From Buxus sempervirens (taxonomy: Eukaryota > Streptophyta > Magnoliopsida > Buxales > Buxaceae): a stretch of 64,000 nt of DNA. The position numbers and the translations under genes are program-made. This document shows, one piece after another, positions 1 to 64,000 of the stretch. Position 1 is the stretch's first letter, and each line of letters starts with the position of its first letter. The notes beneath the pieces were generated by a model. That model made no database searches. It was given only the letters and a program-made list of their open reading frames with translations, and was not told the DNA's origin. The stretch is from assembly GCA_947561395.2 (NCBI GenBank), contig OX387182.1:57187283-57251282 (forward strand), written 5' to 3'.

Positions 1-1
1 G

Positions 2-1700
2 GTTCGGGGCTTAGCATCTCCGAGGGGTGATGGAGTTAGCAGCCGGTTTTTCTGGCAGATTCTACAGGTATTGCATTCATCTGTCTGGTTTAAGTCCTTA
101 GGCTTTATCTTTTCTTAACTGATTTTTCTTTTGTTAGGTGTTCATGTACACCTATATGACCTTCTTCCGCCCCTCCCCGGTTCCTGAGGTTGCGGATTTC
201 CCTGTGGCCCTGCGATGGTCGGCCCAGGTTCGAGATGCTGATAGGAGCCAGCCTCGTACTGCCCGGGTGCACTTAGACCGTGCCCGCCGATCTGATGTAA
301 GTCCTCTATCTTTTTTCTTTTATTTCCTTTCCTGTATCTTGACTGTATCTGACCACTTTGCTTCTTTGCAGCTCATTCTATCCCGTCCAGATGACGTGGA
401 TGTCGGAGTTGCCCGTGAGATGGCAGTACAGGATGCTTTTGAGAGAGATCTCCGACGTCAGCCTTACCAGTGCTTCCTTGGGAGGCTTGGTAGGGTGATG
501 TACTTGGGAGAGCGCCTGTACTTCCAGCACACTGGCGCACTTCGCATCCCCGTCCCTCCTCCTGCTGTGGGTCCCGACACTCTCCTTCCTGGCTTCGATG
601 TGGATCAGTTCGATCATTTTCTGGATGCCGAGGGGCTCACAGTAGCCGGAGATTATGACGAGTGGTTCCAGGGAGTATCTATCGGATGCTTGATGGATCG
701 ACCTACTCGTGCCGGGGTGACAGAGATCGGTGGGATCCGTATCCGGATCCACGAGGACACGGTAAGCCTTGTACTCTTCCCATTTTTATCTTCTTTTCCT
801 TCCTTATGCATTTCTGACCACGCTTCCGTTCTTGTTGGCAGGTACACGAGCTGAACTCCATTCGGGACCGGTTCGAGAGCCAGCGGGCTGCGATCGATGA
901 TATGATCGTGGAGCATGATGCGGTCGTGGCCCAGCGAGATGCCCGGATCAAGGAGCTGGAGGCCTTAGTTGCTGAGCTCCAGGCTAGACAGGTATCTGGC
1001 CTTCTCATATTTTCATTTCTTCCATTTTTCTATTTCTGCTATTCTGATGTGCTTGTTTGCCTTGTGCAGGGCTCGGTCCCAGATCAGGGTGCCTTCTTTG
1101 AGCATGATTTCCTCATTCCTGACCCATCTCCTGTTCGGGCTACTGATCCTGTGGACGTCCCAGCTGCTGATCCTGGTGATGCTCCGCCTATTGATGCCCT
1201 AGTTGCTCCTGCAGATGCCTCGGCTGTTCCAGTGATGGTTCATGAGCCGGAGGAGGTCCCTGCTGCTGACCCAGTGGATCCGGATCCTCCAGTGCCTGCT
1301 TTAGATATCCCTGGTATGCTTCCTTTAATTTTTCCTCTTTGGTTTATTCTGATGCTTTCATTTCTGATTTTTTTTTTTTCCTGTTGATCCAAATGTTTCT
1401 GCTCCTGGCCATCCTTCTGCTGCCGGGTCTTCTGGAGCTACGGGAGCAGAGCCTGCTATGGCTGAGGGTCCAGTTGGGCCGGTTGCTGTTGAGCCAGAGG
1501 CCTCCTCCCCAGATTCCACTCCTGCTCTACCCCCAGACATCGAGGAGTATTGCCTGGAGTATCAGCTCCAGCAGGTGGTGGGTCGGCATCCTCACCATGC
1601 AGCTGAGCGTATTCTTGCCTATTCTAGGCGTAGAGAGCTTCGGGGGAGAGGCCGTAGAGGTGGACGTGGCCGAGGACGTGTGGATGATCCTGCACATTAG
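2..1700 (+). pseudogene. Antisense gene A of the Tat element: multi-exon, PMD-associated protein, 5' end outside window
   Basis: Exons keep one frame across introns with GT-AG ends: <2-67, 138-296, 372-761, 842-991, 1070-1313, then about 1384-1700. Translation gives VFMYTYMTFFRPSPVPEVAD, a region with PPAVGPDTLLPGFDVDQFDH, a coiled coil (AVVAQRDARIKELEALVAEL), a Pro/Asp/Ala-rich linker, and an Arg/Gly-rich end (RGRGRRGGRGRGR). The overall plan resembles the C-terminal halves of transposon-borne plant mobile domain proteins. The junction QILQ at the first visible intron matches an intron position in gene B. The last intron lacks an AG: a T-tract ends CCTG before VDPNVSAP, so the acceptor appears mutated and the copy is probably broken. 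Its function is unknown. Confidence 0.65.
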
Positions 1701-1913
1701 TAGTAGATTAGGATTTCTTCTTTTTATGTATTGATCTCACCATTCCTTGTACAAAAAACTTGCATATATATGAAAGAAAACTTTTTATTCATTCTATCTG
1801 GTCTTGCACATCTTTTGCTCTCAATTTTATGCCATTATGACTTGTACACAGGTAAAACAGGTAAAAAATTCGGATTTTTCATCCTTAGCTCATTTTTCTG
1901 CTGTTTTTCTTTG

Positions 1914-2052
1914 TATCCGGTCTGACATACCGGATACATTGATTGGCCTTTGTATCCGGTATGTTATACCGGATATTCATAGAATCCTCTGTATCCGGTA
2001 CACTTATCCGGATATTAATGAAGCTTTTGTATCCGGTCTGAGTTACCGGATA
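1914..2052. repeat. Dyad array 1 (upstream of antisense gene B)
   Basis: Four 23-bp dyads at 1914-1936, 1953-1975, 1992-2014 and 2030-2052, with steps of 39, 39 and 38 bp and the same half-sites as the LTR and leader arrays. The array ends 13 bp before a TATA box (2066-2072) that faces the plus-strand gene starting near 2090, which places it in a promoter. Confidence 0.9.
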
Positions 2053-2065
2053 GGTTAAAAGATGC

Positions 2066-2072
2066 TATAAAT
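2066..2072 (+). promoter_or_regulatory. TATA box of antisense gene B
   Basis: TATAAAT, 13 bp after the last dyad and about 20-30 bp before the reading frame opens. It supports an independent plus-strand promoter inside the retrotransposon. Confidence 0.6.
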
Positions 2073-2089
2073 GCAACCAGCCTCGGGAT

Positions 2090-3874
2090 TTGAGCATTTT
2101 TTACGAGTTTTTGAGTTTAGAAACCCCCTTTTTCGCCTTTTTCTTCCTCCTCTTGAGTTCTAGCTTGCTCCCGTCACATCCAATAGAATCCGGGTCATCT
2201 TCTGCCCCATTATTGTCTGTCCACACTGCCTCCCCTGCAAAACAGCCTTTTAGATCAAAACCCCCAAATCTCACTAGGTACAATCCTGTGGATGCCTTTT
2301 ACACAAGGTGGGTTAACTCTATGTCCCTAGATGAGGAGAGGAGATGGGGTTCTACTAATCTAGGCCATACCCTGCTCATTCCCAAGGTTCCCTTCAGGTG
2401 GGAGATTATAGAGGCCATGATTGGTCATTGGGTTCCTGACCTCAACTTGTTCCGTTTTGGGAACCATGAGATGACCCCAACCCTTGAGGAGGTGGAAACC
2501 ATCCTGGGCCTGAGGTTTGATGAGAAGGTGGTGAATTCACCTCTTAGGCCCAGTTACAAGAAGGAAGCTTCTACTTTTTTGGGCATAGGGAAGAAGGACT
2601 TGGGAGATTCTGACACCCTTTTGACCCTATCTAAGGCTTTTTTGACTGAGAAGCTTTTGAGGGGAGAAGATAAGGAGGCCCGATTCAATGCGTTGACCCT
2701 GATAGTGGTCAACCAGTTGCTTTTCCCACAGGAGGATGACGAGGTGGACTTGGCCTTGATTTCCGTGATATGCCAGGTTAGGGAGCGGGAGAGGTTGGCC
2801 CCTATGATTTTAGCTGGGATATATCAGGCCTTAACCGACTGCTACAATAGGAAGTCGAAACGCTTCTTAGCATGTGCCCAGATCCTGCAGGTAAAAAGGT
2901 TTTTTTTTTATTTCTTTTTTCCTTGCTTTTTTGGCTTTCTTTTTGCCTTTTTTTTTTTTTTTTTTACAATGTGCTGACATATCTCCCTTCCTTTGCAGCT
3001 TTGGCTACTTGATCATTTGAGTCAGATTGAAGAGATCAATCGACACTTCTTCCCGAGTCTGAAAGTCCCCTTGTTGATGAGCAACAGGGGGTGCCCTGAT
3101 ATTCCAGGGGGCAAACAGGGCTGGTTCACTTTCTTGGGCTCGCTTCAGGATGACCAGGTGAGATGGCCTGGTACTTATCAGCCTAATGCGGAGACAGTGA
3201 TTAGCTTCCGAGACCGCAACTTTCTGATTATGGCGGGCCTGAAGCATGCAGTGCTGTATCTTCCTCTGCGGGTCCTTCGTCAGTTCCGAGCGACCCAGGG
3301 GATTATCATCCCATGTGGATATGAGGATCGTCTTGGGCCCCTTTCTATGAAGCTGAATGCCTGGTTGATGAAGGAGTGGTCCTATGTCCGCTTTATGCAT
3401 GGTCCAGTCTTCTCAGAAGCCCATGTGAAGGATTATCTCTTCTGGATCAAGGAACAGATACAGACTCAGGCCCCGGTACCCGAAGATCCTCCTGTAGTCT
3501 TGGCTCCCACCTATGAGGACATTCTAGAGTCTGAGCGGGCTTCTCATAAGCGGCTTCAGTAGATATGGGTACGGGAGGCCCAGGAGCTCAGGATACAGGG
3601 CGCTTATCTGGAGAGGCAGCTTGAGGAGCAAATCTCACGCCGTGTTGCCGTGGAAGAGAAGCTGAAGGAGCAGAGGCAGGCTCGTTGCTTTGAGGTCCGT
3701 ATGATCCGGCAGAAGTACCAGGATACTTTGGCCAGCCTTAGGAGTATGCGGATTAAGCAAGCCCTTTCAGATGAGGTCATTTCCTTCCTGAGTGATCCCG
3801 CTGCAGAGGGGGCTTCAGGAGTCATTGCAGCTCAGGCAGCTTGGATTCGGGAGCTTGAGGAGCGGCTAAGATAG
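2090..3874 (+). pseudogene. Antisense gene B of the Tat element: plant-mobile-domain-type protein, spliced, one stop
   Basis: Exon 1 runs from about 2090 to 2890, an intron with GTAAAA...TTTGCAG ends lies at 2891-2998, and exon 2 runs from 2999 onward in phase 0. Exon 1 contains RYNPVDAFYTRWVNS, TLLIPKVPFRWEIIEAMIGH and MTPTLEEVETILGLRFD, the signature of the plant mobile domain (aminotransferase-like/MAIN-like family) that recurs in plant transposons. The end is a coiled coil (LEEQISRRVAVEEKLKEQRQ). A TAG at 3560-3562 interrupts the frame, which continues to 3874; CAG-to-TAG is the simplest cause. No in-frame ATG is obvious before residue 77, so the start is uncertain. A TATA box and a dyad array lie directly upstream. 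Its function is unknown. Confidence 0.8.
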
Positions 3875-4821
3875 AGATTAGCTTTATTTCCTGCACATTT
3901 TTCATACCTTTGTACAAAATTGAACTCCAATAGTGGAAATACAAAGGATTTAATTCAAAATAAAGTTTTTATATTATTGGCCTCAAAACGCTCAGATGCT
4001 TGTAAAAACAAAGGTTTTATGAAAAGTATTTGATTTATCATCACTGGCCAAAGTATAATTTTTCCTTTTTTATATTTTTTTGTTTTTTGAAATTTGGTCC
4101 ATGCACTTAATCACCTATAATTAAAGGAATTAGAACCAGGTTAAATAATGAAAAGGGTAGTCCAGAAAATACTGAGGGATCAGAACCGTCCATCTTAGGA
4201 CCTTTAGAGTCATCCCCAACTGCCAAAACTGCCCCATATATCTCATGCCGATTTTGCTTGAAGCTCAGATCCCCATGATCAACTCAACCTCTGATTTTCT
4301 TTCATTTTTCTTATTTTTTTTCTTTTTGCCTTTTTGCCAATATTGCCCCTAGCGCCAGTTACGGTTTTCACTAGGGCCGGCTTCTGAATTCCGTCATCAC
4401 CCATCTTACTCTGATATTTGAATGAACAAACTAAGATCACCGAGGGCTTAAAAATAGGACGAAATAAAGGCTAGGCTCAATTTATGAAAGAAAGGGTATT
4501 AAAGGCCCAAAATTTTTCAAGTGTGGAGATAGGTCAACCGGACTTACAGTCATGATGAATTCAACCCTTTTTCCCCGAATTGCATTTTTTTGCATCTCTT
4601 TTTCACACTTGGCTTTCATTTGCCATTTTTCATTGCTTTTCCTCTCTTTTTCTTTTTCTTTCCTCACTTTTGCCCCAATTGATTTTGCCCCAATTTAAGA
4701 CCGTAAATCCGGTTTGGGTTTATCAAAGAAACGAACCGGCTCAACTTGGCTAGACTAGGGATTAAAATTTTTGAAGGAAATAAAGAAAAATGGCCTCGGA
4801 TCCTTTCCTAGAAATATTCAC
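3875..4821. other. Spacer between convergent pol and antisense gene B
   Basis: AT-rich with several T- and A-runs and no coding region I can support. Pol on the minus strand and gene B on the plus strand both end into this stretch, so it should hold both 3' processing regions. Genomic RNA of the element must read through it. Confidence 0.6.
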
Positions 4822-7475
4822 TCAAGGGAAATACCTTTTTACCGCATCAGAGTTAATGGGCTCAGGAAAATCTGCCCCATCCATTTCTGCTAAGATGAGT
4901 GCTCCCCCTGATAGGACTTTCTTGACGACATATGGGCCTTCCCAATTGGGCTTGAACTTACCACGAGGGTCTTCCAAAAATGGTAAGATTTTCTTTAGCA
5001 CCAGGTTTCCTTCTTGGAAATTTCTGGGCCTCACTTTCTTATTGTAAGCCCGGGCCATTCTCTTCTGGTACAACTGTCCATGGCAAAGTGCTTTCAACCG
5101 CTTTTCTTCTATCAGGTTAAGTTGATCATGTCTCGACTGGACCCATTCGGCTTCTTCTAGTTCTGCTTCCATGAGCACTCGGAGTGATGGGATCTCCACT
5201 TCCACGGGCAAGACTGCTTCTGGTATGCTGACCATTGAAGCCAAGGTGGCTAGAGCGTCTGCAAATTGATTCTTGGCCCTTGGCATATAGTTGAAGGAAA
5301 TTCGAGTGAAATTTGTGCTTATTTCTTCCAAATACTGGTGATAGGGGATCAATTTGTGATCCTTGGTTTTCCACTCACCAGTTGTTTGGAAGATGATAAG
5401 ACTCGAATCCCCATATACGTCAAGTTCCTCTACTCCATGATCCATGGCTACTTGCAATCCAATTATGAATGCCTCATATTCTGCTATGTTATTGGTGCAC
5501 TGGAATCTCAGCTTTACTGCAATTGGGATGTGTGAACCATCTGGTTTAACCAAGACTGCCCCTATTCCGTTCCCATTCATATTGGCGGCCCCATCAAAGA
5601 ACATCTGCCAAGAACTCTCACTGTCCTCCTCTTCAGTGTACAGAATTGCCTCATCTGGAAAGTTGGTCTTCAAGGGTTGATATTCTGGCAGAGGATGTGC
5701 AGCCAGGTGATCAGCTATGGCTTGACCCTTGATCGCCTTCTGGGTGATGTATGTGAGGTCAAACTCGGACAGTAGCAGTTGCCACTTTGCCGTCCTGCCA
5801 GTCAGTGCCGGTTTCTCAAATAAATATTTCAGCGGGTCCATCCGGGATATCAATAGTGTGGAGTGACTAAGGAAATAATGCCTTAGCCTCTGAGTGGCCC
5901 ACACTAGAGCACAGCAAGTCTTCTCCAATGATGAATACTTGGCTTCATATTCTATGAATTTTTTACTCAGATAGTAAATTGCCCTTTCCTTTCTACTAGT
6001 CTCATCATGCTGCCCCAAGACACATCCCATTGACGTTTCCAATACTGACAAGTACAGGATCAGTGGTCTTCCTGGAGTTGGTGGCACTAGCACAGGTGGG
6101 TTCAGCAAATACCTCTTTATTGTGTCAAATGCCTGCTGGCAATCCTCATTCCAGACCGTCGGGTTATCTTTCCTCAAAAGTTTGAAAATTGGTTCACAGA
6201 TAGCAGTGAGCTGTGCTATGAACCGGCTTATGTATTGAATCCTTCCAAGAAAGCCCCTGACCTCCTTCTCGGTTCTGGGTGCTGGCATTTCAATTATGGC
6301 CTTGGCTTTAGCCGGGTCAATTTCAATTCCTCTTCGGCTCACTATAAACCCAAGCAAATTTCCTGATGTAGCCCCAAAGACGCACTTAGCCGGGTTAAGC
6401 AGTAGACTGTACTTCCTAAGCCGATCAAACACTTTCTTCAGATTGATCAAGTGGTCCTCCTCTTTGCATGATTTGGCAATCATATCGTCCACGTAGACCT
6501 CCATCTCCTTGTGGATCATGTCATGAAATAGTGCTGTCATGGCCCGCTGGTATGTTGCCCCAGCATTCTTAAGCCCAAACGGCATGATTGTGTAGTGGAA
6601 TGTGCCCCAAGGTGTGATAAATGCTGTTTTCTCTTGATCCTCCTTAGCCATCTTGATCTGATTATATCCTGAGAAACCATCCATGAAGGAAAACAGGCTA
6701 TGTACCGCAGTATTATCGATCAGAATGTCGATGTGTGGAAGCGGAAAATCGTCCTTTGGGCTTGCCCTGTTCAAGTCTCTATAATCCACGCACATTCGGA
6801 CCTTCCCGTCCTTCTTTGGTACCGGCACTATGTTTGCGAGCCACTCCGGGTACGTAGAAACTGCTAAAAATCCAGCTTGGAACTGTTTGACCACTTCATC
6901 CTTGACCTTCAGAGTCCACTCAGGTTTCAATCTTCTCAGCTTCTGCTTAATCGGCTTAACCCCTGGCAAAATTGGCAACTTGTGCACCACCATGTCAGTG
7001 TCCAACCCCGGCATGTCCCGATATGACCAAGCGAACACATCTTTGTAGTCTGCCAAGAACTGTGACATTTCATTTTTCTGCACATCAGACAAGCATGACC
7101 CGATTTTTACAATTTTTGGGTCATCTTTGGTCCCAAGGTTTATGGATATGGTCTCCTCAATATTAGGTTGGACCCCCTTTTCATGACGTTCCAATTGGTA
7201 TTCAATTTCTTTTGGAACGTCTTCTTCTTCGACCTCGGTCTCTTCTTCGACCCCCATGAGATCAAAGTCGAGCTCAAGGTCGAAGTCATATTCAACCTGG
7301 TCCCATTCGGTCTGATTATATGGTTCATAAGTGGTTTGGACCTTTTTGAAAAATTTAAATTTTCTAGAAAAAATAGAAAAATCTTTTTGGGTTTTTTGTG
7401 GGCCTTCTAAACATAATTCCCCTGAAGACGAAGGCCCATTAGAACCTTCAGGGAAATGGCCTTCCACTATTGGAG
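4822..7475 (-). pseudogene. pol: Tat pol: RT, RNase H, second RNase H, integrase tail; integrase core deleted
   Basis: An open frame of about 880 residues. An acidic N-terminus is followed by reverse transcriptase (VDYRDLNRASPKDDFPLPHI, PFGLKNAGATYQRAM, active site VYVDDM near residue 325). A Ty3-type RNase H follows whose first catalytic Asp is replaced (LYLSVLETSMG). A second RNase H has its acidic residues intact (FFDGAANMN, NIAEYEA, YGDSSLI, QFADALA, about residues 620-745). The frame then jumps at about residue 750 (5222-5213) from ALATLASMVSIPE to AVLPVEVEIPSLRVLMEAE, which in relatives lies at the end of integrase. The H2C2 zinc domain and the DDE core are absent, yet the frame is kept. 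The terminal chromodomain-like tail (FKPNWEGPYVVKKVLSGGAL) is present. Confidence 0.9.
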
Positions 7476-7621
7476 TTTTTTTTTGGAAGCCGCGTCAGTT
7501 TGCCGAACTAACGCTGCTTCAAAGGTAAGGGGAGTTTCCTCCCAATTGCTTAATACAAAATTTTGGGGAGCAGGGGAAATAGGGAAAGCCTGCTCTTCAA
7601 ACCCAGAATCCGATGCCATCA

Positions 7622-8201
7622 TCACCGGGTGGGTACTGCCCTTTTCTGCTCCGGGCCCAATCCAGAAATGACCTTGTCTGGCACCTTTACTGCGGCCCAG
7701 TCAATAAATGGCAGTTCCATGTCTGCCCCTATCTTTTCGCCTTCAGTCATGGCGAAGAATGCACCAACCTCTTCAGAAAAGTCCACCTGCTGCTCAGGCT
7801 GTGGTCCAGGCCCATCTGCTGCTCCCAGTATTGGAGAAGGGTTATAAGGTTGTAGGGCCGAAACAAAAAGCTTTTGAAATGGGTTAATGTTTCGGTATGG
7901 AGGCTTGGACTGGTCCATGGGAGGAGAAATTTGGATTATATAGGAGGGTTTCGGAAAGTTCACCCTTAGATGCGGGAGTTTTCCTTTGCTTCTGCTCTCC
8001 CCTTCTTCGTGCTTCATTCTTCTCCAGCCTCTGGGCTTGAAGCCCAACCCTACCTTGGGGATCAGTTTCTTAGCCGTGATTGGCTCCACCATCCCCTGCA
8101 GATTGATCCCCAGGCCTTTCCCCGGGTGAAAGTGGTATTTCTCCATCACTTTCTTGACCATCTTTTCTGCAGTGGTCCCCTTTTCCTTTTTTTTTATCAC
8201 A
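7622..8201 (-). pseudogene. G-patch-like linker between protease and RT
   Basis: The reading frame contains VMEKYHFHPGKGLGINLQG, a glycine-rich G-patch-like motif that typically links protease and RT in Tat polyproteins. It ends at a TGA at 7624-7622. A different frame (MASDSGFEEQAFPISPAP, about 7612-7480) then leads to RT, and that in turn shifts at a run of nine T at 7476-7484. So two frame changes separate protease from RT. Ogre elements have an intron in this interval; I cannot exclude a decayed intron instead of two indels. Confidence 0.7.
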
Positions 8202-8207
8202 CCCCCC

Positions 8208-8825
8208 AGGTATGAAATTTACCGCCTCAAATTGAAATGAGTGGAATGCAATCTTGTCAACAGTCAAGTCCACATTTATTAAGGGTACATCAGGTGACAC
8301 GATGGGCGGCACCAAGTTTTCGGCTAGGACTGTTATCACCCTTTGCCCTCTTATATATTTCACCCTCTGGTGGAGCGTGGATGGTATTGCCCTAGCCGAA
8401 TGTATCCACGGCCTTCCTAGGAGCAGATTGAAGGCTGCGGGTATATCCATCACCTCAAATGTGATGTTAAAGATATTCGGCCCAATTATGACCGGCAGTT
8501 CAATCTCCCCTAGGGAGTGGGTCTTGGAGCTATCAAAAGCCCTCACTATCCACCCATTTCTTTTGATCCTTGACTGGTCCAGACCCAGCTTGGTAAAAGT
8601 GATTAACGGGCAAACGTTTAACGCTGACCCGTTGTCGATTAAAACCCGTGCAACCATGCAGCCCTTACAAAGCACAGTGATGTGCAAAGGGTCCACATGA
8701 TAACACCCACCTGGGCTGATCTCACCCTCTGAGAAACTTATCACATTATGTGACAAGATTTGACCAACCATTTTACCAAGCTGGTCCGGATCAATTGTCT
8801 GGGATACGTGTGCACTCTGTAGCAC
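8208..8825 (-). pseudogene. Tat aspartic protease
   Basis: This continues the gag frame after the TAA at 8829. The active site reads VLIDNGSALNV (DNGS in place of the usual DTGS/DSGS, as I recall for Tat proteases), and the domain closes with the conserved NLLLGRPWIHSARAIPSTLH. It would process the Gag-Pol precursor. At 8202-8207 a run of six C (plus strand) breaks the frame. With one base fewer, the frame would continue PGGVIKKKEKG into the G-patch linker, so the break is probably a single-base insertion in a homopolymer. Confidence 0.85.
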
Positions 8826-8828
8826 CCT

Positions 8829-11279
8829 TTACAATGCATCCCTGTGCTTTTCAGAATTCAGCAAAAGGCGCAGTATTGAAATCTGGGCCGGGACCTTGTT
8901 CAGCTGATCCACAAGATTAAATTCACTTTTCTTTATTATTTTTATGAGGTCTGCTGCCTCATTCTCTGCACCCTGGGGGGTGTCTTCTCCTACTTTATTT
9001 TTTCCCTTATGTTTTCTTTTTTCATTTTCTTTTTCTTCTTTCTCCACTTCTGTCTCTTTTTCTTTCTCTTCACCCCCTGCACATCTCCCCGACCTCGTCA
9101 TGAGGTTCACCTCCTCCTGGTTCTGGTTCCTGACCATTGGAACCGTAGCCGTGATTCCCTCGCTGTAGTTCCATGGTATAGCGGCCTCTGAATAGGCTAA
9201 TTTAGGGATGTCAACCACTAGTGGCTGGAGTTTGGACCGGGATGTATGGGCCGGTTTAGGGATAGTCTGGGCTGGCTGCACATTTACAACCAAGGGTTGA
9301 AGTTTGGAGTTTGTGGGGACAGAAGAAGTGATGGAAGCAGTGGTGGGGTCAAGGTTGATGACCAGTGGAGCCTTAGACGGCTTGGATGGTGAGCAAGTGG
9401 GTGGACTGCAATTGAAGACCAATGGGGGTCTTGCAGTATTCATCTGGGCCATGAGTGAAGAGACCCGGTTTAGAGAGGAACTTATGTCCTCAGCAGCAAG
9501 ATTATTATTTTTTTGGGAGACCATGTTGATCTCCTCTTCTTCCTCTTCTGGGAAAAATCGGACCTGGACTGTAGTCCCCACAGGTGCTATAAGCTGAGAT
9601 GGGTCAAAGGCCCTTCTCGTGGTGGATATGGCAGAGATGGAGTTGGATGGGCCTGCCCCATTGTGGTAAGGCAGAGGGTTCTGCCCAATATCATTTCCCG
9701 ACGGGACGGGTGCAGCAGTGTTAAAGACCAAGGCCTTCTGGTCCAACAGGTCCTGGACCGCATGCTTCAATACCCAGCAGTTATCAGTAGAATGCCCCGG
9801 TGCACCCATGTGGAAATCACAGGTGACCGATGTGTCAAAATTTCTCCCCTTCGGGGCATTTGGGTTAGGCTCCTTCAGAGTCAAGTATTCCCCTTTCAGC
9901 AGGGTTGGCAGTAGTTGGGACAGAGATATGGGTAGAGGGGTGAAAATCCGGTTCTTTCTTGCTGCGAACCAGGCATCCCGCTCCTCCTTAGAAAAAGTCC
10001 TCCTTGTGTTAGCTGGCACAGAGGGAGGGAAGTTGACATTCAGCGGGGTCTGGTACGACTGCTGGGCCTGCTGGGCCTGTTGGGGTGCCGAGATGTTGAC
10101 GTGAAGTGGCTTCTTGGCTGGAGGAGCCTAGACTAGGTTCACCTCCCCTTCCTTTCGGGCCCCTGTCTTTTTAAATCCAGCCCCTTTCTTCTGGGCCATG
10201 GAGGCAGAGGAATCAGACTGCCCAGTCAGAGTAGAGTAGTCTATCAGCCGTCCTGACCTGACCCCTTCCTCGATCCGGTCCGCTACCTGTACCAGGGCTG
10301 CAAAGTTGGTGGTGATCTGACCCACCAGATGGTTGTAAAAGGGCTGCCCCAGTGTGCCCATAAATGTGGAGATCATCTCCGGCTCTTGCATAGGTGGCCT
10401 GACCTGGGAGGCAGCCTCTCTCCATCTCTTGGCGTACTGCCGTACCGGTTCATCTTTCCCCTTGGTCATCCTCATCATGTCGTACCGGTCTGGCACAATC
10501 TCCGAGTTGAACTTGTACTGGTCCAAGAAAGCATCAGCCAAGTCCTTCCACCTCCTGATCCTTCCATGGTCCACTGTAGCGAACCACCGAAGGGCTGACC
10601 CGGTCAGACTCCTCTGGAAGAGCTGGATCAGTATGCCATCGTCCCGGCCAAATTGGCATAGGGCCCCGCAGTATAGCTTCAAATGGCTTAATGGGCAGCC
10701 CGTGCCATCAAATTTATCGAAGTCTGGGCACCAGAACTTAGTCGGTAGACAGACGTCCGGGTACATGCACAGGTCTTCGAAGGTGGTGCCTGCATGGCTG
10801 CCTCCCCCCTTCACTTCCTTCAGCTCTGCTTGGATCCTCTCTATCCTGAGCAGCATTTTCTTTTCCATCTCATCCCTAGCCTTTTCTTTTTCCAGTTCTT
10901 TCTCAGATTCCGCTATATTTTCCCTGATCAGAATGGGTTCAGGGACTGGTTCAGAAATGGGCTCAGGCATGGGCTGAACCGGAGGCGGAATGTAGGCCTG
11001 AGGTGGTGGTGCCTGATGAGAAGTCGACGCCTGATTTTGGGCTTGGGCCTGCTGGGCCTGAGCCGCCAGTAAGTCTCCTAGCATTTTGGCCAGACCGGCC
11101 ACTTGCTCCTGCAGCTGAGTAAAGTCCTGAGCGGGGACAGTAGCTTGGGCTTGGTTCTCTTCAGTATTCATGGCTCTTGCTTTGGATCTGGTCACAGGAG
11201 CAATGACTGCAAATAAGTGCTCCTGGGTCGAAGGTAAATGTACCTGAGGAAAAAATGAATAGAACATGTTAGCTTCCAT
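8829..11279 (-). pseudogene. gag: Tat gag polyprotein, one internal stop
   Basis: Structural protein of the retrotransposon. The first segment (10128-11279) begins with a Gln/Pro-rich stretch, then a charged coiled-coil-like stretch (ESEKELEKEKARDEMEKK). A retrotransposon gag domain follows (GSALRWFATVD, WKDLADAFLDQY, RQYAKRWREAASQVRPP). An in-frame TAG at 10130-10128 interrupts it; the same frame continues to 8829 and includes CDFHMGAPGHSTDNC, the His-substituted zinc-knuckle form seen in Tat Gags. The frame closes with TAA at 8831-8829, where relatives read through into protease. Both stops fit CAG-to-TAG and CAA-to-TAA changes. The annotated start (11279) may be an intron-exon artefact, because an acceptor lies at 11244; the ATG of AMNTEENQ is an alternative start. 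Confidence 0.88.
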
Positions 11280-11369
11280 TTAACTTGAGTCACACCCCTA
11301 TATATGTAAACCAGTAGGTTAGGTGAACACCAATCCAGATTTTTTTGTTTTTTTTTTTTTTGTGTTGGA

Positions 11370-12225
11370 ATATTCTAGGGCTTCCAAGGGTCCCAAAAAA
11401 ATTTTTTTTTTTTGATTTGATTGATAAAAATAACCAACTAAGGTTTTCATGGAATATTCTAGGGCTTCCAAGGGTCCCAAAATTTTTTTTTTTTGATTTG
11501 ATTGATAAAAATAACCAACCAAGGTTTTCATGGAATATTCTAGGGCTTCCAAGGGTCCCAAATTTTTTTTTTGATTTGATTGATAAAAATAACCAACCAA
11601 GGTTTTCATGGAATATTCTAGGGCTTCCAAGGGTCCCAATTTTTTTTTTTTTTTGATTTGATTGACAAAAATAACCAACCAAGGTTTTCATGGAATATTC
11701 TAGGGCTTCCAAGGGTCCCAATTTTTTTTTTTTGATTTGATTGATAAAAATAACCAACCAAGGTTTTCATGGAATATTCTAGGGCTTCCAAGGGTCCCAC
11801 AAATGTTTTGATTTGATTGATAAAAATAACCAACCAAAGGTGTCTTGGAATGTTCTAAGGCTTCCAAGTATCCCACAAATGTTTTGATTTAATTGATAAA
11901 AATAACCAACCAAAGGTGTCTTGAAATATTCTAGGGCTTCCAAGTATCCCACAAATGTTTTGATTTGGTTGATAAAAATAACCAACCAAAGGTGTCTTGG
12001 AATATTCTAGGGCTTCCAAGTATCCCACAAATGTTTTGATTTGATTGATAAAAATAACCAACCAAAGGTGTCTTGGAATATTCTAGGGCTTCCAAGTATC
12101 CCACAAATGTTTTGATTTGATTGATAAAAATAACCAACCAAAGGTGTCTTGGAATATTCTAGGGCTTCCAAGTATCCCACAAATGTTTTGATTTGGTTGA
12201 TAAAAATAACCAACCAAAGGTTTCT
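11370..12225. repeat. Leader minisatellite, about 76-84 bp units
   Basis: About 11-12 tandem units share the core TATTCTAGGGCTTCCAA. The left units (11371-11775) carry a variable T-tract of about 8-16 bases and repeat every 78-84 bp. The right units (11775-12225) lack the tract and repeat every 76 bp. Overlapping reading frames through the array are by-products of the repetition. Tandem repeats in Tat non-coding regions are known seeds of plant satellites. Confidence 0.92.
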
Positions 12226-12560
12226 TTTTTTTTAATTCTTTTATTTTTAATTTTTGCTGAATTTTCTCAGTTTTCAAGTTCAAAAGTTTGACTGACACAT
12301 GTTTGAGTTGAGTTGGTGTCAAAAAATATGACACCTTGGTTTCCTCTTTGATTTTCAAACTTAGGTAAAATCCTGAAAGAATATTTTATTTTATTCTTTT
12401 TTTGTTTTTCTTTTTTTTTTTTTGTATTTATTTTTTTTTTTTTGTATTTTTGGGAACAATTCTTATGTTCTTTTCGGGGTGCCTAAGGATTATCCACAGT
12501 GTTTTAGGCATTTTATTTTGAAAATTTGGGCTGAAAAGCCAATTTGTGCATTTTTGAATG

Positions 12561-12700
12561 TATCCGGTATAATATACCGGATAAGAATATGCCTTATTGT
12601 ATCCGGTCAACCTAACCGGATATCCGCATATGTCTTTGTATCCGGAAATATCTACCGGATATGATTAGAGCTGTTATTAACCGGCCTGAGTTGCCGGTTA
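12561..12700. repeat. Dyad array 2 (in the leader)
   Basis: Four 23-bp dyads at 12561-12583, 12600-12622, 12639-12661 and 12678-12700, spaced exactly 39 bp. Unit 1 extends to 11-bp arms. Unit 4 reads TAACCGGC and GCCGGTTA: two changes from the consensus half-site are mirrored in the other half, preserving the dyad. It lies between the primer site and the minisatellite. Confidence 0.9.
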
Positions 12701-13459
12701 TTGCCGAAATGGCCCTTTTTGACTCATTTTTTTCACCAGATTTGATTTTTTTTCATTCCCAATTGATGTTCACCTTAATTTGACCTTCAAACTTGCCCCA
12801 AATTGGGCTTGGACATTATATTTGCAAAATCCCCAAATTCATGAAAAGAACATGGTTTTACCTTGCCACCTTGTATTACCTTCATTTAATATGGTATTCA
12901 CATTATACCTTGGCCTGTAAAACATGCAAACGGCCTTCCCACATTTACACCCAATTTCCCCAAACGCAATTGTGTGCTTTTAGCCGAAAACGTGTTTCTC
13001 CACCTTCAAGCGTATGGTTTTTGGGTTTTGGCTTAATTGGCAACTTAGAACTCAAGTCTAGTGATGCCCGGAATCGAATCACAGATCCCATTGTCATCAC
13101 ATCATTGACTCAAATTCTAAGGTAAATGTTTTCACTTTCGCTTTCCGAAGTCACGACCTCGGTGCGCCAAGCTACACACATTCATGGTTCAACTTCCTAA
13201 TAGGTAAAGGGTAGGCTGTGCAAATTGTTTCAAGTGCTCAAGTGCAATTTTAAATTGTGGTAACATTCACAACGTCCCAGCCCCTTGCCACTCTTTTTCG
13301 TAGCCATGCATTCAATTTCAAGCCAAGGTACTAATGACAAAGATAATGAAGCTAAATACAAGCAAGCAAGCACCAAAGTAACCAAATATGCACAAAAATA
13401 TTACATGCCCAAAAAGTAGTATACAAAACATGTTATTTGTACAAACAACAACTAAACCA

Positions 13460-13960
13460 TGGAAGCATGCTTGACCCAAAAGCATTCCCTAAAATTCCAG
13501 ATTCTCATGCCTTTTTCATGCTCAAAGTGTACCATTTACCCCAAATTGAAGCCTAAAATTTTAGCACTTACTTGGCATGATACAAGAAAGGTTTTGATGA
13601 TTTAAACATGCTTGAAAACCCCCAAATATGCACTGAAATTTCCAGAATTTTCATGCTCAAAAGTGCATCCCTTATACCCCAAATTAATGCCTAAAAGTTT
13701 AGCTACTACTTGACATGCTATATTGGTGAACATGCTAAAAAAATCTACAATGTGCACTAAAATTCCAGATTTCATGCTCTTGGTTTTCATGCTCAAATCA
13801 AATCCCCCTATACCCCAAATCAAAGGCATAGCATAACAAAAAATTTTTAAGCACAAAAAAGCATGCTTTATGGGAATCATGTTTGAATACCCCAAAAATT
13901 CTGAACTCCTAGATTTCATGCTTCTAATTCTCATGTTCAAACCATGGTATTCAAAATCCA
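13460..13960. repeat. Degenerate tandem repeats of about 120-140 bp in the leader
   Basis: Three to four diverged units share the order: CATGCT, then AAATTCCAGATT, then CATGCTCAAA, then TACCCCAAAT, then GCCTAAAA-type strings. Clear occurrences of the TTCCAGA motif are near 13495, 13637 and 13763. It is older and more diverged than the minisatellite at 11370-12225. Confidence 0.55.
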
Positions 13961-14196
13961 AATTAGAGCATGTTATCACCAAATGTATCAAAATCATGCT
14001 TCAAGATAGGCTTCTCCTAAATCAATCTTTAGGCAACATCAATCAAAACATACATGACTTGATCCATATAAAATTCAAAAGCATCCCAACCTGATTTGAA
14101 ATACAAGAATATACACAAATAAAGTAAACAAAATAGCAAGTATTCAAAAAGTAAAGAAAAAGCATGAACATACAAAAAAAAGGCTTAAATCCACAA

Positions 14197-14215
14197 GTCC
14201 CCAGCAGAGTCGCCA
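14197..14215 (-). promoter_or_regulatory. Primer binding site of the Tat element
   Basis: On the minus strand TGGCGACTCTGCTGGGGAC begins two bases after the LTR end. It begins with TGG, complementary to a tRNA CCA end. The sequence fits the tRNA-Arg primer reported for Ogre/Tat elements; that tRNA assignment is from memory and was not aligned here. Confidence 0.8.
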
Positions 14216-16006
14216 GTTGTGAGACATGGGAAAAAATCACCGGAGTGATCATCCCTCAGTCAACACACGGGCTCAACGCAAAAGTTGGGAGAGTCGCCAC
14301 CATTCATGATTTTGGGGTGAGAATGGACACCAAAGAGTTCAAAAGTAGGCAAAAATAGCCAAAAGAAGCATTCTAGGATAAAAATAACCCTACTTGAAAA
14401 TCAAATCCAGAGATGGGTAAGGGGATTAGATTATGAACGGGGGAAGGTGTTAGGCACCCCCATTCATCCACACGAAGTGGTTGCCAAGTGTATGTTCATG
14501 CTAAAAAGAAAATAAGAAGCTTGCTAAAAATCATGAAAAAGCCTTGAAAAGGAACAAGTGTATGATATATTCACATGGAGATCCAAATGGATTTTAGATC
14601 TCCTCTTATGTCAATATCACTTCTGGAACATTAAAGAGGTGGAAATCAAAGCACAAGTTGATCAAAACCAAGTTAAATCAAATCCGGGAAGTTTGGTAAA
14701 AAAGTATGCCATTTGCCTTAAAATCATTCAAATCCAATTTTGAATTGAACCAAACCAAATCCATTTGAAATATTAGGGTAAATAAGAGTCTCATGCAAAA
14801 TTTCCCTTCATTCCGATGAAAAATCTAGGAGTTATGCTCCTTTGAAGTTGCTGTTGGGGATTTTTAAAACTAGTAAGTGGGCAACTTTGGAAAATTGTCT
14901 AGAAAAATACACTGCATAAAAGTCCATGAATTTGGTGTGATTGAAGTTTGTATGGCCATCTTTCAACAGAAACTAGCCTCATACAAAAATCCCTTCGGAT
15001 GTGCCTTGGGTGGTCTCCCGAACAGGCCCCGAAGATCACAGATTTACCCAGAAAAGTACAAATGAACAGTTCTGAGTAAATCGGCTACCAATAATTCAAA
15101 TGGAATCCAAAAATTATGAAATCAACTGGATTTGAAAATAGACTCATAAAGGAGTACTCAGAAATAAAAATCACTCGAATCGGACTTAAAACGAACTCAT
15201 GGCGGTCCGTCGAAGTGACAAGTTCTGTACTTGGACCTGAACTGTCCACTTAACTTCGACAGAGAGGTGTCAAAAATCCGCTAAATAGAAATTTGTGAAA
15301 TTTGGTGGACATAAACTAGACAGCCTCACCTTTCCCATGGTTTTGAAATCACCCCAAAATTCATCCGGATGATGAAGTTATGGGCGTCCGAAGTAAGGGT
15401 ACAGGTGCTGTCAAGCTAAGCCACTTTTGAAGAAATCCAAATCCGAAAATTGACAAAAAGTGTGTGATTCGTGTGAGATGAATCCAAAACCTTTGAAAAA
15501 CATTTAAAAACACTCCAGAATTTGATTGAGGCCATTTATTGGAGATTTATCGCAATGAATGTAATAAATCCCCAAATGTGAGCCTATTCACCAAAAAAGT
15601 GTAATATGTGTGCAAAAGTGAAAAACCAAGCAAGATCAATACAACATGCATATAGATTCAACAAAATAGGTTCTAGCATAGCCTAGGGTTCCGTTCCATT
15701 ATCGTTTCCCTCTGTTCTCTCTCCCCGTTAAACACGGATCTTCGAAATAATCAAGGGTACTTTGATTATAGAACGGTTTTCAATCATTCAAAAGCCTTAT
15801 GCTACATGGGTTCTAGCACTAGGGTCAATCCCCAGTCTCGTTTCTCCTAGATCCCCCTTCACGTTTTACGGCTAGGGGAGTCTTGAGATACTTTGAGCCG
15901 GGGAAGGATTTCCACACATACAAACAAGGCTTTACACTACAGAAAGGTAGAAGAAGAGATCTAGATCTAGGAATGTAAAGACAGAAAATAAAAAGAAAAG
16001 TTGAGG

Positions 16007-16014
16007 CTTACCTG
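16007..16014 (-). promoter_or_regulatory. Candidate 5' splice site in the LTR
   Basis: The minus strand reads CAG|GTAAG, a near-consensus plant donor about 100 nt after the TATA box. A matching polypyrimidine-rich acceptor, TTTTTTCCTCAG|G, lies at 11249-11244 near the start of gag. If used, the pair would remove about 4.8 kb of leader, including the minisatellite. This is inferred from the sites alone. Confidence 0.4.
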
Positions 16015-16116
16015 AGTTCTGGAGGCGATTCCACAGCGGTTTTCTTCTTCTCTTGGAGTTCTTCTTTGCGAGAATTCAAAACAAGAGTTGAGTGCTTTTG
16101 CTCAAGGAGGAGGCTC

Positions 16117-16126
16117 CTATTTATAG
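16117..16126 (-). promoter_or_regulatory. TATA box of the Tat LTR
   Basis: CTATAAATAG on the minus strand, about 390 bp inside the LTR from its outer end and about 157 bp downstream of the dyad array. Its position suits a start of genomic RNA near 16090. Confidence 0.65.
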
Positions 16127-16282
16127 GCAAAGGCTAAGGTCATTGGTAGACACAACTTAATGTCTAGAACCCCTCCAACCTTAACCCTAAGGTTATTTCC
16201 GCGATTTCCCCTCATTTAATGAGGGACATGATGGTAAAAGTGAAAAGCCCTCGGAAAACCCTAATTTTGAGCAAACTTAAGG

Positions 16283-16422
16283 TATCCGGTATATCAGACC
16301 GGATAAAAAAGGGCCTTAAGGTATCCGGTACATGGTACCGGATACACTAAGGCTCACATGTATCCGGTATGAGTATCCGGATACGGGAATGAGTCCTTGT
16401 ATCCGGATTGAGTATCCGGATA
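16283..16422. repeat. Dyad array 3 (in the LTR U3 region)
   Basis: Four 23-bp dyads at 16283-16305, 16322-16344, 16361-16383 and 16400-16422, each exactly 39 bp from the next. Half-sites are TATCCGGT and ACCGGATA around a 7-bp variable centre. Unit 4 has the outer base pair swapped on both sides (TATCCGGA and TCCGGATA), so its symmetry is kept. Unit 3 has a mismatch at that pair. The array lies upstream of the LTR TATA box in the minus sense. Confidence 0.9.
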
Positions 16423-16513
16423 CAGGTAAAAGTTTATTTTCTTCAAATTCTGTGCTGGCTTTTCAGGAGATAATGATTTTTGATGATTGTTTGTGCAATT
16501 TGGGGTGTCTACA

Positions 16514-18742
16514 GCGTAATAGACGGCCGTTCACCCTAGCTCGTGAGAGCCGGGGATAGTGAACTTGCATCCAACACGATTTAGATGCCACCCTATGTGC
16601 GAGTGAGCTGCAGCAGCTCGTTCCACCGTTGCCAATGGTGAGGTCGAGACTCGATGGTTTTGTATATATAAATATATAAAATCACTAACCCCTACTAACA
16701 TTTTGATTGGATTGTACTTACCAACTCATGCGTAAGTACTCTGCTTGGAAAGAGCGACTCTAGCTAGGTCTTTCCCTATAAGCCGTAAGGTGGCAAATTG
16801 TACGCTAGTGTTATATCACCCAAGATATTCTAATCCACAAGTCATACATTAACACATCTTTGTAATTGGTTGTGGTTTATTGCCACCATGGTTTGTATTG
16901 ATTTTGATTTTATCTTTTCATTATTTCATATGACTTTTGAATACTTCTGGAAATTACTGAACTTACAGATATTGCTTAAATAAGGAATAAACTACTACAT
17001 TGTATTATAAATCTGCATCAATTGTGTTTAGCATGCTTTTGCTACTTGCAGGAAAGAAATTCTCACACATTTTGCTTTATCAATTTTGTTTTCAAAAAAA
17101 TCTTGCAGGGCGAGTACGTGCCGAGATAAACAAAGATATTGATTCAGATTTTTATTGTTCAAAGGATTATTATTTTTTGGCTAGGACTGGATTTTTTTTT
17201 TGTAATTTCTCTGATTTTTTTTGGGACATGTAAATATTGTTTATAGAGAGAGAGACTGTGAAACTTAGTGGAACTGTATCTGTGGATTTTTATTTTTGGA
17301 TATATATATACAGATCTAGGTTTTGTCAACACATACACCCATGCTTAATTTGTTTTAGATTTTAGTGCACTCTGATGTTAACTAGTTAATAAGGTTTAGA
17401 AAATGCCACTGGAACCTTACCTGATGTCTAGGAGCCAACATATATCTTTAATGAATATGTCCGGTTCCAGGTGATCACAATTTGTTTCTTTTCTTCTAAT
17501 AATTAAAAGAAATTGATGTTTGGGTTGAAGGAGACAACAAGTGCAATGCAAATGGTAATTTTCTAGGATTAACAAAAAAAAAAAAAAAGAAATATTAAGG
17601 GAAAATTGGCTTTTAGTGGTGCTTTTTAAAAATAATTTTGATTTAGTCACCAAATTCATGGTAATACAAAATAGTGATAGTTTTTGAAAAAAATTGTGAA
17701 TCAGTATATTTTGCTGTTGAGGAAGACTTTTTCCAAAAAAGCTCTCACCTGTAAAAAAATTTTTTGTTATTTATCATTAAGGAGTTTAAGAAGTGTTTTG
17801 AGGTCATTTTTGGATGAAGACTTGTGTGAACAGTAATATGACAATTATTCTCAATTAGTTTCAAAAAGTTTCATCGATTTCCAATTACCAATAATTTGAT
17901 GACTGAATCAAGATTATTTTTTAAGAAGTAACAAGCAAATGACCAATAAAATTTTTAAAATTTTAACATATGAATATATAGAGAACATCGTGCAGGGCTT
18001 GCCCGAAGTTTCTAAGACATGATAAGCCCGCCCAAAATTCTGTTGGGCTTTCCATAAGCAATTTAAGCTTGGTCTTATAGTCAACAAATCTATGACCAAA
18101 CCCATTCAAGAATGGGTTTGTCACCTCGGGCTGGGTAGGTCGCTCGGCCATGAATACCCCTTCATGTGCCCGACCCATAAACACCCCTTCGTGTACCATG
18201 CACCTTTTCATTGTGATCAGAGTAATCATATTGAGAAAAAAAAATCATTTGAAGAGAGAAAAATGATTTCTTTTAAAATGAATGCACTAATTACGTTTGG
18301 GCGTTGCATAGGTGCATGAGATATTGGATGTAGACGATTTAGGTAAAATTAAACTTAATTGAAACCAAATTTATAAATATATTTTACCAAATGGAACTGA
18401 TCGGATGTATATATATACAATTTTGTGTATATATTTGTTAAGTTTATTTATAGTTAGTATATCATATGAGAGATGAAGAGATAAGTCTTGTACATTTTAA
18501 CATTACTAGGGAATGCACGCACTACGTGTGTAGCAACAAAATTAGAAACAAATAGTGGGTGCATGGGCAGTTAGTTACTGATACACGTGGCTTAAAAAGG
18601 GTGATGTTGGAGTTAATTTAAAAGAATATGGACGGTATCTTGTGTATAGAATGTTAGGCAAAAATTAGGAGTTGGCTTTATATAGCACCATAGATAAAGT
18701 ATAGAAATTAGAAAACTCTTTTAATGTTTGTTAAATGGACTA
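16514..18742. other. No supported gene
   Basis: The flank of the Tat LTR. It is AT-rich, with a few splice-like strings near 17050-17110. A GC-richer patch at 17985-18200 is full of GGGCTTGCCCG and GCCCGCCC strings, similar in flavour to the ends of the hAT-like elements at 54005 and 55742. I see no gene with convincing coding character. Confidence 0.5.
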
Positions 18743-19004
18743 AAGTTGCATTTGGCATTGTTTTTTGGTTTTGCCTTTTCACTTTTTGAAGCAATAAACT
18801 TGTTTGGGTAGTGGATGTTTTTGCTTCTCTTGAATTGCAAAATTTTATTGCTTCTTAATTTTTCTTAAATTTTACTTCTCAAGAAAAGTAATTATATTAC
18901 TTTTTGCTTCATCATGAGAGGCAAAAGTATTTAGCATCCAAACATGCTTATTGCTTCAAAAAGCAAAAAAGCAAAAATAAAAAGCAATGCCAAACACAGC
19001 TTAA
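18743..19004. mobile_element. MITE with long terminal inverted repeats
   Basis: The left end (AAGTTGCATTTGGCATTG) and the reverse of the right end (AAGCTGTGTTTGGCATTG) match, and the match continues inward through TTTTTGAAGCAATAA on both sides, giving inverted arms of about 70 bp. No coding capacity. No clear target duplication was found, so the superfamily is uncertain; the TGTTTGG-type end resembles hAT MITEs. Confidence 0.7.
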
Positions 19005-19245
19005 AACTGAACAGAATTTATAATTTCTGTGGGGTTGATTTGGCTTTAGAGTTTTTAATTAAATTTTGGTTCTGGTTAAAGAAGTCGGTTTTGAATACCG
19101 TTTGGTTGGGTTCCATTTCGGGTTGACAATCAATAAGTTGGGCTTTCTTTTGGATTGATGTCAACCAACACCGAACCCAGTTGTACCCCTATCCTTTTCT
19201 TTAAGCAGGAATTACTACATAGGTTCTCTTCCCCACATTTGTATG

Positions 19246-19500
19246 GTTGAAAGTGATTCTCAGGTGCTTATAGTAGAAGCTTCAAATGATAAGATGGAGT
19301 GCTCTAGGAGCATCCACTGTTGGGTGAGTAGAGCTAAAATACTGCTACAGGAGTTCCAATTGGTTCACATCCTTAGACAAGGGAATTTTTTGTTGCTGAT
19401 TCTATGGCCAGAGAATTAGCATTCTCTTCAAAAACCAATCAGGTCTTCTGCACTATTTGTTCTCTATGTGGCTATCTGAGAATGGACAGGTTCAATAGGC
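19246..19500 (+). pseudogene. LINE-type RNase H C-terminal remnant
   Basis: Translation gives VESDSQVLIVEASNDK, then LLQEFQLVHILRQGNF. After a one-base shift in a T-run (about 19387) it continues FVADSMARELAFSS, the closing motifs (ESDSQ; RQGN..AD.MA) of the RVT_3 RNase H found in plant LINEs and related host proteins. It is truncated at both ends; a CACTA-like element follows directly. Confidence 0.65.
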
Positions 19501-19529
19501 GTCAAAAATCAATTGTATTTTGATTTACA

Positions 19530-19861
19530 GGCTCGATTTTTAACGGCGTTTGTCTGAAAACGCTGTTAAAAAGTTATCCTATTTTTGGCGGAAGTTGAAC
19601 CGGCAACATTGGTTCCTTTCCTGGACCGGCCACGTTTTAGTGACACTTCTAAAACGCCGCTAAAAAAGAACAGCGGCATTTGTTCATATAAAACGCCTAA
19701 TAAACAGCGGCACTTCTTATAAACGCCACTACAAGTGCCGCTAATTCAATTAGCGACAGCGGTATCAATGGCATTTTATAAAACGCCGCTAATACGTTTA
19801 GCGGCGTTTTTCTGAGCTTTTAGCGGCGCTTTGTGGCGGCCGCTAAAAGCATGATTGTAGT
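19530..19861 (-). mobile_element. CACTA-like element end with subterminal repeats
   Basis: Many copies, on both strands, of AACGCCGCTAA / TTAGCGGCGTTT in 330 bp. On the minus strand it begins ACTACAATCATGCTTTTAGC, close to a CACTA terminus. Dense short subterminal repeats of this sequence are usual for plant CACTA (En/Spm) non-autonomous elements. No transposase is present. The inner end is indistinct. Confidence 0.6.
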
Positions 19862-20440
19862 CTCTGCTTTTTCTGTATATGTATATTTATACTCTATACT
19901 TGTTGCTTTTCTCAACAGTATACAGGTTGGAGTCCAGCCATTAGTCTTAGTTCTGAGTCCTCAACTCCGATTAATTTCATAAGAGAGAAGGGCTTGTTTC
20001 ATAAGATGGGCTGATATATCAGTTGGATTATCCAACAGTGAAGACTACAGTAGCTTCATTACTCAGGACCTCTTATCGCCGTCCCAAAGACGGGATTATG
20101 TTTCACGTTACTACCACTTCAATGGAAAATGCCAACAGAGTTGCCAATGAAATAGCACCATTTTGGTTTCTAGCTATTTTGTGTAATTAGATCAAGTGTA
20201 GTATCTGTTCTTAAAAACATAATTACCTTTTGTAAGTTCTGTTATATTAATCCATAGTTACTTTTGAGAAAACAAGAAACTTTGTTTGTGTAATTAGGAA
20301 GAAGTCTATGAGGAACAAGTTAATCCTGAATAAAGAAAAGGATGGATTATAAGAGGTCATTAGATCTGATATATGGTAAAAAAAATGGAATATTGGGCAG
20401 TTCAAAAGCAATATATTCATACAATGAATGTGGATAATAT

Positions 20441-21912
20441 AAGAGGCCGTTTGGTAACGTTTTTTTAAAAAAACAGTTTGAAAACTAAAAACGTTTCAAA
20501 CTGTTTTTTGGTTTTTGAAAACAACTAACAAAAAACCCGTTTGGTAAAAATTATTGTTTTCTGGATTTTTAAAAACAAATTACAAAAAACCTGTTTGGTA
20601 AAAATGATTAAAAAAAAACAATTTAAGTTTTAAAATTATAAAAATGCATTGAAATAAAAAAACAAGTTAAGTGAATGCGAGCTTGGGCATTCCAAGAAAC
20701 AGTATTCCTTTCTGGCATCTCTTCAAACAATTTCCTTGCAGAAATCAAATCCCCGGTCCGAGGTGCAACTCGGTGCGGTTCGGTCTGAATTGGTTTTAAT
20801 CCAAGACCAAACCGAATCCAATGAGAGCTGACCCAAAATTAAACCGAACCGACTTCAAAACTGAATATGCTAAACCGAAGACCGAACCAATCAGAAATGA
20901 AAAAACAGAAACCCAACCCAACCCAGACCGTATTTGTTGAAGAGATGACTCTGAGAGAAAGCGTGACGGGCCAGGTGGAGGGAGGGGGGAATGATTCAGA
21001 GGGAAAATGATGTTCTGCACGCCCATTTTTACCTCCATATTGCTTGTTCCTCACCCATGTTCTGCAGAACAATGAAAGTTAACGAAACCCTAAGTAGAAG
21101 AACTGGTATTGTAAAAATACATTTCAAAATCAAACAGAAGGAAACAAAATCAGAAGTAGCAGTAGCAGTTCTTCAGCTACACAAACGACACCATCTCGCT
21201 TTCCCCAGAGAGCATGGACGAGCTAAGAATGTCGGAGAAAGGGCACGCCAAAATACCCCCTATTCAGGGATCCCTCCAACCACAAGCCTTTGGATGACAT
21301 GCCACTTCTGTTAACTTAACCCTCAACCCTCGCGGCGCTACCCTTATCCTACTCAATTCTCTTATTTTATTTCTCTGTTTCTTCGTCAAGTTTGTGTATG
21401 TGCAGAAACGAAGAGATCAAGGCACTGAAGAAATTAATTGGAAATGGCCAACAAGATCTCTAATTTTTCCGATCTGATTCAATGAGTGGCGACTGCTTCT
21501 TGCTTTCTGCATCCACTAACCCGAGGGAATGAGCCTGGAGAGAACACAGCTGACCACGATGGTAAAGACGAAGAAGTTGAGGAGTACGATGGAGGAGAAA
21601 CAGAAGCTGATGGAGAAGAAGAAGAAAATTTTGGGGTTTTGCAGGAGAAGAAGAATGTTGGAAGTCTCCCAGGCGGAGGAAGACGATGGGAGTCGGGGAG
21701 AATTCAAATAAAAATATTACCAAATTGCCATCGACAAAAAAAAAAAACGGTTTTGCGTTTTTAAAAGCCCACATTTTCAGTTTTAAAAAACGGGGATGAT
21801 TTTGAACCGTTTTTTTTTAAATAGTTTGAAAACGAAGAATAACAAACATGTTTTTGGTTTTCTGTGTTTAAAAACCGAAAAACGGTTTCTCAACACATTA
21901 CCAAACACCCTC
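20441..21912. mobile_element. Non-autonomous TIR element, about 1.5 kb
   Basis: The left end AGAGGCCGTTTGGTAACG and the reverse of the right end AGAGGGTGTTTGGTAATG form inverted ends. Both flanks are rich in GTTTGAAAAC and AAAAACGGTTT strings. The interior (about 20700-21770) is unrelated, includes an AACCGAA-rich patch and a weak acidic reading frame on the plus strand (21486-21764), and encodes no recognisable transposase. I found no matching target duplication. Similar AT-rich halves occur near 42655-42880 and 63212-63575. Confidence 0.6.
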
Positions 21913-22844
21913 TAAAATTATGGGGATGGATGTAAAAAGACCATCAATGTAAGATAAATAAAGAAGAACATATATCAAGGAATACCTCAAATTGGAGATG
22001 AAATACAGTCATTAAGATGGTTTAAATTAGTGGTACAACTTGGTTCTGTTAAAAATGAGAACTTACCGACCCATTCCGATCGACTTTGGGTTGGTTTGGA
22101 TTGGGTCCCAAAGCTTATGGGTACAGTTTTAAGTTGGTTCTAAAATCTGTAAAAAGAATTAATTTTGATTCAGTTTCGGGTTGATGTTTAGGTTAAACCA
22201 AACCGAACAGGACCAAATAGCACCGACCTGTGATCATGCCTTCAAGTTATGAGGTGGGTGGTATACGTTGTGCGAGTTACAAGAAACAAGAAACAAGAAA
22301 CTTTGAAGAGGACAGAAATATAGTCGGTTAGAAATGACTTAAAGAAAGACAATATTTTATGGATCTCAAGATATATTGTTGAGCCAAAAAAAGAAGATGG
22401 GCGCGGGCCCTGAATCCAGGCCGCCTCTGGTTCGACCAGGGCTGCGAGTCTTGACTCCGGTCCGCTGCTCAATCCGACCCGGATCCCATATTTTTGGGTT
22501 TTAAGACCATTTTTAGGCCAAATCCAACCTGGAAAAGTTCAAAACAAATTCCCAAAAATCCCTGAAGCCTTTTGGAATCCAAATCCATCCAAAATTCACT
22601 TCACATAGTGACACAAAAATCAAATACCCATCTTTCCTGCATTAAAAGTGGTTCAAAGTGTCATAAATTAGACCAACCTCTTTTGCAATTGAACCAAAGT
22701 CCTCAATTGGACCAATCCTTTTGTGATTGAACCAAAGCTTTTCAAATCAAACCCAAATATCCCAAATTAAACCAAAAGAGTTCCAAATTGAACTAAAAAT
22801 CTTTCAAACTAAACCAAAATCCCCCTATATTAAACCAAAGCATT

Positions 22845-23125
22845 CCAAATTGGACCTCAATTGTCCTAAAACTAAATTGGACTGGAATCGTCATAAAAAT
22901 AAATTGGACTGGAATCATTCTTAAACTTAAATTGGACTGAAATTGTCCTAAAACAAAATTAGACCGGAATCGTCCTAAAACTAAATTGGACTGAAATGGT
23001 CCTAAAACTAAACCAGACCGGAATCGTCCTAAAACTAAATTGGACTGGAATTGTCCTAAAACTACATTGGACCGAAATTGTCCTAAAACTAAATTGGACC
23101 GGAATTGTCCTAAAACTAAAATTTT
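22845..23125. repeat. Minisatellite, about 29-bp units
   Basis: Nine to ten diverged copies of CTAAATTGGACYGGAATYGTCCTAAAA-type units (alternating ACTGGAAT, ACTGAAAT and ACCGGAAT). Reading frames across it (for example VLGQFRSN repeats on the minus strand) only reflect the period. The surrounding 22500-23500 is rich in AACCAAA strings and holds no gene. Confidence 0.85.
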
Positions 23126-26100
23126 ATGAGTCATGGCATTAAGCCAAACCAAACCAAACTTTGCATAAACCAAACAACTAAATCGATCCAAACCGGTTTC
23201 CATACAACCTATACTTCCAAATAAACCAAAGCCAAAATGTTTCTTCTGCGGTTCAAATTTTCAAATCAAACCAAAACCAAATTGGATCTTTGTAGTCCAA
23301 ACAACCAAAATCCATTCAAACCAAATCAAACCATTTCCCCTATGATTCAAACCAAACCTAAACCGATCCTTGTGACCCAAACCAAATTCAAGTCCAAATG
23401 ACCCAATTGAACTACGGTTTGGCTTGATCCCATAAGTGGGTATGTAGGCAGCCCAAAAAAATATGAAATTGGGTTCAGCTGCAAAAATAAAAATAAACCA
23501 ACCCAATTTCAATTAGTAGACTTTGAAAGTTAGAATCAAAGTGTATTCTTATAGCATAGGATATAATTAAGGATTAACGATCTTGAGTGGGTCTGCACCC
23601 CATAAAATAAAAACCCGCACAAATGGGTGAAATCGTGTTCGATTAATGATTACAAATTTTTTGTCATTAGGTTGTACTTTCTGTTGCAACTACAAGATGT
23701 CATGTTTGTAAGACTGTATCTGATCACTATATATTTTAACACCATCACTCATATATAAATACAGGTAGGGGTTCAGCCTTAACACCCCTTCCACTCTTGG
23801 GAGTGCTGAGACGTACCTGACTGGTAATGGGGTTTTAACTTTTAACCACAGAAAAACAAAAGGAAAAAGAAAAAGATAATGGAAAAGAAAAAAAAAATAC
23901 AATACCTTATGCCAATCATGGAAAAGATAAGATGAAGTATCCCATTTAATGAAAAAGGGAAGTATAATATTCTGCAAGTATAATTGAGTTCCTATAAAAT
24001 ACTCATAGAGCTAAAATGTTCTTAAACCATATATTTCCACATGGTGAGAAAAAGCAGGGGGAAAAAGGGAAGGAGAAAAGACATTACTATGGTGATTAAT
24101 ATAATATGCGAAAGATATGGATTCTTAGAGAAACCTGAGCAAAATTTTATCAGAATGTGAGATTTTCAGTAACATATTAACTGTAGTGAACTAATTCTGG
24201 ATAAAATGTTAACAACAATAATCCAGTGTGGTAAGAATTCTTACTCCCCAACATAATGAATCAAAAATCTGTGCAGTGTGATGGCAATATGAGGGTATAT
24301 ATCGTAGGTATCTAGAACTGCAGCTTATCGTCTGAAAATGCATGAAAGAAAAAAAAATCTTTCAACGTCGAACTGATGGAACATTGAGAACCTAAAATGG
24401 GTCATGCACATATAGAGAAAATGTGGATACTTGATTGTAGTGGATGATAGTACTGCTTTTAGTCTTACGAATTAGTGGAGACAGACAATCCCAGGATTTA
24501 CAGAAGAATGGATATGTATATCCCTATTGAGTTGTTACAAACTTACAATTAATATTCCAATATCTACATCCATGGTCAAAGGAAAAGAAGCTGAAGAGGA
24601 TGAATCTGGGGTTTGTACACACTTGTGATCATTCATTCGTACCTCAAGAAATGTATAACTTGTTTCAGTCTGTCAAGATAACCAGTTACAAACTCGAATA
24701 GCAGAACAAATTAATTGCTTTAGAAAAAAAAAAAAAAATTATATCCCACGCAATGCATACTTGATAAAAATTATCTAATTTTGGTTGCTTAATGATAAAC
24801 ATTAAGAAGCATTACAAGAACCTTTTTAATTTCTCTTCACAAACTAATCCGACTGAATGAAAAAGTAAAGGAAGGGAATACAAAAAAATAAATAAAATAA
24901 AAAATAAAAAAAAATGGAGAGAAATTAATTAAGAGAGTGAAAACTGAATCCATGTACATGGTTACATTTCATTCATATGAGAATATTGAACTAATTAAAT
25001 CAACTGAAAATGTAAAACACCATATCAATAATGTTAGGTTAAATAGAAGTCTATCATGCTGATATGATGTGTTCAACAAGCTACTTAATTAGAGCTGAAG
25101 CATCTATGCATTGCTTTGGTGGAGCACATCATTTTTTATTTTTAGGTTTCATGTAATTAATTAAACTCCTTAATTATTGTTTAGACCATTACGTATCCTA
25201 AAAAATCCATTCTCCTTCTAATTAATCTCGATATGCTATGAGATAGGATACATGATAATTAGTACAAAAAGATAGAAGTCAAGCATTCCTTTGGTTCGTT
25301 GTCGAGGTAAGTAATTTTTTATGAACAAATTTCTATACTTATTTACTAGATTTAAGAAAATAACTGAAAAAATGACAAGGACATCAAACAAAGTTTTAAG
25401 TTGCCCCCTTGATATGCATTAACCAAGATATATGCCAGGCCCTCTCTCAACCATGTTTCTATTCATCTTTCTTGATTGAAAATTTGTCAGAAACAGCCTT
25501 CCAGAGAGTAGAAACAGTTTGAAGACTAACTGAAGGTTGATAATTTAGTTAGCTCTATATACATTTTATGTTATCCAATCTAAGCAACACACTTTCAGAG
25601 CTAGGGAAAAAATGACAGTTGCATAAACAATTGAAGGTTGATTGATGATATAATCCAAGCAACATGACTTTGTTCTATAATTACATAAATTACTCCAAAA
25701 TAAGTAAATGAGATAATTTTTGAAGTTTTCATGCCAAAGCTATTTATGTATATGGAAAGCTAACAAGTATCATTTTTGTAGTCCATTTTCTTTTCCAGTG
25801 AAGAAAAAGCTCACACCAAAAGGTTTGTATTAAAGGCATTAAGGGACTAATCAGTTTTGAAACTGGACTTCTGATGCTACGATCCAGAATGATGCATACT
25901 CACCTAAATCTTTCTTTATAGTTCCTTAGAGCATTAGTAATTAAGTTATCTTTCATTTCAATCTCTCTCTTTGTCATGTAAATAAGTTATTTGACATGTT
26001 TAAACAAAAGAAAGTTAAGAGAGAGAGAGATGGAGAAAGAAGCCATAAAGGCACCAAGACTTGTCCAGCTAAACAATAAAGAAGTTGTTTAATGTAGGCT

Positions 26101-27216
26101 CTTATCAATAAGACAACATCCTATTTCAAAAAACTTCTTTTTTATTTGATCCTTCAAACGTCTCTCTCTCCTTGGATCTATGAGAGAGAGAGTGACTTGG
26201 CGCTTGAGGTGGCAATGATTCTTTTTTTTTAGATTTGCGGTTGACGTGGCACTGGTTCTGTGCTAGTGTGTGTGGTTCATTAAACAACTGATGCCATACC
26301 CAGAAATTAAGGTGGACAAAACACAACTAATATAGGGGTTTCTTCTGAAAGTTCTTCAAAACATGCTCATGAGAGGTCAAAACGCACGGGAGGTCGAAGG
26401 AAAAAAGAAATACTACAAAGGGAATCCCTTTTTGATGTTACCACAAATTAATGTGTCGTGTAGTCACAATCCAATTTTGCATTCATGCAGGACAATGGAC
26501 TTTTTTGTCTCTAGCCAAATAATTTCTTTGAATAAAATCACACAAACCAAGAGCCAAACCAAGCTTTTGATCTGAAGTCCATGGAAAGAGTAAAGAACGA
26601 ATAAATGGATACAGACAGCTCATTTTCCCACATCACTATATGTAATACGTATATATATCTATAAAAGTTTCAAAAAACTAGGAAAAACCCCAGCATATAA
26701 GATATCCCAGAAAGTCTCTTAAATAGGTTGATTTCCACTGATACAATGTTAACTAGACCTAGTTTGTTAGATTAATTCTGATACATGTCTATCTTCCGTA
26801 GATATGATGAAAGGCAGAAGTATGGTATGGGGGACAAGAAATATAAAAAAAAGCCACAATAAATAGCCCATGATATTAATTAGATGTCAATAAATACAAA
26901 AGGTGTCAGGCCAGGTTGAAAAGATTGACCTGCATCTCCTCCATCACTAAGTCGAGCAAACCTAGATTCTTGGTGTCTCCTCCCGCGAGAAAAATTCCAT
27001 CTCCAAGAGTGACTTAGCTTCACATGATGACATTCATCAAAACCCTACAAAAATGAAAAGAATCCCAAAGAGGGGAGAAGGAACAGAGAAAAAAAAAACG
27101 ATAGAAAGAAATACAAAAGGAAGAAATGGAAAAGGAGATATTTATATCTTATAATCTCCACGAATAGTAGTGAACTTTGCTTGTGTTTCCCTTTCATGGA
27201 TGGCTATATAGTTGAG
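23126..27216. other. No supported gene
   Basis: AT-rich intergenic sequence leading to the 3' side of the BOP gene. It includes GAGAGA tracts near 26015-26190 and short A/T runs. The last 250 bp before 27217 (minus sense) should hold the BOP 3' UTR. A 70-bp segment at 23763-23833 resembles one at 31643-31718. Confidence 0.5.
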
Positions 27217-29476
27217 CTAGAAGTCATGAGAATGGCGGTACATTGATGAATCACGGCCACTTTGAGACCCATGCCGATTCATGGCATCTCTTTGGTTGTT
27301 GCATCGGCTGTTATCGTCTTCTTCATCCATCTTACACCCCAACTGAGCAGCAGCAGCAGCAGCGCCGAGATTGAGATAAACCAATCTTGAATCAAGGCTA
27401 AGGCTAACCATGTTATTGCTGCTGTTGCTGCTAGGGTCACTGGTCATTGGTGGGTAAATGGCAGTTGTGGAGGGAGCATCACTGTTGCCTTCTTCACGGG
27501 AGATAACGAGAGCTGCTGATTGAACGAGCTCGAGACAGAGCCTAAGCTTGTTTGGCTCAATGTGAGATAGTCCAGGCACAGCCCCTTTGAAGAGGAAGTC
27601 TGAGGTCAGTGTTCGAAGCACATCTAGAGGCGTGACCCCGTCAATAGTCCGAACATTAGGGTCTGCGTGGTGGTCCAGCAATACGGCCACCATGTCTGGA
27701 CACACCATTTCGGCGGCAAGGTGCAATGGGGTCTTGCCGGCAGGGCCGGCCGGGTAGTTGACATCCGCAGCTCCAAGCTCAAGCAATGCCTTGACAACCT
27801 CTCGACTGCAATTTTCAACTGCATAATGAAGAGCAAGTGCTTCATCCAGGTTAAGGCCTTCTCCCATGACCATAAGCTTAACGAGCTCGACGTCGGACGA
27901 GTCCAGTGCACGGCGCATTCGACGGATCTTCTGGTCTTCGAGCTCGGCAGCTGCGCCGAGGTTGTGGTGGTGGTGGTGTGGCATGAGGGAGCGGCGTGCC
28001 ATGGAGGATTTGATGCGTAGCTCTTCTATCTTGGCGACTACGTCGATGGGTAGGTGCTTGGCAAGTACTTCCGGCGGGAGGCCGGACTTGGCAACGAGGT
28101 GGGAACAAGTAGTCCAGAGTTGATGCATGTCTTGCTTTCTTGAAGCTATTAGAACTTTCATCACGTCCTCAATTGAGGCCTTCTCCACCATGCTTGCCAA
28201 TTGCTTCTGCAAACCAAAACATTAATTAATGTTGGTAGAAAAAATTGACATGAAATGAGAACAAATTCAAGAGAAATTAAGCTATTGATGAAGGAATCGT
28301 TTTTTAGTGCCAATGGCAGCCATGTTACGACTTAATTGTGAGGTTCCTTCTGACATGATCCCATCTGTTTTCTTTGTACCCCTTTTAGTTTCAGTCCACA
28401 ACCCGAAAGAGGAAAGTTAAAAATGTGAGAAAAATCTGGTTTGATTACTGTGGAAGATAAGACAAGAGAGCAAGTACTATGAGTGGGCAACAGGAATAGA
28501 TAGAAACCCAATTCAAGAAACTGAAAGAGCTACATATCATTATCGATTTCTTCTGTGTAACCTAAAATGCTAAATCTGGTTTATATCTCATCCGAAGAAC
28601 ATGAAGGAGAAGAAGATCAACCCAGCACAAAGGACGAGGGACATGGCAAAAATCTAGTACAATTGCTCCAGCAGAGGGAGAAACCCAGTTTCAGATTATT
28701 AAAAGCTCCAAATGTCTTCGCAAATTAATAATAATTTCAGCTGCTTCAGTTGGGAAGCAAGAAATTTAATTAGATAGATCGCTGACCAAAACCCAATCCA
28801 CTCATCCCCACTTTTCCCCAGAAAAAAAATAAAAAGAAAAAATTCTTCCCCGTTACCAAAGAAAATAAAGAAAATGTCCATAAAGATCAGACCTATATTC
28901 ATCCAGATGTCCAAAAACCATTAACTATGTACTTACACACTGTTCGAGAGAGAGATCCACAGGAGAGAGGGAGAGAGAGAGAGAGAATAAAGATCATAAG
29001 AAGGTAACCTGAGTGAGTAATGCGAGCTGCTCAACACCGAAAGATCTAGCGGCAGCAAGAGTATCAAGAGCAAGATCAACGGCAGAGGTGCAATGCGTGT
29101 GCCAGCATCCCCTCTCCCCACAATTAGGCCTGGGCTCATGCTTCTGAGGCACAATCGAGACTTGTCCACTGTACAGAAACTGCAACAACAACATGAACAC
29201 CTCATAACCAACCGAATTCACGGGGATCACCTGGGAATTCCCGGCCCTCGGAGACGACGCCGAGTTCATCCGTGACCCAACTGGGTCGAGACCTCCAGGC
29301 GGGTCAGGCCCACAGAAGAATTTCCGAAAGAAGAGACTCCTCGCTGCCAAGATGCACCGATGTGCGTGCACTAGACGACCTTCTACATTGAAAGTTACAT
29401 CGCTGAAGGCCTGACCGTTGATGAGGAGGTTGAGATAGTCAAGCGAGAGGGACTTGAAGGAATCTTCCAGGCTCAT
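27217..29476 (-). CDS. BOP: BLADE-ON-PETIOLE-type (NPR5/6, NOOT, COCH) BTB-ankyrin transcriptional co-regulator
   Basis: Two exons, 29476-29009 and 28206-27217, with a GT-AG intron of 802 bp between LLTQ and KQLASMVEK; the product is 485 residues, close to Arabidopsis BOP1/2. The N-terminal BTB/POZ domain (NGQAFSDVTFNVEGRLVHAH, about residues 20-130) ends in the Cys/His-rich CGERGCWHTHC. Exon 2 opens with the NPR-type helical region (SIEDVMKVLIASRKQDMHQL) and continues with ankyrin repeats (RRALDSSDVELVKLMVMGEG, AGKTPLHLAAEMVCPDMVAV, HHADPNVRTIDGVTPLDVL). The long NPR1 C-terminal extension is absent, as in this clade. Family knowledge: a nuclear co-regulator that pairs with TGA bZIP factors to pattern leaf bases, floral organs and abscission zones. 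All key motifs look intact. Confidence 0.96.
28207..29008 (-). other. BOP: Intron of the BOP gene
   Basis: Donor CAG|GTTACC at 29009/29008 and acceptor TTTGCAG|AAGC at 28207/28206. The single intron after the BTB domain matches the usual BOP gene structure as I recall it. A GA microsatellite lies at about 28948-28987, close to the donor. Confidence 0.92.
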
Positions 29477-29654
29477 GTTTAATTAGAACTGGCTGTGAGA
29501 GGAGATGATTAGAAGGGTTTGGAACGGGAGAAGATGATGGAGATGGGGTTGAAGGGGGGAGGAAGAGGGAAAGGAAAGCTTCCCTTCATTTCCCTTCTTC
29601 TCTCGTGTAGTATTGTTGTTTCTTGTCTGTGAGAATCTCCCTGTGGGGTGATGT

Positions 29655-29720
29655 GGTGTCTAAAGAGAGAAAGAGAGAGCAATATGGGTGGCTGTGCTGG
29701 GCGGCCGAGGTATTTAAATA
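29655..29720 (-). promoter_or_regulatory. Candidate BOP core promoter: GA/CT tract and TATA-like box
   Basis: TATTTAAATA at 29711-29720 is about 235 bp upstream of the ATG, and a GAGAGAAAGAGAGAG tract at about 29661-29678 lies between it and the gene. GAGA-type tracts are common in plant developmental promoters and bind BPC proteins in other genes; binding here is inferred. Confidence 0.4.
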
Positions 29721-32700
29721 ATACGGAAGCCCAGACGGAAAAGGGCAGATGGGAAATAATAAGAAAAGATTTTAGCTGGATTTTGCCCTTGTAATTCTTG
29801 CTTAAAGTGCTATTTAAAGAAATGAAGAAATATATTTGACTTGCGAATTATACATATTCATACAAATTTAAGAACCCGTTTTTGGTAAGTAAAAAGAGAG
29901 TAGATTAATGATTCATAAATAAGTTAGAAGGACATCTTAATCATTTTAAGATATAATTTTTCTTACTAAAGCATTGTATATCCAAGCTAAACTTATTAAA
30001 TGCCCTTTCCATGGATATATATGGGTCCACTTAATGTGGTTTGACCATTTGAAGATAGACGATAGATATTAATTCTAGCCATCAAGACTGCTATATATTA
30101 ACAGATTAAAAAAAAGGAGAAATTGAAAACAACCCCTAAAATAAAATTCAAAAACATAATCTTGGCCAATTAAGTTATGTGACGAAAGCATTTCCTCTAC
30201 AGCCAAAATCCAATCGTTCCACCGATTGGGATGGAATTTGAATGTGTGAGGCTTTCTCTTGAAATGGCATCCATCCGTGAGTTTCACGCTAGCGCTGCTG
30301 AGTGGCTCTAGGTGAAACGCTCTCTTATGAGACTCATTAATTAGTTAGGTAGATTGATATTGTGAAAAAAAGAAAAATTAGAAGAAAGAATAATTAAGAG
30401 AAATAGTTGATCTTCCAAATTCATGTTCATGTGAGAAAACTTTGTTATTAGATTGGAAATTAGGATCATATTAACCACTATTGTATGAATGTAACCAGTA
30501 ATTAATTAGAATGCAGTCCCAATCGAGATATTTTAGAGATGATCTTAGTTTGAATTGAAATTTGAAGTGAAAAGCTGAAGAAAATAAGGCGGCAGTAAGG
30601 GTGGTATGGTAAATTAGGACCAGACAAAGTCACTCTCAGGCATTTTGGCAAGGGAGAGGAAATGAGAGAGAGAGAGAAAGAGAGGTGGCATGGGATGAAA
30701 TGATAGATGGCTCATGTCGGCCGGGTCTGCGTGTCATGGGAACTCGTGCTCTCTTTGAGAATTAACGCAACGCGGGGTTCAAGTGTGTCTTGTTCCACAC
30801 ACTTTGATTTGAGGCAAAAGGATATGCACGTGCAAACGAGACTCCCTCTCTCAATAGTACAAATCACAATAGCCATGGACTGTGAAAAACTGTGTAAGAA
30901 GCTGTTCTTGGGTTGCTCAAGTCTTACAAAATCAAATCCTATGGATTGACCCGTCACTGACTGTCTTATGATTTGTAGCTTCAGATTTGACATGGGGCTA
31001 CTCATTCCAATCCCAGTCCCCTGCCCATCCTCTTTTTGCTTGTCCTTGTTTTTGCCACTTAATCTCTCTCTTTCACTCTCTTTCCTTCCTTCACTTCTTC
31101 TGTTTGTAACTTAAAACAACTTATCCTGTTTGTTCTTGACTAAGAAATTAGGATGTTACGAGTGGTATTAGGTTGAAGAATTTTACACACGAGGTATCAT
31201 TTGATATAAGCTTGCTTAGATTTGCTAATTAAGCTCCTCTCGGAGTAGGTAAAATGAGAAGGGCTAAGCCTAATTATAAAATTTATGTGATCCTAAAGAT
31301 AATATATTTCTTCAAGTATTCGTATATCATATCAGATAAAGAGGAATCTTAATAAGCTTTTAGCATTACATAAAACAAAGAGAAACTAAGCAATATATAC
31401 CAAGCTTAAATAAGATGGCTTGCCCTTGGAGCATCTTTCATTGGGTGGCTAGAAGAATTATGCAGCAACTGCAAGGTGCTCAGATTGTTCACACGCTACA
31501 ACAGAATCTTTGGCAAGAGAAGCACTCAAGGCACAGAACCAGATTTTACTAAAAGAAAGCTTCGGCCGATTTAGGACTAATATCTAAGGGAGGTATTTAT
31601 CACTTTTGTTGGTATATATGCTTCTCTAAGTACTTTTAATCTTTAGGCTGGGGTCAGGCCTAAACCGGCATCCCTTCCTTTTGGAAGTGCTTAGTACCCA
31701 TTTGGGTAATGGGTCGAAGCTTAAATAAGAAAATTAACTAGATAAATAAAAGTGAAACATGGCCATATGATTAATCAAATGTATAAACTGAAAAAGGTAC
31801 AATTTAAAAGTAAATATTTAAGAGAATGTCATATGGATTTTTAAGTGACCAAAAATTGGAAAGGAGAACTAATTAGATTTGAAGCAAAGTAACTAGATTA
31901 TAATATGAGAGAATAAAATATATAAGGAAATTTCTTTATTTTTCTAATTTTTAATGACTTAATAATTAAAAAGGACTAAGTTAATTAAATTGAAAATTCT
32001 ATTTTCATGAATGGGACAAGAATGGATTATATATATATAGATATATCAAATTTTTTGGGATAAGGCATTTGGTTATTGGTTGATTGATTGATTGAAACTT
32101 TAATTTCGGAGTTTCTGACCTCTTCGTATTTTGTTATTATTCTATAATTATGGTTTTTGTGGGCAAGATATTGCGTTTATGGTGTTTCAACTCTAAATGA
32201 ACGACGCTCCTGTTTTGGATTCCGCTCTTGACTCCACATTCTCTTCACCTAGGTTAGAGTGGGTTCAGTTTGGTTTTTGGTTTTAGTTTTGCACTTTAAT
32301 AACTCGATCGTGTAGTAATAGTTCAATTCACGCCCCAAAACATGACAGAGAAGAAAAAAAATCCTTGGAGATGTACGAGTCTTATCACAAGTATCAAATC
32401 AATAACAAGAAATGAAAAGAAGGAAAGGCCTTTCCATCTAGTTGTGAAAGAACCCTCAAGATTTTTCTACTGTTGTCTCTTAGTAGAATATCTAAATAGT
32501 GTTCAACCTAAACTCAATAAACCTCAGAGAAAATGTTTACCTGGTCAACCTTCAACTTTGTGAGATGACTGCAGCCCACTGATCTTGTTCATTCACTTGA
32601 ACAAAAAAAATCAACAAATGAATCAAGGCAAGAAAAGAAAAACAAGTGGTCAATCCTTCCAAATAAAAAAAAATTATAATGTCCCTTGGATGGTTCTATG

Positions 32701-35113
32701 ATCAAGTTGACTTATGACCTAAGGATATCCTATGTGGAACCCACTGAATTTTGACTCTCCTCCTATATCTCCAGATATGATCTTAGTGAATTGATGAATA
32801 GGCATGGATGATATTTCCACAAATGGGAAGCGGGGAGAACCATATTTGGGTTTGTGGGATGACTGAGGGTCAAAACCCTAATAAATTTCCATTTATGGTG
32901 GTGGTATGAGTCACCTCAAAACCTTACTATTCGTTTGGGAATCATTTCATATACCATTCATTGAATAAATAAGGCTCTCAACTCTCTCAAGTTCCCTTTG
33001 AATTTTTTGAATGGGACAAATTAAGTTGCATTCTTCTTTTAAATCCTTCTTTAGGCCTTTCAGATTCTTGATTGGCCCATTTTGATTTGGCAAGATCATG
33101 ATGAGCCACGAGCTGACAGGACTAGGGTTTGGCAATGTTCTGCATCCAACGTGTATCCAGTCTGGAGGTTACATTTCGTCCCAGAAGGTTTAGGTGGAAA
33201 TACTGTATTGACTTAGAACAGGAAACCATCTGATCCTGATCAGAGGGTGATGGAACAATAGACTCCATAATTTGTTTATTCTCTTGTCTGTCATGTTTCC
33301 ATGTGATGGGATATTTTCCCCTCCTCATCACTGACAAGTGAATGCCCAACAGCTTTAAATAACTAATATTTCATGGCATGTTGGTATTGTTGCTCCTATG
33401 GAAGTGACATGATCATGGTGAGTCCTTAGCATATCAATATGAAAAAAGAACAAAACTCAAAGTCCAATGGCTTTCCATTATAGTTTTTGTTATGATATCA
33501 TATCTTGCATTTGATGACCCTAAGTTAAACTGAAACATGTTTAGTTGAGTTAGTTAGACCACATGAATAATACCTTGGTTATGTATATACATAACCCTGA
33601 TTAGCAGTGATCACATGTTAACAATACTCAGGACAAATCATTAATCTATTTCTTTCAGTTTGCCCCATTTGACTTCCCTAATAATTTCACAGATTTGTGA
33701 TATAAATATTCCAGTGGTCGATTTTCTCAAGATTAAAAAAACATCAAATTAAGATGACAAATGTTTTATCATATATAATTCAAATCATCCTAAGATTCCT
33801 TCTCTTCAAACTTGTAGATACGACATTGAACATGGTCTTCAAGCAATAGACTTCTCCACCAGTCGCAATAAAGTCCTTTCAGAGACAAGTTAAGTGACTT
33901 TCTGGTTTGAAGAAAGCAATGAACGGGGGGAGTGATAAAGTAGGATAACATGGATTTGGTGAATGAAAGAGACGATTCTTTTAAAGTAAGGACCTTTGTT
34001 AAAGGAGGGATGAATTTTTAAACACGGATAGAAATTCATTAATAATACCTCTAGGTTCAGAACCTTTTTGACATTTGGAAAGAGCTATTCATTTACTTTT
34101 GCGTTCTCGTTTATAAGCTTCCTGAAAGAACAGATAAGGACATTACAAGGGTAAGAAAATGTTAGAAGATAAAAGTTTGGTATTATAATAAAAGGGTAGA
34201 CTAAATTTTTATAGATTTGTTTAGTGGCTTTTTGTTGTTTGTTTGTTTGTTTGTGTCTATTATTATTGCAACTAGGCAATAGAGTATCCCACAATTATAT
34301 GAACTCCTGTGCTTGTCCCATACAAGGATTATGCCATGGATTAGGAAATCAATTGGCAGCCAAATTCAATTAGTTTTGATCAACTATCATGTCCGTTAAT
34401 CATAAGTCGAGATCATGGCTTTACACTTGTGTTATTTGTATGAGGCCCACCTGATCAGAAGGATATAGAGATTGTGAGTGAAAAAGGAGTTATGGGATTG
34501 AGCGGTGCTGCATAATTTTAGGAGACAACTACCCAGATATAAGTGCAAAGAGGGATCATAGCAAAACCCACTTTCTCCACAGTTTTGACCTCCACCGACC
34601 AGGGCGACCCTATCATCATGAGATGTGTGGAACGCTCATCTTAGTTGGAAATGAGATTGTGGGGTGGCTTCTTGTCTTACTTTTCATTATAACCACCTTT
34701 AATTTGGGTCCCTTTATTACTTTGTCCCTAACTAGCATCCAATCCAATCCAACACAAGCTTTCGTTTGTTTGAAAATCAAAGCAAAGTTTTGGGTAAGAC
34801 CTCAACCAGTCAAATTACCCAAAAACAACTCCATCATGGCCATAAAAGCCATACCAAACAAACCAATTTAGGGTTCTATAGCTAGCACATTTGAGTGTTT
34901 GCTAAAGGTGCTTCCTAAAGGGAAAAGACAAAGCACTGTACACTTTAAATGAGATTGCATGGAACATCTGCTCAGCCATCAATCTCTCAGGCCTTTTTGT
35001 AGAGTTCCTGTTTTAAACATCTAAAAAGAATGCTTTCCAGGAAAGCCACTCTAATCCACATGTATACAGTTATTTACAGTTAAAAGTAGATTTGTAACAT
35101 CCATGATCTCCCC
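29721..35113. other. No supported gene
   Basis: AT-rich intergenic sequence upstream of BOP. Reading frames are short and without recognisable motifs. A GAGAGA tract lies near 30666-30684, a CT-rich stretch near 31060-31100, and a repeated 70-bp segment at 31643-31718. Distal BOP regulatory DNA could lie in the right-hand upstream part, but I cannot point to a site. Confidence 0.5.
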
Positions 35114-35207
35114 CAACTGGGTGTTTGGCAGGTACAACCTAATTTTAACTGTCCTCAAAAGGGTCGACCCTACAGCAGTGTCCAAGTTGTATCCAAACAC
35201 CCTCTAG
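35114..35207. mobile_element. Short hAT-type MITE
   Basis: The left end holds GGGTGTTTGGCAGGTACAAC. The reverse of the right end holds GAGGGTGTTTGGATACAAC. Near the centre is the palindrome GGGTCGACCC. The 94-bp unit folds on itself. Too short to code. Confidence 0.6.
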
Positions 35208-37482
35208 CCTCCCCTTTATGTTAATAGCATAAATCATGGTGATGAAATGGGTGTTTGAGTGTCTTGTCAATAAAAGGTGTGAAGTGATGGAACATCACGT
35301 ACCAAAACCCAAAACATTCGTATACACAAAGGTATTTGGGTTGTCGAGTCTCTGTATATATATAATATACTATATTTAATTCCCAAAGGTCCATTGGGAA
35401 GTGTGCCAACTTTTATGCACGAGCTTTCCAAAAAAAAAACCTATATTGTTAATGTTTCATTAATACAAGGTTTCAACAATCATAAGTTTTGCCTTCGTTC
35501 GTAGACGCAAAAGGGTGTACTGCACGTATACCCTGCTAGTATATATACACATACACGGTGACAGTATATATATACGCAGTGATGCAGGGGTTGATGGGTT
35601 GTTTTGATTCCTCCCTGTGACGTGACAAGAGAAGCAAAAATGCCTGTGACAAGTCATGTATGAAATGATGCGTAGTAGTTGGTTTGACCATCAGTCATCA
35701 CTTTCATGGGGTCACCAGAATATCTCACTGCGTCCTGCAGGAGCCCCTTCCCTTCAAAACGGCTGAAGGGAACGGCGTTCCTTCCTTGGAACTTTTCTGA
35801 CATTGGCACGTACAGCTTTACTTCAGTCTCTGTCTCCCATGTAATGTTAAGGGAGGAGATGAGAGTGTGGGGAGGCCTACAGCACAACAGTGACAGGTCG
35901 GGACTGAGTGAGTGCAGCGGGCACTGACTCTCACGTGCCAGCCGTGATTCTGACACGCTCCAACCCCATCTCTCCATCCCTGTATCTGGGCTTCTGACGT
36001 CGCTTCTTTCAGTCTCTCACATTCCTTTTGCACTTTCTTTGCGGTTCTCTCTGTTCTTCACAAGAGATCTACCATCTCACCTGTGAAGTGTTCCTGTAAC
36101 ATACCCTGAAATTCAAATCCTTGGTTCGCTAATTAAAAGTTAAAACAAATGGAAGTCTATCAATTTATTAACAGAAAATTTTGAAATGATATAAACCAAC
36201 CATATCCGAGCTATATGAAAATTAAATTCTAAAAAATTTCAATTACAAAATAGATTAATATCTAAAGTTTCATTTTTGGGTTGTTCTACTTTCCATGGTA
36301 ATTTCCTAAAATCTTTAAACCACGGCCGGGGTGAGTATAAACTCAGTAAGTGAAGTTATTAACCCACATCAAGAATTAAAAAATTATAATAAATAAAAAG
36401 CAAGCATATAATTAACATTGAAGCACTTGTATCGTCTAAGTATTTTGGTTTTAATTTTGAAGAATACTGTTTTGATACATACCATATATATCGATATTAA
36501 TGAGTTTTGCTACCGGGTCATTGTATTTACCTTGATTTCAATTTGTATTAAATTTATTTTAAAAAAAAAATTAACTTGGAAGTAAATTTTATGTTGATAT
36601 AGTAGAAGTATTTGGTGTGTGTGTGAGAGAGAGAGTGTGTATTGTGAAGTTAGATCTACTAGATATGTTAGTTGTTTTGAACCACTGGAAAGCATCATAT
36701 CTCACTCTAAAATTGCATGTACTGTTGAGGTCTGCAGAAGTTATACTGTGAACCCCAAAGTTGGTAGCAGAAACTGTCGAGATAAAGACACAAAAAAGGG
36801 GGTGCTAGTCACAGTGATTCTGATTCGTTTGGCAACATGGAAGACGACTCATATAATTCATGACACTAGCTAGGAACACAAAAAGAAGACAGGGAACCAA
36901 AGGTTAAAGAAAACTAAGGAAATCTATAAGTAAAAAAGATCTTTTTGAAGGAAAAGGTTCAAGAGAGACCAGCTTTTCGTAATCAGGCCATAAATACGTT
37001 ATATGATTAGTAATAATGGAAAGGGAAAAAAGTAAGCAATTGGCTTGTGCATTTACCTGCTCTAAAGGGTTTTTCCTTTTTATTTATACTTTTTTTTACC
37101 CACTGGCCATCCATGTGATTGCTAGAAGATGAGTAACTCAGCATTTTACATTCTTGCGCAGAGATCCTTGATTGTTGCTTTTATTGCTGATTTCATTAAT
37201 GTGGCTGACTGATCTGCGTACAGTAGGTTGAACCGGCCGGACTTCTGAACTGGTTGATGTTAAGATGATTGGGTTCTATTGTTGTCTTCAGTCGTCAGAC
37301 TTTGAACTTGGACTTCTTATTCTGAAATCCTGATCGACAGGAGACCGTGGGTTTAAGTGGAGAGCGATTTATTTTAAATCTTTGAGTTCACTTAATGATG
37401 AGCACAAATAAGACTGAAAACAAACAGATGATTGCAGCGTTGCAGGAACATGAATCCATTTGACTCAGGCGAACCTTAAAAC

Positions 37483-37484
<2 letters not shown>

Positions 37485-37537
<53 letters not shown>
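37485..37537. repeat. (AG)n microsatellite
   Basis: About 26 uninterrupted AG units. Confidence 0.98.
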
Positions 37538-37539
<2 letters not shown>

Positions 37540-37974
37540 TAGGTAACGAATTATAGCGGGAAGTAAATAAGGCGGGCCGACAAGCGTGGGGTTGTCTTGT
37601 CAAATCAACCTTCTTACTCTTTTGAACTCCTCAGCTTTCTTTTTCTTCGATCTATTTTGGATTACATGAGATTTACAATTTCACCATGAATTAAAAGGGT
37701 AAATTACATAAACCTTCCCTTAACCTTTCCTAAATAACGCTTTCCAGCCCATCAAGGCATCACCATGTTTTAATAGGGTAAATTATAGAAACCCTCCTTT
37801 CGAGTTTTTGAAATAACACTTTTTCCCCTTATAAGAGCCCATCAATCTACATCAATCCTTCTACTTTAAGGTTTTCTAGAGCGGGTCCGGGGACCGGACT
37901 GCTCGTGCTCGGTCCCAGTACAAACTGTATTGAATCGGGCAGACGGGCCGATCCTCTATGACGCTCCATCCCTC

Positions 37975-38228
37975 CCCTCCTCTTTCTGTCTCCCTCTTTC
38001 TCAATCTCTCTACTAGCCTCTCCCTCCCTTAGACCCTCTCACTCCAATCCATCTCTCTCCTCATTGGTGTCTCCCTCTCTGTCTCTCAATCTCTCTCTAT
38101 CCCCCTTCCTCCCTCCTCCGGCCTCCTCTCTCTCTCTCTCTCAACTCTCTCCCTTACAGGCTCTCAGTCTCCCCCTCCCCCAAACCCTCTCTCGTGGCGC
38201 TCCCTCCCTCTCTCATTCTCTCTCTTGG
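37975..38228. repeat. CT/TCCC-rich polypyrimidine stretch
   Basis: About 250 bp of almost pure pyrimidine on the plus strand (CTCTCT and CTCCCTC runs). The serine/leucine-rich frame through it is compositional, not a gene. Confidence 0.85.
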
Positions 38229-40120
38229 TTTTTTTTTCTTTTTAAAGTGACTTTGCAAGCTTAGCCTACAAATATAAATTTTAATTATTATTTTTAAATA
38301 TAAACAAGGAGTGGTCTCGAGTTTGGGACACCCATATTGTTCCACTTAAGTGGTATACTATTCTACTCGGGCAGTCTTGTCTCGAGTTTTTATCATAGGT
38401 GCATTGGATGATTCTGGACCGGAATATCAAACTAGGACCATCTGATCTGAGTACCAACCAGTCTGATAAACCATGCCTATTTTACCAGAAAATTAACTAC
38501 CTTTACTTGTTATAAATTTGCATCTTCTCTTTCTTTAACTCACCAAATAATTTATCTGAAGGATAAATTCGTCCTTTTATATTTAAAGGTTGATAACGTT
38601 AGCCATGTTTGTCAAAAAAAAAAAACTTGGATTACAACCTAATGAAGGGGATGACTGCGACCTTCTGCAAACTTCAAGGCGATGAGGGCAACTGTTATTT
38701 TGAAAACGTGAGAGGAGTTATGTGTGATTACTGCATACCTCAAGGGAGGTTTTTGTTATTTACTCTTCTAAAAAGAGCTGAAAATGATAGTTTTGGAACT
38801 GATGAAATTAACTTGCAGAGCAATGAATTCATTGTACAAACCACAGTAGATAGGAACTGACCAATCAGAGGACAGAAACCAGAAAATAAATATTGCATCA
38901 TACACTACGAGTGAACGCATGTTCATGGATCTGACAGTTGAGTTAACCTTAGTCCTCGGATTTATCGATCCGATAGATCCAAGTACCCCGGATTGGTTTA
39001 AAAAGAGTCGTTGAAGGGTAATAGGATTAAATTTTCAGTGATGTTAACAGATGAGTGAAAGTGGAAACTGGTTCAAGTACGATCTGCAATTTCATGTGGA
39101 ATTACTCTGATTTGCTAATCCTCTTGGGTGCATCTCTCATACTTTATCAGAGGCTTTAGTTATTTGTAATTTCTTTTTATTGCAACACTAGCCACTAGGC
39201 ATACTTTTATAGAGGCCAAGAGGGCCCTCATGGATAGTCAAAGCTCCAATTTTTCTATCTGATGTCCTTGAAGAAGATTATCTTGATTGGAATGTTGTGG
39301 GATTCATTTAGAATTTATATTATAACTGTTTTACCCCATACAGTTTTTTGTGTCCATAGTATTTGTATTTATATCTTTTCATATAGCATAATCATTACGC
39401 CTTAACATTAAATTCTGTTAACTTTGTTGTTTATTTTTATTAAATAACTAAAATAATCTTTTATATAATAAAAGAAAATTTTAAATAGTAAAATGACTCT
39501 ATATATATAGCTAAGCTAAGTTTCAATGAATAATTATCAATCAAGAAAATTAATATCAACAGTGTAATGTCTAGTTGCAATAAATAGAATAATACAAGAA
39601 CGTAAATGAAAACATACAATAACATAAGAGGAAATATGTAAAATATTTTTTAATATTTGATAAAAATAAACAACAAAATCTAACCGACTCTTGACATTAA
39701 GGATTACAACTTCAATAATTATGTTAAATGGAGAGATATAAAATACAAATACTAAAAATAAGAGAATATAGATGTCAATACATAATAATGTGTGGGATAT
39801 GGATGCAAAAAGTGATGTTGCTCATTGTAAAGCCACAACCCATAATGCCTCAAACCTATGATCCCTCACATGGCTAGTTTCTACCCTTTTCAGGTGCAAT
39901 GTCCATCTCCAAATGGTGGATATGAATCTGACCAGTCACCTCCCAGACATCATTGGAGGGAATATTGGCTCTTCTCAATGATTCCATATTCAATTGATCA
40001 GTCCGTGACAAAGAGTATATCGTGCTACAAAGAAATCTGCGTCAGTAAATGAGGCGGTAACTTGGGATGGTCAAAGTGATTACCGCCCTGCCCCCCATCG
40101 CATTTTATAAAGCCAAAAAA

Positions 40121-40213
40121 TTAGGTCACCTTTGTTATTTGTCCCACGCCTGTCATAGCATATGAAAATTAGGTCACCTTTGTTATTTGTCCCACGCCTG
40201 TCATAGCGCATAT
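40121..40213. repeat. 48-bp tandem duplication
   Basis: TTAGGTCACCTTTGTTATTT and the following CCCACGCCTGTCATAGC occur at 40121 and again at 40169 without visible change, which suggests a recent duplication. Confidence 0.92.
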
Positions 40214-40679
40214 GCTTTTGTTTTGTTTTTTTTTTAAAGAAAACTAAACTCTATACCATTAGCAAAGAGAAGATGAAGGAATATTTCCCGAGATTCTGAC
40301 CCCCCTTTTCTTTCCCAAACATTGTCCTCTCCAAACAAAATAATCTCCCGCTATACTACTTTTTTCATATTCAGATTTAAACATGTTGTAACTATCTATT
40401 TAGAATGGCATGACATCTATTAGATCATTATGTTTATCTAAATGGGCCTCAGAAATTTGCTATTAATTCGTAAAGCAAAGTTAAAGGCTTATTGGTAAAT
40501 TTCTTTATAAGAACAAATACATATCCGAAGACTTTAAAGATTGTTTTTCTTAATTTAGAAAGAAATGAAAACAAAGCACGTTTGATAATTTAATAAAATC
40601 AATTGTGGCTTTTAGAAATAAATGCATTTTGGTCAGTTTTAGTGATCATGATTTAAACAATTTGTTATTGTAGCAATGT

Positions 40680-40935
40680 TTACTATTGTTTTGGTAGTGG
40701 TGGTGTTGGTAGTGTGGTGGTGATATTTGTGCTGCGGTGGTAATATTCGTGATGGCAGCAATAGTATAGCCGTTTGTAATGCAGTAGTAGTGAGGGTAAT
40801 AGTTGTTGCGGTACCAATAGTGCTAATGGTAATAGTTATGCAGTGGCGGTGGTTGTGATTGGAGTCCGTGGTAATGATGTGATGATAGTGGTGGTTATAG
40901 TAGTGGTAGTAATAACAGTATTGGGGGTTGCTATT
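40680..40935. repeat. Imperfect GGT/GTA-rich repeat
   Basis: Degenerate runs of GGTGGT, GGTAGT and TAGTAGT over 250 bp with strong strand asymmetry. No coding character. Confidence 0.8.
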
Positions 40936-41358
40936 ATGGTAAATGAAACTTTAAGCGAATTGATTAATGAACCGAAAAAAAAAAAAGTACATAAATGCCA
41001 TTAAAAAATCAAAAAACATTTTAATATTTTTAAAAGCTGAAGCTATTTAGTAACGTTTTACTTTAAATCAATTTGAAAACCAATTTTTTTTATGTTTCTA
41101 AAAACAGTTGAGAAAACTATTTGGTCACAATTACATCAAAGTCAATTCCAATTTTACGTAAACATAAAGATGAGTTTGAAGTGTGATTTTTGCTTTTCAT
41201 CAAACAAAAAAAGAAGTATGTGATTTTTGCTTATATTATCTTACCTAATATGAAAAATGCAAGTATTCCCTCGTATAAAATTATTTATCCTAGCTCCTAC
41301 CAATAAAATTTTACTACACGACCAACTTCAAGGCTGATAATGTTCTTAAAAAATAAAT

Positions 41359-41520
41359 GAAGGCATAGCCTAGTGCATGAAGCTCCTAACACTGCATGGC
41401 ATCTGGGGAAGGTCTAATGTAAGCACCCTTATCCCGCAAACAGGGAAGCCATTTCCTGTACCTTGAACCTAGTACCTTTAGGCTATAATGGAACAACCTT
41501 GCCTTTGCACTGAGGCTAAG
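41359..41520 (-). mobile_element. Au-type SINE with target duplication
   Basis: On the minus strand the head CTTAGCCTCAGTGCAAAGGC resembles a tRNA-type A box and GGTTCAAGG a B box. The body contains CCTTCCCCAGATGCC and GGAGCTTCATGCACTAGG, as in plant Au SINEs. It is flanked by near-identical 17-bp sequences at 41342-41358 (GTTCTTAAAAAATAAAT) and 41521-41537 (one mismatch), the expected target duplication. It is somewhat diverged from the consensus I remember. Confidence 0.82.
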
Positions 41521-41780
41521 GTTCTAAAAAAATAAATATTAAAAAGCAAAAACATAAAGAGAGAGAGAGAGGGCAGATCAAAACCCAAGCTCCAAATGCT
41601 GCTCAGATTCTCTCTTCTCTAAAGAAGAGCATAGCCAATTATAGGGTTCAACCCTAATTTACAAATCATTAAATCAGATAATCCAAGCATTGAGATGCTG
41701 CCATGTTGCTCCACAATCAGTGTTCTTTCATGTGGACCCCACATGAAACATATACAACCACAAAAAAAAAAAACGGGATC

Positions 41781-41948
41781 ACTTCCTATGGTGGCTTTAT
41801 CCATAGCCCTTAAGTGAAACGTCCACAGGATGCAAACACATCTCCTGTTGTTGAAAACTGTTAGTTGCATGTTTGCAGCCACAGAACACGTGTTTGCATC
41901 CTGTGGAGGCTTTACTTAAAGGCTGCAGATAGAGCCACCACAGGAAGT
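41781..41948. repeat. Foldback hairpin, 58-bp arms, 52-bp loop
   Basis: Bases 41781-41838 pair with 41891-41948 in one register without a gap. I count 9 mismatches in 58, mostly transitions. The inner 15 positions (CCACAGGATGCAAACA) are perfect. It could be a small foldback transposon or a hairpin precursor; no coding region overlaps. Confidence 0.85.
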
Positions 41949-41949
41949 C

Positions 41950-43422
41950 AATTGGAAAAAAACACTGACCGTGAGAATCATGTCATGGCAGCACCACACC
42001 CACTACAATAGGCAATGCAATAAAGCATTTGATTTAAAGATCGTATATATAGGGAAGAATCCAAATGATACCATATTCTGCTTCGTCCAATCCAACTTGA
42101 TAAAATGGGTTGGCCTTTCAAACCGAGTTATGATCTGAAATACAATAGACACCATTCTCTTACAGCCCGGCAGCGCACACACGTCACAATGTACTAAAAT
42201 ATCAGCTTCTAGTTCACACTCCACAATACCTGCCAACAGAAACAAACACTATCTTGTGAGTCTATGATTTGGACAAAAGTTTACTCTCAAACAAAGTGCA
42301 GCAAAAAAAAAATTTTTTTTTCCTAAAGAGAAGGATGGAAGTGAATCTACAGAGAACAAGTCAAAACAATTTCTATTAACTTGAAGAAATGCTAGTAAAA
42401 CGATGCCTTAACTCTACAACTTTAGATAATAAAAAAGACAAAATGGCTCAACGATCCGTGCCCCGATATAATGGAGAACAAGAATGGATGGTTAGCATCC
42501 GATCGAAGAAGTCTCTGGCTGAAAATATCAATTATACTTTACGAGAGTAGATTTCTGTAGAATGTGGATTTCTTACTGCTTCGTTTATTTATTTATTTTT
42601 TTCCTTCCTTCGGTGATGAAGAGAGATGAAAGCTAGGTATTGAAGTGATAAACTTTGAAAAAAAAATTTCAAAAATATCATCCAAAACGATAATAAAAAA
42701 AAATGCAATGTCATTTTTAAAAACAGAAATTTATGATTCTTTCTAAAAACAGGGCCACTTTCAAACCATTTTTTTTTTTCAAAAATGATTTGAAAACCAT
42801 GCCTGAAAACGTGATTTTGGGTTTTTTGGTCCTCAAAAACAACAAAACTGTCTTTGAAAACTTTACCACACGGCCACTGAAATTGTAATGGTGAAGAAAA
42901 CGTTATTCTAAATGAAGCCTTCCGGGGCTCAGGCCTTGTGCTATAAGTCATGAAAGGCTTCCTTCTCACTAGTATCCGGTGAACTGTTCCTTACTTGTAA
43001 CCAAACAACAGAGATCACTCTAGAATATCTTACTTTCGAGAAAATATTCCACGTTATAAATTACTGTCTCATGAAACCTTTCAGAAATAAATAGAACCTT
43101 AAACCATACCTATCAAAGTCACTTGAATTCTACAAAACAGCTTTTCATCCTCACGAGTTTAGCATAGTCTATTATGTTTCTGCATTTTTTCAAAAATTGA
43201 TGAAGTCTATCGTGCAATTCCAAATGTCATGCGTAATTTTATTAATTGAAAAATGGATGAGACATTCCTAACTCTTTTATAGTATGAAGCTATAGAGAGA
43301 AAAGAATCAGAGACGAGAGTTTACCAAGTTCAAAACCTAAGCTTTAAAAGCAAAGAAAACAAGCCGGACATCTCACATTTTCTGCTTGGGGAAAGATCAC
43401 ATACCATAGATTAGGTTTATAC

Positions 43423-43470
<48 letters not shown>

Positions 43471-44699
43471 CACATTGAAGCTGGCAGATACGGGGCTGGA
43501 AACAGCAAGCTGTAGCAAGATGATTTTTGTTGGAAACTTCAAACCAAGAGTGAAAAAAGACTCGGCTTGTTTTCCAAGTTCAAAATTTAAGCTTTTAATC
43601 AAAGAAAATAATCAGTACATCTCCGGTTGTAAGGTTGGGAATAGATTATATATTGTAGACTAAGGGCGACAACATAAATATTGTCAAATGGGGAACTCAA
43701 TGAACTAAATAGCCCCTCATATGGATAACAAACTTGGTAAGAAAGACCGCCATTATAGGAAAATGTATCTCAGAGAAATTATTAAAAAAAAACTAAAAAA
43801 TATGAGATACCACATTCATGTCAGAAGATAATGGATCGGTTCTTTTATACCAATAAATGCAAAGATTTGAAAATAAAGGACAAAGCGTCAAGTTTGGCTC
43901 GCAGGTCATATTTAGGAAAGAAATCACATCCTGTGAACCAAGACTGCATGTAATATCCGCTTAGGCATATGAGATACAGCATTAGGAGATAAAAGAGGAT
44001 TACATTTCCAGTTCTACAACTACTATCTCAATGTTGGTTAGTTGAGTGGCCACCAGTTTCTTTTGAACTTATAAAGGTTTAAGAGAAGAAGACCTATTTC
44101 CTCATTTCTTGTTTATTATTGTGGTTAACACTATCAAAAAGTTGATCCCAAAGGCCAGTGAATTTGCTGAAAGGATTTATGTTATGAGGTAATGGGCAAA
44201 CAACCACCTACTCAGTCTACGTTGATGACACTGTTGATCTATAATGCATTTTCTTCTCAGTTGATGGTCTTGAGGTGCATATGGGTCTGTTTTAAGGCAA
44301 TGTTTAGTCTTGAAAAACACTTGGAAAAAGTTAAGATATTCAGAGAGGCTAAGAGACTAACCAGACTTTCTTGGCAAGAACATGGGCTGCAAGATAGGGT
44401 GACAACCCACAACATATCTTAGCATTCTTCTCGATTCACACCACAAAAGGCACATCAGTTTGGACTCCTACTTTGATGCGATGTAAACAAAAACAAGTAT
44501 CTCTGCAATGGGGTAAAGTTATCCTTATCAAGAGCACATTGGAAAATCTACCTACTTTTCATCCATCTTCAAAATTCCTATTGCTAGTCAGACTCAAAGA
44601 TTTCAAAGCAACTTTCTTGTGGTGTGAGTTAGAGAGTTAAGACAAGCATCAATTGATAATTAAGAGTCAGTCTGCGGATCTCAAGAGGAAAGGAGATCA
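41950..44699. other. No supported gene; MITE-like fragment and microsatellite
   Basis: 42655-42880 is an AT-rich half element ending AAAACTTTACCACACGGCC, similar to the ends of the TIR element at 20441-21912. The rest shows only short interrupted frames. Confidence 0.5.
43421..43467. repeat. (ACAT)n(AT)n microsatellite
   Basis: Four ACAT units followed by about 16 AT units. Confidence 0.98.
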
Positions 44700-47310
44700 G
44701 GATTAAGGTCACTTGTAAACTTTAATATAGCTATCAAAACAAAGTAGTCATGGAGGTTTGGGGAGGAAATAGAAAGCCTTTATCGCAGAAACTTACCAAA
44801 TTATGCTAGGAAATGGCTCCCCACAACATGTAGGAGGGCAAATGTGTAGCATATGGAAGCTATAAAGAGTACTCAGAATATTCAATTTCAGGGGGCTTTG
44901 GCATAAATTTAAATTCTGGGAGAAGAAATGATGGGGGGAGGAAAAAAACTTCATTACAATAGAAAACCCAGATGCACAATAACTGTCCAATCTTCTAACA
45001 AAAGTTCAAGAAGGCAAAAAGAAGAGACACTTGCTTAGTCACCACCCCACCTTTGCTGTGTCCTAAAAATGACTCGAACAGAATTTCCCATAAATCTCGA
45101 AAGCACACAAACCTATGATAGCAAAAAAGTGTCTTCATCCTTGGTGAGTATCAGGTGTTAAAGTTTTCTTTTTAAAGAAAAACGTGGTCCAAGATAAGGG
45201 TAGAAAACCAATGGAAGCCTTGATCCTTCAAAGATATAATTTGCAACAAAAAGCACCTAGATGTGAACCACACAACTGAGTCAAGAGACCAAAGTCAGGT
45301 ATCAGATTAAAGGAATCCACTACATCCCAAAATCCTTAAGGTACGCAACTCTTCCAAGTCAGCTGGCGTGGGATCCCTCTTAAGCTACCCATTCTAACAA
45401 TAACACGAAGGGGCTGAAGTAAAGGTGAAAAGATGCAATGGCTTTCCAAGGACTTGCATTGACAATGTTTGCATTAGGATTAATATTCCATCCATCCCTG
45501 CATGTTCCATATTTGCTCACAATGATCTTAAGCAAGAGAGACTCCTCTCTACTATATCTCTAAAGCCATTACCCAGGCAGGACTATTTATTTCTATGCCA
45601 AAGTTACCTAGGTGAGACCTTTGTCCCTACAAACCCAACACCATTTAACTAAGTGATCCTTCTTGTCACCTCCTCTTCCCAAAAGAAAGTATCTGTGAAT
45701 TTTCTCAATCTCATTGATAATTTTCTCAAGGACCCTAAAAGCAAACATGTAGTAACCAAAAAAATTAGACACCTCCGCTTGAATAGGGTTATTCTACGTG
45801 CATTGGATACATAATTCTTTTCCAAGAGGATATTATTTTTTTCAATATTCTAAACGACTAACTCAGATTTCCCAGATAATCACCTAGAATAAGCCCCCAA
45901 GTACACATGAGGGCACTCTCCCAATACACACCCAAAAAAGGAAGCACAAACTTCAAGAACTCCTTTTAAGGCTTGAAGAGGCAATCATGCTACTTTTCCA
46001 AGTCTATTTTAGGCCCAATACTAGCCCTGAAAAATCTCAAAGTACAACTAGTCCAATAAATGAGATCCTTAGATGATTAAAGTATAATGGTAGTGGCATT
46101 CATTTCATTATAAATTATAGATGAAAAGATAGGTAAACTTTTCTTCTGCATCTTAAACCCTTTCAATTTGCTTAATGTCTTTGCTTCAGAAAGAAAATGA
46201 CGCAGTGAAAGTTACGAAACAAGGATTAATCTTCGTTAATCCTAGAAAACTAGAATCCACCAGCAAATAACCTTGAATCCACAAGGAAGATGAGAGAGAA
46301 ACTCTATAGTTCTTTTAAAAATGAATCTCTAAAATTCGAGTACAACCTTTACCCCTTATTTATAGACCTTAAAAGACCCCAAAATAAGATAAAAACCTAT
46401 TAAAATTAGGACTCCTACTCATAGTAAACAACTTAAAGTTAAAATCTAACTCTAAAACCTCTTAAAAACTCCTAATATAAATCAAATACCTAATGCAAGA
46501 AAATAGGAATTCTACTTTTACTAAATAACTAACTAATCTAGACTTTGGGTCCCACTCGTCCTACATCAGAAAACTACTACGCATTCACTAAAACATGTAA
46601 ACATGAAAGGTGAAAAGGATCACCCTATCTAAGACCCCATTATACGGGAATTACCTAACTACCCCCTCATTTAAGACAAAGGAGAAAATCACAGCACATA
46701 AACAACCTTGTCTCCCTGCACTACCAAGGCCCAAAAAATCTCCATCCGGTATGAATCTAGAAATTCTACCATTCATAAGCCTTTCCCAATTCATTCTTAA
46801 CAAACAACAACAGAATTCACTAGTCTACACCTTTCCTTCATATCAACATACTATTCATAACATTTTTATAACATCAATGTACCCAAGGAGACATCACAAT
46901 AAAAATTCCATGCCCTCTTCATATTCCTCATTTTCTACCCAAATCCACACCACCTTCATGGCAATTCAGACCACGTACACTAGTCAACACCCAAACAAAG
47001 TAGTTAACCATGTCCCGAAACTTAATCAAGAGAGTAAACTGATTTTCGCTAACATCCCTTTTAGTCAAGCTTCCCTTATTCCAAATTGATATTATACACC
47101 CTAAAGAACCTACCAAGGATAATATTTCCCATTGTGCACCTCATTTTTCCTAGGAATATGCAATCATTCTGTTGGGCATGTTATATTTCTTGGATTCTTG
47201 TAGGAAACATATGGTAGGTTCCATTCTTGAAACCAGTTCTCAAAACTTTCCATTTCCTACTAGGAGCCTCCAAACCTTTAATATTCCAGCTCAAAATCCT
47301 CATGACACAC
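44700..47310 (-). pseudogene. L1-type LINE ORF2 remnant
   Basis: At the right end the minus strand reads MRILSWNIKGLEAPSRKW, the usual start of a plant L1 endonuclease. Further on (about 45790-45430) it gives YYMFAFRVLEKIINEIEKIH, then RYFLLGRGGDKKDHLVKWCW and IIVSKYGTCRDGWNIN, the conserved stretch after the L1 reverse transcriptase. Stops and shifts are frequent throughout, so this is an old copy with large losses between these blocks. Ends are approximate, and the endonuclease block could belong to a second copy. Confidence 0.55.
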
Positions 47311-47799
47311 TTGTTCCCCAACCACCAACACTCCCACCTACCCAACCAAAAATAAAATCTTTCCTCCCCCCACCAAACAAACAAAAAAAAACCTACATTA
47401 TGGTCCTATAACCTCTCATGTCAATTTTCTACTACTTTTAGAACATTTCACTTGATTTTTTTTTTTTCCATTTTTTCCCCTTTTCGGTCTCTAAACTCCA
47501 CTTCAACAACTGACAGCAACTCTTTCAGTCCTTTCCATTATTCTCTCTCCTCTTTAATTTAGTACATCGCCCCCTTAGCTCCTTCCATTTACTAGCCACT
47601 AAATTTATCATCAAGGTATAATTTTCCACAGAAACTTCACCTTGACATGCATGAAATGGATGGCGTGTTTCATGTAAAAAATTTTTCCAGAATTTCCTTT
47701 GACATCAAGAATATGTCCCCTTTTCATAAAAGCACAATGATTAACTATAATTACAAAATTGAGAACAAATCTATAATCGTATGGTTTGAGTTGAAGAAG

Positions 47800-49195
47800 T
47801 TAAAGATGATTTAATCAAGATATTGGCATATCTTGGTTGCCTAAACTATTTAATAAAGACTGGGAAAATGCAAAATCTTGGTGGCTTAGTACAGTAATAC
47901 CAATATATAAACTTAGCATATATGTGTAGGAATCTGCAAAGTACCATGGAATCAAACTTATGAGTTATGAGTTACACTATGAAATTGTGAAAGAGAGACC
48001 GAACATAGACTAAAACTAATAACTAGAGTGATTAAAAACCAATTTAGTTTTATGCCTAGAAGGTCCACCAAAAAATCTACATTTTTTACTTTGACAATTA
48101 ATAGAAAAGTCCAATGAAAAGAAAAAAGATGTACATATGGTTTTTATTGATTTAGAAAAAGCGTAAGATAGGATTACCTAGAGAACTAATTTGATATGAC
48201 TGTATAAAAAAGGTATGGCAATGAAATATAATTATGGAAGTAAGGAACTGTATGCGGGACCTTTAACTACAGTGAAAACTGCTAGCGGTGAAAAAACTGA
48301 TTTTTTGGTTAAAATAGGTTTATACCAAGTCCCAGCTATTAGCCCTTGTATATTCACTTTAGTTATGGATGAATTGATGAACTAAATTTAAGATAAGGTG
48401 CCCTAATGTATGTTACTTGCAGATGAAGTAGTCTTAACAATTCACACTATAGAAAAAGTAAATGTTAAGTTAGAATTTTAGCAATATACCTTAGAATCAA
48501 AGGGTTTTATAGTAAGTCGTGTGGAGACAGAATATATGACATGCCCACTCAATGCAAATAAAAATATAACTAATGAAACCATTAGAACTAACAATCATGA
48601 TATCCCTTTAAGCAATAAATTAAGATATCTTGGATCAGTAATACAAAAAGATAAAGAAATTTATGATGTAGCACATAAGATTAGATCTGGCTATCTTAAG
48701 TGTGCGGGTGTCTCTAAGGTATTGTGTGATAAGCGTATTCCACTGAAATAACAGGTAAGTTTTATAAGACAGAATCTAAATCAGCCATGATGTGTTATAC
48801 TAATGTAGGGCAGCAAAAAGGTAACGAGTTTAGAAGATGATTGTTACCGAGATGAGGATGCTAAGATAGACGTGAAGCAAAAATAGAGAATACAAAGTAA
48901 AAAATAAAGACATTCAAAAGTGATTAGACATAGCATATATAGAGATAAAATTGAGGATTGGACATGTAAAGCAAAGACCGAAATATTTACTTGTAAGAAG
49001 ATGTGAGAGTGCATGTTTAAGAGCCTAATAGATTAAGGGAAAGACCAAAAAATTACATGGATGGAATTAATAAAACAACTTATAGAAATATATATTAACT
49101 AAAGATGTGATTTTTATAGAATGGGATTGAGAAACAAGATTTGTGTTGCCAACCCCACTTTGGTAGGAACTGGCTTATGTTGTTGATGATATAAG
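47800..49195 (+). pseudogene. RTE-clade LINE remnant (reverse transcriptase)
   Basis: Diagnostic pieces in order: MESNL...MSYTMKL (the IKLMSHTMKLWE block), NQFSFMPRRST, KKKDVHMVFIDLEKA, VKTASGEKTDFLVKIGLYQV, SPCIFTLVMDEL, CMLLADEVVL (the FADD block, second Asp altered), LESKGFIVSRVETEYMTC, KLRYLGSVIQKDKEIYDVAH, then LRIGHVKQRPKYLLVRRCES. The tail ends in GTTGTTGATGAT-type sequence as RTE elements do. Many stops; 5' truncated. It encodes no functional protein. Confidence 0.8.
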
Positions 49196-51604
49196 GAAAC
49201 ACACTTTGCCTTATGGTTAACCATCAAAAGTATTTATGCACACAATATATAAAATTAAGAACTAAAACAAACAACTTCAGGCTCCAAAAAAGAAAACTAA
49301 TCAGATGGAAAAAAATTTACCTTTTCCTATTAAGGCAAAAGAAAACTGCAAGGATTTCCAGCTCAAAAGCAAACTGAACTGGATTCACGAGGCCACATTC
49401 AGAAGAAAACAGCACTGCTTGTATATCAAATGAAAGAAAATCAATTAAGAAGCTAGCAGCAGTAAACACCAGTCATAATCCAGAACTTGAACTACCCAGC
49501 AGATTGTGGATAAGCTGTTTCAGTGAACTTCAGACTCCCAACTCTGCATTCATCATAAAAACCTAGACAAACTTATATAGATAAACTAAATGAATCAATA
49601 AGTATATTATAGTATCAAGGCATTCTCCACAACCACATGTTTTCAACGACGAGCCAAGCATGCAGGAAATTATGATTTTATCTAAAAGATGGCATTCCAA
49701 GATAAAAAGCTCAAACAAATTATCAAGCATTATGCCCGGCATGAGTAAAGCAAATAAGAGCACTATATTACAATATCCAAAAACAAATGCCATATGAAGA
49801 AGGAACAAATTTTATAATGCATTCGGAATGCTTAAGAGAGCCACAATACATATACCTGTAACATTCAAGGAACCAGCCAGGATCCACAATTCAAAGTACA
49901 TCAACTCATGCCACTGACGGAAAGGCAGGAAATGTACACTTTGAGAAATGACATACAAAGTAAACAAGCAGCAACATGTAAGAAAACCATGTTCAAGCTT
50001 AAAGAGCTTAAAGATTCCATTTAAAATTGTAATAACTGGATAACTTTTCTTGAAACCACTTCATTCCTCTTCTTTTGGAACACTTCCCACAGCAGAAACC
50101 TCAATTTATAACCTTGCCCCAATTTTCATTCATAAATTACATATATAAATGGAACTATGAATTTCTATACCCAAGGAATTTCAATCCATATATTCTCATG
50201 GTATTACAGTATTCAGATAACCTAATTCAGAAAAATAACAAAAGCATAATAGATAAAGAATTTTTTCCAATTATCCAACCATCTATTGCAGATGGTGGGG
50301 AAAACCGTCTAGGTCAAGAAAGTAAGTGCAATGACTTGCACCAGTTATACTTTCCAATTAAAATCTCCTTCTTTCTGCCCCCTTAAAAGCCTAGATGCAT
50401 AAATAAATTAAAGATAAGTTTTTGAGTTTGAGCATGAAAGGCCTCCACGAAAAAAGCATATTTTGTTATTTTAACAAAAAAACACAGCATTAAATCAGTG
50501 TACAAGAGATAACAAGGGCAGAAACCTATCTGCAAAAAGAGGAAAAAAAACAGCTACACCATGACAAAATAATTACAAATCACAGACTCCACACTCACAT
50601 CTCATAAAATCTTAACATGTTGGAGTACTCTGATCCCCAGTAGAAGCACTGTCGGAACAAACTTCAAGTTAGATCATATCTATTTTTTCCCCTATCTTTT
50701 GAAAAATAAAATCCAATCCCAGATCAGGTCATATTTTCTCAGTTGACACAAATTGATAGCTAAATATACCACAAAACTAAGCCTCGTGTATCAGTGTAAG
50801 GTTTCCATAGAAAGAAACAGATGGAAGAGATAACTGATGAAACAGAAGTGCAGATGAAGTTGACCAAATGTGTAAGAGAACATGATGTTGCAATCAAATT
50901 TCAGTTAGATAAAATCAAAACTGTCATCCACATCTCTCCAGATGCATCTCAAAAATGTCCCACAAAGTTCCAAGATTCCCAGAAGCCAATCTTTTTTTAT
51001 GTTGGGTGTGTGTGTCTGTTGTGTGTTTGAGAGCAAGAATGGAGGGGTGGGGAGAGAGAGAGAGAGAAAGAGGGAGAAGAAGAAGAAGACGAAACCAGTT
51101 CAGTCTAGTCGATCATCATTAACATTTCTCCAGCAGAGACATTTCCTGGTTTATGTAATATCATTTGATCTGGTAATTTTCCTTTTCGATTCTCATAAGA
51201 TCCTTATTTGTAAACTTTTCAACTCTGAACAATAATCTACAAGTAAAAAGGACCCTTATTTATACTTCTGCTTACATATAAAGGCTGAGGCCCTTGGGTA
51301 TAAATCTAATTGACGAAATTACAACAAATAATTTCCCTCATCTAGCTGGGATCAGGCATTTTGTCATTGTTGCTGTTCACAGTTTTTTGTAGTTGTTATA
51401 TTGTACATCACACCCAATGGCAGACTTGAAACGTTGATACAACAACCTATTTTTCCCTTTCCTTATCCCCATTCCCCACCAACAGATCAAAGAAATGAAT
51501 AAATGCCCACATTATCCAAATCTTAACTTTGAATCCTAATTGGCCCCAGCTGGATAGAACAAACACCAAGCCACAATTTAAAACAGGAAAAGCACAAGTT
51601 CTGA
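49196..51604. other. No supported gene
   Basis: AT-rich sequence downstream of the nMAT gene, with a GAGAGA/GAAGAAG tract at about 51050-51090. The part nearest 51605 should hold the nMAT 3' UTR. Confidence 0.5.
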
Positions 51605-53899
51605 TCAATTCACATCCACAAATGAAGTACAATCCATGTCCTGTAAAGATATTCTACCCAAGTACAACTCACTTATGTGGTCAGAGCATAGTGGAAGGCA
51701 CTTCCTGTTCAAACTTTCATGAATAGAACCCAACCTCCAAACCCAATTCTTATATTCTATCGGAGACTCAGTCTGCAGTAATCGGATACGATAAATTTTA
51801 GTATCCATTCTATCACAAAAATGAGCTACACAAGAATATGAAGGCTCATCAGAAACCAATCTAATCAAGACCATGGACAAAGCCCCATCCACGGGTTTTG
51901 GATCCAAAAGATTTTTATCTCCCATCATTTTAATTTCCTTTTCTGTGGGAAAAGGCATTTCTTCCTCATCTTTCCCATTTAATACTTTCAGATCCTTTGT
52001 GTAATGCCTAATAGTCTCCTTTTTAGTGGCATTGTGCTTTTCTGCCAGTGTCAAGAAACAAGAAAACCTTAAGTGGTAACTGACAACTATTTTTACCATT
52101 TTGAAGTTGGAACAACAACAGTAAAAGTAAAGCCACCTCCTTCCCACACCTGCATACCATTTTACAATATCAACATCTTCCAAAGCAGTAAGTAACTCGA
52201 TAGGTCTGGGACGACCCATAGAATTTGTAAATCCGACCATTTTAACTGCTTGTCTTACAAGATCCTCAGGTGCAGAAACTTTCATGCATAGCTTTGTCAG
52301 ATCATCAACAGTCTGCTCAGCATACTTTCTACTCTCCTCATCTTCTACTTCCCTAGCTTCTTCCTCTAAGGCCTTTCTAGCTTTCACTGGATTCAAATAC
52401 TTGTCAACTTGCTCTTGGAACAAATCATAAGAATCCACAAGATCTTGGGGCAATTGATCTCTAATGACTTTCAGAGAGAGAAAATCACCCGCTGAAAGCT
52501 TCCGATGCCAATTCCATCGCTCCTCCAAAGATCCTAAAAAATCTTGAACGACTTCGTCAGCCCAAGTTCTAAATATATCTCTGACCTCACCCTCAATCTG
52601 CAAATCAAATTTAAACTGATCGGTATGTTTCAGCTTCTTGAAAACATGATTCAATATCTTCAGTCCCAGTTTCTTCCTGTTAGTCTCTCTAGACTTTTTC
52701 AACTCTAAAGCTTTGGCTTCTTTCTGTTTAATGTACTTCTTACGTGCCCTAATTGCTTTATCTGACATAGGAGGATGCAAAACTGAAGGGGGAACTGCCC
52801 GTAATTCCATCCCCATGAAATCAATCTTCTCCGAAACAGCACTATGGATAACAGTATTCCATTTATCCACATTTAGCTCCAAGACCCCTTCTAAGAACTT
52901 CACAACCTGATTCTTCAGGTCCAACATGAGCCTTCTCGAGCCAGAAGTTATCAATAGTATCTCGTCTAAATACCTCACCGCATATATCTTTACAGGCTTA
53001 TGAATAACCCTCGATGAAAGCTCATTAGCATCAAATTTTGGGTTCATCCCATCCATTCGCAGACGTTGCCCCTGAATTTCTTTGTCAAAGCCATTAAAAT
53101 AAATATTTATAAGAATCGAACTCAAACTACTTTCCTGAGGAAAACCTCTTCCCAGATAACAACCTCCTAACTCAATTTGAGCAGCTTCAGATTCAAATAA
53201 TCTTCTTAGAATATCAATCAAATACTTATCTTCTATCTTCTCTTCAAGAAACGAACTCAATTTACGAAAATGTCGAATATCAAATTTATGACGCTTAAAC
53301 CGAACGCAGAACCACCAGCTAGGATTTTCAACCGCGTTCTTTAGATATCTAATTGCAGTGTGTCTTCCCATACCAACACGACCGCCATAAGCAAAGGTCG
53401 CAAAACGGCTATCATAAACAACCTCCAACACCATCCGAACAGCTTCAATCACGACTTTTAGTTTCAGGTTGGGGAGAATCAGCGACTCACCTTTTTCCCT
53501 CGAAGGAGACATTGACACGCAACAGGCTTCAACATCGAACCGATTTTCTCGGAGTTCAAGAGCCATGTCTTCGATCGAAAACCTCTTTGACACACATTCG
53601 AGGAGCGAATCTGGAGCGCCGTTTCCACCATTACTGCTGCAAATGAGGTTTCTGCAGGCCGCGAGCAAAACAGAAGGCGTGGAAACAACGCTTCCAACAA
53701 GGTTGAAGAATTTTCCATGACAAAACTGCTGAAGAACTAGATTTTCGAGGTCAGATTTGTCCACTAGCTTGTCAGGGTCTGGATTCAAAATTCTCTGATC
53801 GGGCAGAGAATTCAGAGCTAGGGTTGAACGGAAACGCTGGGAGGAGAATATAGAAACCCTAAAATCAGATGCGATGAATCGTCTGAAGTACACAAGCAT
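51605..53899 (-). CDS. Nuclear-encoded group II intron maturase (nMAT family), mitochondrial
   Basis: An intronless frame of 764 residues from the ATG at 53899; the frame is open 15 codons further upstream but without an ATG. The N-terminus MLVYFRRFIASDFRVSIFSS with further Arg residues suits a mitochondrial targeting peptide. An RT-type region (about residues 130-360: FAYGGRVGMGRHTAIRYL, GFPQESSLSSILINIYFNGF) has YLDE in place of the YADD active site (near residue 308). Maturase domain X follows (WYAGVGRRWLYFYCCC, VVSYHLRFSCFLTLAEKH, about 580-630). The end RKCLPLCSDHISELYLG looks like a worn HNH/endonuclease tail. Family knowledge: nMAT1-4 assist splicing of mitochondrial group II introns such as those in nad genes. 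Length and tail are nearest my memory of nMAT4, but I cannot assign the clade. A transposon sits just upstream. Confidence 0.92.
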   Translation of the reverse strand: MLVYFRRFIASDFRVSIFSSQRFRSTLALNSLPDQRILNPDPDKLVDKSDLENLVLQQFCHGKFFNLVGSVVSTPSVLLAACRNLICSSNGGNGAPDSLLECVSKRFSIEDMALELRENRFDVEACCVSMSPSREKGESLILPNLKLKVVIEAVRMVLEVVYDSRFATFAYGGRVGMGRHTAIRYLKNAVENPSWWFCVRFKRHKFDIRHFRKLSSFLEEKIEDKYLIDILRRLFESEAAQIELGGCYLGRGFPQESSLSSILINIYFNGFDKEIQGQRLRMDGMNPKFDANELSSRVIHKPVKIYAVRYLDEILLITSGSRRLMLDLKNQVVKFLEGVLELNVDKWNTVIHSAVSEKIDFMGMELRAVPPSVLHPPMSDKAIRARKKYIKQKEAKALELKKSRETNRKKLGLKILNHVFKKLKHTDQFKFDLQIEGEVRDIFRTWADEVVQDFLGSLEERWNWHRKLSAGDFLSLKVIRDQLPQDLVDSYDLFQEQVDKYLNPVKARKALEEEAREVEDEESRKYAEQTVDDLTKLCMKVSAPEDLVRQAVKMVGFTNSMGRPRPIELLTALEDVDIVKWYAGVGRRWLYFYCCCSNFKMVKIVVSYHLRFSCFLTLAEKHNATKKETIRHYTKDLKVLNGKDEEEMPFPTEKEIKMMGDKNLLDPKPVDGALSMVLIRLVSDEPSYSCVAHFCDRMDTKIYRIRLLQTESPIEYKNWVWRLGSIHESLNRKCLPLCSDHISELYLGRISLQDMDCTSFVDVN

Positions 53900-53962
53900 C
53901 GAGAAACGTCGAGAAGCAGAGCAAGCTTTCAGTCGCGATCTCACACATAAGGAACCGCTTAA

Positions 53963-53980
53963 GGCCAGCTATGTTGGGCT
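53963..53980 (+). promoter_or_regulatory. Site II-like motif, proximal copy (nMAT 5' region)
   Basis: GGCCAGCT...TGGGCT; TGGGCT at 53975-53980 fits the TGGGCY site II element common in promoters of nuclear genes for organelle proteins. A near-copy (GGCCAGCTACACTGGGCT at 55764-55781) lies on the far side of the hAT insertion, and a third TGGGCT lies at 55800-55805. Use as TCP-binding sites is inferred. Confidence 0.4.
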
Positions 53981-54004
53981 GGCAACTGCTGCAAGCGATC
54001 TTAT

Positions 54005-55742
54005 TAGAGCTGGAAGTAGGGCGGGCTGGGCTGGGTTTCAATGAGTTCGGGCTCAACCCTAACTAAAATTGGTGAACCCAAACTCTCCTTAGCCCGCCCT
54101 AACCCAAACTCTTTGAGCCCAAACCCAACCCTAAAATTATTTCTTGAGTTTGGGTTGGGTTCGGGCCAGCCCAAACTTTTTTTTCTACTTGATACAATGA
54201 TACATTCACATATATAAGACTACAATATTTCGATATATATAATAAAGTTTATTGGCATACATTGACTTTTTTGTGTATTAGGTTAAAAAATGATCTCTAT
54301 AAGTCCACCAAACTTTTGATATGTGTAAAGAGCCTTAGAACAAAATATTCACTAAGATATTTCTGAGTTTCACATGTTTTCCAATCTGATGCAACCATCC
54401 ATCATAACGTATGGAATTAACAGCAATACAACAAATACAGTAGCAGAATTAATCCTATCAAGGCATCCTCTACTCTCAAAGAAACAATAGATAGAAAATG
54501 ATGACTTGATTAGCAAGACATTCCTACATTTCCCACTCAATCACTATTTCACAAAAATTGCAATGTTGCATACAGGACCTACCCCATTTGAAATTCCAGA
54601 ATTAGTTTTATTGCATTTTCACGTTGTTTAAGTATTCAAACCTTAATCTAAAAATAATACCTTTTACAAAATCAATCAACTTTTGTAATTTTAAATAGAC
54701 TTAATATTCATGTTTCCTATCTCTTTCAATTACTTTAGAATCTACGTTTTTTTTTTTTTTTTTTTTTTTTTTGTTGAGTTAGAATCTACGTTTCAAATAT
54801 TAGAACCACAAAATTATGTAAGAAACACATAACTCATTTGCATATGACCAAACAAGAACAATAAATCAAGATTTTAGGGGATATATATTGATGTTAAAAA
54901 TAACATAAAATAAAATACTACTAACGTAACAAGATTTTCTGTTTTGCTACCTTATCGGAAATCAAATTTTAATGAAATTTTGCATCTAGCAGTAAAAGAT
55001 TGGGGATTGAAATATCTGAACTAACTTTGTAGTCAAAGAGGTAAATAATTTTAGATTATATGGTGCATAGCCGAGGAAAAGAAACAAACCCTCCCAAGCA
55101 CACATTAATGGATCTTATCCAAATCGAGTACTAGAAAAGAGAGGAATTAAATAGTACCTGAAAGCAGTGAACAAATGGGGAAAGATCAGATGCCTGATTT
55201 GACAAAAATAGCAATCGCAAATCCCTTGTAACTTGTGAGCGATGGATCTATATCGCAAATCCCTTGTGAGTAATCGCAAATCCCTTGCTGCTGGAACTGT
55301 ACCCCACTGTATTGATATCGACGCCGACGGCAACTATATTGCTAGCTCTTGCCGATTGAGCTCCTTTGTTGGGGGTTTGTCTAGCTAGGTTGTCTTTGAG
55401 ATGTGAGGTATTGATAATAGAAGAGAGGGATAGTAAGTCACTGAGAGGGGAGAGCAATTCCAACTTCCGTGGTAGAGATATGGGAGAAGACAAGAAATTT
55501 TTAGGTTTGCAGGAAACAATCGTATGGAGGTTTGCAGGAGGGGGTTTTAGTGGTATATATACTTCGGGTTATTCGGGTTTTTTCGGGTTGTACATTGTGA
55601 GCCCGAGCTCAACCCAAACTCAACTTCGGGCTCAAGATTGAGCCCGGCCCAAACCCAAACCCAAACTTATTTCTTAAATCGGGCTGTTATTCGGGCTGGG
55701 TTGGGCGGGCTTCGGGCGGTCCGGGCCAAACTTACAGCTCTA
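54005..55742. mobile_element. hAT-like non-autonomous element 1, with 8-bp target duplication
   Basis: Inverted ends TAGAGCTGGAAGT and (reverse of right end) TAGAGCTGTAAGT are flanked by perfect 8-bp duplications GATCTTAT at 53997-54004 and 55743-55750, diagnostic of the hAT superfamily. Subterminal regions are packed with GGGTTCGGG and GGGCTGGG strings on both sides. The 1.3-kb AT-rich interior has no transposase; it includes a run of about 28 T at 54747 and three copies of ATCGCAAATCCCTTG near 55210-55290. It is inserted 106 bp upstream of the nMAT start codon. Confidence 0.88.
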
Positions 55743-55750
55743 GATCTTAT

Positions 55751-57258
55751 GTATTAGAAACGGGGCCAGCTACACTGGGCTGGCAATACTGACAGGGCTT
55801 GGGCTCCTTATTTATAAAACAGCTAGACCAATTTCTCACAGAGGGGTCTTCTCTGCTTCAGCTGTTTGGGAAAAGTATCAGGATCCTTTGAAGTTTAACT
55901 TGAAGCCAATCATTTACTCCATTCCCTTTGTCACTTTTGTTACCGATCGAAATATGTAATGTGACATGCTTTGATAAACCTTATTACATAAGACCTATCA
56001 AAGTAAACCACATAACATGTTTTCATTGGTAGCAGACTAAAGTGGTTAAGGGGAAGAGGTGGAGAATTCGCAATAAAAGCTAGTCAAGTTTGTACATATT
56101 TTATTATTTAGGCTAATATTTTGTCACTTGGTCAACCTCTTGTTAGGCCTAGTAGGTTGTGTTTGCTTAATTACATGCCAAAAGTATGTTTAGAGTGTTA
56201 AGAATAATTCAAAGAGTATACATTTCAAACGACAACAAATTCATAGTTGAAATGAGTAAATTAAGGCCATAGTTAGACATTGAATGGAAGAGCGCTTGAG
56301 TAGAGCTCTAGAGGTCTCTAACATTGGACACTATTTGTGTTTTTCCGCAACCTGAGGTTAGTGTTAGATGATTGTAAGATGACACTAGAGGAACATGAGA
56401 TAGTGCTCTAGCAGTGAAGTATTGGATGATGGCTCGAGTTGTGGTTTAATGGAGAGCTCCAAAAATCTTATAACGTTCTTGTTTTAATTCAAATTGACTT
56501 CAACACTTCTTGGGGAAACTTTAAATACCATTGTGGTTTGTTCAAACTCACAAGAGACATATTTTAGAAGCCCTAAAAATCCTTTTCTATTCTGAGAAAC
56601 TATTTTCAAGGTATTTCTCTTTTAAAGCCACCAAAACACTGTTTTCTTCTTTTTTCTTCTTCCTTAGAGTTTCAGGATTGGAAAATAGTACATAGGAGTT
56701 TCTATATATATTAGACGAGTTTGTTTGGATGGTCATGGAGAAAATCTTCAGAGTGGCGGAGTATTGCTATGAAGCAAATATGAAGTATTCTTTTAGATAC
56801 TTCAGTTTGTTAGTTTTCAGAGTCTAGCATAAGAATGTTGAGTTGTCTGAACTAAAGTATCTAAGTTTTCTTCTCATAGTTATATCTTTTAGGTGGCATC
56901 TGTATAGCCCAGAGGGTTTTTCTCTTTGAGAGCCTGCTTAGTGTTTTGTCTTGGTCATCAAATTGTTTTGTGTTGATATATTAATATGTTTTTATTTTTA
57001 TATTACAATTTAGATGAATGGATATTGATTGATTGATACTCATTTAAGGCTTGTGCATGCCTATTAATAATTAACGTGTTTTTTATCAATAGAAAATTTT
57101 AACTATGCATTATTACACCTATTCACACCCTTCCAAGTGCATTGGAGTCTAAAGGCATATTTTCACCTCTAATGCAATGAAAGAATTAATATTCACGGAA
57201 AAAAGGTTCAAAGCAAGTTCATGGGTGATTGGGGGAATTCATATGAAAAACTGAATTA
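55751..57258. other. No supported gene; ancestral nMAT upstream DNA plus unassigned sequence
   Basis: The first 100 bp contain the distal site II-like motifs and a TATA-like box. The rest is AT-rich with no coding region I recognise. Confidence 0.45.
55809..55816 (-). promoter_or_regulatory. Possible original nMAT TATA box, displaced
   Basis: TATAAATA on the minus strand. Without the hAT-like insertion it would lie about 180 bp upstream of the nMAT ATG; now it is about 1.9 kb away. Many organelle-protein genes are TATA-less, so this may be chance. Confidence 0.3.
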
Positions 57259-57266
57259 GATTTTAT

Positions 57267-58507
57267 TAGAGCTGGCAATTATGACCCATGACCCGCCCGC
57301 TCTAATGTGGGTTAGGGTTAGATATTTGAACCCATGGGTTGGGTTTGGGTTTGAAATTTCCAACCAGTAGTTAAACGGGTTGGGTTCGGGTTTGACCTTT
57401 CAACCTGACGGGTCATAAGGTATGTTAGAAAAAACCTAAAAGAAACAAAACCCTAATCGGCTAATTGATTGTTTCTTTATATCGTGTTCTCTACTCTACA
57501 GTAAAAGAGAAAGACTCAAAGTCTCAAACCCTACATGGCTACATAGCACGTACAGCACCTCCATCTCCAATTCTCCAGTGAGACGAAGCCAATACTGGTG
57601 GCCTTCATAAGAATCATCGCTTCAAATCTTCAAGTATTCTCACAATGAACAAGAATGGCATTTATCTTGCTATAGATTTTGTGGCTGTAGGCTTACAAGT
57701 TACAAGAAGAAGGACACAATCCTTTCACCTCAAAGATTAGAAATCTTTTCCCGAATTGATCTCTGTCCAAGTTGTAAGAGGACTTCTCAAACCTTTTCAG
57801 GCTCTCACCTTCTTTTGAGAGCTTGCACGCGGTGGCTTGTTGTACATTCACAGAGGAAATAGCCCACGGACCCACTGTAAAGCTCTTTTTTCTTTTCAAA
57901 TCTTCCTTTCATCTTAAGTCGTTGGAAATTGATTTCGTTAAGTTCGTTATGTTGTTAATTAGGCTTAGTCTTACAAAATTAGGGAGGCATGGTCATCTGA
58001 AAAATTCGAATCATCATCTGGAACATATATCCGATGCTTAATTAAAGTGCTCAAGAAATTCTTTAGCACGAGTAAAATTTTCGACTCACGCATTGGGGTA
58101 AAATTTTCAACTCATGCATTGGTGAATGTTGGGGTTTTCAGTCAATAGCTTTATAAATTTGTAATTTGCTGATTTCACATCTGTAGTGGAGCAATTGAGT
58201 TTCTCATCCATTCAGGTATATTCTTTTCTAGTAGGTGAGGTTACTTTGTGTTGAAAATTTCTACTCCTACAGGCTACAGGGACACGTTGGCCAACAACAA
58301 GGAATATTCAATATTGACCTTTTCAAATTTGAATTCAGTGTTTAATAAACAGGTTGGTGGGTTTAATCGGGTTAGAGCGGGTTGGGTTAGGGTTGGGATA
58401 TGCCAACCCATTTATTAAACGGGGGGGTTCGGGTTGAGCATTAACCCGTCAACCCCCCATATCAACCCAACCCTAACATGCTCGAACCCGACCCATTGCC
58501 ACCCCTA
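57267..58507. mobile_element. hAT-like non-autonomous element 2, with 8-bp target duplication
   Basis: Ends TAGAGCTGGCAAT and (reverse of right) TAGGGGTGGCAAT, flanked by perfect 8-bp duplications GATTTTAT at 57259-57266 and 58508-58515. GGGTTGGGTT-type subterminal repeats lie at both ends and the interior is about 0.9 kb without transposase. The short frame at 57693-57899 is not recognisable. It is probably a relative of hAT-like element 1 (54005-55742), since the terminal sequences and repeat style agree. Confidence 0.88.
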
Positions 58508-58678
58508 GATTTTATTATAGTCATTATGCAAGAATATCATATTGATCGAATACGCACTTCGGAAAATGACAAGAATGAGTAAGTAATTTTCCTTCTTTAC
58601 CTCCATTATTCTTTCTTTTTCCTTCTTTAAATTATTAGGTTTTTTTTTTTTTTGAATTGAAATGCATCACTATTCAAA

Positions 58679-59428
58679 TTAATAAGCAAAAATATCTTGG
58701 TTTACAAGTCTTTCATAAGATTGCCCCTTAGCATCGTCTACGACTATTCTGTTAACCCTCTTAGGGAGACTTCCTACCCAAAAACAAGAGTACGATTCTA
58801 AAGCAAAGTTGGCCAAATTGTTCGCTGCCATGTTACATTCCCTAAAACAGTGTTTGAAGCTAACACAATCAAAAGCTGAACATAACACTGCTTCCAACAG
58901 TAGGGCCTCTATTTTCCATGGAGGAGACAAACCCAAAACACAGTCAATCATCAGTTTGTTATCTCCTTCGATTTGCACTTTCTTGAAGTTTAGGAAGGAT
59001 GCCATTCTAAGGCCTTACACCAAAGCATATGCCTCTGCAACCAAAGCTTCTGATCTCCCTATTGCATTCGCCACTGCTCCGAGAACAATCCCATCTTCAT
59101 TCCTTGCAATAATTCCATATGCAACAAGACCTGGGTAGCCTTTCGCTGCACCATCCACATTAATTTTGATCCACCCAGCTTTTGGTCTTTCCCATTTGCA
59201 CAAAACCATCTCCTTTCTTCGGACTTGGTCTTTTTCCTTCAGCTCACAAAGCTTTCTTGAGTCCTCCTGCATCACATAGAAAAAAGACATACATAAATTC
59301 ATAGCAGGTTTTTCATTCTCAAATATGAATTTGTTTCTGGCATTCCATATCACCCAGGAAAGGTTAGCCTAGGTGGCAACCAAGTATTTAATCAGGGAGT
59401 TCTTCTCAGCTTCCATTGGTAACGGATT
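58679..59428 (-). pseudogene. LINE RNase H (RVT_3) block
   Basis: Reads WVIWNARNKFIFENE, KINVDGAAKGYPGLVAYGII (first catalytic Asp), SEALVAEAYAL (Glu), QIEGDNKLMID (Asp), and ends with NNLANFAL, where Asn stands for the usual fourth Asp. In-frame stops at 59371-59369 (TAG) and 59017-59015 (TAA) both fit loss of a Gln codon by C-to-T. It lies directly before the LINE poly-A tract. Confidence 0.85.
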
Positions 59429-59556
59429 CTTTGTGTAGCAGATCCTCTATGAAGCAAACGCCTTCTCTGTGCAGTGCAATCCAACGGTCCAAATTAAATG
59501 AAGGCTATCAAATATGGGGTACCTCAGGCAAACAATGGGGTACCTTTGTCAAATAC

Positions 59557-59822
59557 TGTTGTATTTTTAATGATTTTTAAGGGCTCAAAATTTCCTCTTG
59601 GTGTTTTGTCTTCCCATTGATACAGCCTCTGACGCCTGTGTTTTTCTTCTCTGTTCACGTTAAGAGTGACACTGCTACGCGGTTCGATTTGTCCAGTATT
59701 TCTGTGCGGATTACTGGAGAGACATTGTTGTCGTTGAATGCTGGAAGTCATAGCGTCGAGCAACCCTTCGCACTGGAGATTCGTTCTACAGGGGACGCTT
59801 AAGGCTTTAAGCACAGAGATTT
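59557..59822 (+). repeat. Left LTR remnant of the Copia element
   Basis: 59557-59612 matches the start of the right LTR. A 317-bp stretch that includes the TATA box is then replaced by eight unrelated bases, and 59621-59822 matches 61649-61850. It then joins directly to pol. Confidence 0.85.
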
Positions 59823-60715
59823 CTAAATTTGATATGAAAGATTTAGGAGAAGCTGATGTAATTTTAGGCATCAAAATAACTAAGGAGTCGGGCAGTATTA
59901 CATTAACCCAATCACATTATGTAGAAAATATATTAAAGAAGTTTGGACACTTTGAGTCTGATCCGTTGTCCTCACCTTATGATGTTAGTATACATTTAAA
60001 GAAACACACTGGTGAAAGTGTTTCACAAATTGAGTATGCTAGAGTGATTGGTTCCTTAATGTACTTAATGAACTGCACCAGACCTGATATTGCTTATGCT
60101 GTAGGGAGACTGAGTAGATACACCCATTGTCCCAACTATGAGCACTGGAGTGCATTAGTTAGGGTGTTGAGGTACTTAAAGGGTACAATTAATTATGGGT
60201 TGTGTTATTCAGGGTATCCTACAGTGTTGGAGGGCTATTGTGATGCCAACTGGGTAACTGGGCATGATGAGTCTAACTCTACTAGTGGTTATGTTTTTAC
60301 CTTAGGAGGTGGGGCTGTTTCATGGAAATCATGTAAACAGTCTTGTAATGCGAAATCCACCATGGAATCTGAGTTTGTAGCTTTAGAGCTAGCTGGTGGA
60401 GAGGCAGAGTGGTTGAGAAACCTTCTGCATGATATCCCTTTATGGACGAAACCAGCACCTCCTATTACCATTTTATGTGATAGCCAGGCAGCAATAGCTA
60501 AAGCCCAGAATAAAATTTATAATGGTAAAAGGAGACATATCAGATTGAGGCATAATATAATTAGACAATTACTCAGTGATGGGGTAATTGCATTGACTTT
60601 TGTGAGGTCAGTTGGAAATCTGGCAGATCCACTGACAAAGCCTCTGAGCAAGAAGCTCGTTATTAGCACATCGAGGGGGATGGGTCTAAAGCCCATGGAT
60701 ATAAACAACCCGTGA
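59738..60715 (+). pseudogene. Copia RT end plus RNase H, fused in frame to LTR-derived residues
   Basis: An open frame of 325 codons. Residues 1-29 come from LTR sequence (59738-59822). From [18 protein letters not shown] the frame is the end of Copia reverse transcriptase, followed by the connection ([20 protein letters not shown]) and an RNase H with its acidic residues in place ([35 protein letters not shown]). The polymerase active site is absent, so the product could not reverse transcribe. No internal stop has arisen. Whether it is expressed is unknown; the left LTR has lost its promoter region. Confidence 0.85.
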
Positions 60716-61261
60716 TAGTAACCCAACCTACGTGAATGGCGATCCCAGGAAGTAGGTTCAATGGGAAGAACAAGTCACCTGAGTTGTTTGTGAAGCACTA
60801 CAAGTTATTTACTTTGTGAGAAATCTATCCCTATGATGTGAGTAGTGCAAAACTGCAACGTATGTGAGGTTGAGTCATTGAACTCTTAATAGTTTCCATA
60901 TTCTTTATAGATGGTGTGTTTTAGTTGCGGTTTACACACTTGATGGAAATTACCTATGTGAGTGTAGAGGTGGAGCCGCCTCTGTTGAGAATTAGGGCTA
61001 ATTCTCTAGAGCTCTCACGAGACCAGCAGGCGCATGGCCGTATAGGCGCCAACCCGGTTAGAACCTAAAAGCAGGTATTCTATTGTGTGGACTGCAGAGG
61101 TAGTTGTTTCACATTAAAGAGATTAGGTTTAAGAATTTATTCCACCGAATCTCTGTGAAGTCTATTCTGCAAGTTCTAAGTGTCAGTTCAAGTCCAAAAG
61201 ACACCGGCATTAATGCACATTAGAATTTTGGTCACTCTGTCTATTCTCTAGAATTTTGGGC

Positions 61262-61274
61262 CCTGTGGGGGGAA
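61262..61274 (+). promoter_or_regulatory. Polypurine tract of the Copia element
   Basis: CTGTGGGGGGAA immediately before the right LTR TGTTG, in the expected place for plus-strand priming; purine-rich but not pure. Confidence 0.65.
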
Positions 61275-61275
61275 T

Positions 61276-62064
61276 TGTTGTATTTTTAATGATTTTTAAG
61301 GGCTCAAAATTTCCTCTTGGTGTTTTGTCTTTTAGTGTTTGTCTCTTGTGGGATGAATAGTCTCACATTGGAAGTTTATGAGAACTTCTAATGGTTTATA
61401 TAGAATAGTGGGAACTAAAGGGGTGCAACCCCTAAAGTGAGACACTGTTCCTTGTTGTCGGGGTTTCTTTGAATCACGCGCGCGCGCGCCGCCGCCGCCG
61501 TCCGTCCGGTCGGTCGTGTCGTGGTGTGATGCTATCTTTTTATGCTAAATATTAATCGTTTTTTCTTTTGCTTTCTAAAACGTTGGGTTACCTCTCTTAT
61601 ATATAGAAGAGAGAGATTAGGGTTTTGGTACACACGAAAATCAGAGCATACAGCCTCTGACGCCTGTGTTTTTCTTCTCTGTTCACGTTAAGAGTGACAC
61701 TACTACGCGGTTCGATTTGTCCAGTATTTCTGTGCGGATTACTGGAGAGACATTGTTGTCGTTGAATGCTGGAAGTCATAGCGTCGAGCAACCCTTCGCA
61801 CTGGAGATTCGTTCTACAGGGGACGCTTAAGGCTTTAAGCACAGAGATTTTTGAATCTCGCCTCGACTGTTAAATCTGATAAGTTTATTCCAATCCTGTT
61901 TACATTTGTTTCTGCTTAGATCTGTTGCTTCTTTCTGTCTTGACTGTTCTTCTCATATTCGTGCATCTATAATCTGATACTGTTTTAAGTCTTTACCCAA
62001 TTCCATTCATATTCTGATACCTGTTTGATAATACAGAACAGTATTTCCCCTAAATATTACAACA
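61276..62064 (+). repeat. Right LTR of the Copia element
   Basis: 789 bp from TGTTGTATTTTTAATG to CCTAAATATTACAACA. A TATA box TATATATAG lies at 61599-61607. A CpG-dense microsatellite (61477-61518) lies upstream of it. Confidence 0.9.
61477..61518. repeat. CpG-dense microsatellite in the LTR
   Basis: (CG)n, then (CCG)n, then TCCGTCCGGTCGGTCG: about 40 bp of nearly pure C/G in a very AT-rich neighbourhood, about 80-120 bp upstream of the LTR TATA box. Confidence 0.95.
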
Positions 62065-62290
62065 AATACGAGGTACCTCAGGCAAACATGGAGGTACCCC
62101 CATATTTGATAGCCCCTAATTGACCTTTAGAGCTTAACAATGGGGTACCTCTGTCAAATACTGGGGTACCTCATGCAAACATGGGGGTACTCGATTTTAA
62201 CAATGGGGTACCTCTGTCAAATACGGGGTACCTCAGGCAAACATGAGGGTAACCCCATATTTGATAGCCCCTAATTGACCTTTAGAACCG
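62065..62290. repeat. GGTACC-rich repeats of the TIR segment
   Basis: Several alternating copies of GGGGTACCTCAGGCAAACATG and AATGGGGTACCTCTGTCAAA type units, with the inverted counterpart CCCCATATTTGATAG. A further copy lies left of the Copia element (59505-59556), showing that the array was continuous before that insertion. Confidence 0.8.
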
Positions 62291-62404
62291 GTGATGAAGG
62301 CCACGTCACGACATTTTCCGTAAATCAACTTCGTTCCCACGATGATGTGGCCGTTTGATTGTGCTGCACAGAGGAAAAAAATGCTTCATAGAGAAATGCT
62401 ACAC

Positions 62405-62640
62405 AGAGGATCTGGAGCCGCTCCATTGACATTAAGTTATTAAAAACCCAATCCTTGTACTTAATCGGCAAGTCTTCTTCCACTGTATACCCACCTAGGC
62501 ATCCAAACCAGAGCATCCTCATGAAATCACATCTGCAAAATATGTGTGATTGATTCTTGATCTTTGTTGCATAGTACACAATTTTCTCTTTTTGCATTCC
62601 AATTCTTTGTTGTAGGAGATCATTTGTTGGAACATATAGT
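62405..62640 (-). pseudogene. LINE zf-RVT block
   Basis: Reads NDLLQQRIGMQKE, then, with a one-base shift, CVLCNKDQESITHIF, then FCRCDFMRMLWFGCLGG, a Cys/His zinc motif of plant LINE polyproteins. It continues as YKDWVFNNLMSMERLQIL up to the nested insertion. Confidence 0.75.
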
Positions 62641-62642
62641 GG

Positions 62643-62826
62643 AACAAATCAAGGCAATTCGCAATTGATAAATTTGCTGATGAGAAAATGGTTTGGAGGG
62701 GAATGGCGAAAGGTAAATACACAGTCTCGTCGGCTTACAAAATCTGAACAAGTGGATCTGACAGTCATCAGGAGACAAGTAAGTGGCTGAGATTGTGGCA
62801 CATCCCTTGACGCCAAAAAGTTAAAG
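62643..62826 (+). pseudogene. Inverted 5' segment of the LINE
   Basis: Plus-strand translation gives DEKMVWRGMAKGKYTVSSAY, then KI, a stop, and WLRLWHIP, with KVKVF at the target-duplication boundary. It matches the DKLVW..G.YSVKSAY...LW..P.P.KVK block of plant LINE polyproteins. It carries two stops (after AYKI and after WHIP). It ends exactly where the target duplication starts. Confidence 0.75.
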
Positions 62827-62842
62827 TCTTTAAATTATTAGG

Positions 62843-64000
62843 TTAACAAAGCTTTGAGTCTACATACGAAAAGACCCACTTTGTCTTGTATTGATCATTT
62901 ATCTCAATACATCTCCATCATAAAAGTAGTATAATATCTATCAATAAGGACATTATTTGAGCTCCTGTATTTTATGAAAAGAATCAAAACTAGAATATTA
63001 TGCAGGATCCTCATATCTCTTGACTATGTTAAGCCTTAGAATACCACATGACATAAAAAGATATTGTAACCGACTTAAAATGTTTTTTTTTCTTGCCAAA
63101 TATCAATAAAAAGTTTGGACAATTATTATTCCAACTAGTGAAAAAAAATAGTCTTGCCATCACCATCTAGCGTCTATGATTGAATAAAAATAAGTAGAAA
63201 TATAAATGATGTTTGCCAATGTTTTTTTAAAAACAGTTTTTCTTTTTCTTTTTTTTAGGGGAAAAAAAAACCTAAAAGTTGTGTTTGGTAAGGATAGTTT
63301 TCAACTTGTTTAAAAAAATAATAATAATTCATAAGCAACCCTATTACAAGTATAGAATCATTTTCTAATTTTTGTAATTTCATGCTTGATTAATCAAATC
63401 ACCTTGCTTCATCACCCATGGCTTTAAAACCATTGCATTTTCATGAGTGTTATAATTGTAATTGATTTTAACTAAATGTTACCAAATAGTCTTTTTTTTT
63501 TCCTTCACTAATTTCCAAAGACACAAAAACAATTTGAAAAGTTTTTTGTCAAATTGTTTAAAACAAAATCACCAAACAACCTCCACGATACAAGTCAGAA
63601 TTTCTAGTATATGATAAAATAAAAATTTAAAATTAAACCAAAAAGGTTCCATCAAAATGTTTGATACATCAATGTTTAAAAGGCATGAAAACACAAGAGA
63701 AGGAAAGAAATCGAGAAATATGTCAAACTCAATGTAATGAAGTAGCTTCTAAGAACCCAAAACAAGCAAGCATGGGTCATTCAGAACATGAACCCGGTAG
63801 ACTATGATTTCACTATTAAAGAAGATCTTAAACTCACATGAGAAAACACCTACTAGAAAGTCTAAATAAAAGTGTAGTTTTAAGCAAAAAAACAATAATT
63901 CAAAGATGGAAGCACTAATACAGGAGGGAAGCGCTAATACAGGAGGGATCCAATTTTTCAACTTTCAATTGATATTAGGAACTCTTCAAATAGAGATTGA
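62843..64000. other. No supported gene; AT-rich MITE-like segment
   Basis: 63212-63575 starts GTTTGCCAATGTTTTTTTA and ends AAAATCACCAAACAACCTCC, with inner GTTTGGTAAGG and TTACCAAATAG strings, resembling the ends of the TIR element at 20441-21912. The remainder shows nothing recognisable. Confidence 0.45.

Follow-up and report, generated by a model that had tools for sequence, protein, structure and literature searches.

Repeated or palindromic boxes in the U3 region, such as BI and BII of Tnt1 and other LTR enhancer repeats, act as enhancers. Tnt1-type boxes are regarded as host-factor sites and are confined to the LTR. The nearest known counterparts of the arrays described here are the Sirevirus CGG-CCG palindromes and the target motifs of VANC proteins. 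In Sireviruses (Ty1/copia), CGG-CCG palindromes form a repeated motif of the LTR (PMC2829016), for example CACCGGACNNNGTCCGGTG (PMC10760457). According to the accessible text of these papers, the boxes cluster in the LTR just upstream of a conserved TATA box, and additional boxes lie near an accessory gene, env. In Arabidopsis VANDAL transposons, VANC proteins target a short family-specific motif that differs in type between related families (PMC5735166, PMC10398659, accessible parts). There, binding and demethylation have been shown.

Plant LTR elements, Retand among them, carry antisense accessory genes that have been proposed to play a regulatory role (PMC11963269, PMC7264820), and the portions of these papers at hand do not describe an operator common to sense and antisense promoters. 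PMC11963269, as far as its accessible text goes, focuses on TRP28-domain proteins, unlike the element studied here, whose antisense genes encode plant mobile domain (PMD) proteins. Gypsy elements encode PMD-A proteins, and an anti-silencing use has been speculated for PMDs captured by MULEs; the available part of that source (PMC5418596) does not describe a target motif or binding site of PMD-A. A group of host genes depends on the PMD proteins MAIN and MAIL1 for its expression, and one promoter motif is common to 25 of its 26 members (PMC7156037, in part).

The window, that is, the whole stretch of DNA analysed, comprises 64,000 nt of Buxus sempervirens (GCA_947561395.2, contig OX387182.1, 57,187,283-57,251,282). 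The arrays belong to a minus-strand element of 21.8 kb, a Ty3/gypsy retrotransposon of the Tat type and of a very abundant family, which extends beyond the left edge of the window. Its features are as follows, plain coordinates being those of the window.

1..1700, plus strand: 3' part of antisense gene B, from open reading frames; the PMD exon (PMD match) lies upstream at L116:9243-9998
1914..2052, plus strand: array 1, four dyads (1914, 1953, 1992, 2030), at the promoter of antisense gene A
2066..2071, plus strand: TATA box of gene A, GCTATAAATGC, 14 bp past the last base of array 1
2237..3874, plus strand: antisense gene A (PMD / DUF7745; Pfam PF24924, PF10536 and the open reading frames)
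4822..7494, minus strand: pol open reading frame with RT, RNase H and a second RNase H (Pfam and the open reading frames)
10131..11279, minus strand: gag open reading frame (Pfam PF03732)
12561..12700, no strand assigned: array 2, four dyads, within the 5' leader that separates the primer-binding site from gag; compared in five copies
14199..14215, minus strand: primer-binding site TGGCGACTCTGCTGGGG, adjoining the LTR
14218..16513, minus strand: 5' LTR; partner LTR at L116:4714-7012, target-site duplication GCGTA
16120..16125, minus strand: TATA box of the LTR, CCTATAAATAG
16283..16422, minus strand: array 3, four dyads, in the LTR U3; the LTR start is about 91 bp away and the TATA box 158 bp
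L116:7612-7673, just outside the window: two-dyad array at the gene B promoter

The initial annotation placed all arrays in one retrotransposon, and this holds: the two LTRs are 98.96% identical and GCGTA flanks both outer ends. The primer-binding site is, we presume, of the Tat type. RVT_1, RT_RNaseH and RVT_3 follow one another within a single open reading frame, and the two opposite-strand PMD genes occupy the place of the Tat antisense accessory genes, between pol and the 3' LTR. The pol frame of the window copy has no Pfam match to the integrase core, which Tat elements carry after RNase H; copy L128/L129 has about 0.8 kb of extra DNA at this point. The missing integrase lowers our confidence in the Tat assignment of the window copy, not of the family. 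An intron separates the two exon pieces of gene A, 2237-2890 and about 2998-3874, and in the window copy a stop codon interrupts the frame at 3560-3562.

All 12 dyads that the initial annotation had recognised are where it put them, four per array and each 23 bp long; eight of the nine steps measure 39 bp and the other 38 bp. Its half-sites TATCCGGT and ACCGGATA are less uniform than claimed: seven dyads are perfect, three have one mismatch, one has two and one has four. The last is the final dyad of array 2 (12678-12700, TAACCGGC...GCCGGTTA), whose mismatches are symmetrically placed. Over the 12 dyads the near-invariant core is TATCCGG-N9-CCGGATA with a variable position 8, and a G precedes 11 of them. 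With up to three mismatches, the window yields 11 dyad matches against a mean of 0.07 in 100 dinucleotide shuffles, none of which reached 11. The count of three arrays was too low: the element has five, since the 3' LTR array and the two-dyad array of gene B lie just outside the window. They occupy the U3 of each LTR, the TATA promoter of each antisense PMD gene and the 5' leader. A literature search did not contradict the statement that no such Tat feature had been described, but similar palindromic boxes are described for Sirevirus LTRs (PMC2829016, accessible part). Taken as a whole, the earlier interpretation is partly supported.

As in Sireviruses, the Buxus boxes are symmetric, have a CCGG core, lie upstream of a TATA box and recur near accessory genes. 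Unlike Sireviruses, the host is not Ty1/copia, the Pfam domains being those of a Tat-type Ty3/gypsy element; the centre of the dyad measures 7 bp instead of 3; the arrays keep a fixed 39-bp pitch with usually four units; they also stand at two antisense gene promoters and in the leader; and discrete half-site classes are largely shared within an element. With the VANC targets (accessible text of the sources above) the dyads share a tandem, family-specific short motif in non-coding DNA that serves several genes within a single element, and motif types that differ between related families. The VANC21 motif (YAGTATTAY), in contrast, has a single orientation, belongs to a DNA transposon and forms tandem repeats that expand and contract. 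Such rapid change is not seen here: of 133 arrays, 97 consist of exactly four units, 26 of two and 10 of three. The Tnt1 boxes resemble the dyads as repeated or palindromic U3 boxes and differ in being confined to the LTR.

The arrays are real and constrained. In 29 gene A copies, variation affects 8 of 1610 half-site cells (0.5%), 29 of 805 centre cells (3.6%) and 128 of 1344 spacer cells (9.5%), while the upstream 200 bp vary in 360 of 5678. These copies were picked by the gene A protein alone, and 29 of 30 were used, L159 being left out because a deletion had removed its array and TATA box. Four-mismatch "dyads" that overlap real ones in two gene A copies, L154 and L164, are uncounted, which leaves four and three units there. 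A second LTR subfamily, for which 19 copies were selected with a stretch of LTR lacking the array and joined by the reference L125 (the non-aligning L180 excluded), varies in 20 of 1099 half-site, 80 of 546 centre and 142 of 944 spacer cells. The rates are 47/1140, 88/561 and 168/992 with L180 included, and 11/1043, 70/518 and 124/896 without L180 and L171. Next to the LTR array, the 90 bp towards the TATA box (51/1775) are nearly as conserved as the half-sites there. Thus, in copies chosen blind to the arrays, half-sites do not diverge as fast as centres and spacers, nor are the arrays missing from most members (present in 29/30 gene A and 19/20 LTR copies), the two outcomes that the initial annotation had named as speaking against it.

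The pitch is equally regular. Among 337 steps in the fetched arrays, 300 measure 39 bp, 33 measure 38, three measure 40 and one measures 37. A gap survey that permitted 2-32 bases between adjacent half-sites gave, for 87 plus-strand rows among the matches listed, gaps of 16 (61), 15 (3) and 29 (23) bases. The 29-base gaps reflect the same pitch with one end displaced by 13 bp, and all 87 pairs fit a 38- or 39-bp step. An ordinary Tat-type tandem repeat, conserved merely through the youth of its copies, would be familiar: according to the accessible text of PMC11963269, about half of the recently active Retand elements have arrays between pol and the 3' LTR. This element carries a 76-bp repeat too, and the near-identity of its LTRs marks the window copy as young. 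In the gene A copies, however, the spacers vary 19 times as much as the half-sites of the repeat they belong to. This, together with the prevailing four units and 39-bp steps, makes the explanation extremely improbable, and in our view the half-site and spacer rates in the gene A and LTR copies already refute a neutral young repeat.

The arrays also keep their place relative to promoters. The gene A TATA box starts 14 bp past the last dyad in 15 of 19 elements, 13 bp in one and 7 bp in one, and is absent within 40 bp in two; among 30 gene A copies, 29 have TATAAA. For gene B, the distance is 9 or 11 bp in 15 of 19 elements, with no TATA box within 40 bp in four. In all nine LTRs examined (seven elements) the TATA box lies 157-169 bp from the array. 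Set distances on both strands weigh against the proposal that the dyads act as hairpins in the genomic RNA, in packaging, dimerisation or as a source of small RNA, as suggested for maize Sirevirus palindromes. The leader array fits that proposal better, as it lies in the RNA leader and has no TATA box within about 300 bp on either side. The window arrays also fold far better than shuffles (z of -9.98, -7.58 and -9.77), as would be expected of any DNA dyad, and window positions 1-17000 contain no Rfam family at gathering score.

The dyads fall into half-site classes. Genome-wide, TATCCGGT-N7-ACCGGATA with up to two mismatches occurs at 34,569 places against 147 in the reversed control. The exact TATCCGGC class has 7,571 places against 0, and the TATCCGAC class, the half-site of a sister group, has 13,482 dyads with up to one mismatch against 9. 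Exact mixed dyads, TATCCGGC with GTCGGATA, number 2,217 (1,129 + 1,088) against 0 in the control, which also argues against a hairpin. The base at position 7 goes with the array (353 of 386 matched; 353.6 in within-array and 218.3 in global shuffles) and lacks any pairing inside the dyad beyond the array class, again unlike a hairpin. At position 8, symmetry inside the dyad is in excess (266 against 242.9). Positions 3 and 8 change symmetrically more often than in within-array shuffles (reached in 1/500 and 0/500), which a hairpin would explain and relatedness can also cause; because shared dyad sequences are inherited, we do not accept this covariation as proof of a hairpin. The initial annotation left dimer site and hairpin side by side. 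The dyad constraint it relied on stands and the two are partly separable: a DNA site is the better match for TATA boxes at fixed distances and for half-site classes that hold across an array, and an operator read by one shared protein is favoured over an RNA hairpin, which we consider improbable. Centre positions 9 and 11 pair less than shuffles; as shared centres such as CTGAGTT are inherited, we leave this asymmetry uninterpreted.

In L190 the LTR, gene B and gene A arrays all belong to the TATCCGAC class. Across elements, the share of switched half-sites correlates between LTR and gene B (r=0.957, n=19), LTR and gene A (0.806, n=16) and gene B and gene A (0.789, n=17). A tree of non-array DNA, in which 3 of 17 inner branches have good support, requires one change of class for LTR and gene B and two for gene A, so the correlations do not represent independent events. 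This essentially single switch makes co-switching of the array classes suggestive only. Switched elements often have mixed gene A arrays, e.g. 3/8 half-sites in C4b, and C11_9 is discordant (LTR 8/8, gene B 4/4, gene A 0/3 switched).

We propose that each 23-bp dyad would be bound symmetrically, in all likelihood by a protein dimer, and that rows at 39-bp pitch would set several protein copies beside a promoter. What the data show is the constraint, the fixed pitch, the TATA distances and a half-site class that the arrays within an element largely share; that a protein binds, and does so as a dimer, we infer. That the arrays, taken alone, are operators at the DNA level is very probable. The same putative operator would stand at the sense promoter in the LTR U3 and at both antisense PMD gene promoters, and therefore one factor could regulate the whole element coordinately and, if self-encoded, its own gene too. 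Operators with a shared, perhaps self-encoded, reader are the best explanation of the whole, at slightly better than even odds in our judgement. The promoter motif of the MAIN- and MAIL1-dependent genes also speaks for it; the leader array without a TATA box, the symmetry at position 8 and the conserved 90 bp beside the LTR array speak against it.

A host transcription factor would be the main rival reader: the element would have captured multiple sites of a plant protein, with half-site classes following host paralogues. The TATCC/GGATA core presumably resembles sites of plant MYB-related factors, and the class II half-site contains CCGAC, which we take to be the DRE core. Two further elements, R127 (pol 63-68% identical) and R120, have arrays, and tblastn gave zero matches to genes A and B in the 13 kb examined. 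Cis-acting LTR boxes are frequently host-factor sites (PMC2829016, accessible text). Against this, the half-site class is largely common to three non-homologous arrays per element, and both classes thrive in one genome, so that joint movement of the arrays would have no obvious reason. We regard a host factor as rather unlikely.

The reader we favour is a PMD protein encoded by the element and acting in the manner of VANC, though the chances appear evenly balanced that the predicted binder is one of the two PMD proteins of the element. By likeness to VANC, it might, at somewhat under even odds, activate or de-repress copies with its own motif class. It is conceivable, at somewhat under even odds, that an antisense PMD protein reads the operator at the LTR and both antisense promoters and that protein and operators co-evolve into specificity classes; each family would then regulate (activate or de-silence) its own copies. 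The PMD proteins have no recognised DNA-binding domain, Pfam giving PMD/DUF7745 only. A PDB sequence search with the gene B exon returned nothing up to E = 1, and a protein database search with the gene A exon gave 239 candidates, none significant. The structure model of the gene A exon has a pLDDT of 41, making it unusable, and hence no fold search was run.

If the proposal is true, a retrotransposon can coordinate sense and antisense transcription via one operator. Retrotransposons would then have their own equivalent of VANC, and sequence-specific self-regulation or anti-silencing would have evolved from a further source besides VANC. The arrays would be, in the accessible parts of the literature searched, the first DNA target for transposon PMD proteins. 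A candidate target with natural specificity classes, in thousands of copies each, makes the roles of both the antisense genes and the domain directly testable.

A scan of IMG/VR for the dyad pattern found, among 80 of 107 stretches, one with more than one dyad (L050), a phage-like contig that we rejected as unrelated. In the L171 LTR, all four dyads are class II among class I relatives, which suggests that a module was swapped in and that no new switch took place. Methylation decay was rejected as the origin of class II, since position 7 is changed in most class II half-sites and the CpG is mostly intact. The three window arrays retain 8, 9 and 9 CpG against 6.1, 6.0 and 7.4 expected; over window positions 1-16513, CpG observed/expected is 0.46.

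The three arrays of 23-bp dyads lie exactly where the initial annotation placed them: array 1 at window 1914-2052, array 2 at 12561-12700 and array 3 at 16283-16422. Their host is a minus-strand Tat-type Ty3/gypsy element that also carries two antisense genes:

14218-16513, minus-strand element: 5' LTR
10131-11279, minus strand: gag ORF
7625-8218, minus strand: G-patch ORF, between the ORF at 8832-10127 and RT
4822-7494, minus strand: pol ORF with RT, RNase H and a second RNase H
2237-3874, strand opposite to the retroelement: gene A, plant mobile domain (PMD)
8923 of L116 (the DNA left of the window) to about window 1700, strand opposite to the retroelement: gene B, PMD

The order of RT, RNase H and second RNase H in pol is shared with Tat elements, and the G-patch domain is known from betaretroviral proteases. 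The 3' LTR lies in L116 and is 98.96% identical to the 5' LTR. Together with GCGTA at both flanks, the LTR pair therefore defines an element of 21.8 kb (C1:57181996-57203795). A Pfam scan gave no integrase match in the pol ORF of the window copy, and another copy (L128/L129) carries ~0.8 kb of extra DNA there; some members of the amplified family may therefore be non-autonomous. Gene A of the window copy has an in-frame stop in its second exon (3560-3562), after which the reading frame continues uninterrupted to 3871. A further gene A copy (G000:C12:28158947-28159600) has a 622-residue open frame that exceeds the exon and is perhaps intronless or contains an open intron. Between array 2 and gag, the leader holds a 76-bp tandem repeat (~10.5 copies, 11366-12226), which related copies have too.

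Each dyad consists of two 8-bp half-sites around a 7-bp centre, with 16-bp spacers between neighbours. Seven of the 12 dyads in the window are perfect; in the others position 8 accounts for most deviations, and array 2 closes with a dyad altered symmetrically at positions 3 and 8. Across the 12 dyads, the two halves carry 1.64 and 1.62 bits of information per base, compared with 0.43 for the centre and 0.33 and 0.25 for the left and right spacers. At up to three mismatches, the window contains 11 dyad matches vs 0.07 expected.

The motif is abundant throughout the genome (676.5 Mb, 247 contigs). TATCCGGT-N7-ACCGGATA occurs at 34,569 places with up to two mismatches, against 147 for the reversed control; array counts from the genome-wide motif scan are biased, because the arrays are located via the motif itself. 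CCGGATA and TATCCGG separated by 2-32 bases occur at 20,416 places (control 92). Among the 87 plus-strand rows listed (first places, contig C1), the separation is 16 bases in 61, 15 in 3 and 29 in 23, the last being 16 + 13, since a dyad with TATCCGGATA gives a second, inner match. The fetched DNA contained 133 arrays (112 distinct), with four units in 97, three in 10 and two in 26; of their 337 steps, 300 measure 39 bp, 33 measure 38 bp, three 40 bp and one 37 bp.

For the constraint tests, copies were picked without use of the motif, and variation was counted as cells departing from the commonest base. Gene A was sampled at 30 loci by protein similarity alone (the best 30 of 150 scored, from 6,003 first-look candidates). 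Array and TATA box are kept in 29/30, with four dyads in 28 and three in L164; in L159 a deletion covers both. Variant cells number 8/1610 in half-sites, 29/805 in centres and 128/1344 in spacers, which bears out across family copies the claim that half-sites hold while centres and spacers vary (half-site vs spacer p = 2.6e-35, relatedness ignored). Each half-site variant is confined to a single copy. Position 8 varies in 1/230 cells, the upstream 200 bp in 360/5678 and the downstream flank to 2236 in 105/5336.

The LTR sample comprised 20 copies from a second subfamily, selected with a query piece that contains no array; they represent 20 of the 40 matching places. Dyads are retained in 19/20 (four in 17, three in two); L180 has none, and its piece did not align to the reference. 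With L180 left out and the reference L125 included (20 rows), variant cells were 20/1099 in half-sites, 80/546 in centres, 142/944 in spacers and 43/156 at position 8. The flanks gave 51/1775 over 90 bp on the TATA side and 1243/3842 on the far side; since the TATA-side flank is conserved almost like the half-sites, the half-site contrast holds against the interleaved centres and spacers. In L171, the LTR array was apparently swapped to another class by recombination, while the adjoining array-free query piece matches at 96%. This shows that a whole LTR array can be exchanged as a block.

The arrays stand at set distances from promoters. Array 1 ends 14 bp before the gene A TATA box, and this distance recurs in 15/19 elements. 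Gene B has a two-dyad array (L116:7612, 7651) ending 11 bp before its TATA box; across elements the distance is 9 bp in 11/19 and 11 bp in 4/19, with none within 40 bp in 4/19. For array 3, in U3 of the LTR, the distance to the LTR TATA box is 158 bp; the 9 LTRs examined range over 157-169 bp. Around array 2, in the leader, about 300 bp were scanned on each side and contain no TATA. The three arrays of the window all face the same way (on the plus strand, their last dyad has the centre CTGAGTT or TTGAGTA), so that the one in the LTR is directed away from its own TATA box.

The set TATA distances favour a role of the arrays as DNA over one as an RNA hairpin. The arrays also fold well as RNA, but good folding is expected of any dyad. 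Position 7 matches between halves number 353, against 353.6 after shuffling right halves within arrays and 218.3 after shuffling over all arrays. Only the latter lowers matching, so class belongs to the array as a whole and does not reflect pairing inside the dyad. At positions 3 and 8, matches are more frequent than after the within-array shuffle (375 vs 367.8; 266 vs 242.9), and exact mixed dyads number 2,217 (1,129 + 1,088) vs 0 in the control.

Similar arrays occur in other elements. Dyads mostly at 39-bp steps are present in R120 and in R127 (63-68% pol identity to the window element), amid DNA of which little matches that element. In each, one of the arrays ends 14 or 13 bp from CTATAAATAG, at a promoter that may belong to an internal gene or a nested LTR, and tblastn found no match to genes A or B in the 13 kb examined of each. 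Other half-site classes are also common in the genome: TATCCGGC with 7,571 exact dyads (control 0) and TATCCGAC with 13,482 within one mismatch (control 9). In element L190, the LTR array and those of genes B and A all belong to the TATCCGAC class; the aligned protein pieces of this element are 57-86% (gene A) and 71-83% (gene B) identical to those of the window.

We hand-picked 20 further elements among 150 listed gene B matches (80-87% identity). Arrays were located at the LTR in 16/20, gene B in 16/20 and gene A in 17/20, with at least one in 20/20; the fetched pieces were short, so missing arrays do not prove absence. After addition of four elements analysed earlier, the proportion of class II half-sites (the switched class of the sister group) correlates between LTR and gene B (r = 0.957, n = 19, permutation p 0.0001), LTR and gene A (r = 0.806, n = 16, p 0.0002) and gene B and gene A (r = 0.789, n = 17, p 0.0010). 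These p-values overstate the case, because the class changes once each at LTR and gene B and twice at gene A on a tree built from 20 non-array segments, whose resolution is weak. The class change is thus one broad switch across three non-homologous arrays, not many independent switches. Counting against co-switching, gene A arrays are often mixed, and among single elements C11_9 disagrees across arrays and C3_45 is intermediate. Gene A arrays trail those of LTR and gene B in L190 and L191-L230, as if in mid-transition.

From sequence, we conclude that the arrays are putative operators for a symmetric DNA-binding protein, with joint control of sense and antisense promoters. A protein binding the dyads would act on both together. 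The binder may be the element's own protein: half-site class is coherent within elements, and the operator would govern two element genes (A and B) of unassigned function. Parallels come from VANC, the anti-silencing protein of Arabidopsis VANDAL transposons, a precedent for a self-encoded motif reader (PMC5735166, PMC10398659), and from the host PMD proteins MAIN and MAIL1. The latter are needed for genes with a common promoter motif, although the authors leave direct recognition open (PMC7156037, PMC9899485). Against an element-encoded binder stand the essentially single class switch and the PMD proteins themselves, in which Pfam recognised no DNA-binding domain. Among the open-licence PMC papers listed in the literature searches, none describes such arrays in Tat elements in its title or abstract; the nearest sequence feature is the repeated CGG-CCG motif of Sireviruses, upstream of the TATA and near env (PMC2829016).

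A cluster of palindromic TTATCCGG sites on a phage-like IMG/VR contig (L050:3486-3790) is intergenic and precedes a small ORF that we take to be nuclease-like; it was rejected as a relative of the plant arrays. Elsewhere in the window, outside the element, a 27-bp unit, AAATTGGACCGGAATTGTCCTAAAACT, is tandemly repeated ten times (22847-23120), and there is a 209-bp direct repeat (59620-59828 and 61648-61856; 98.6% identity, 2,028 bp apart).
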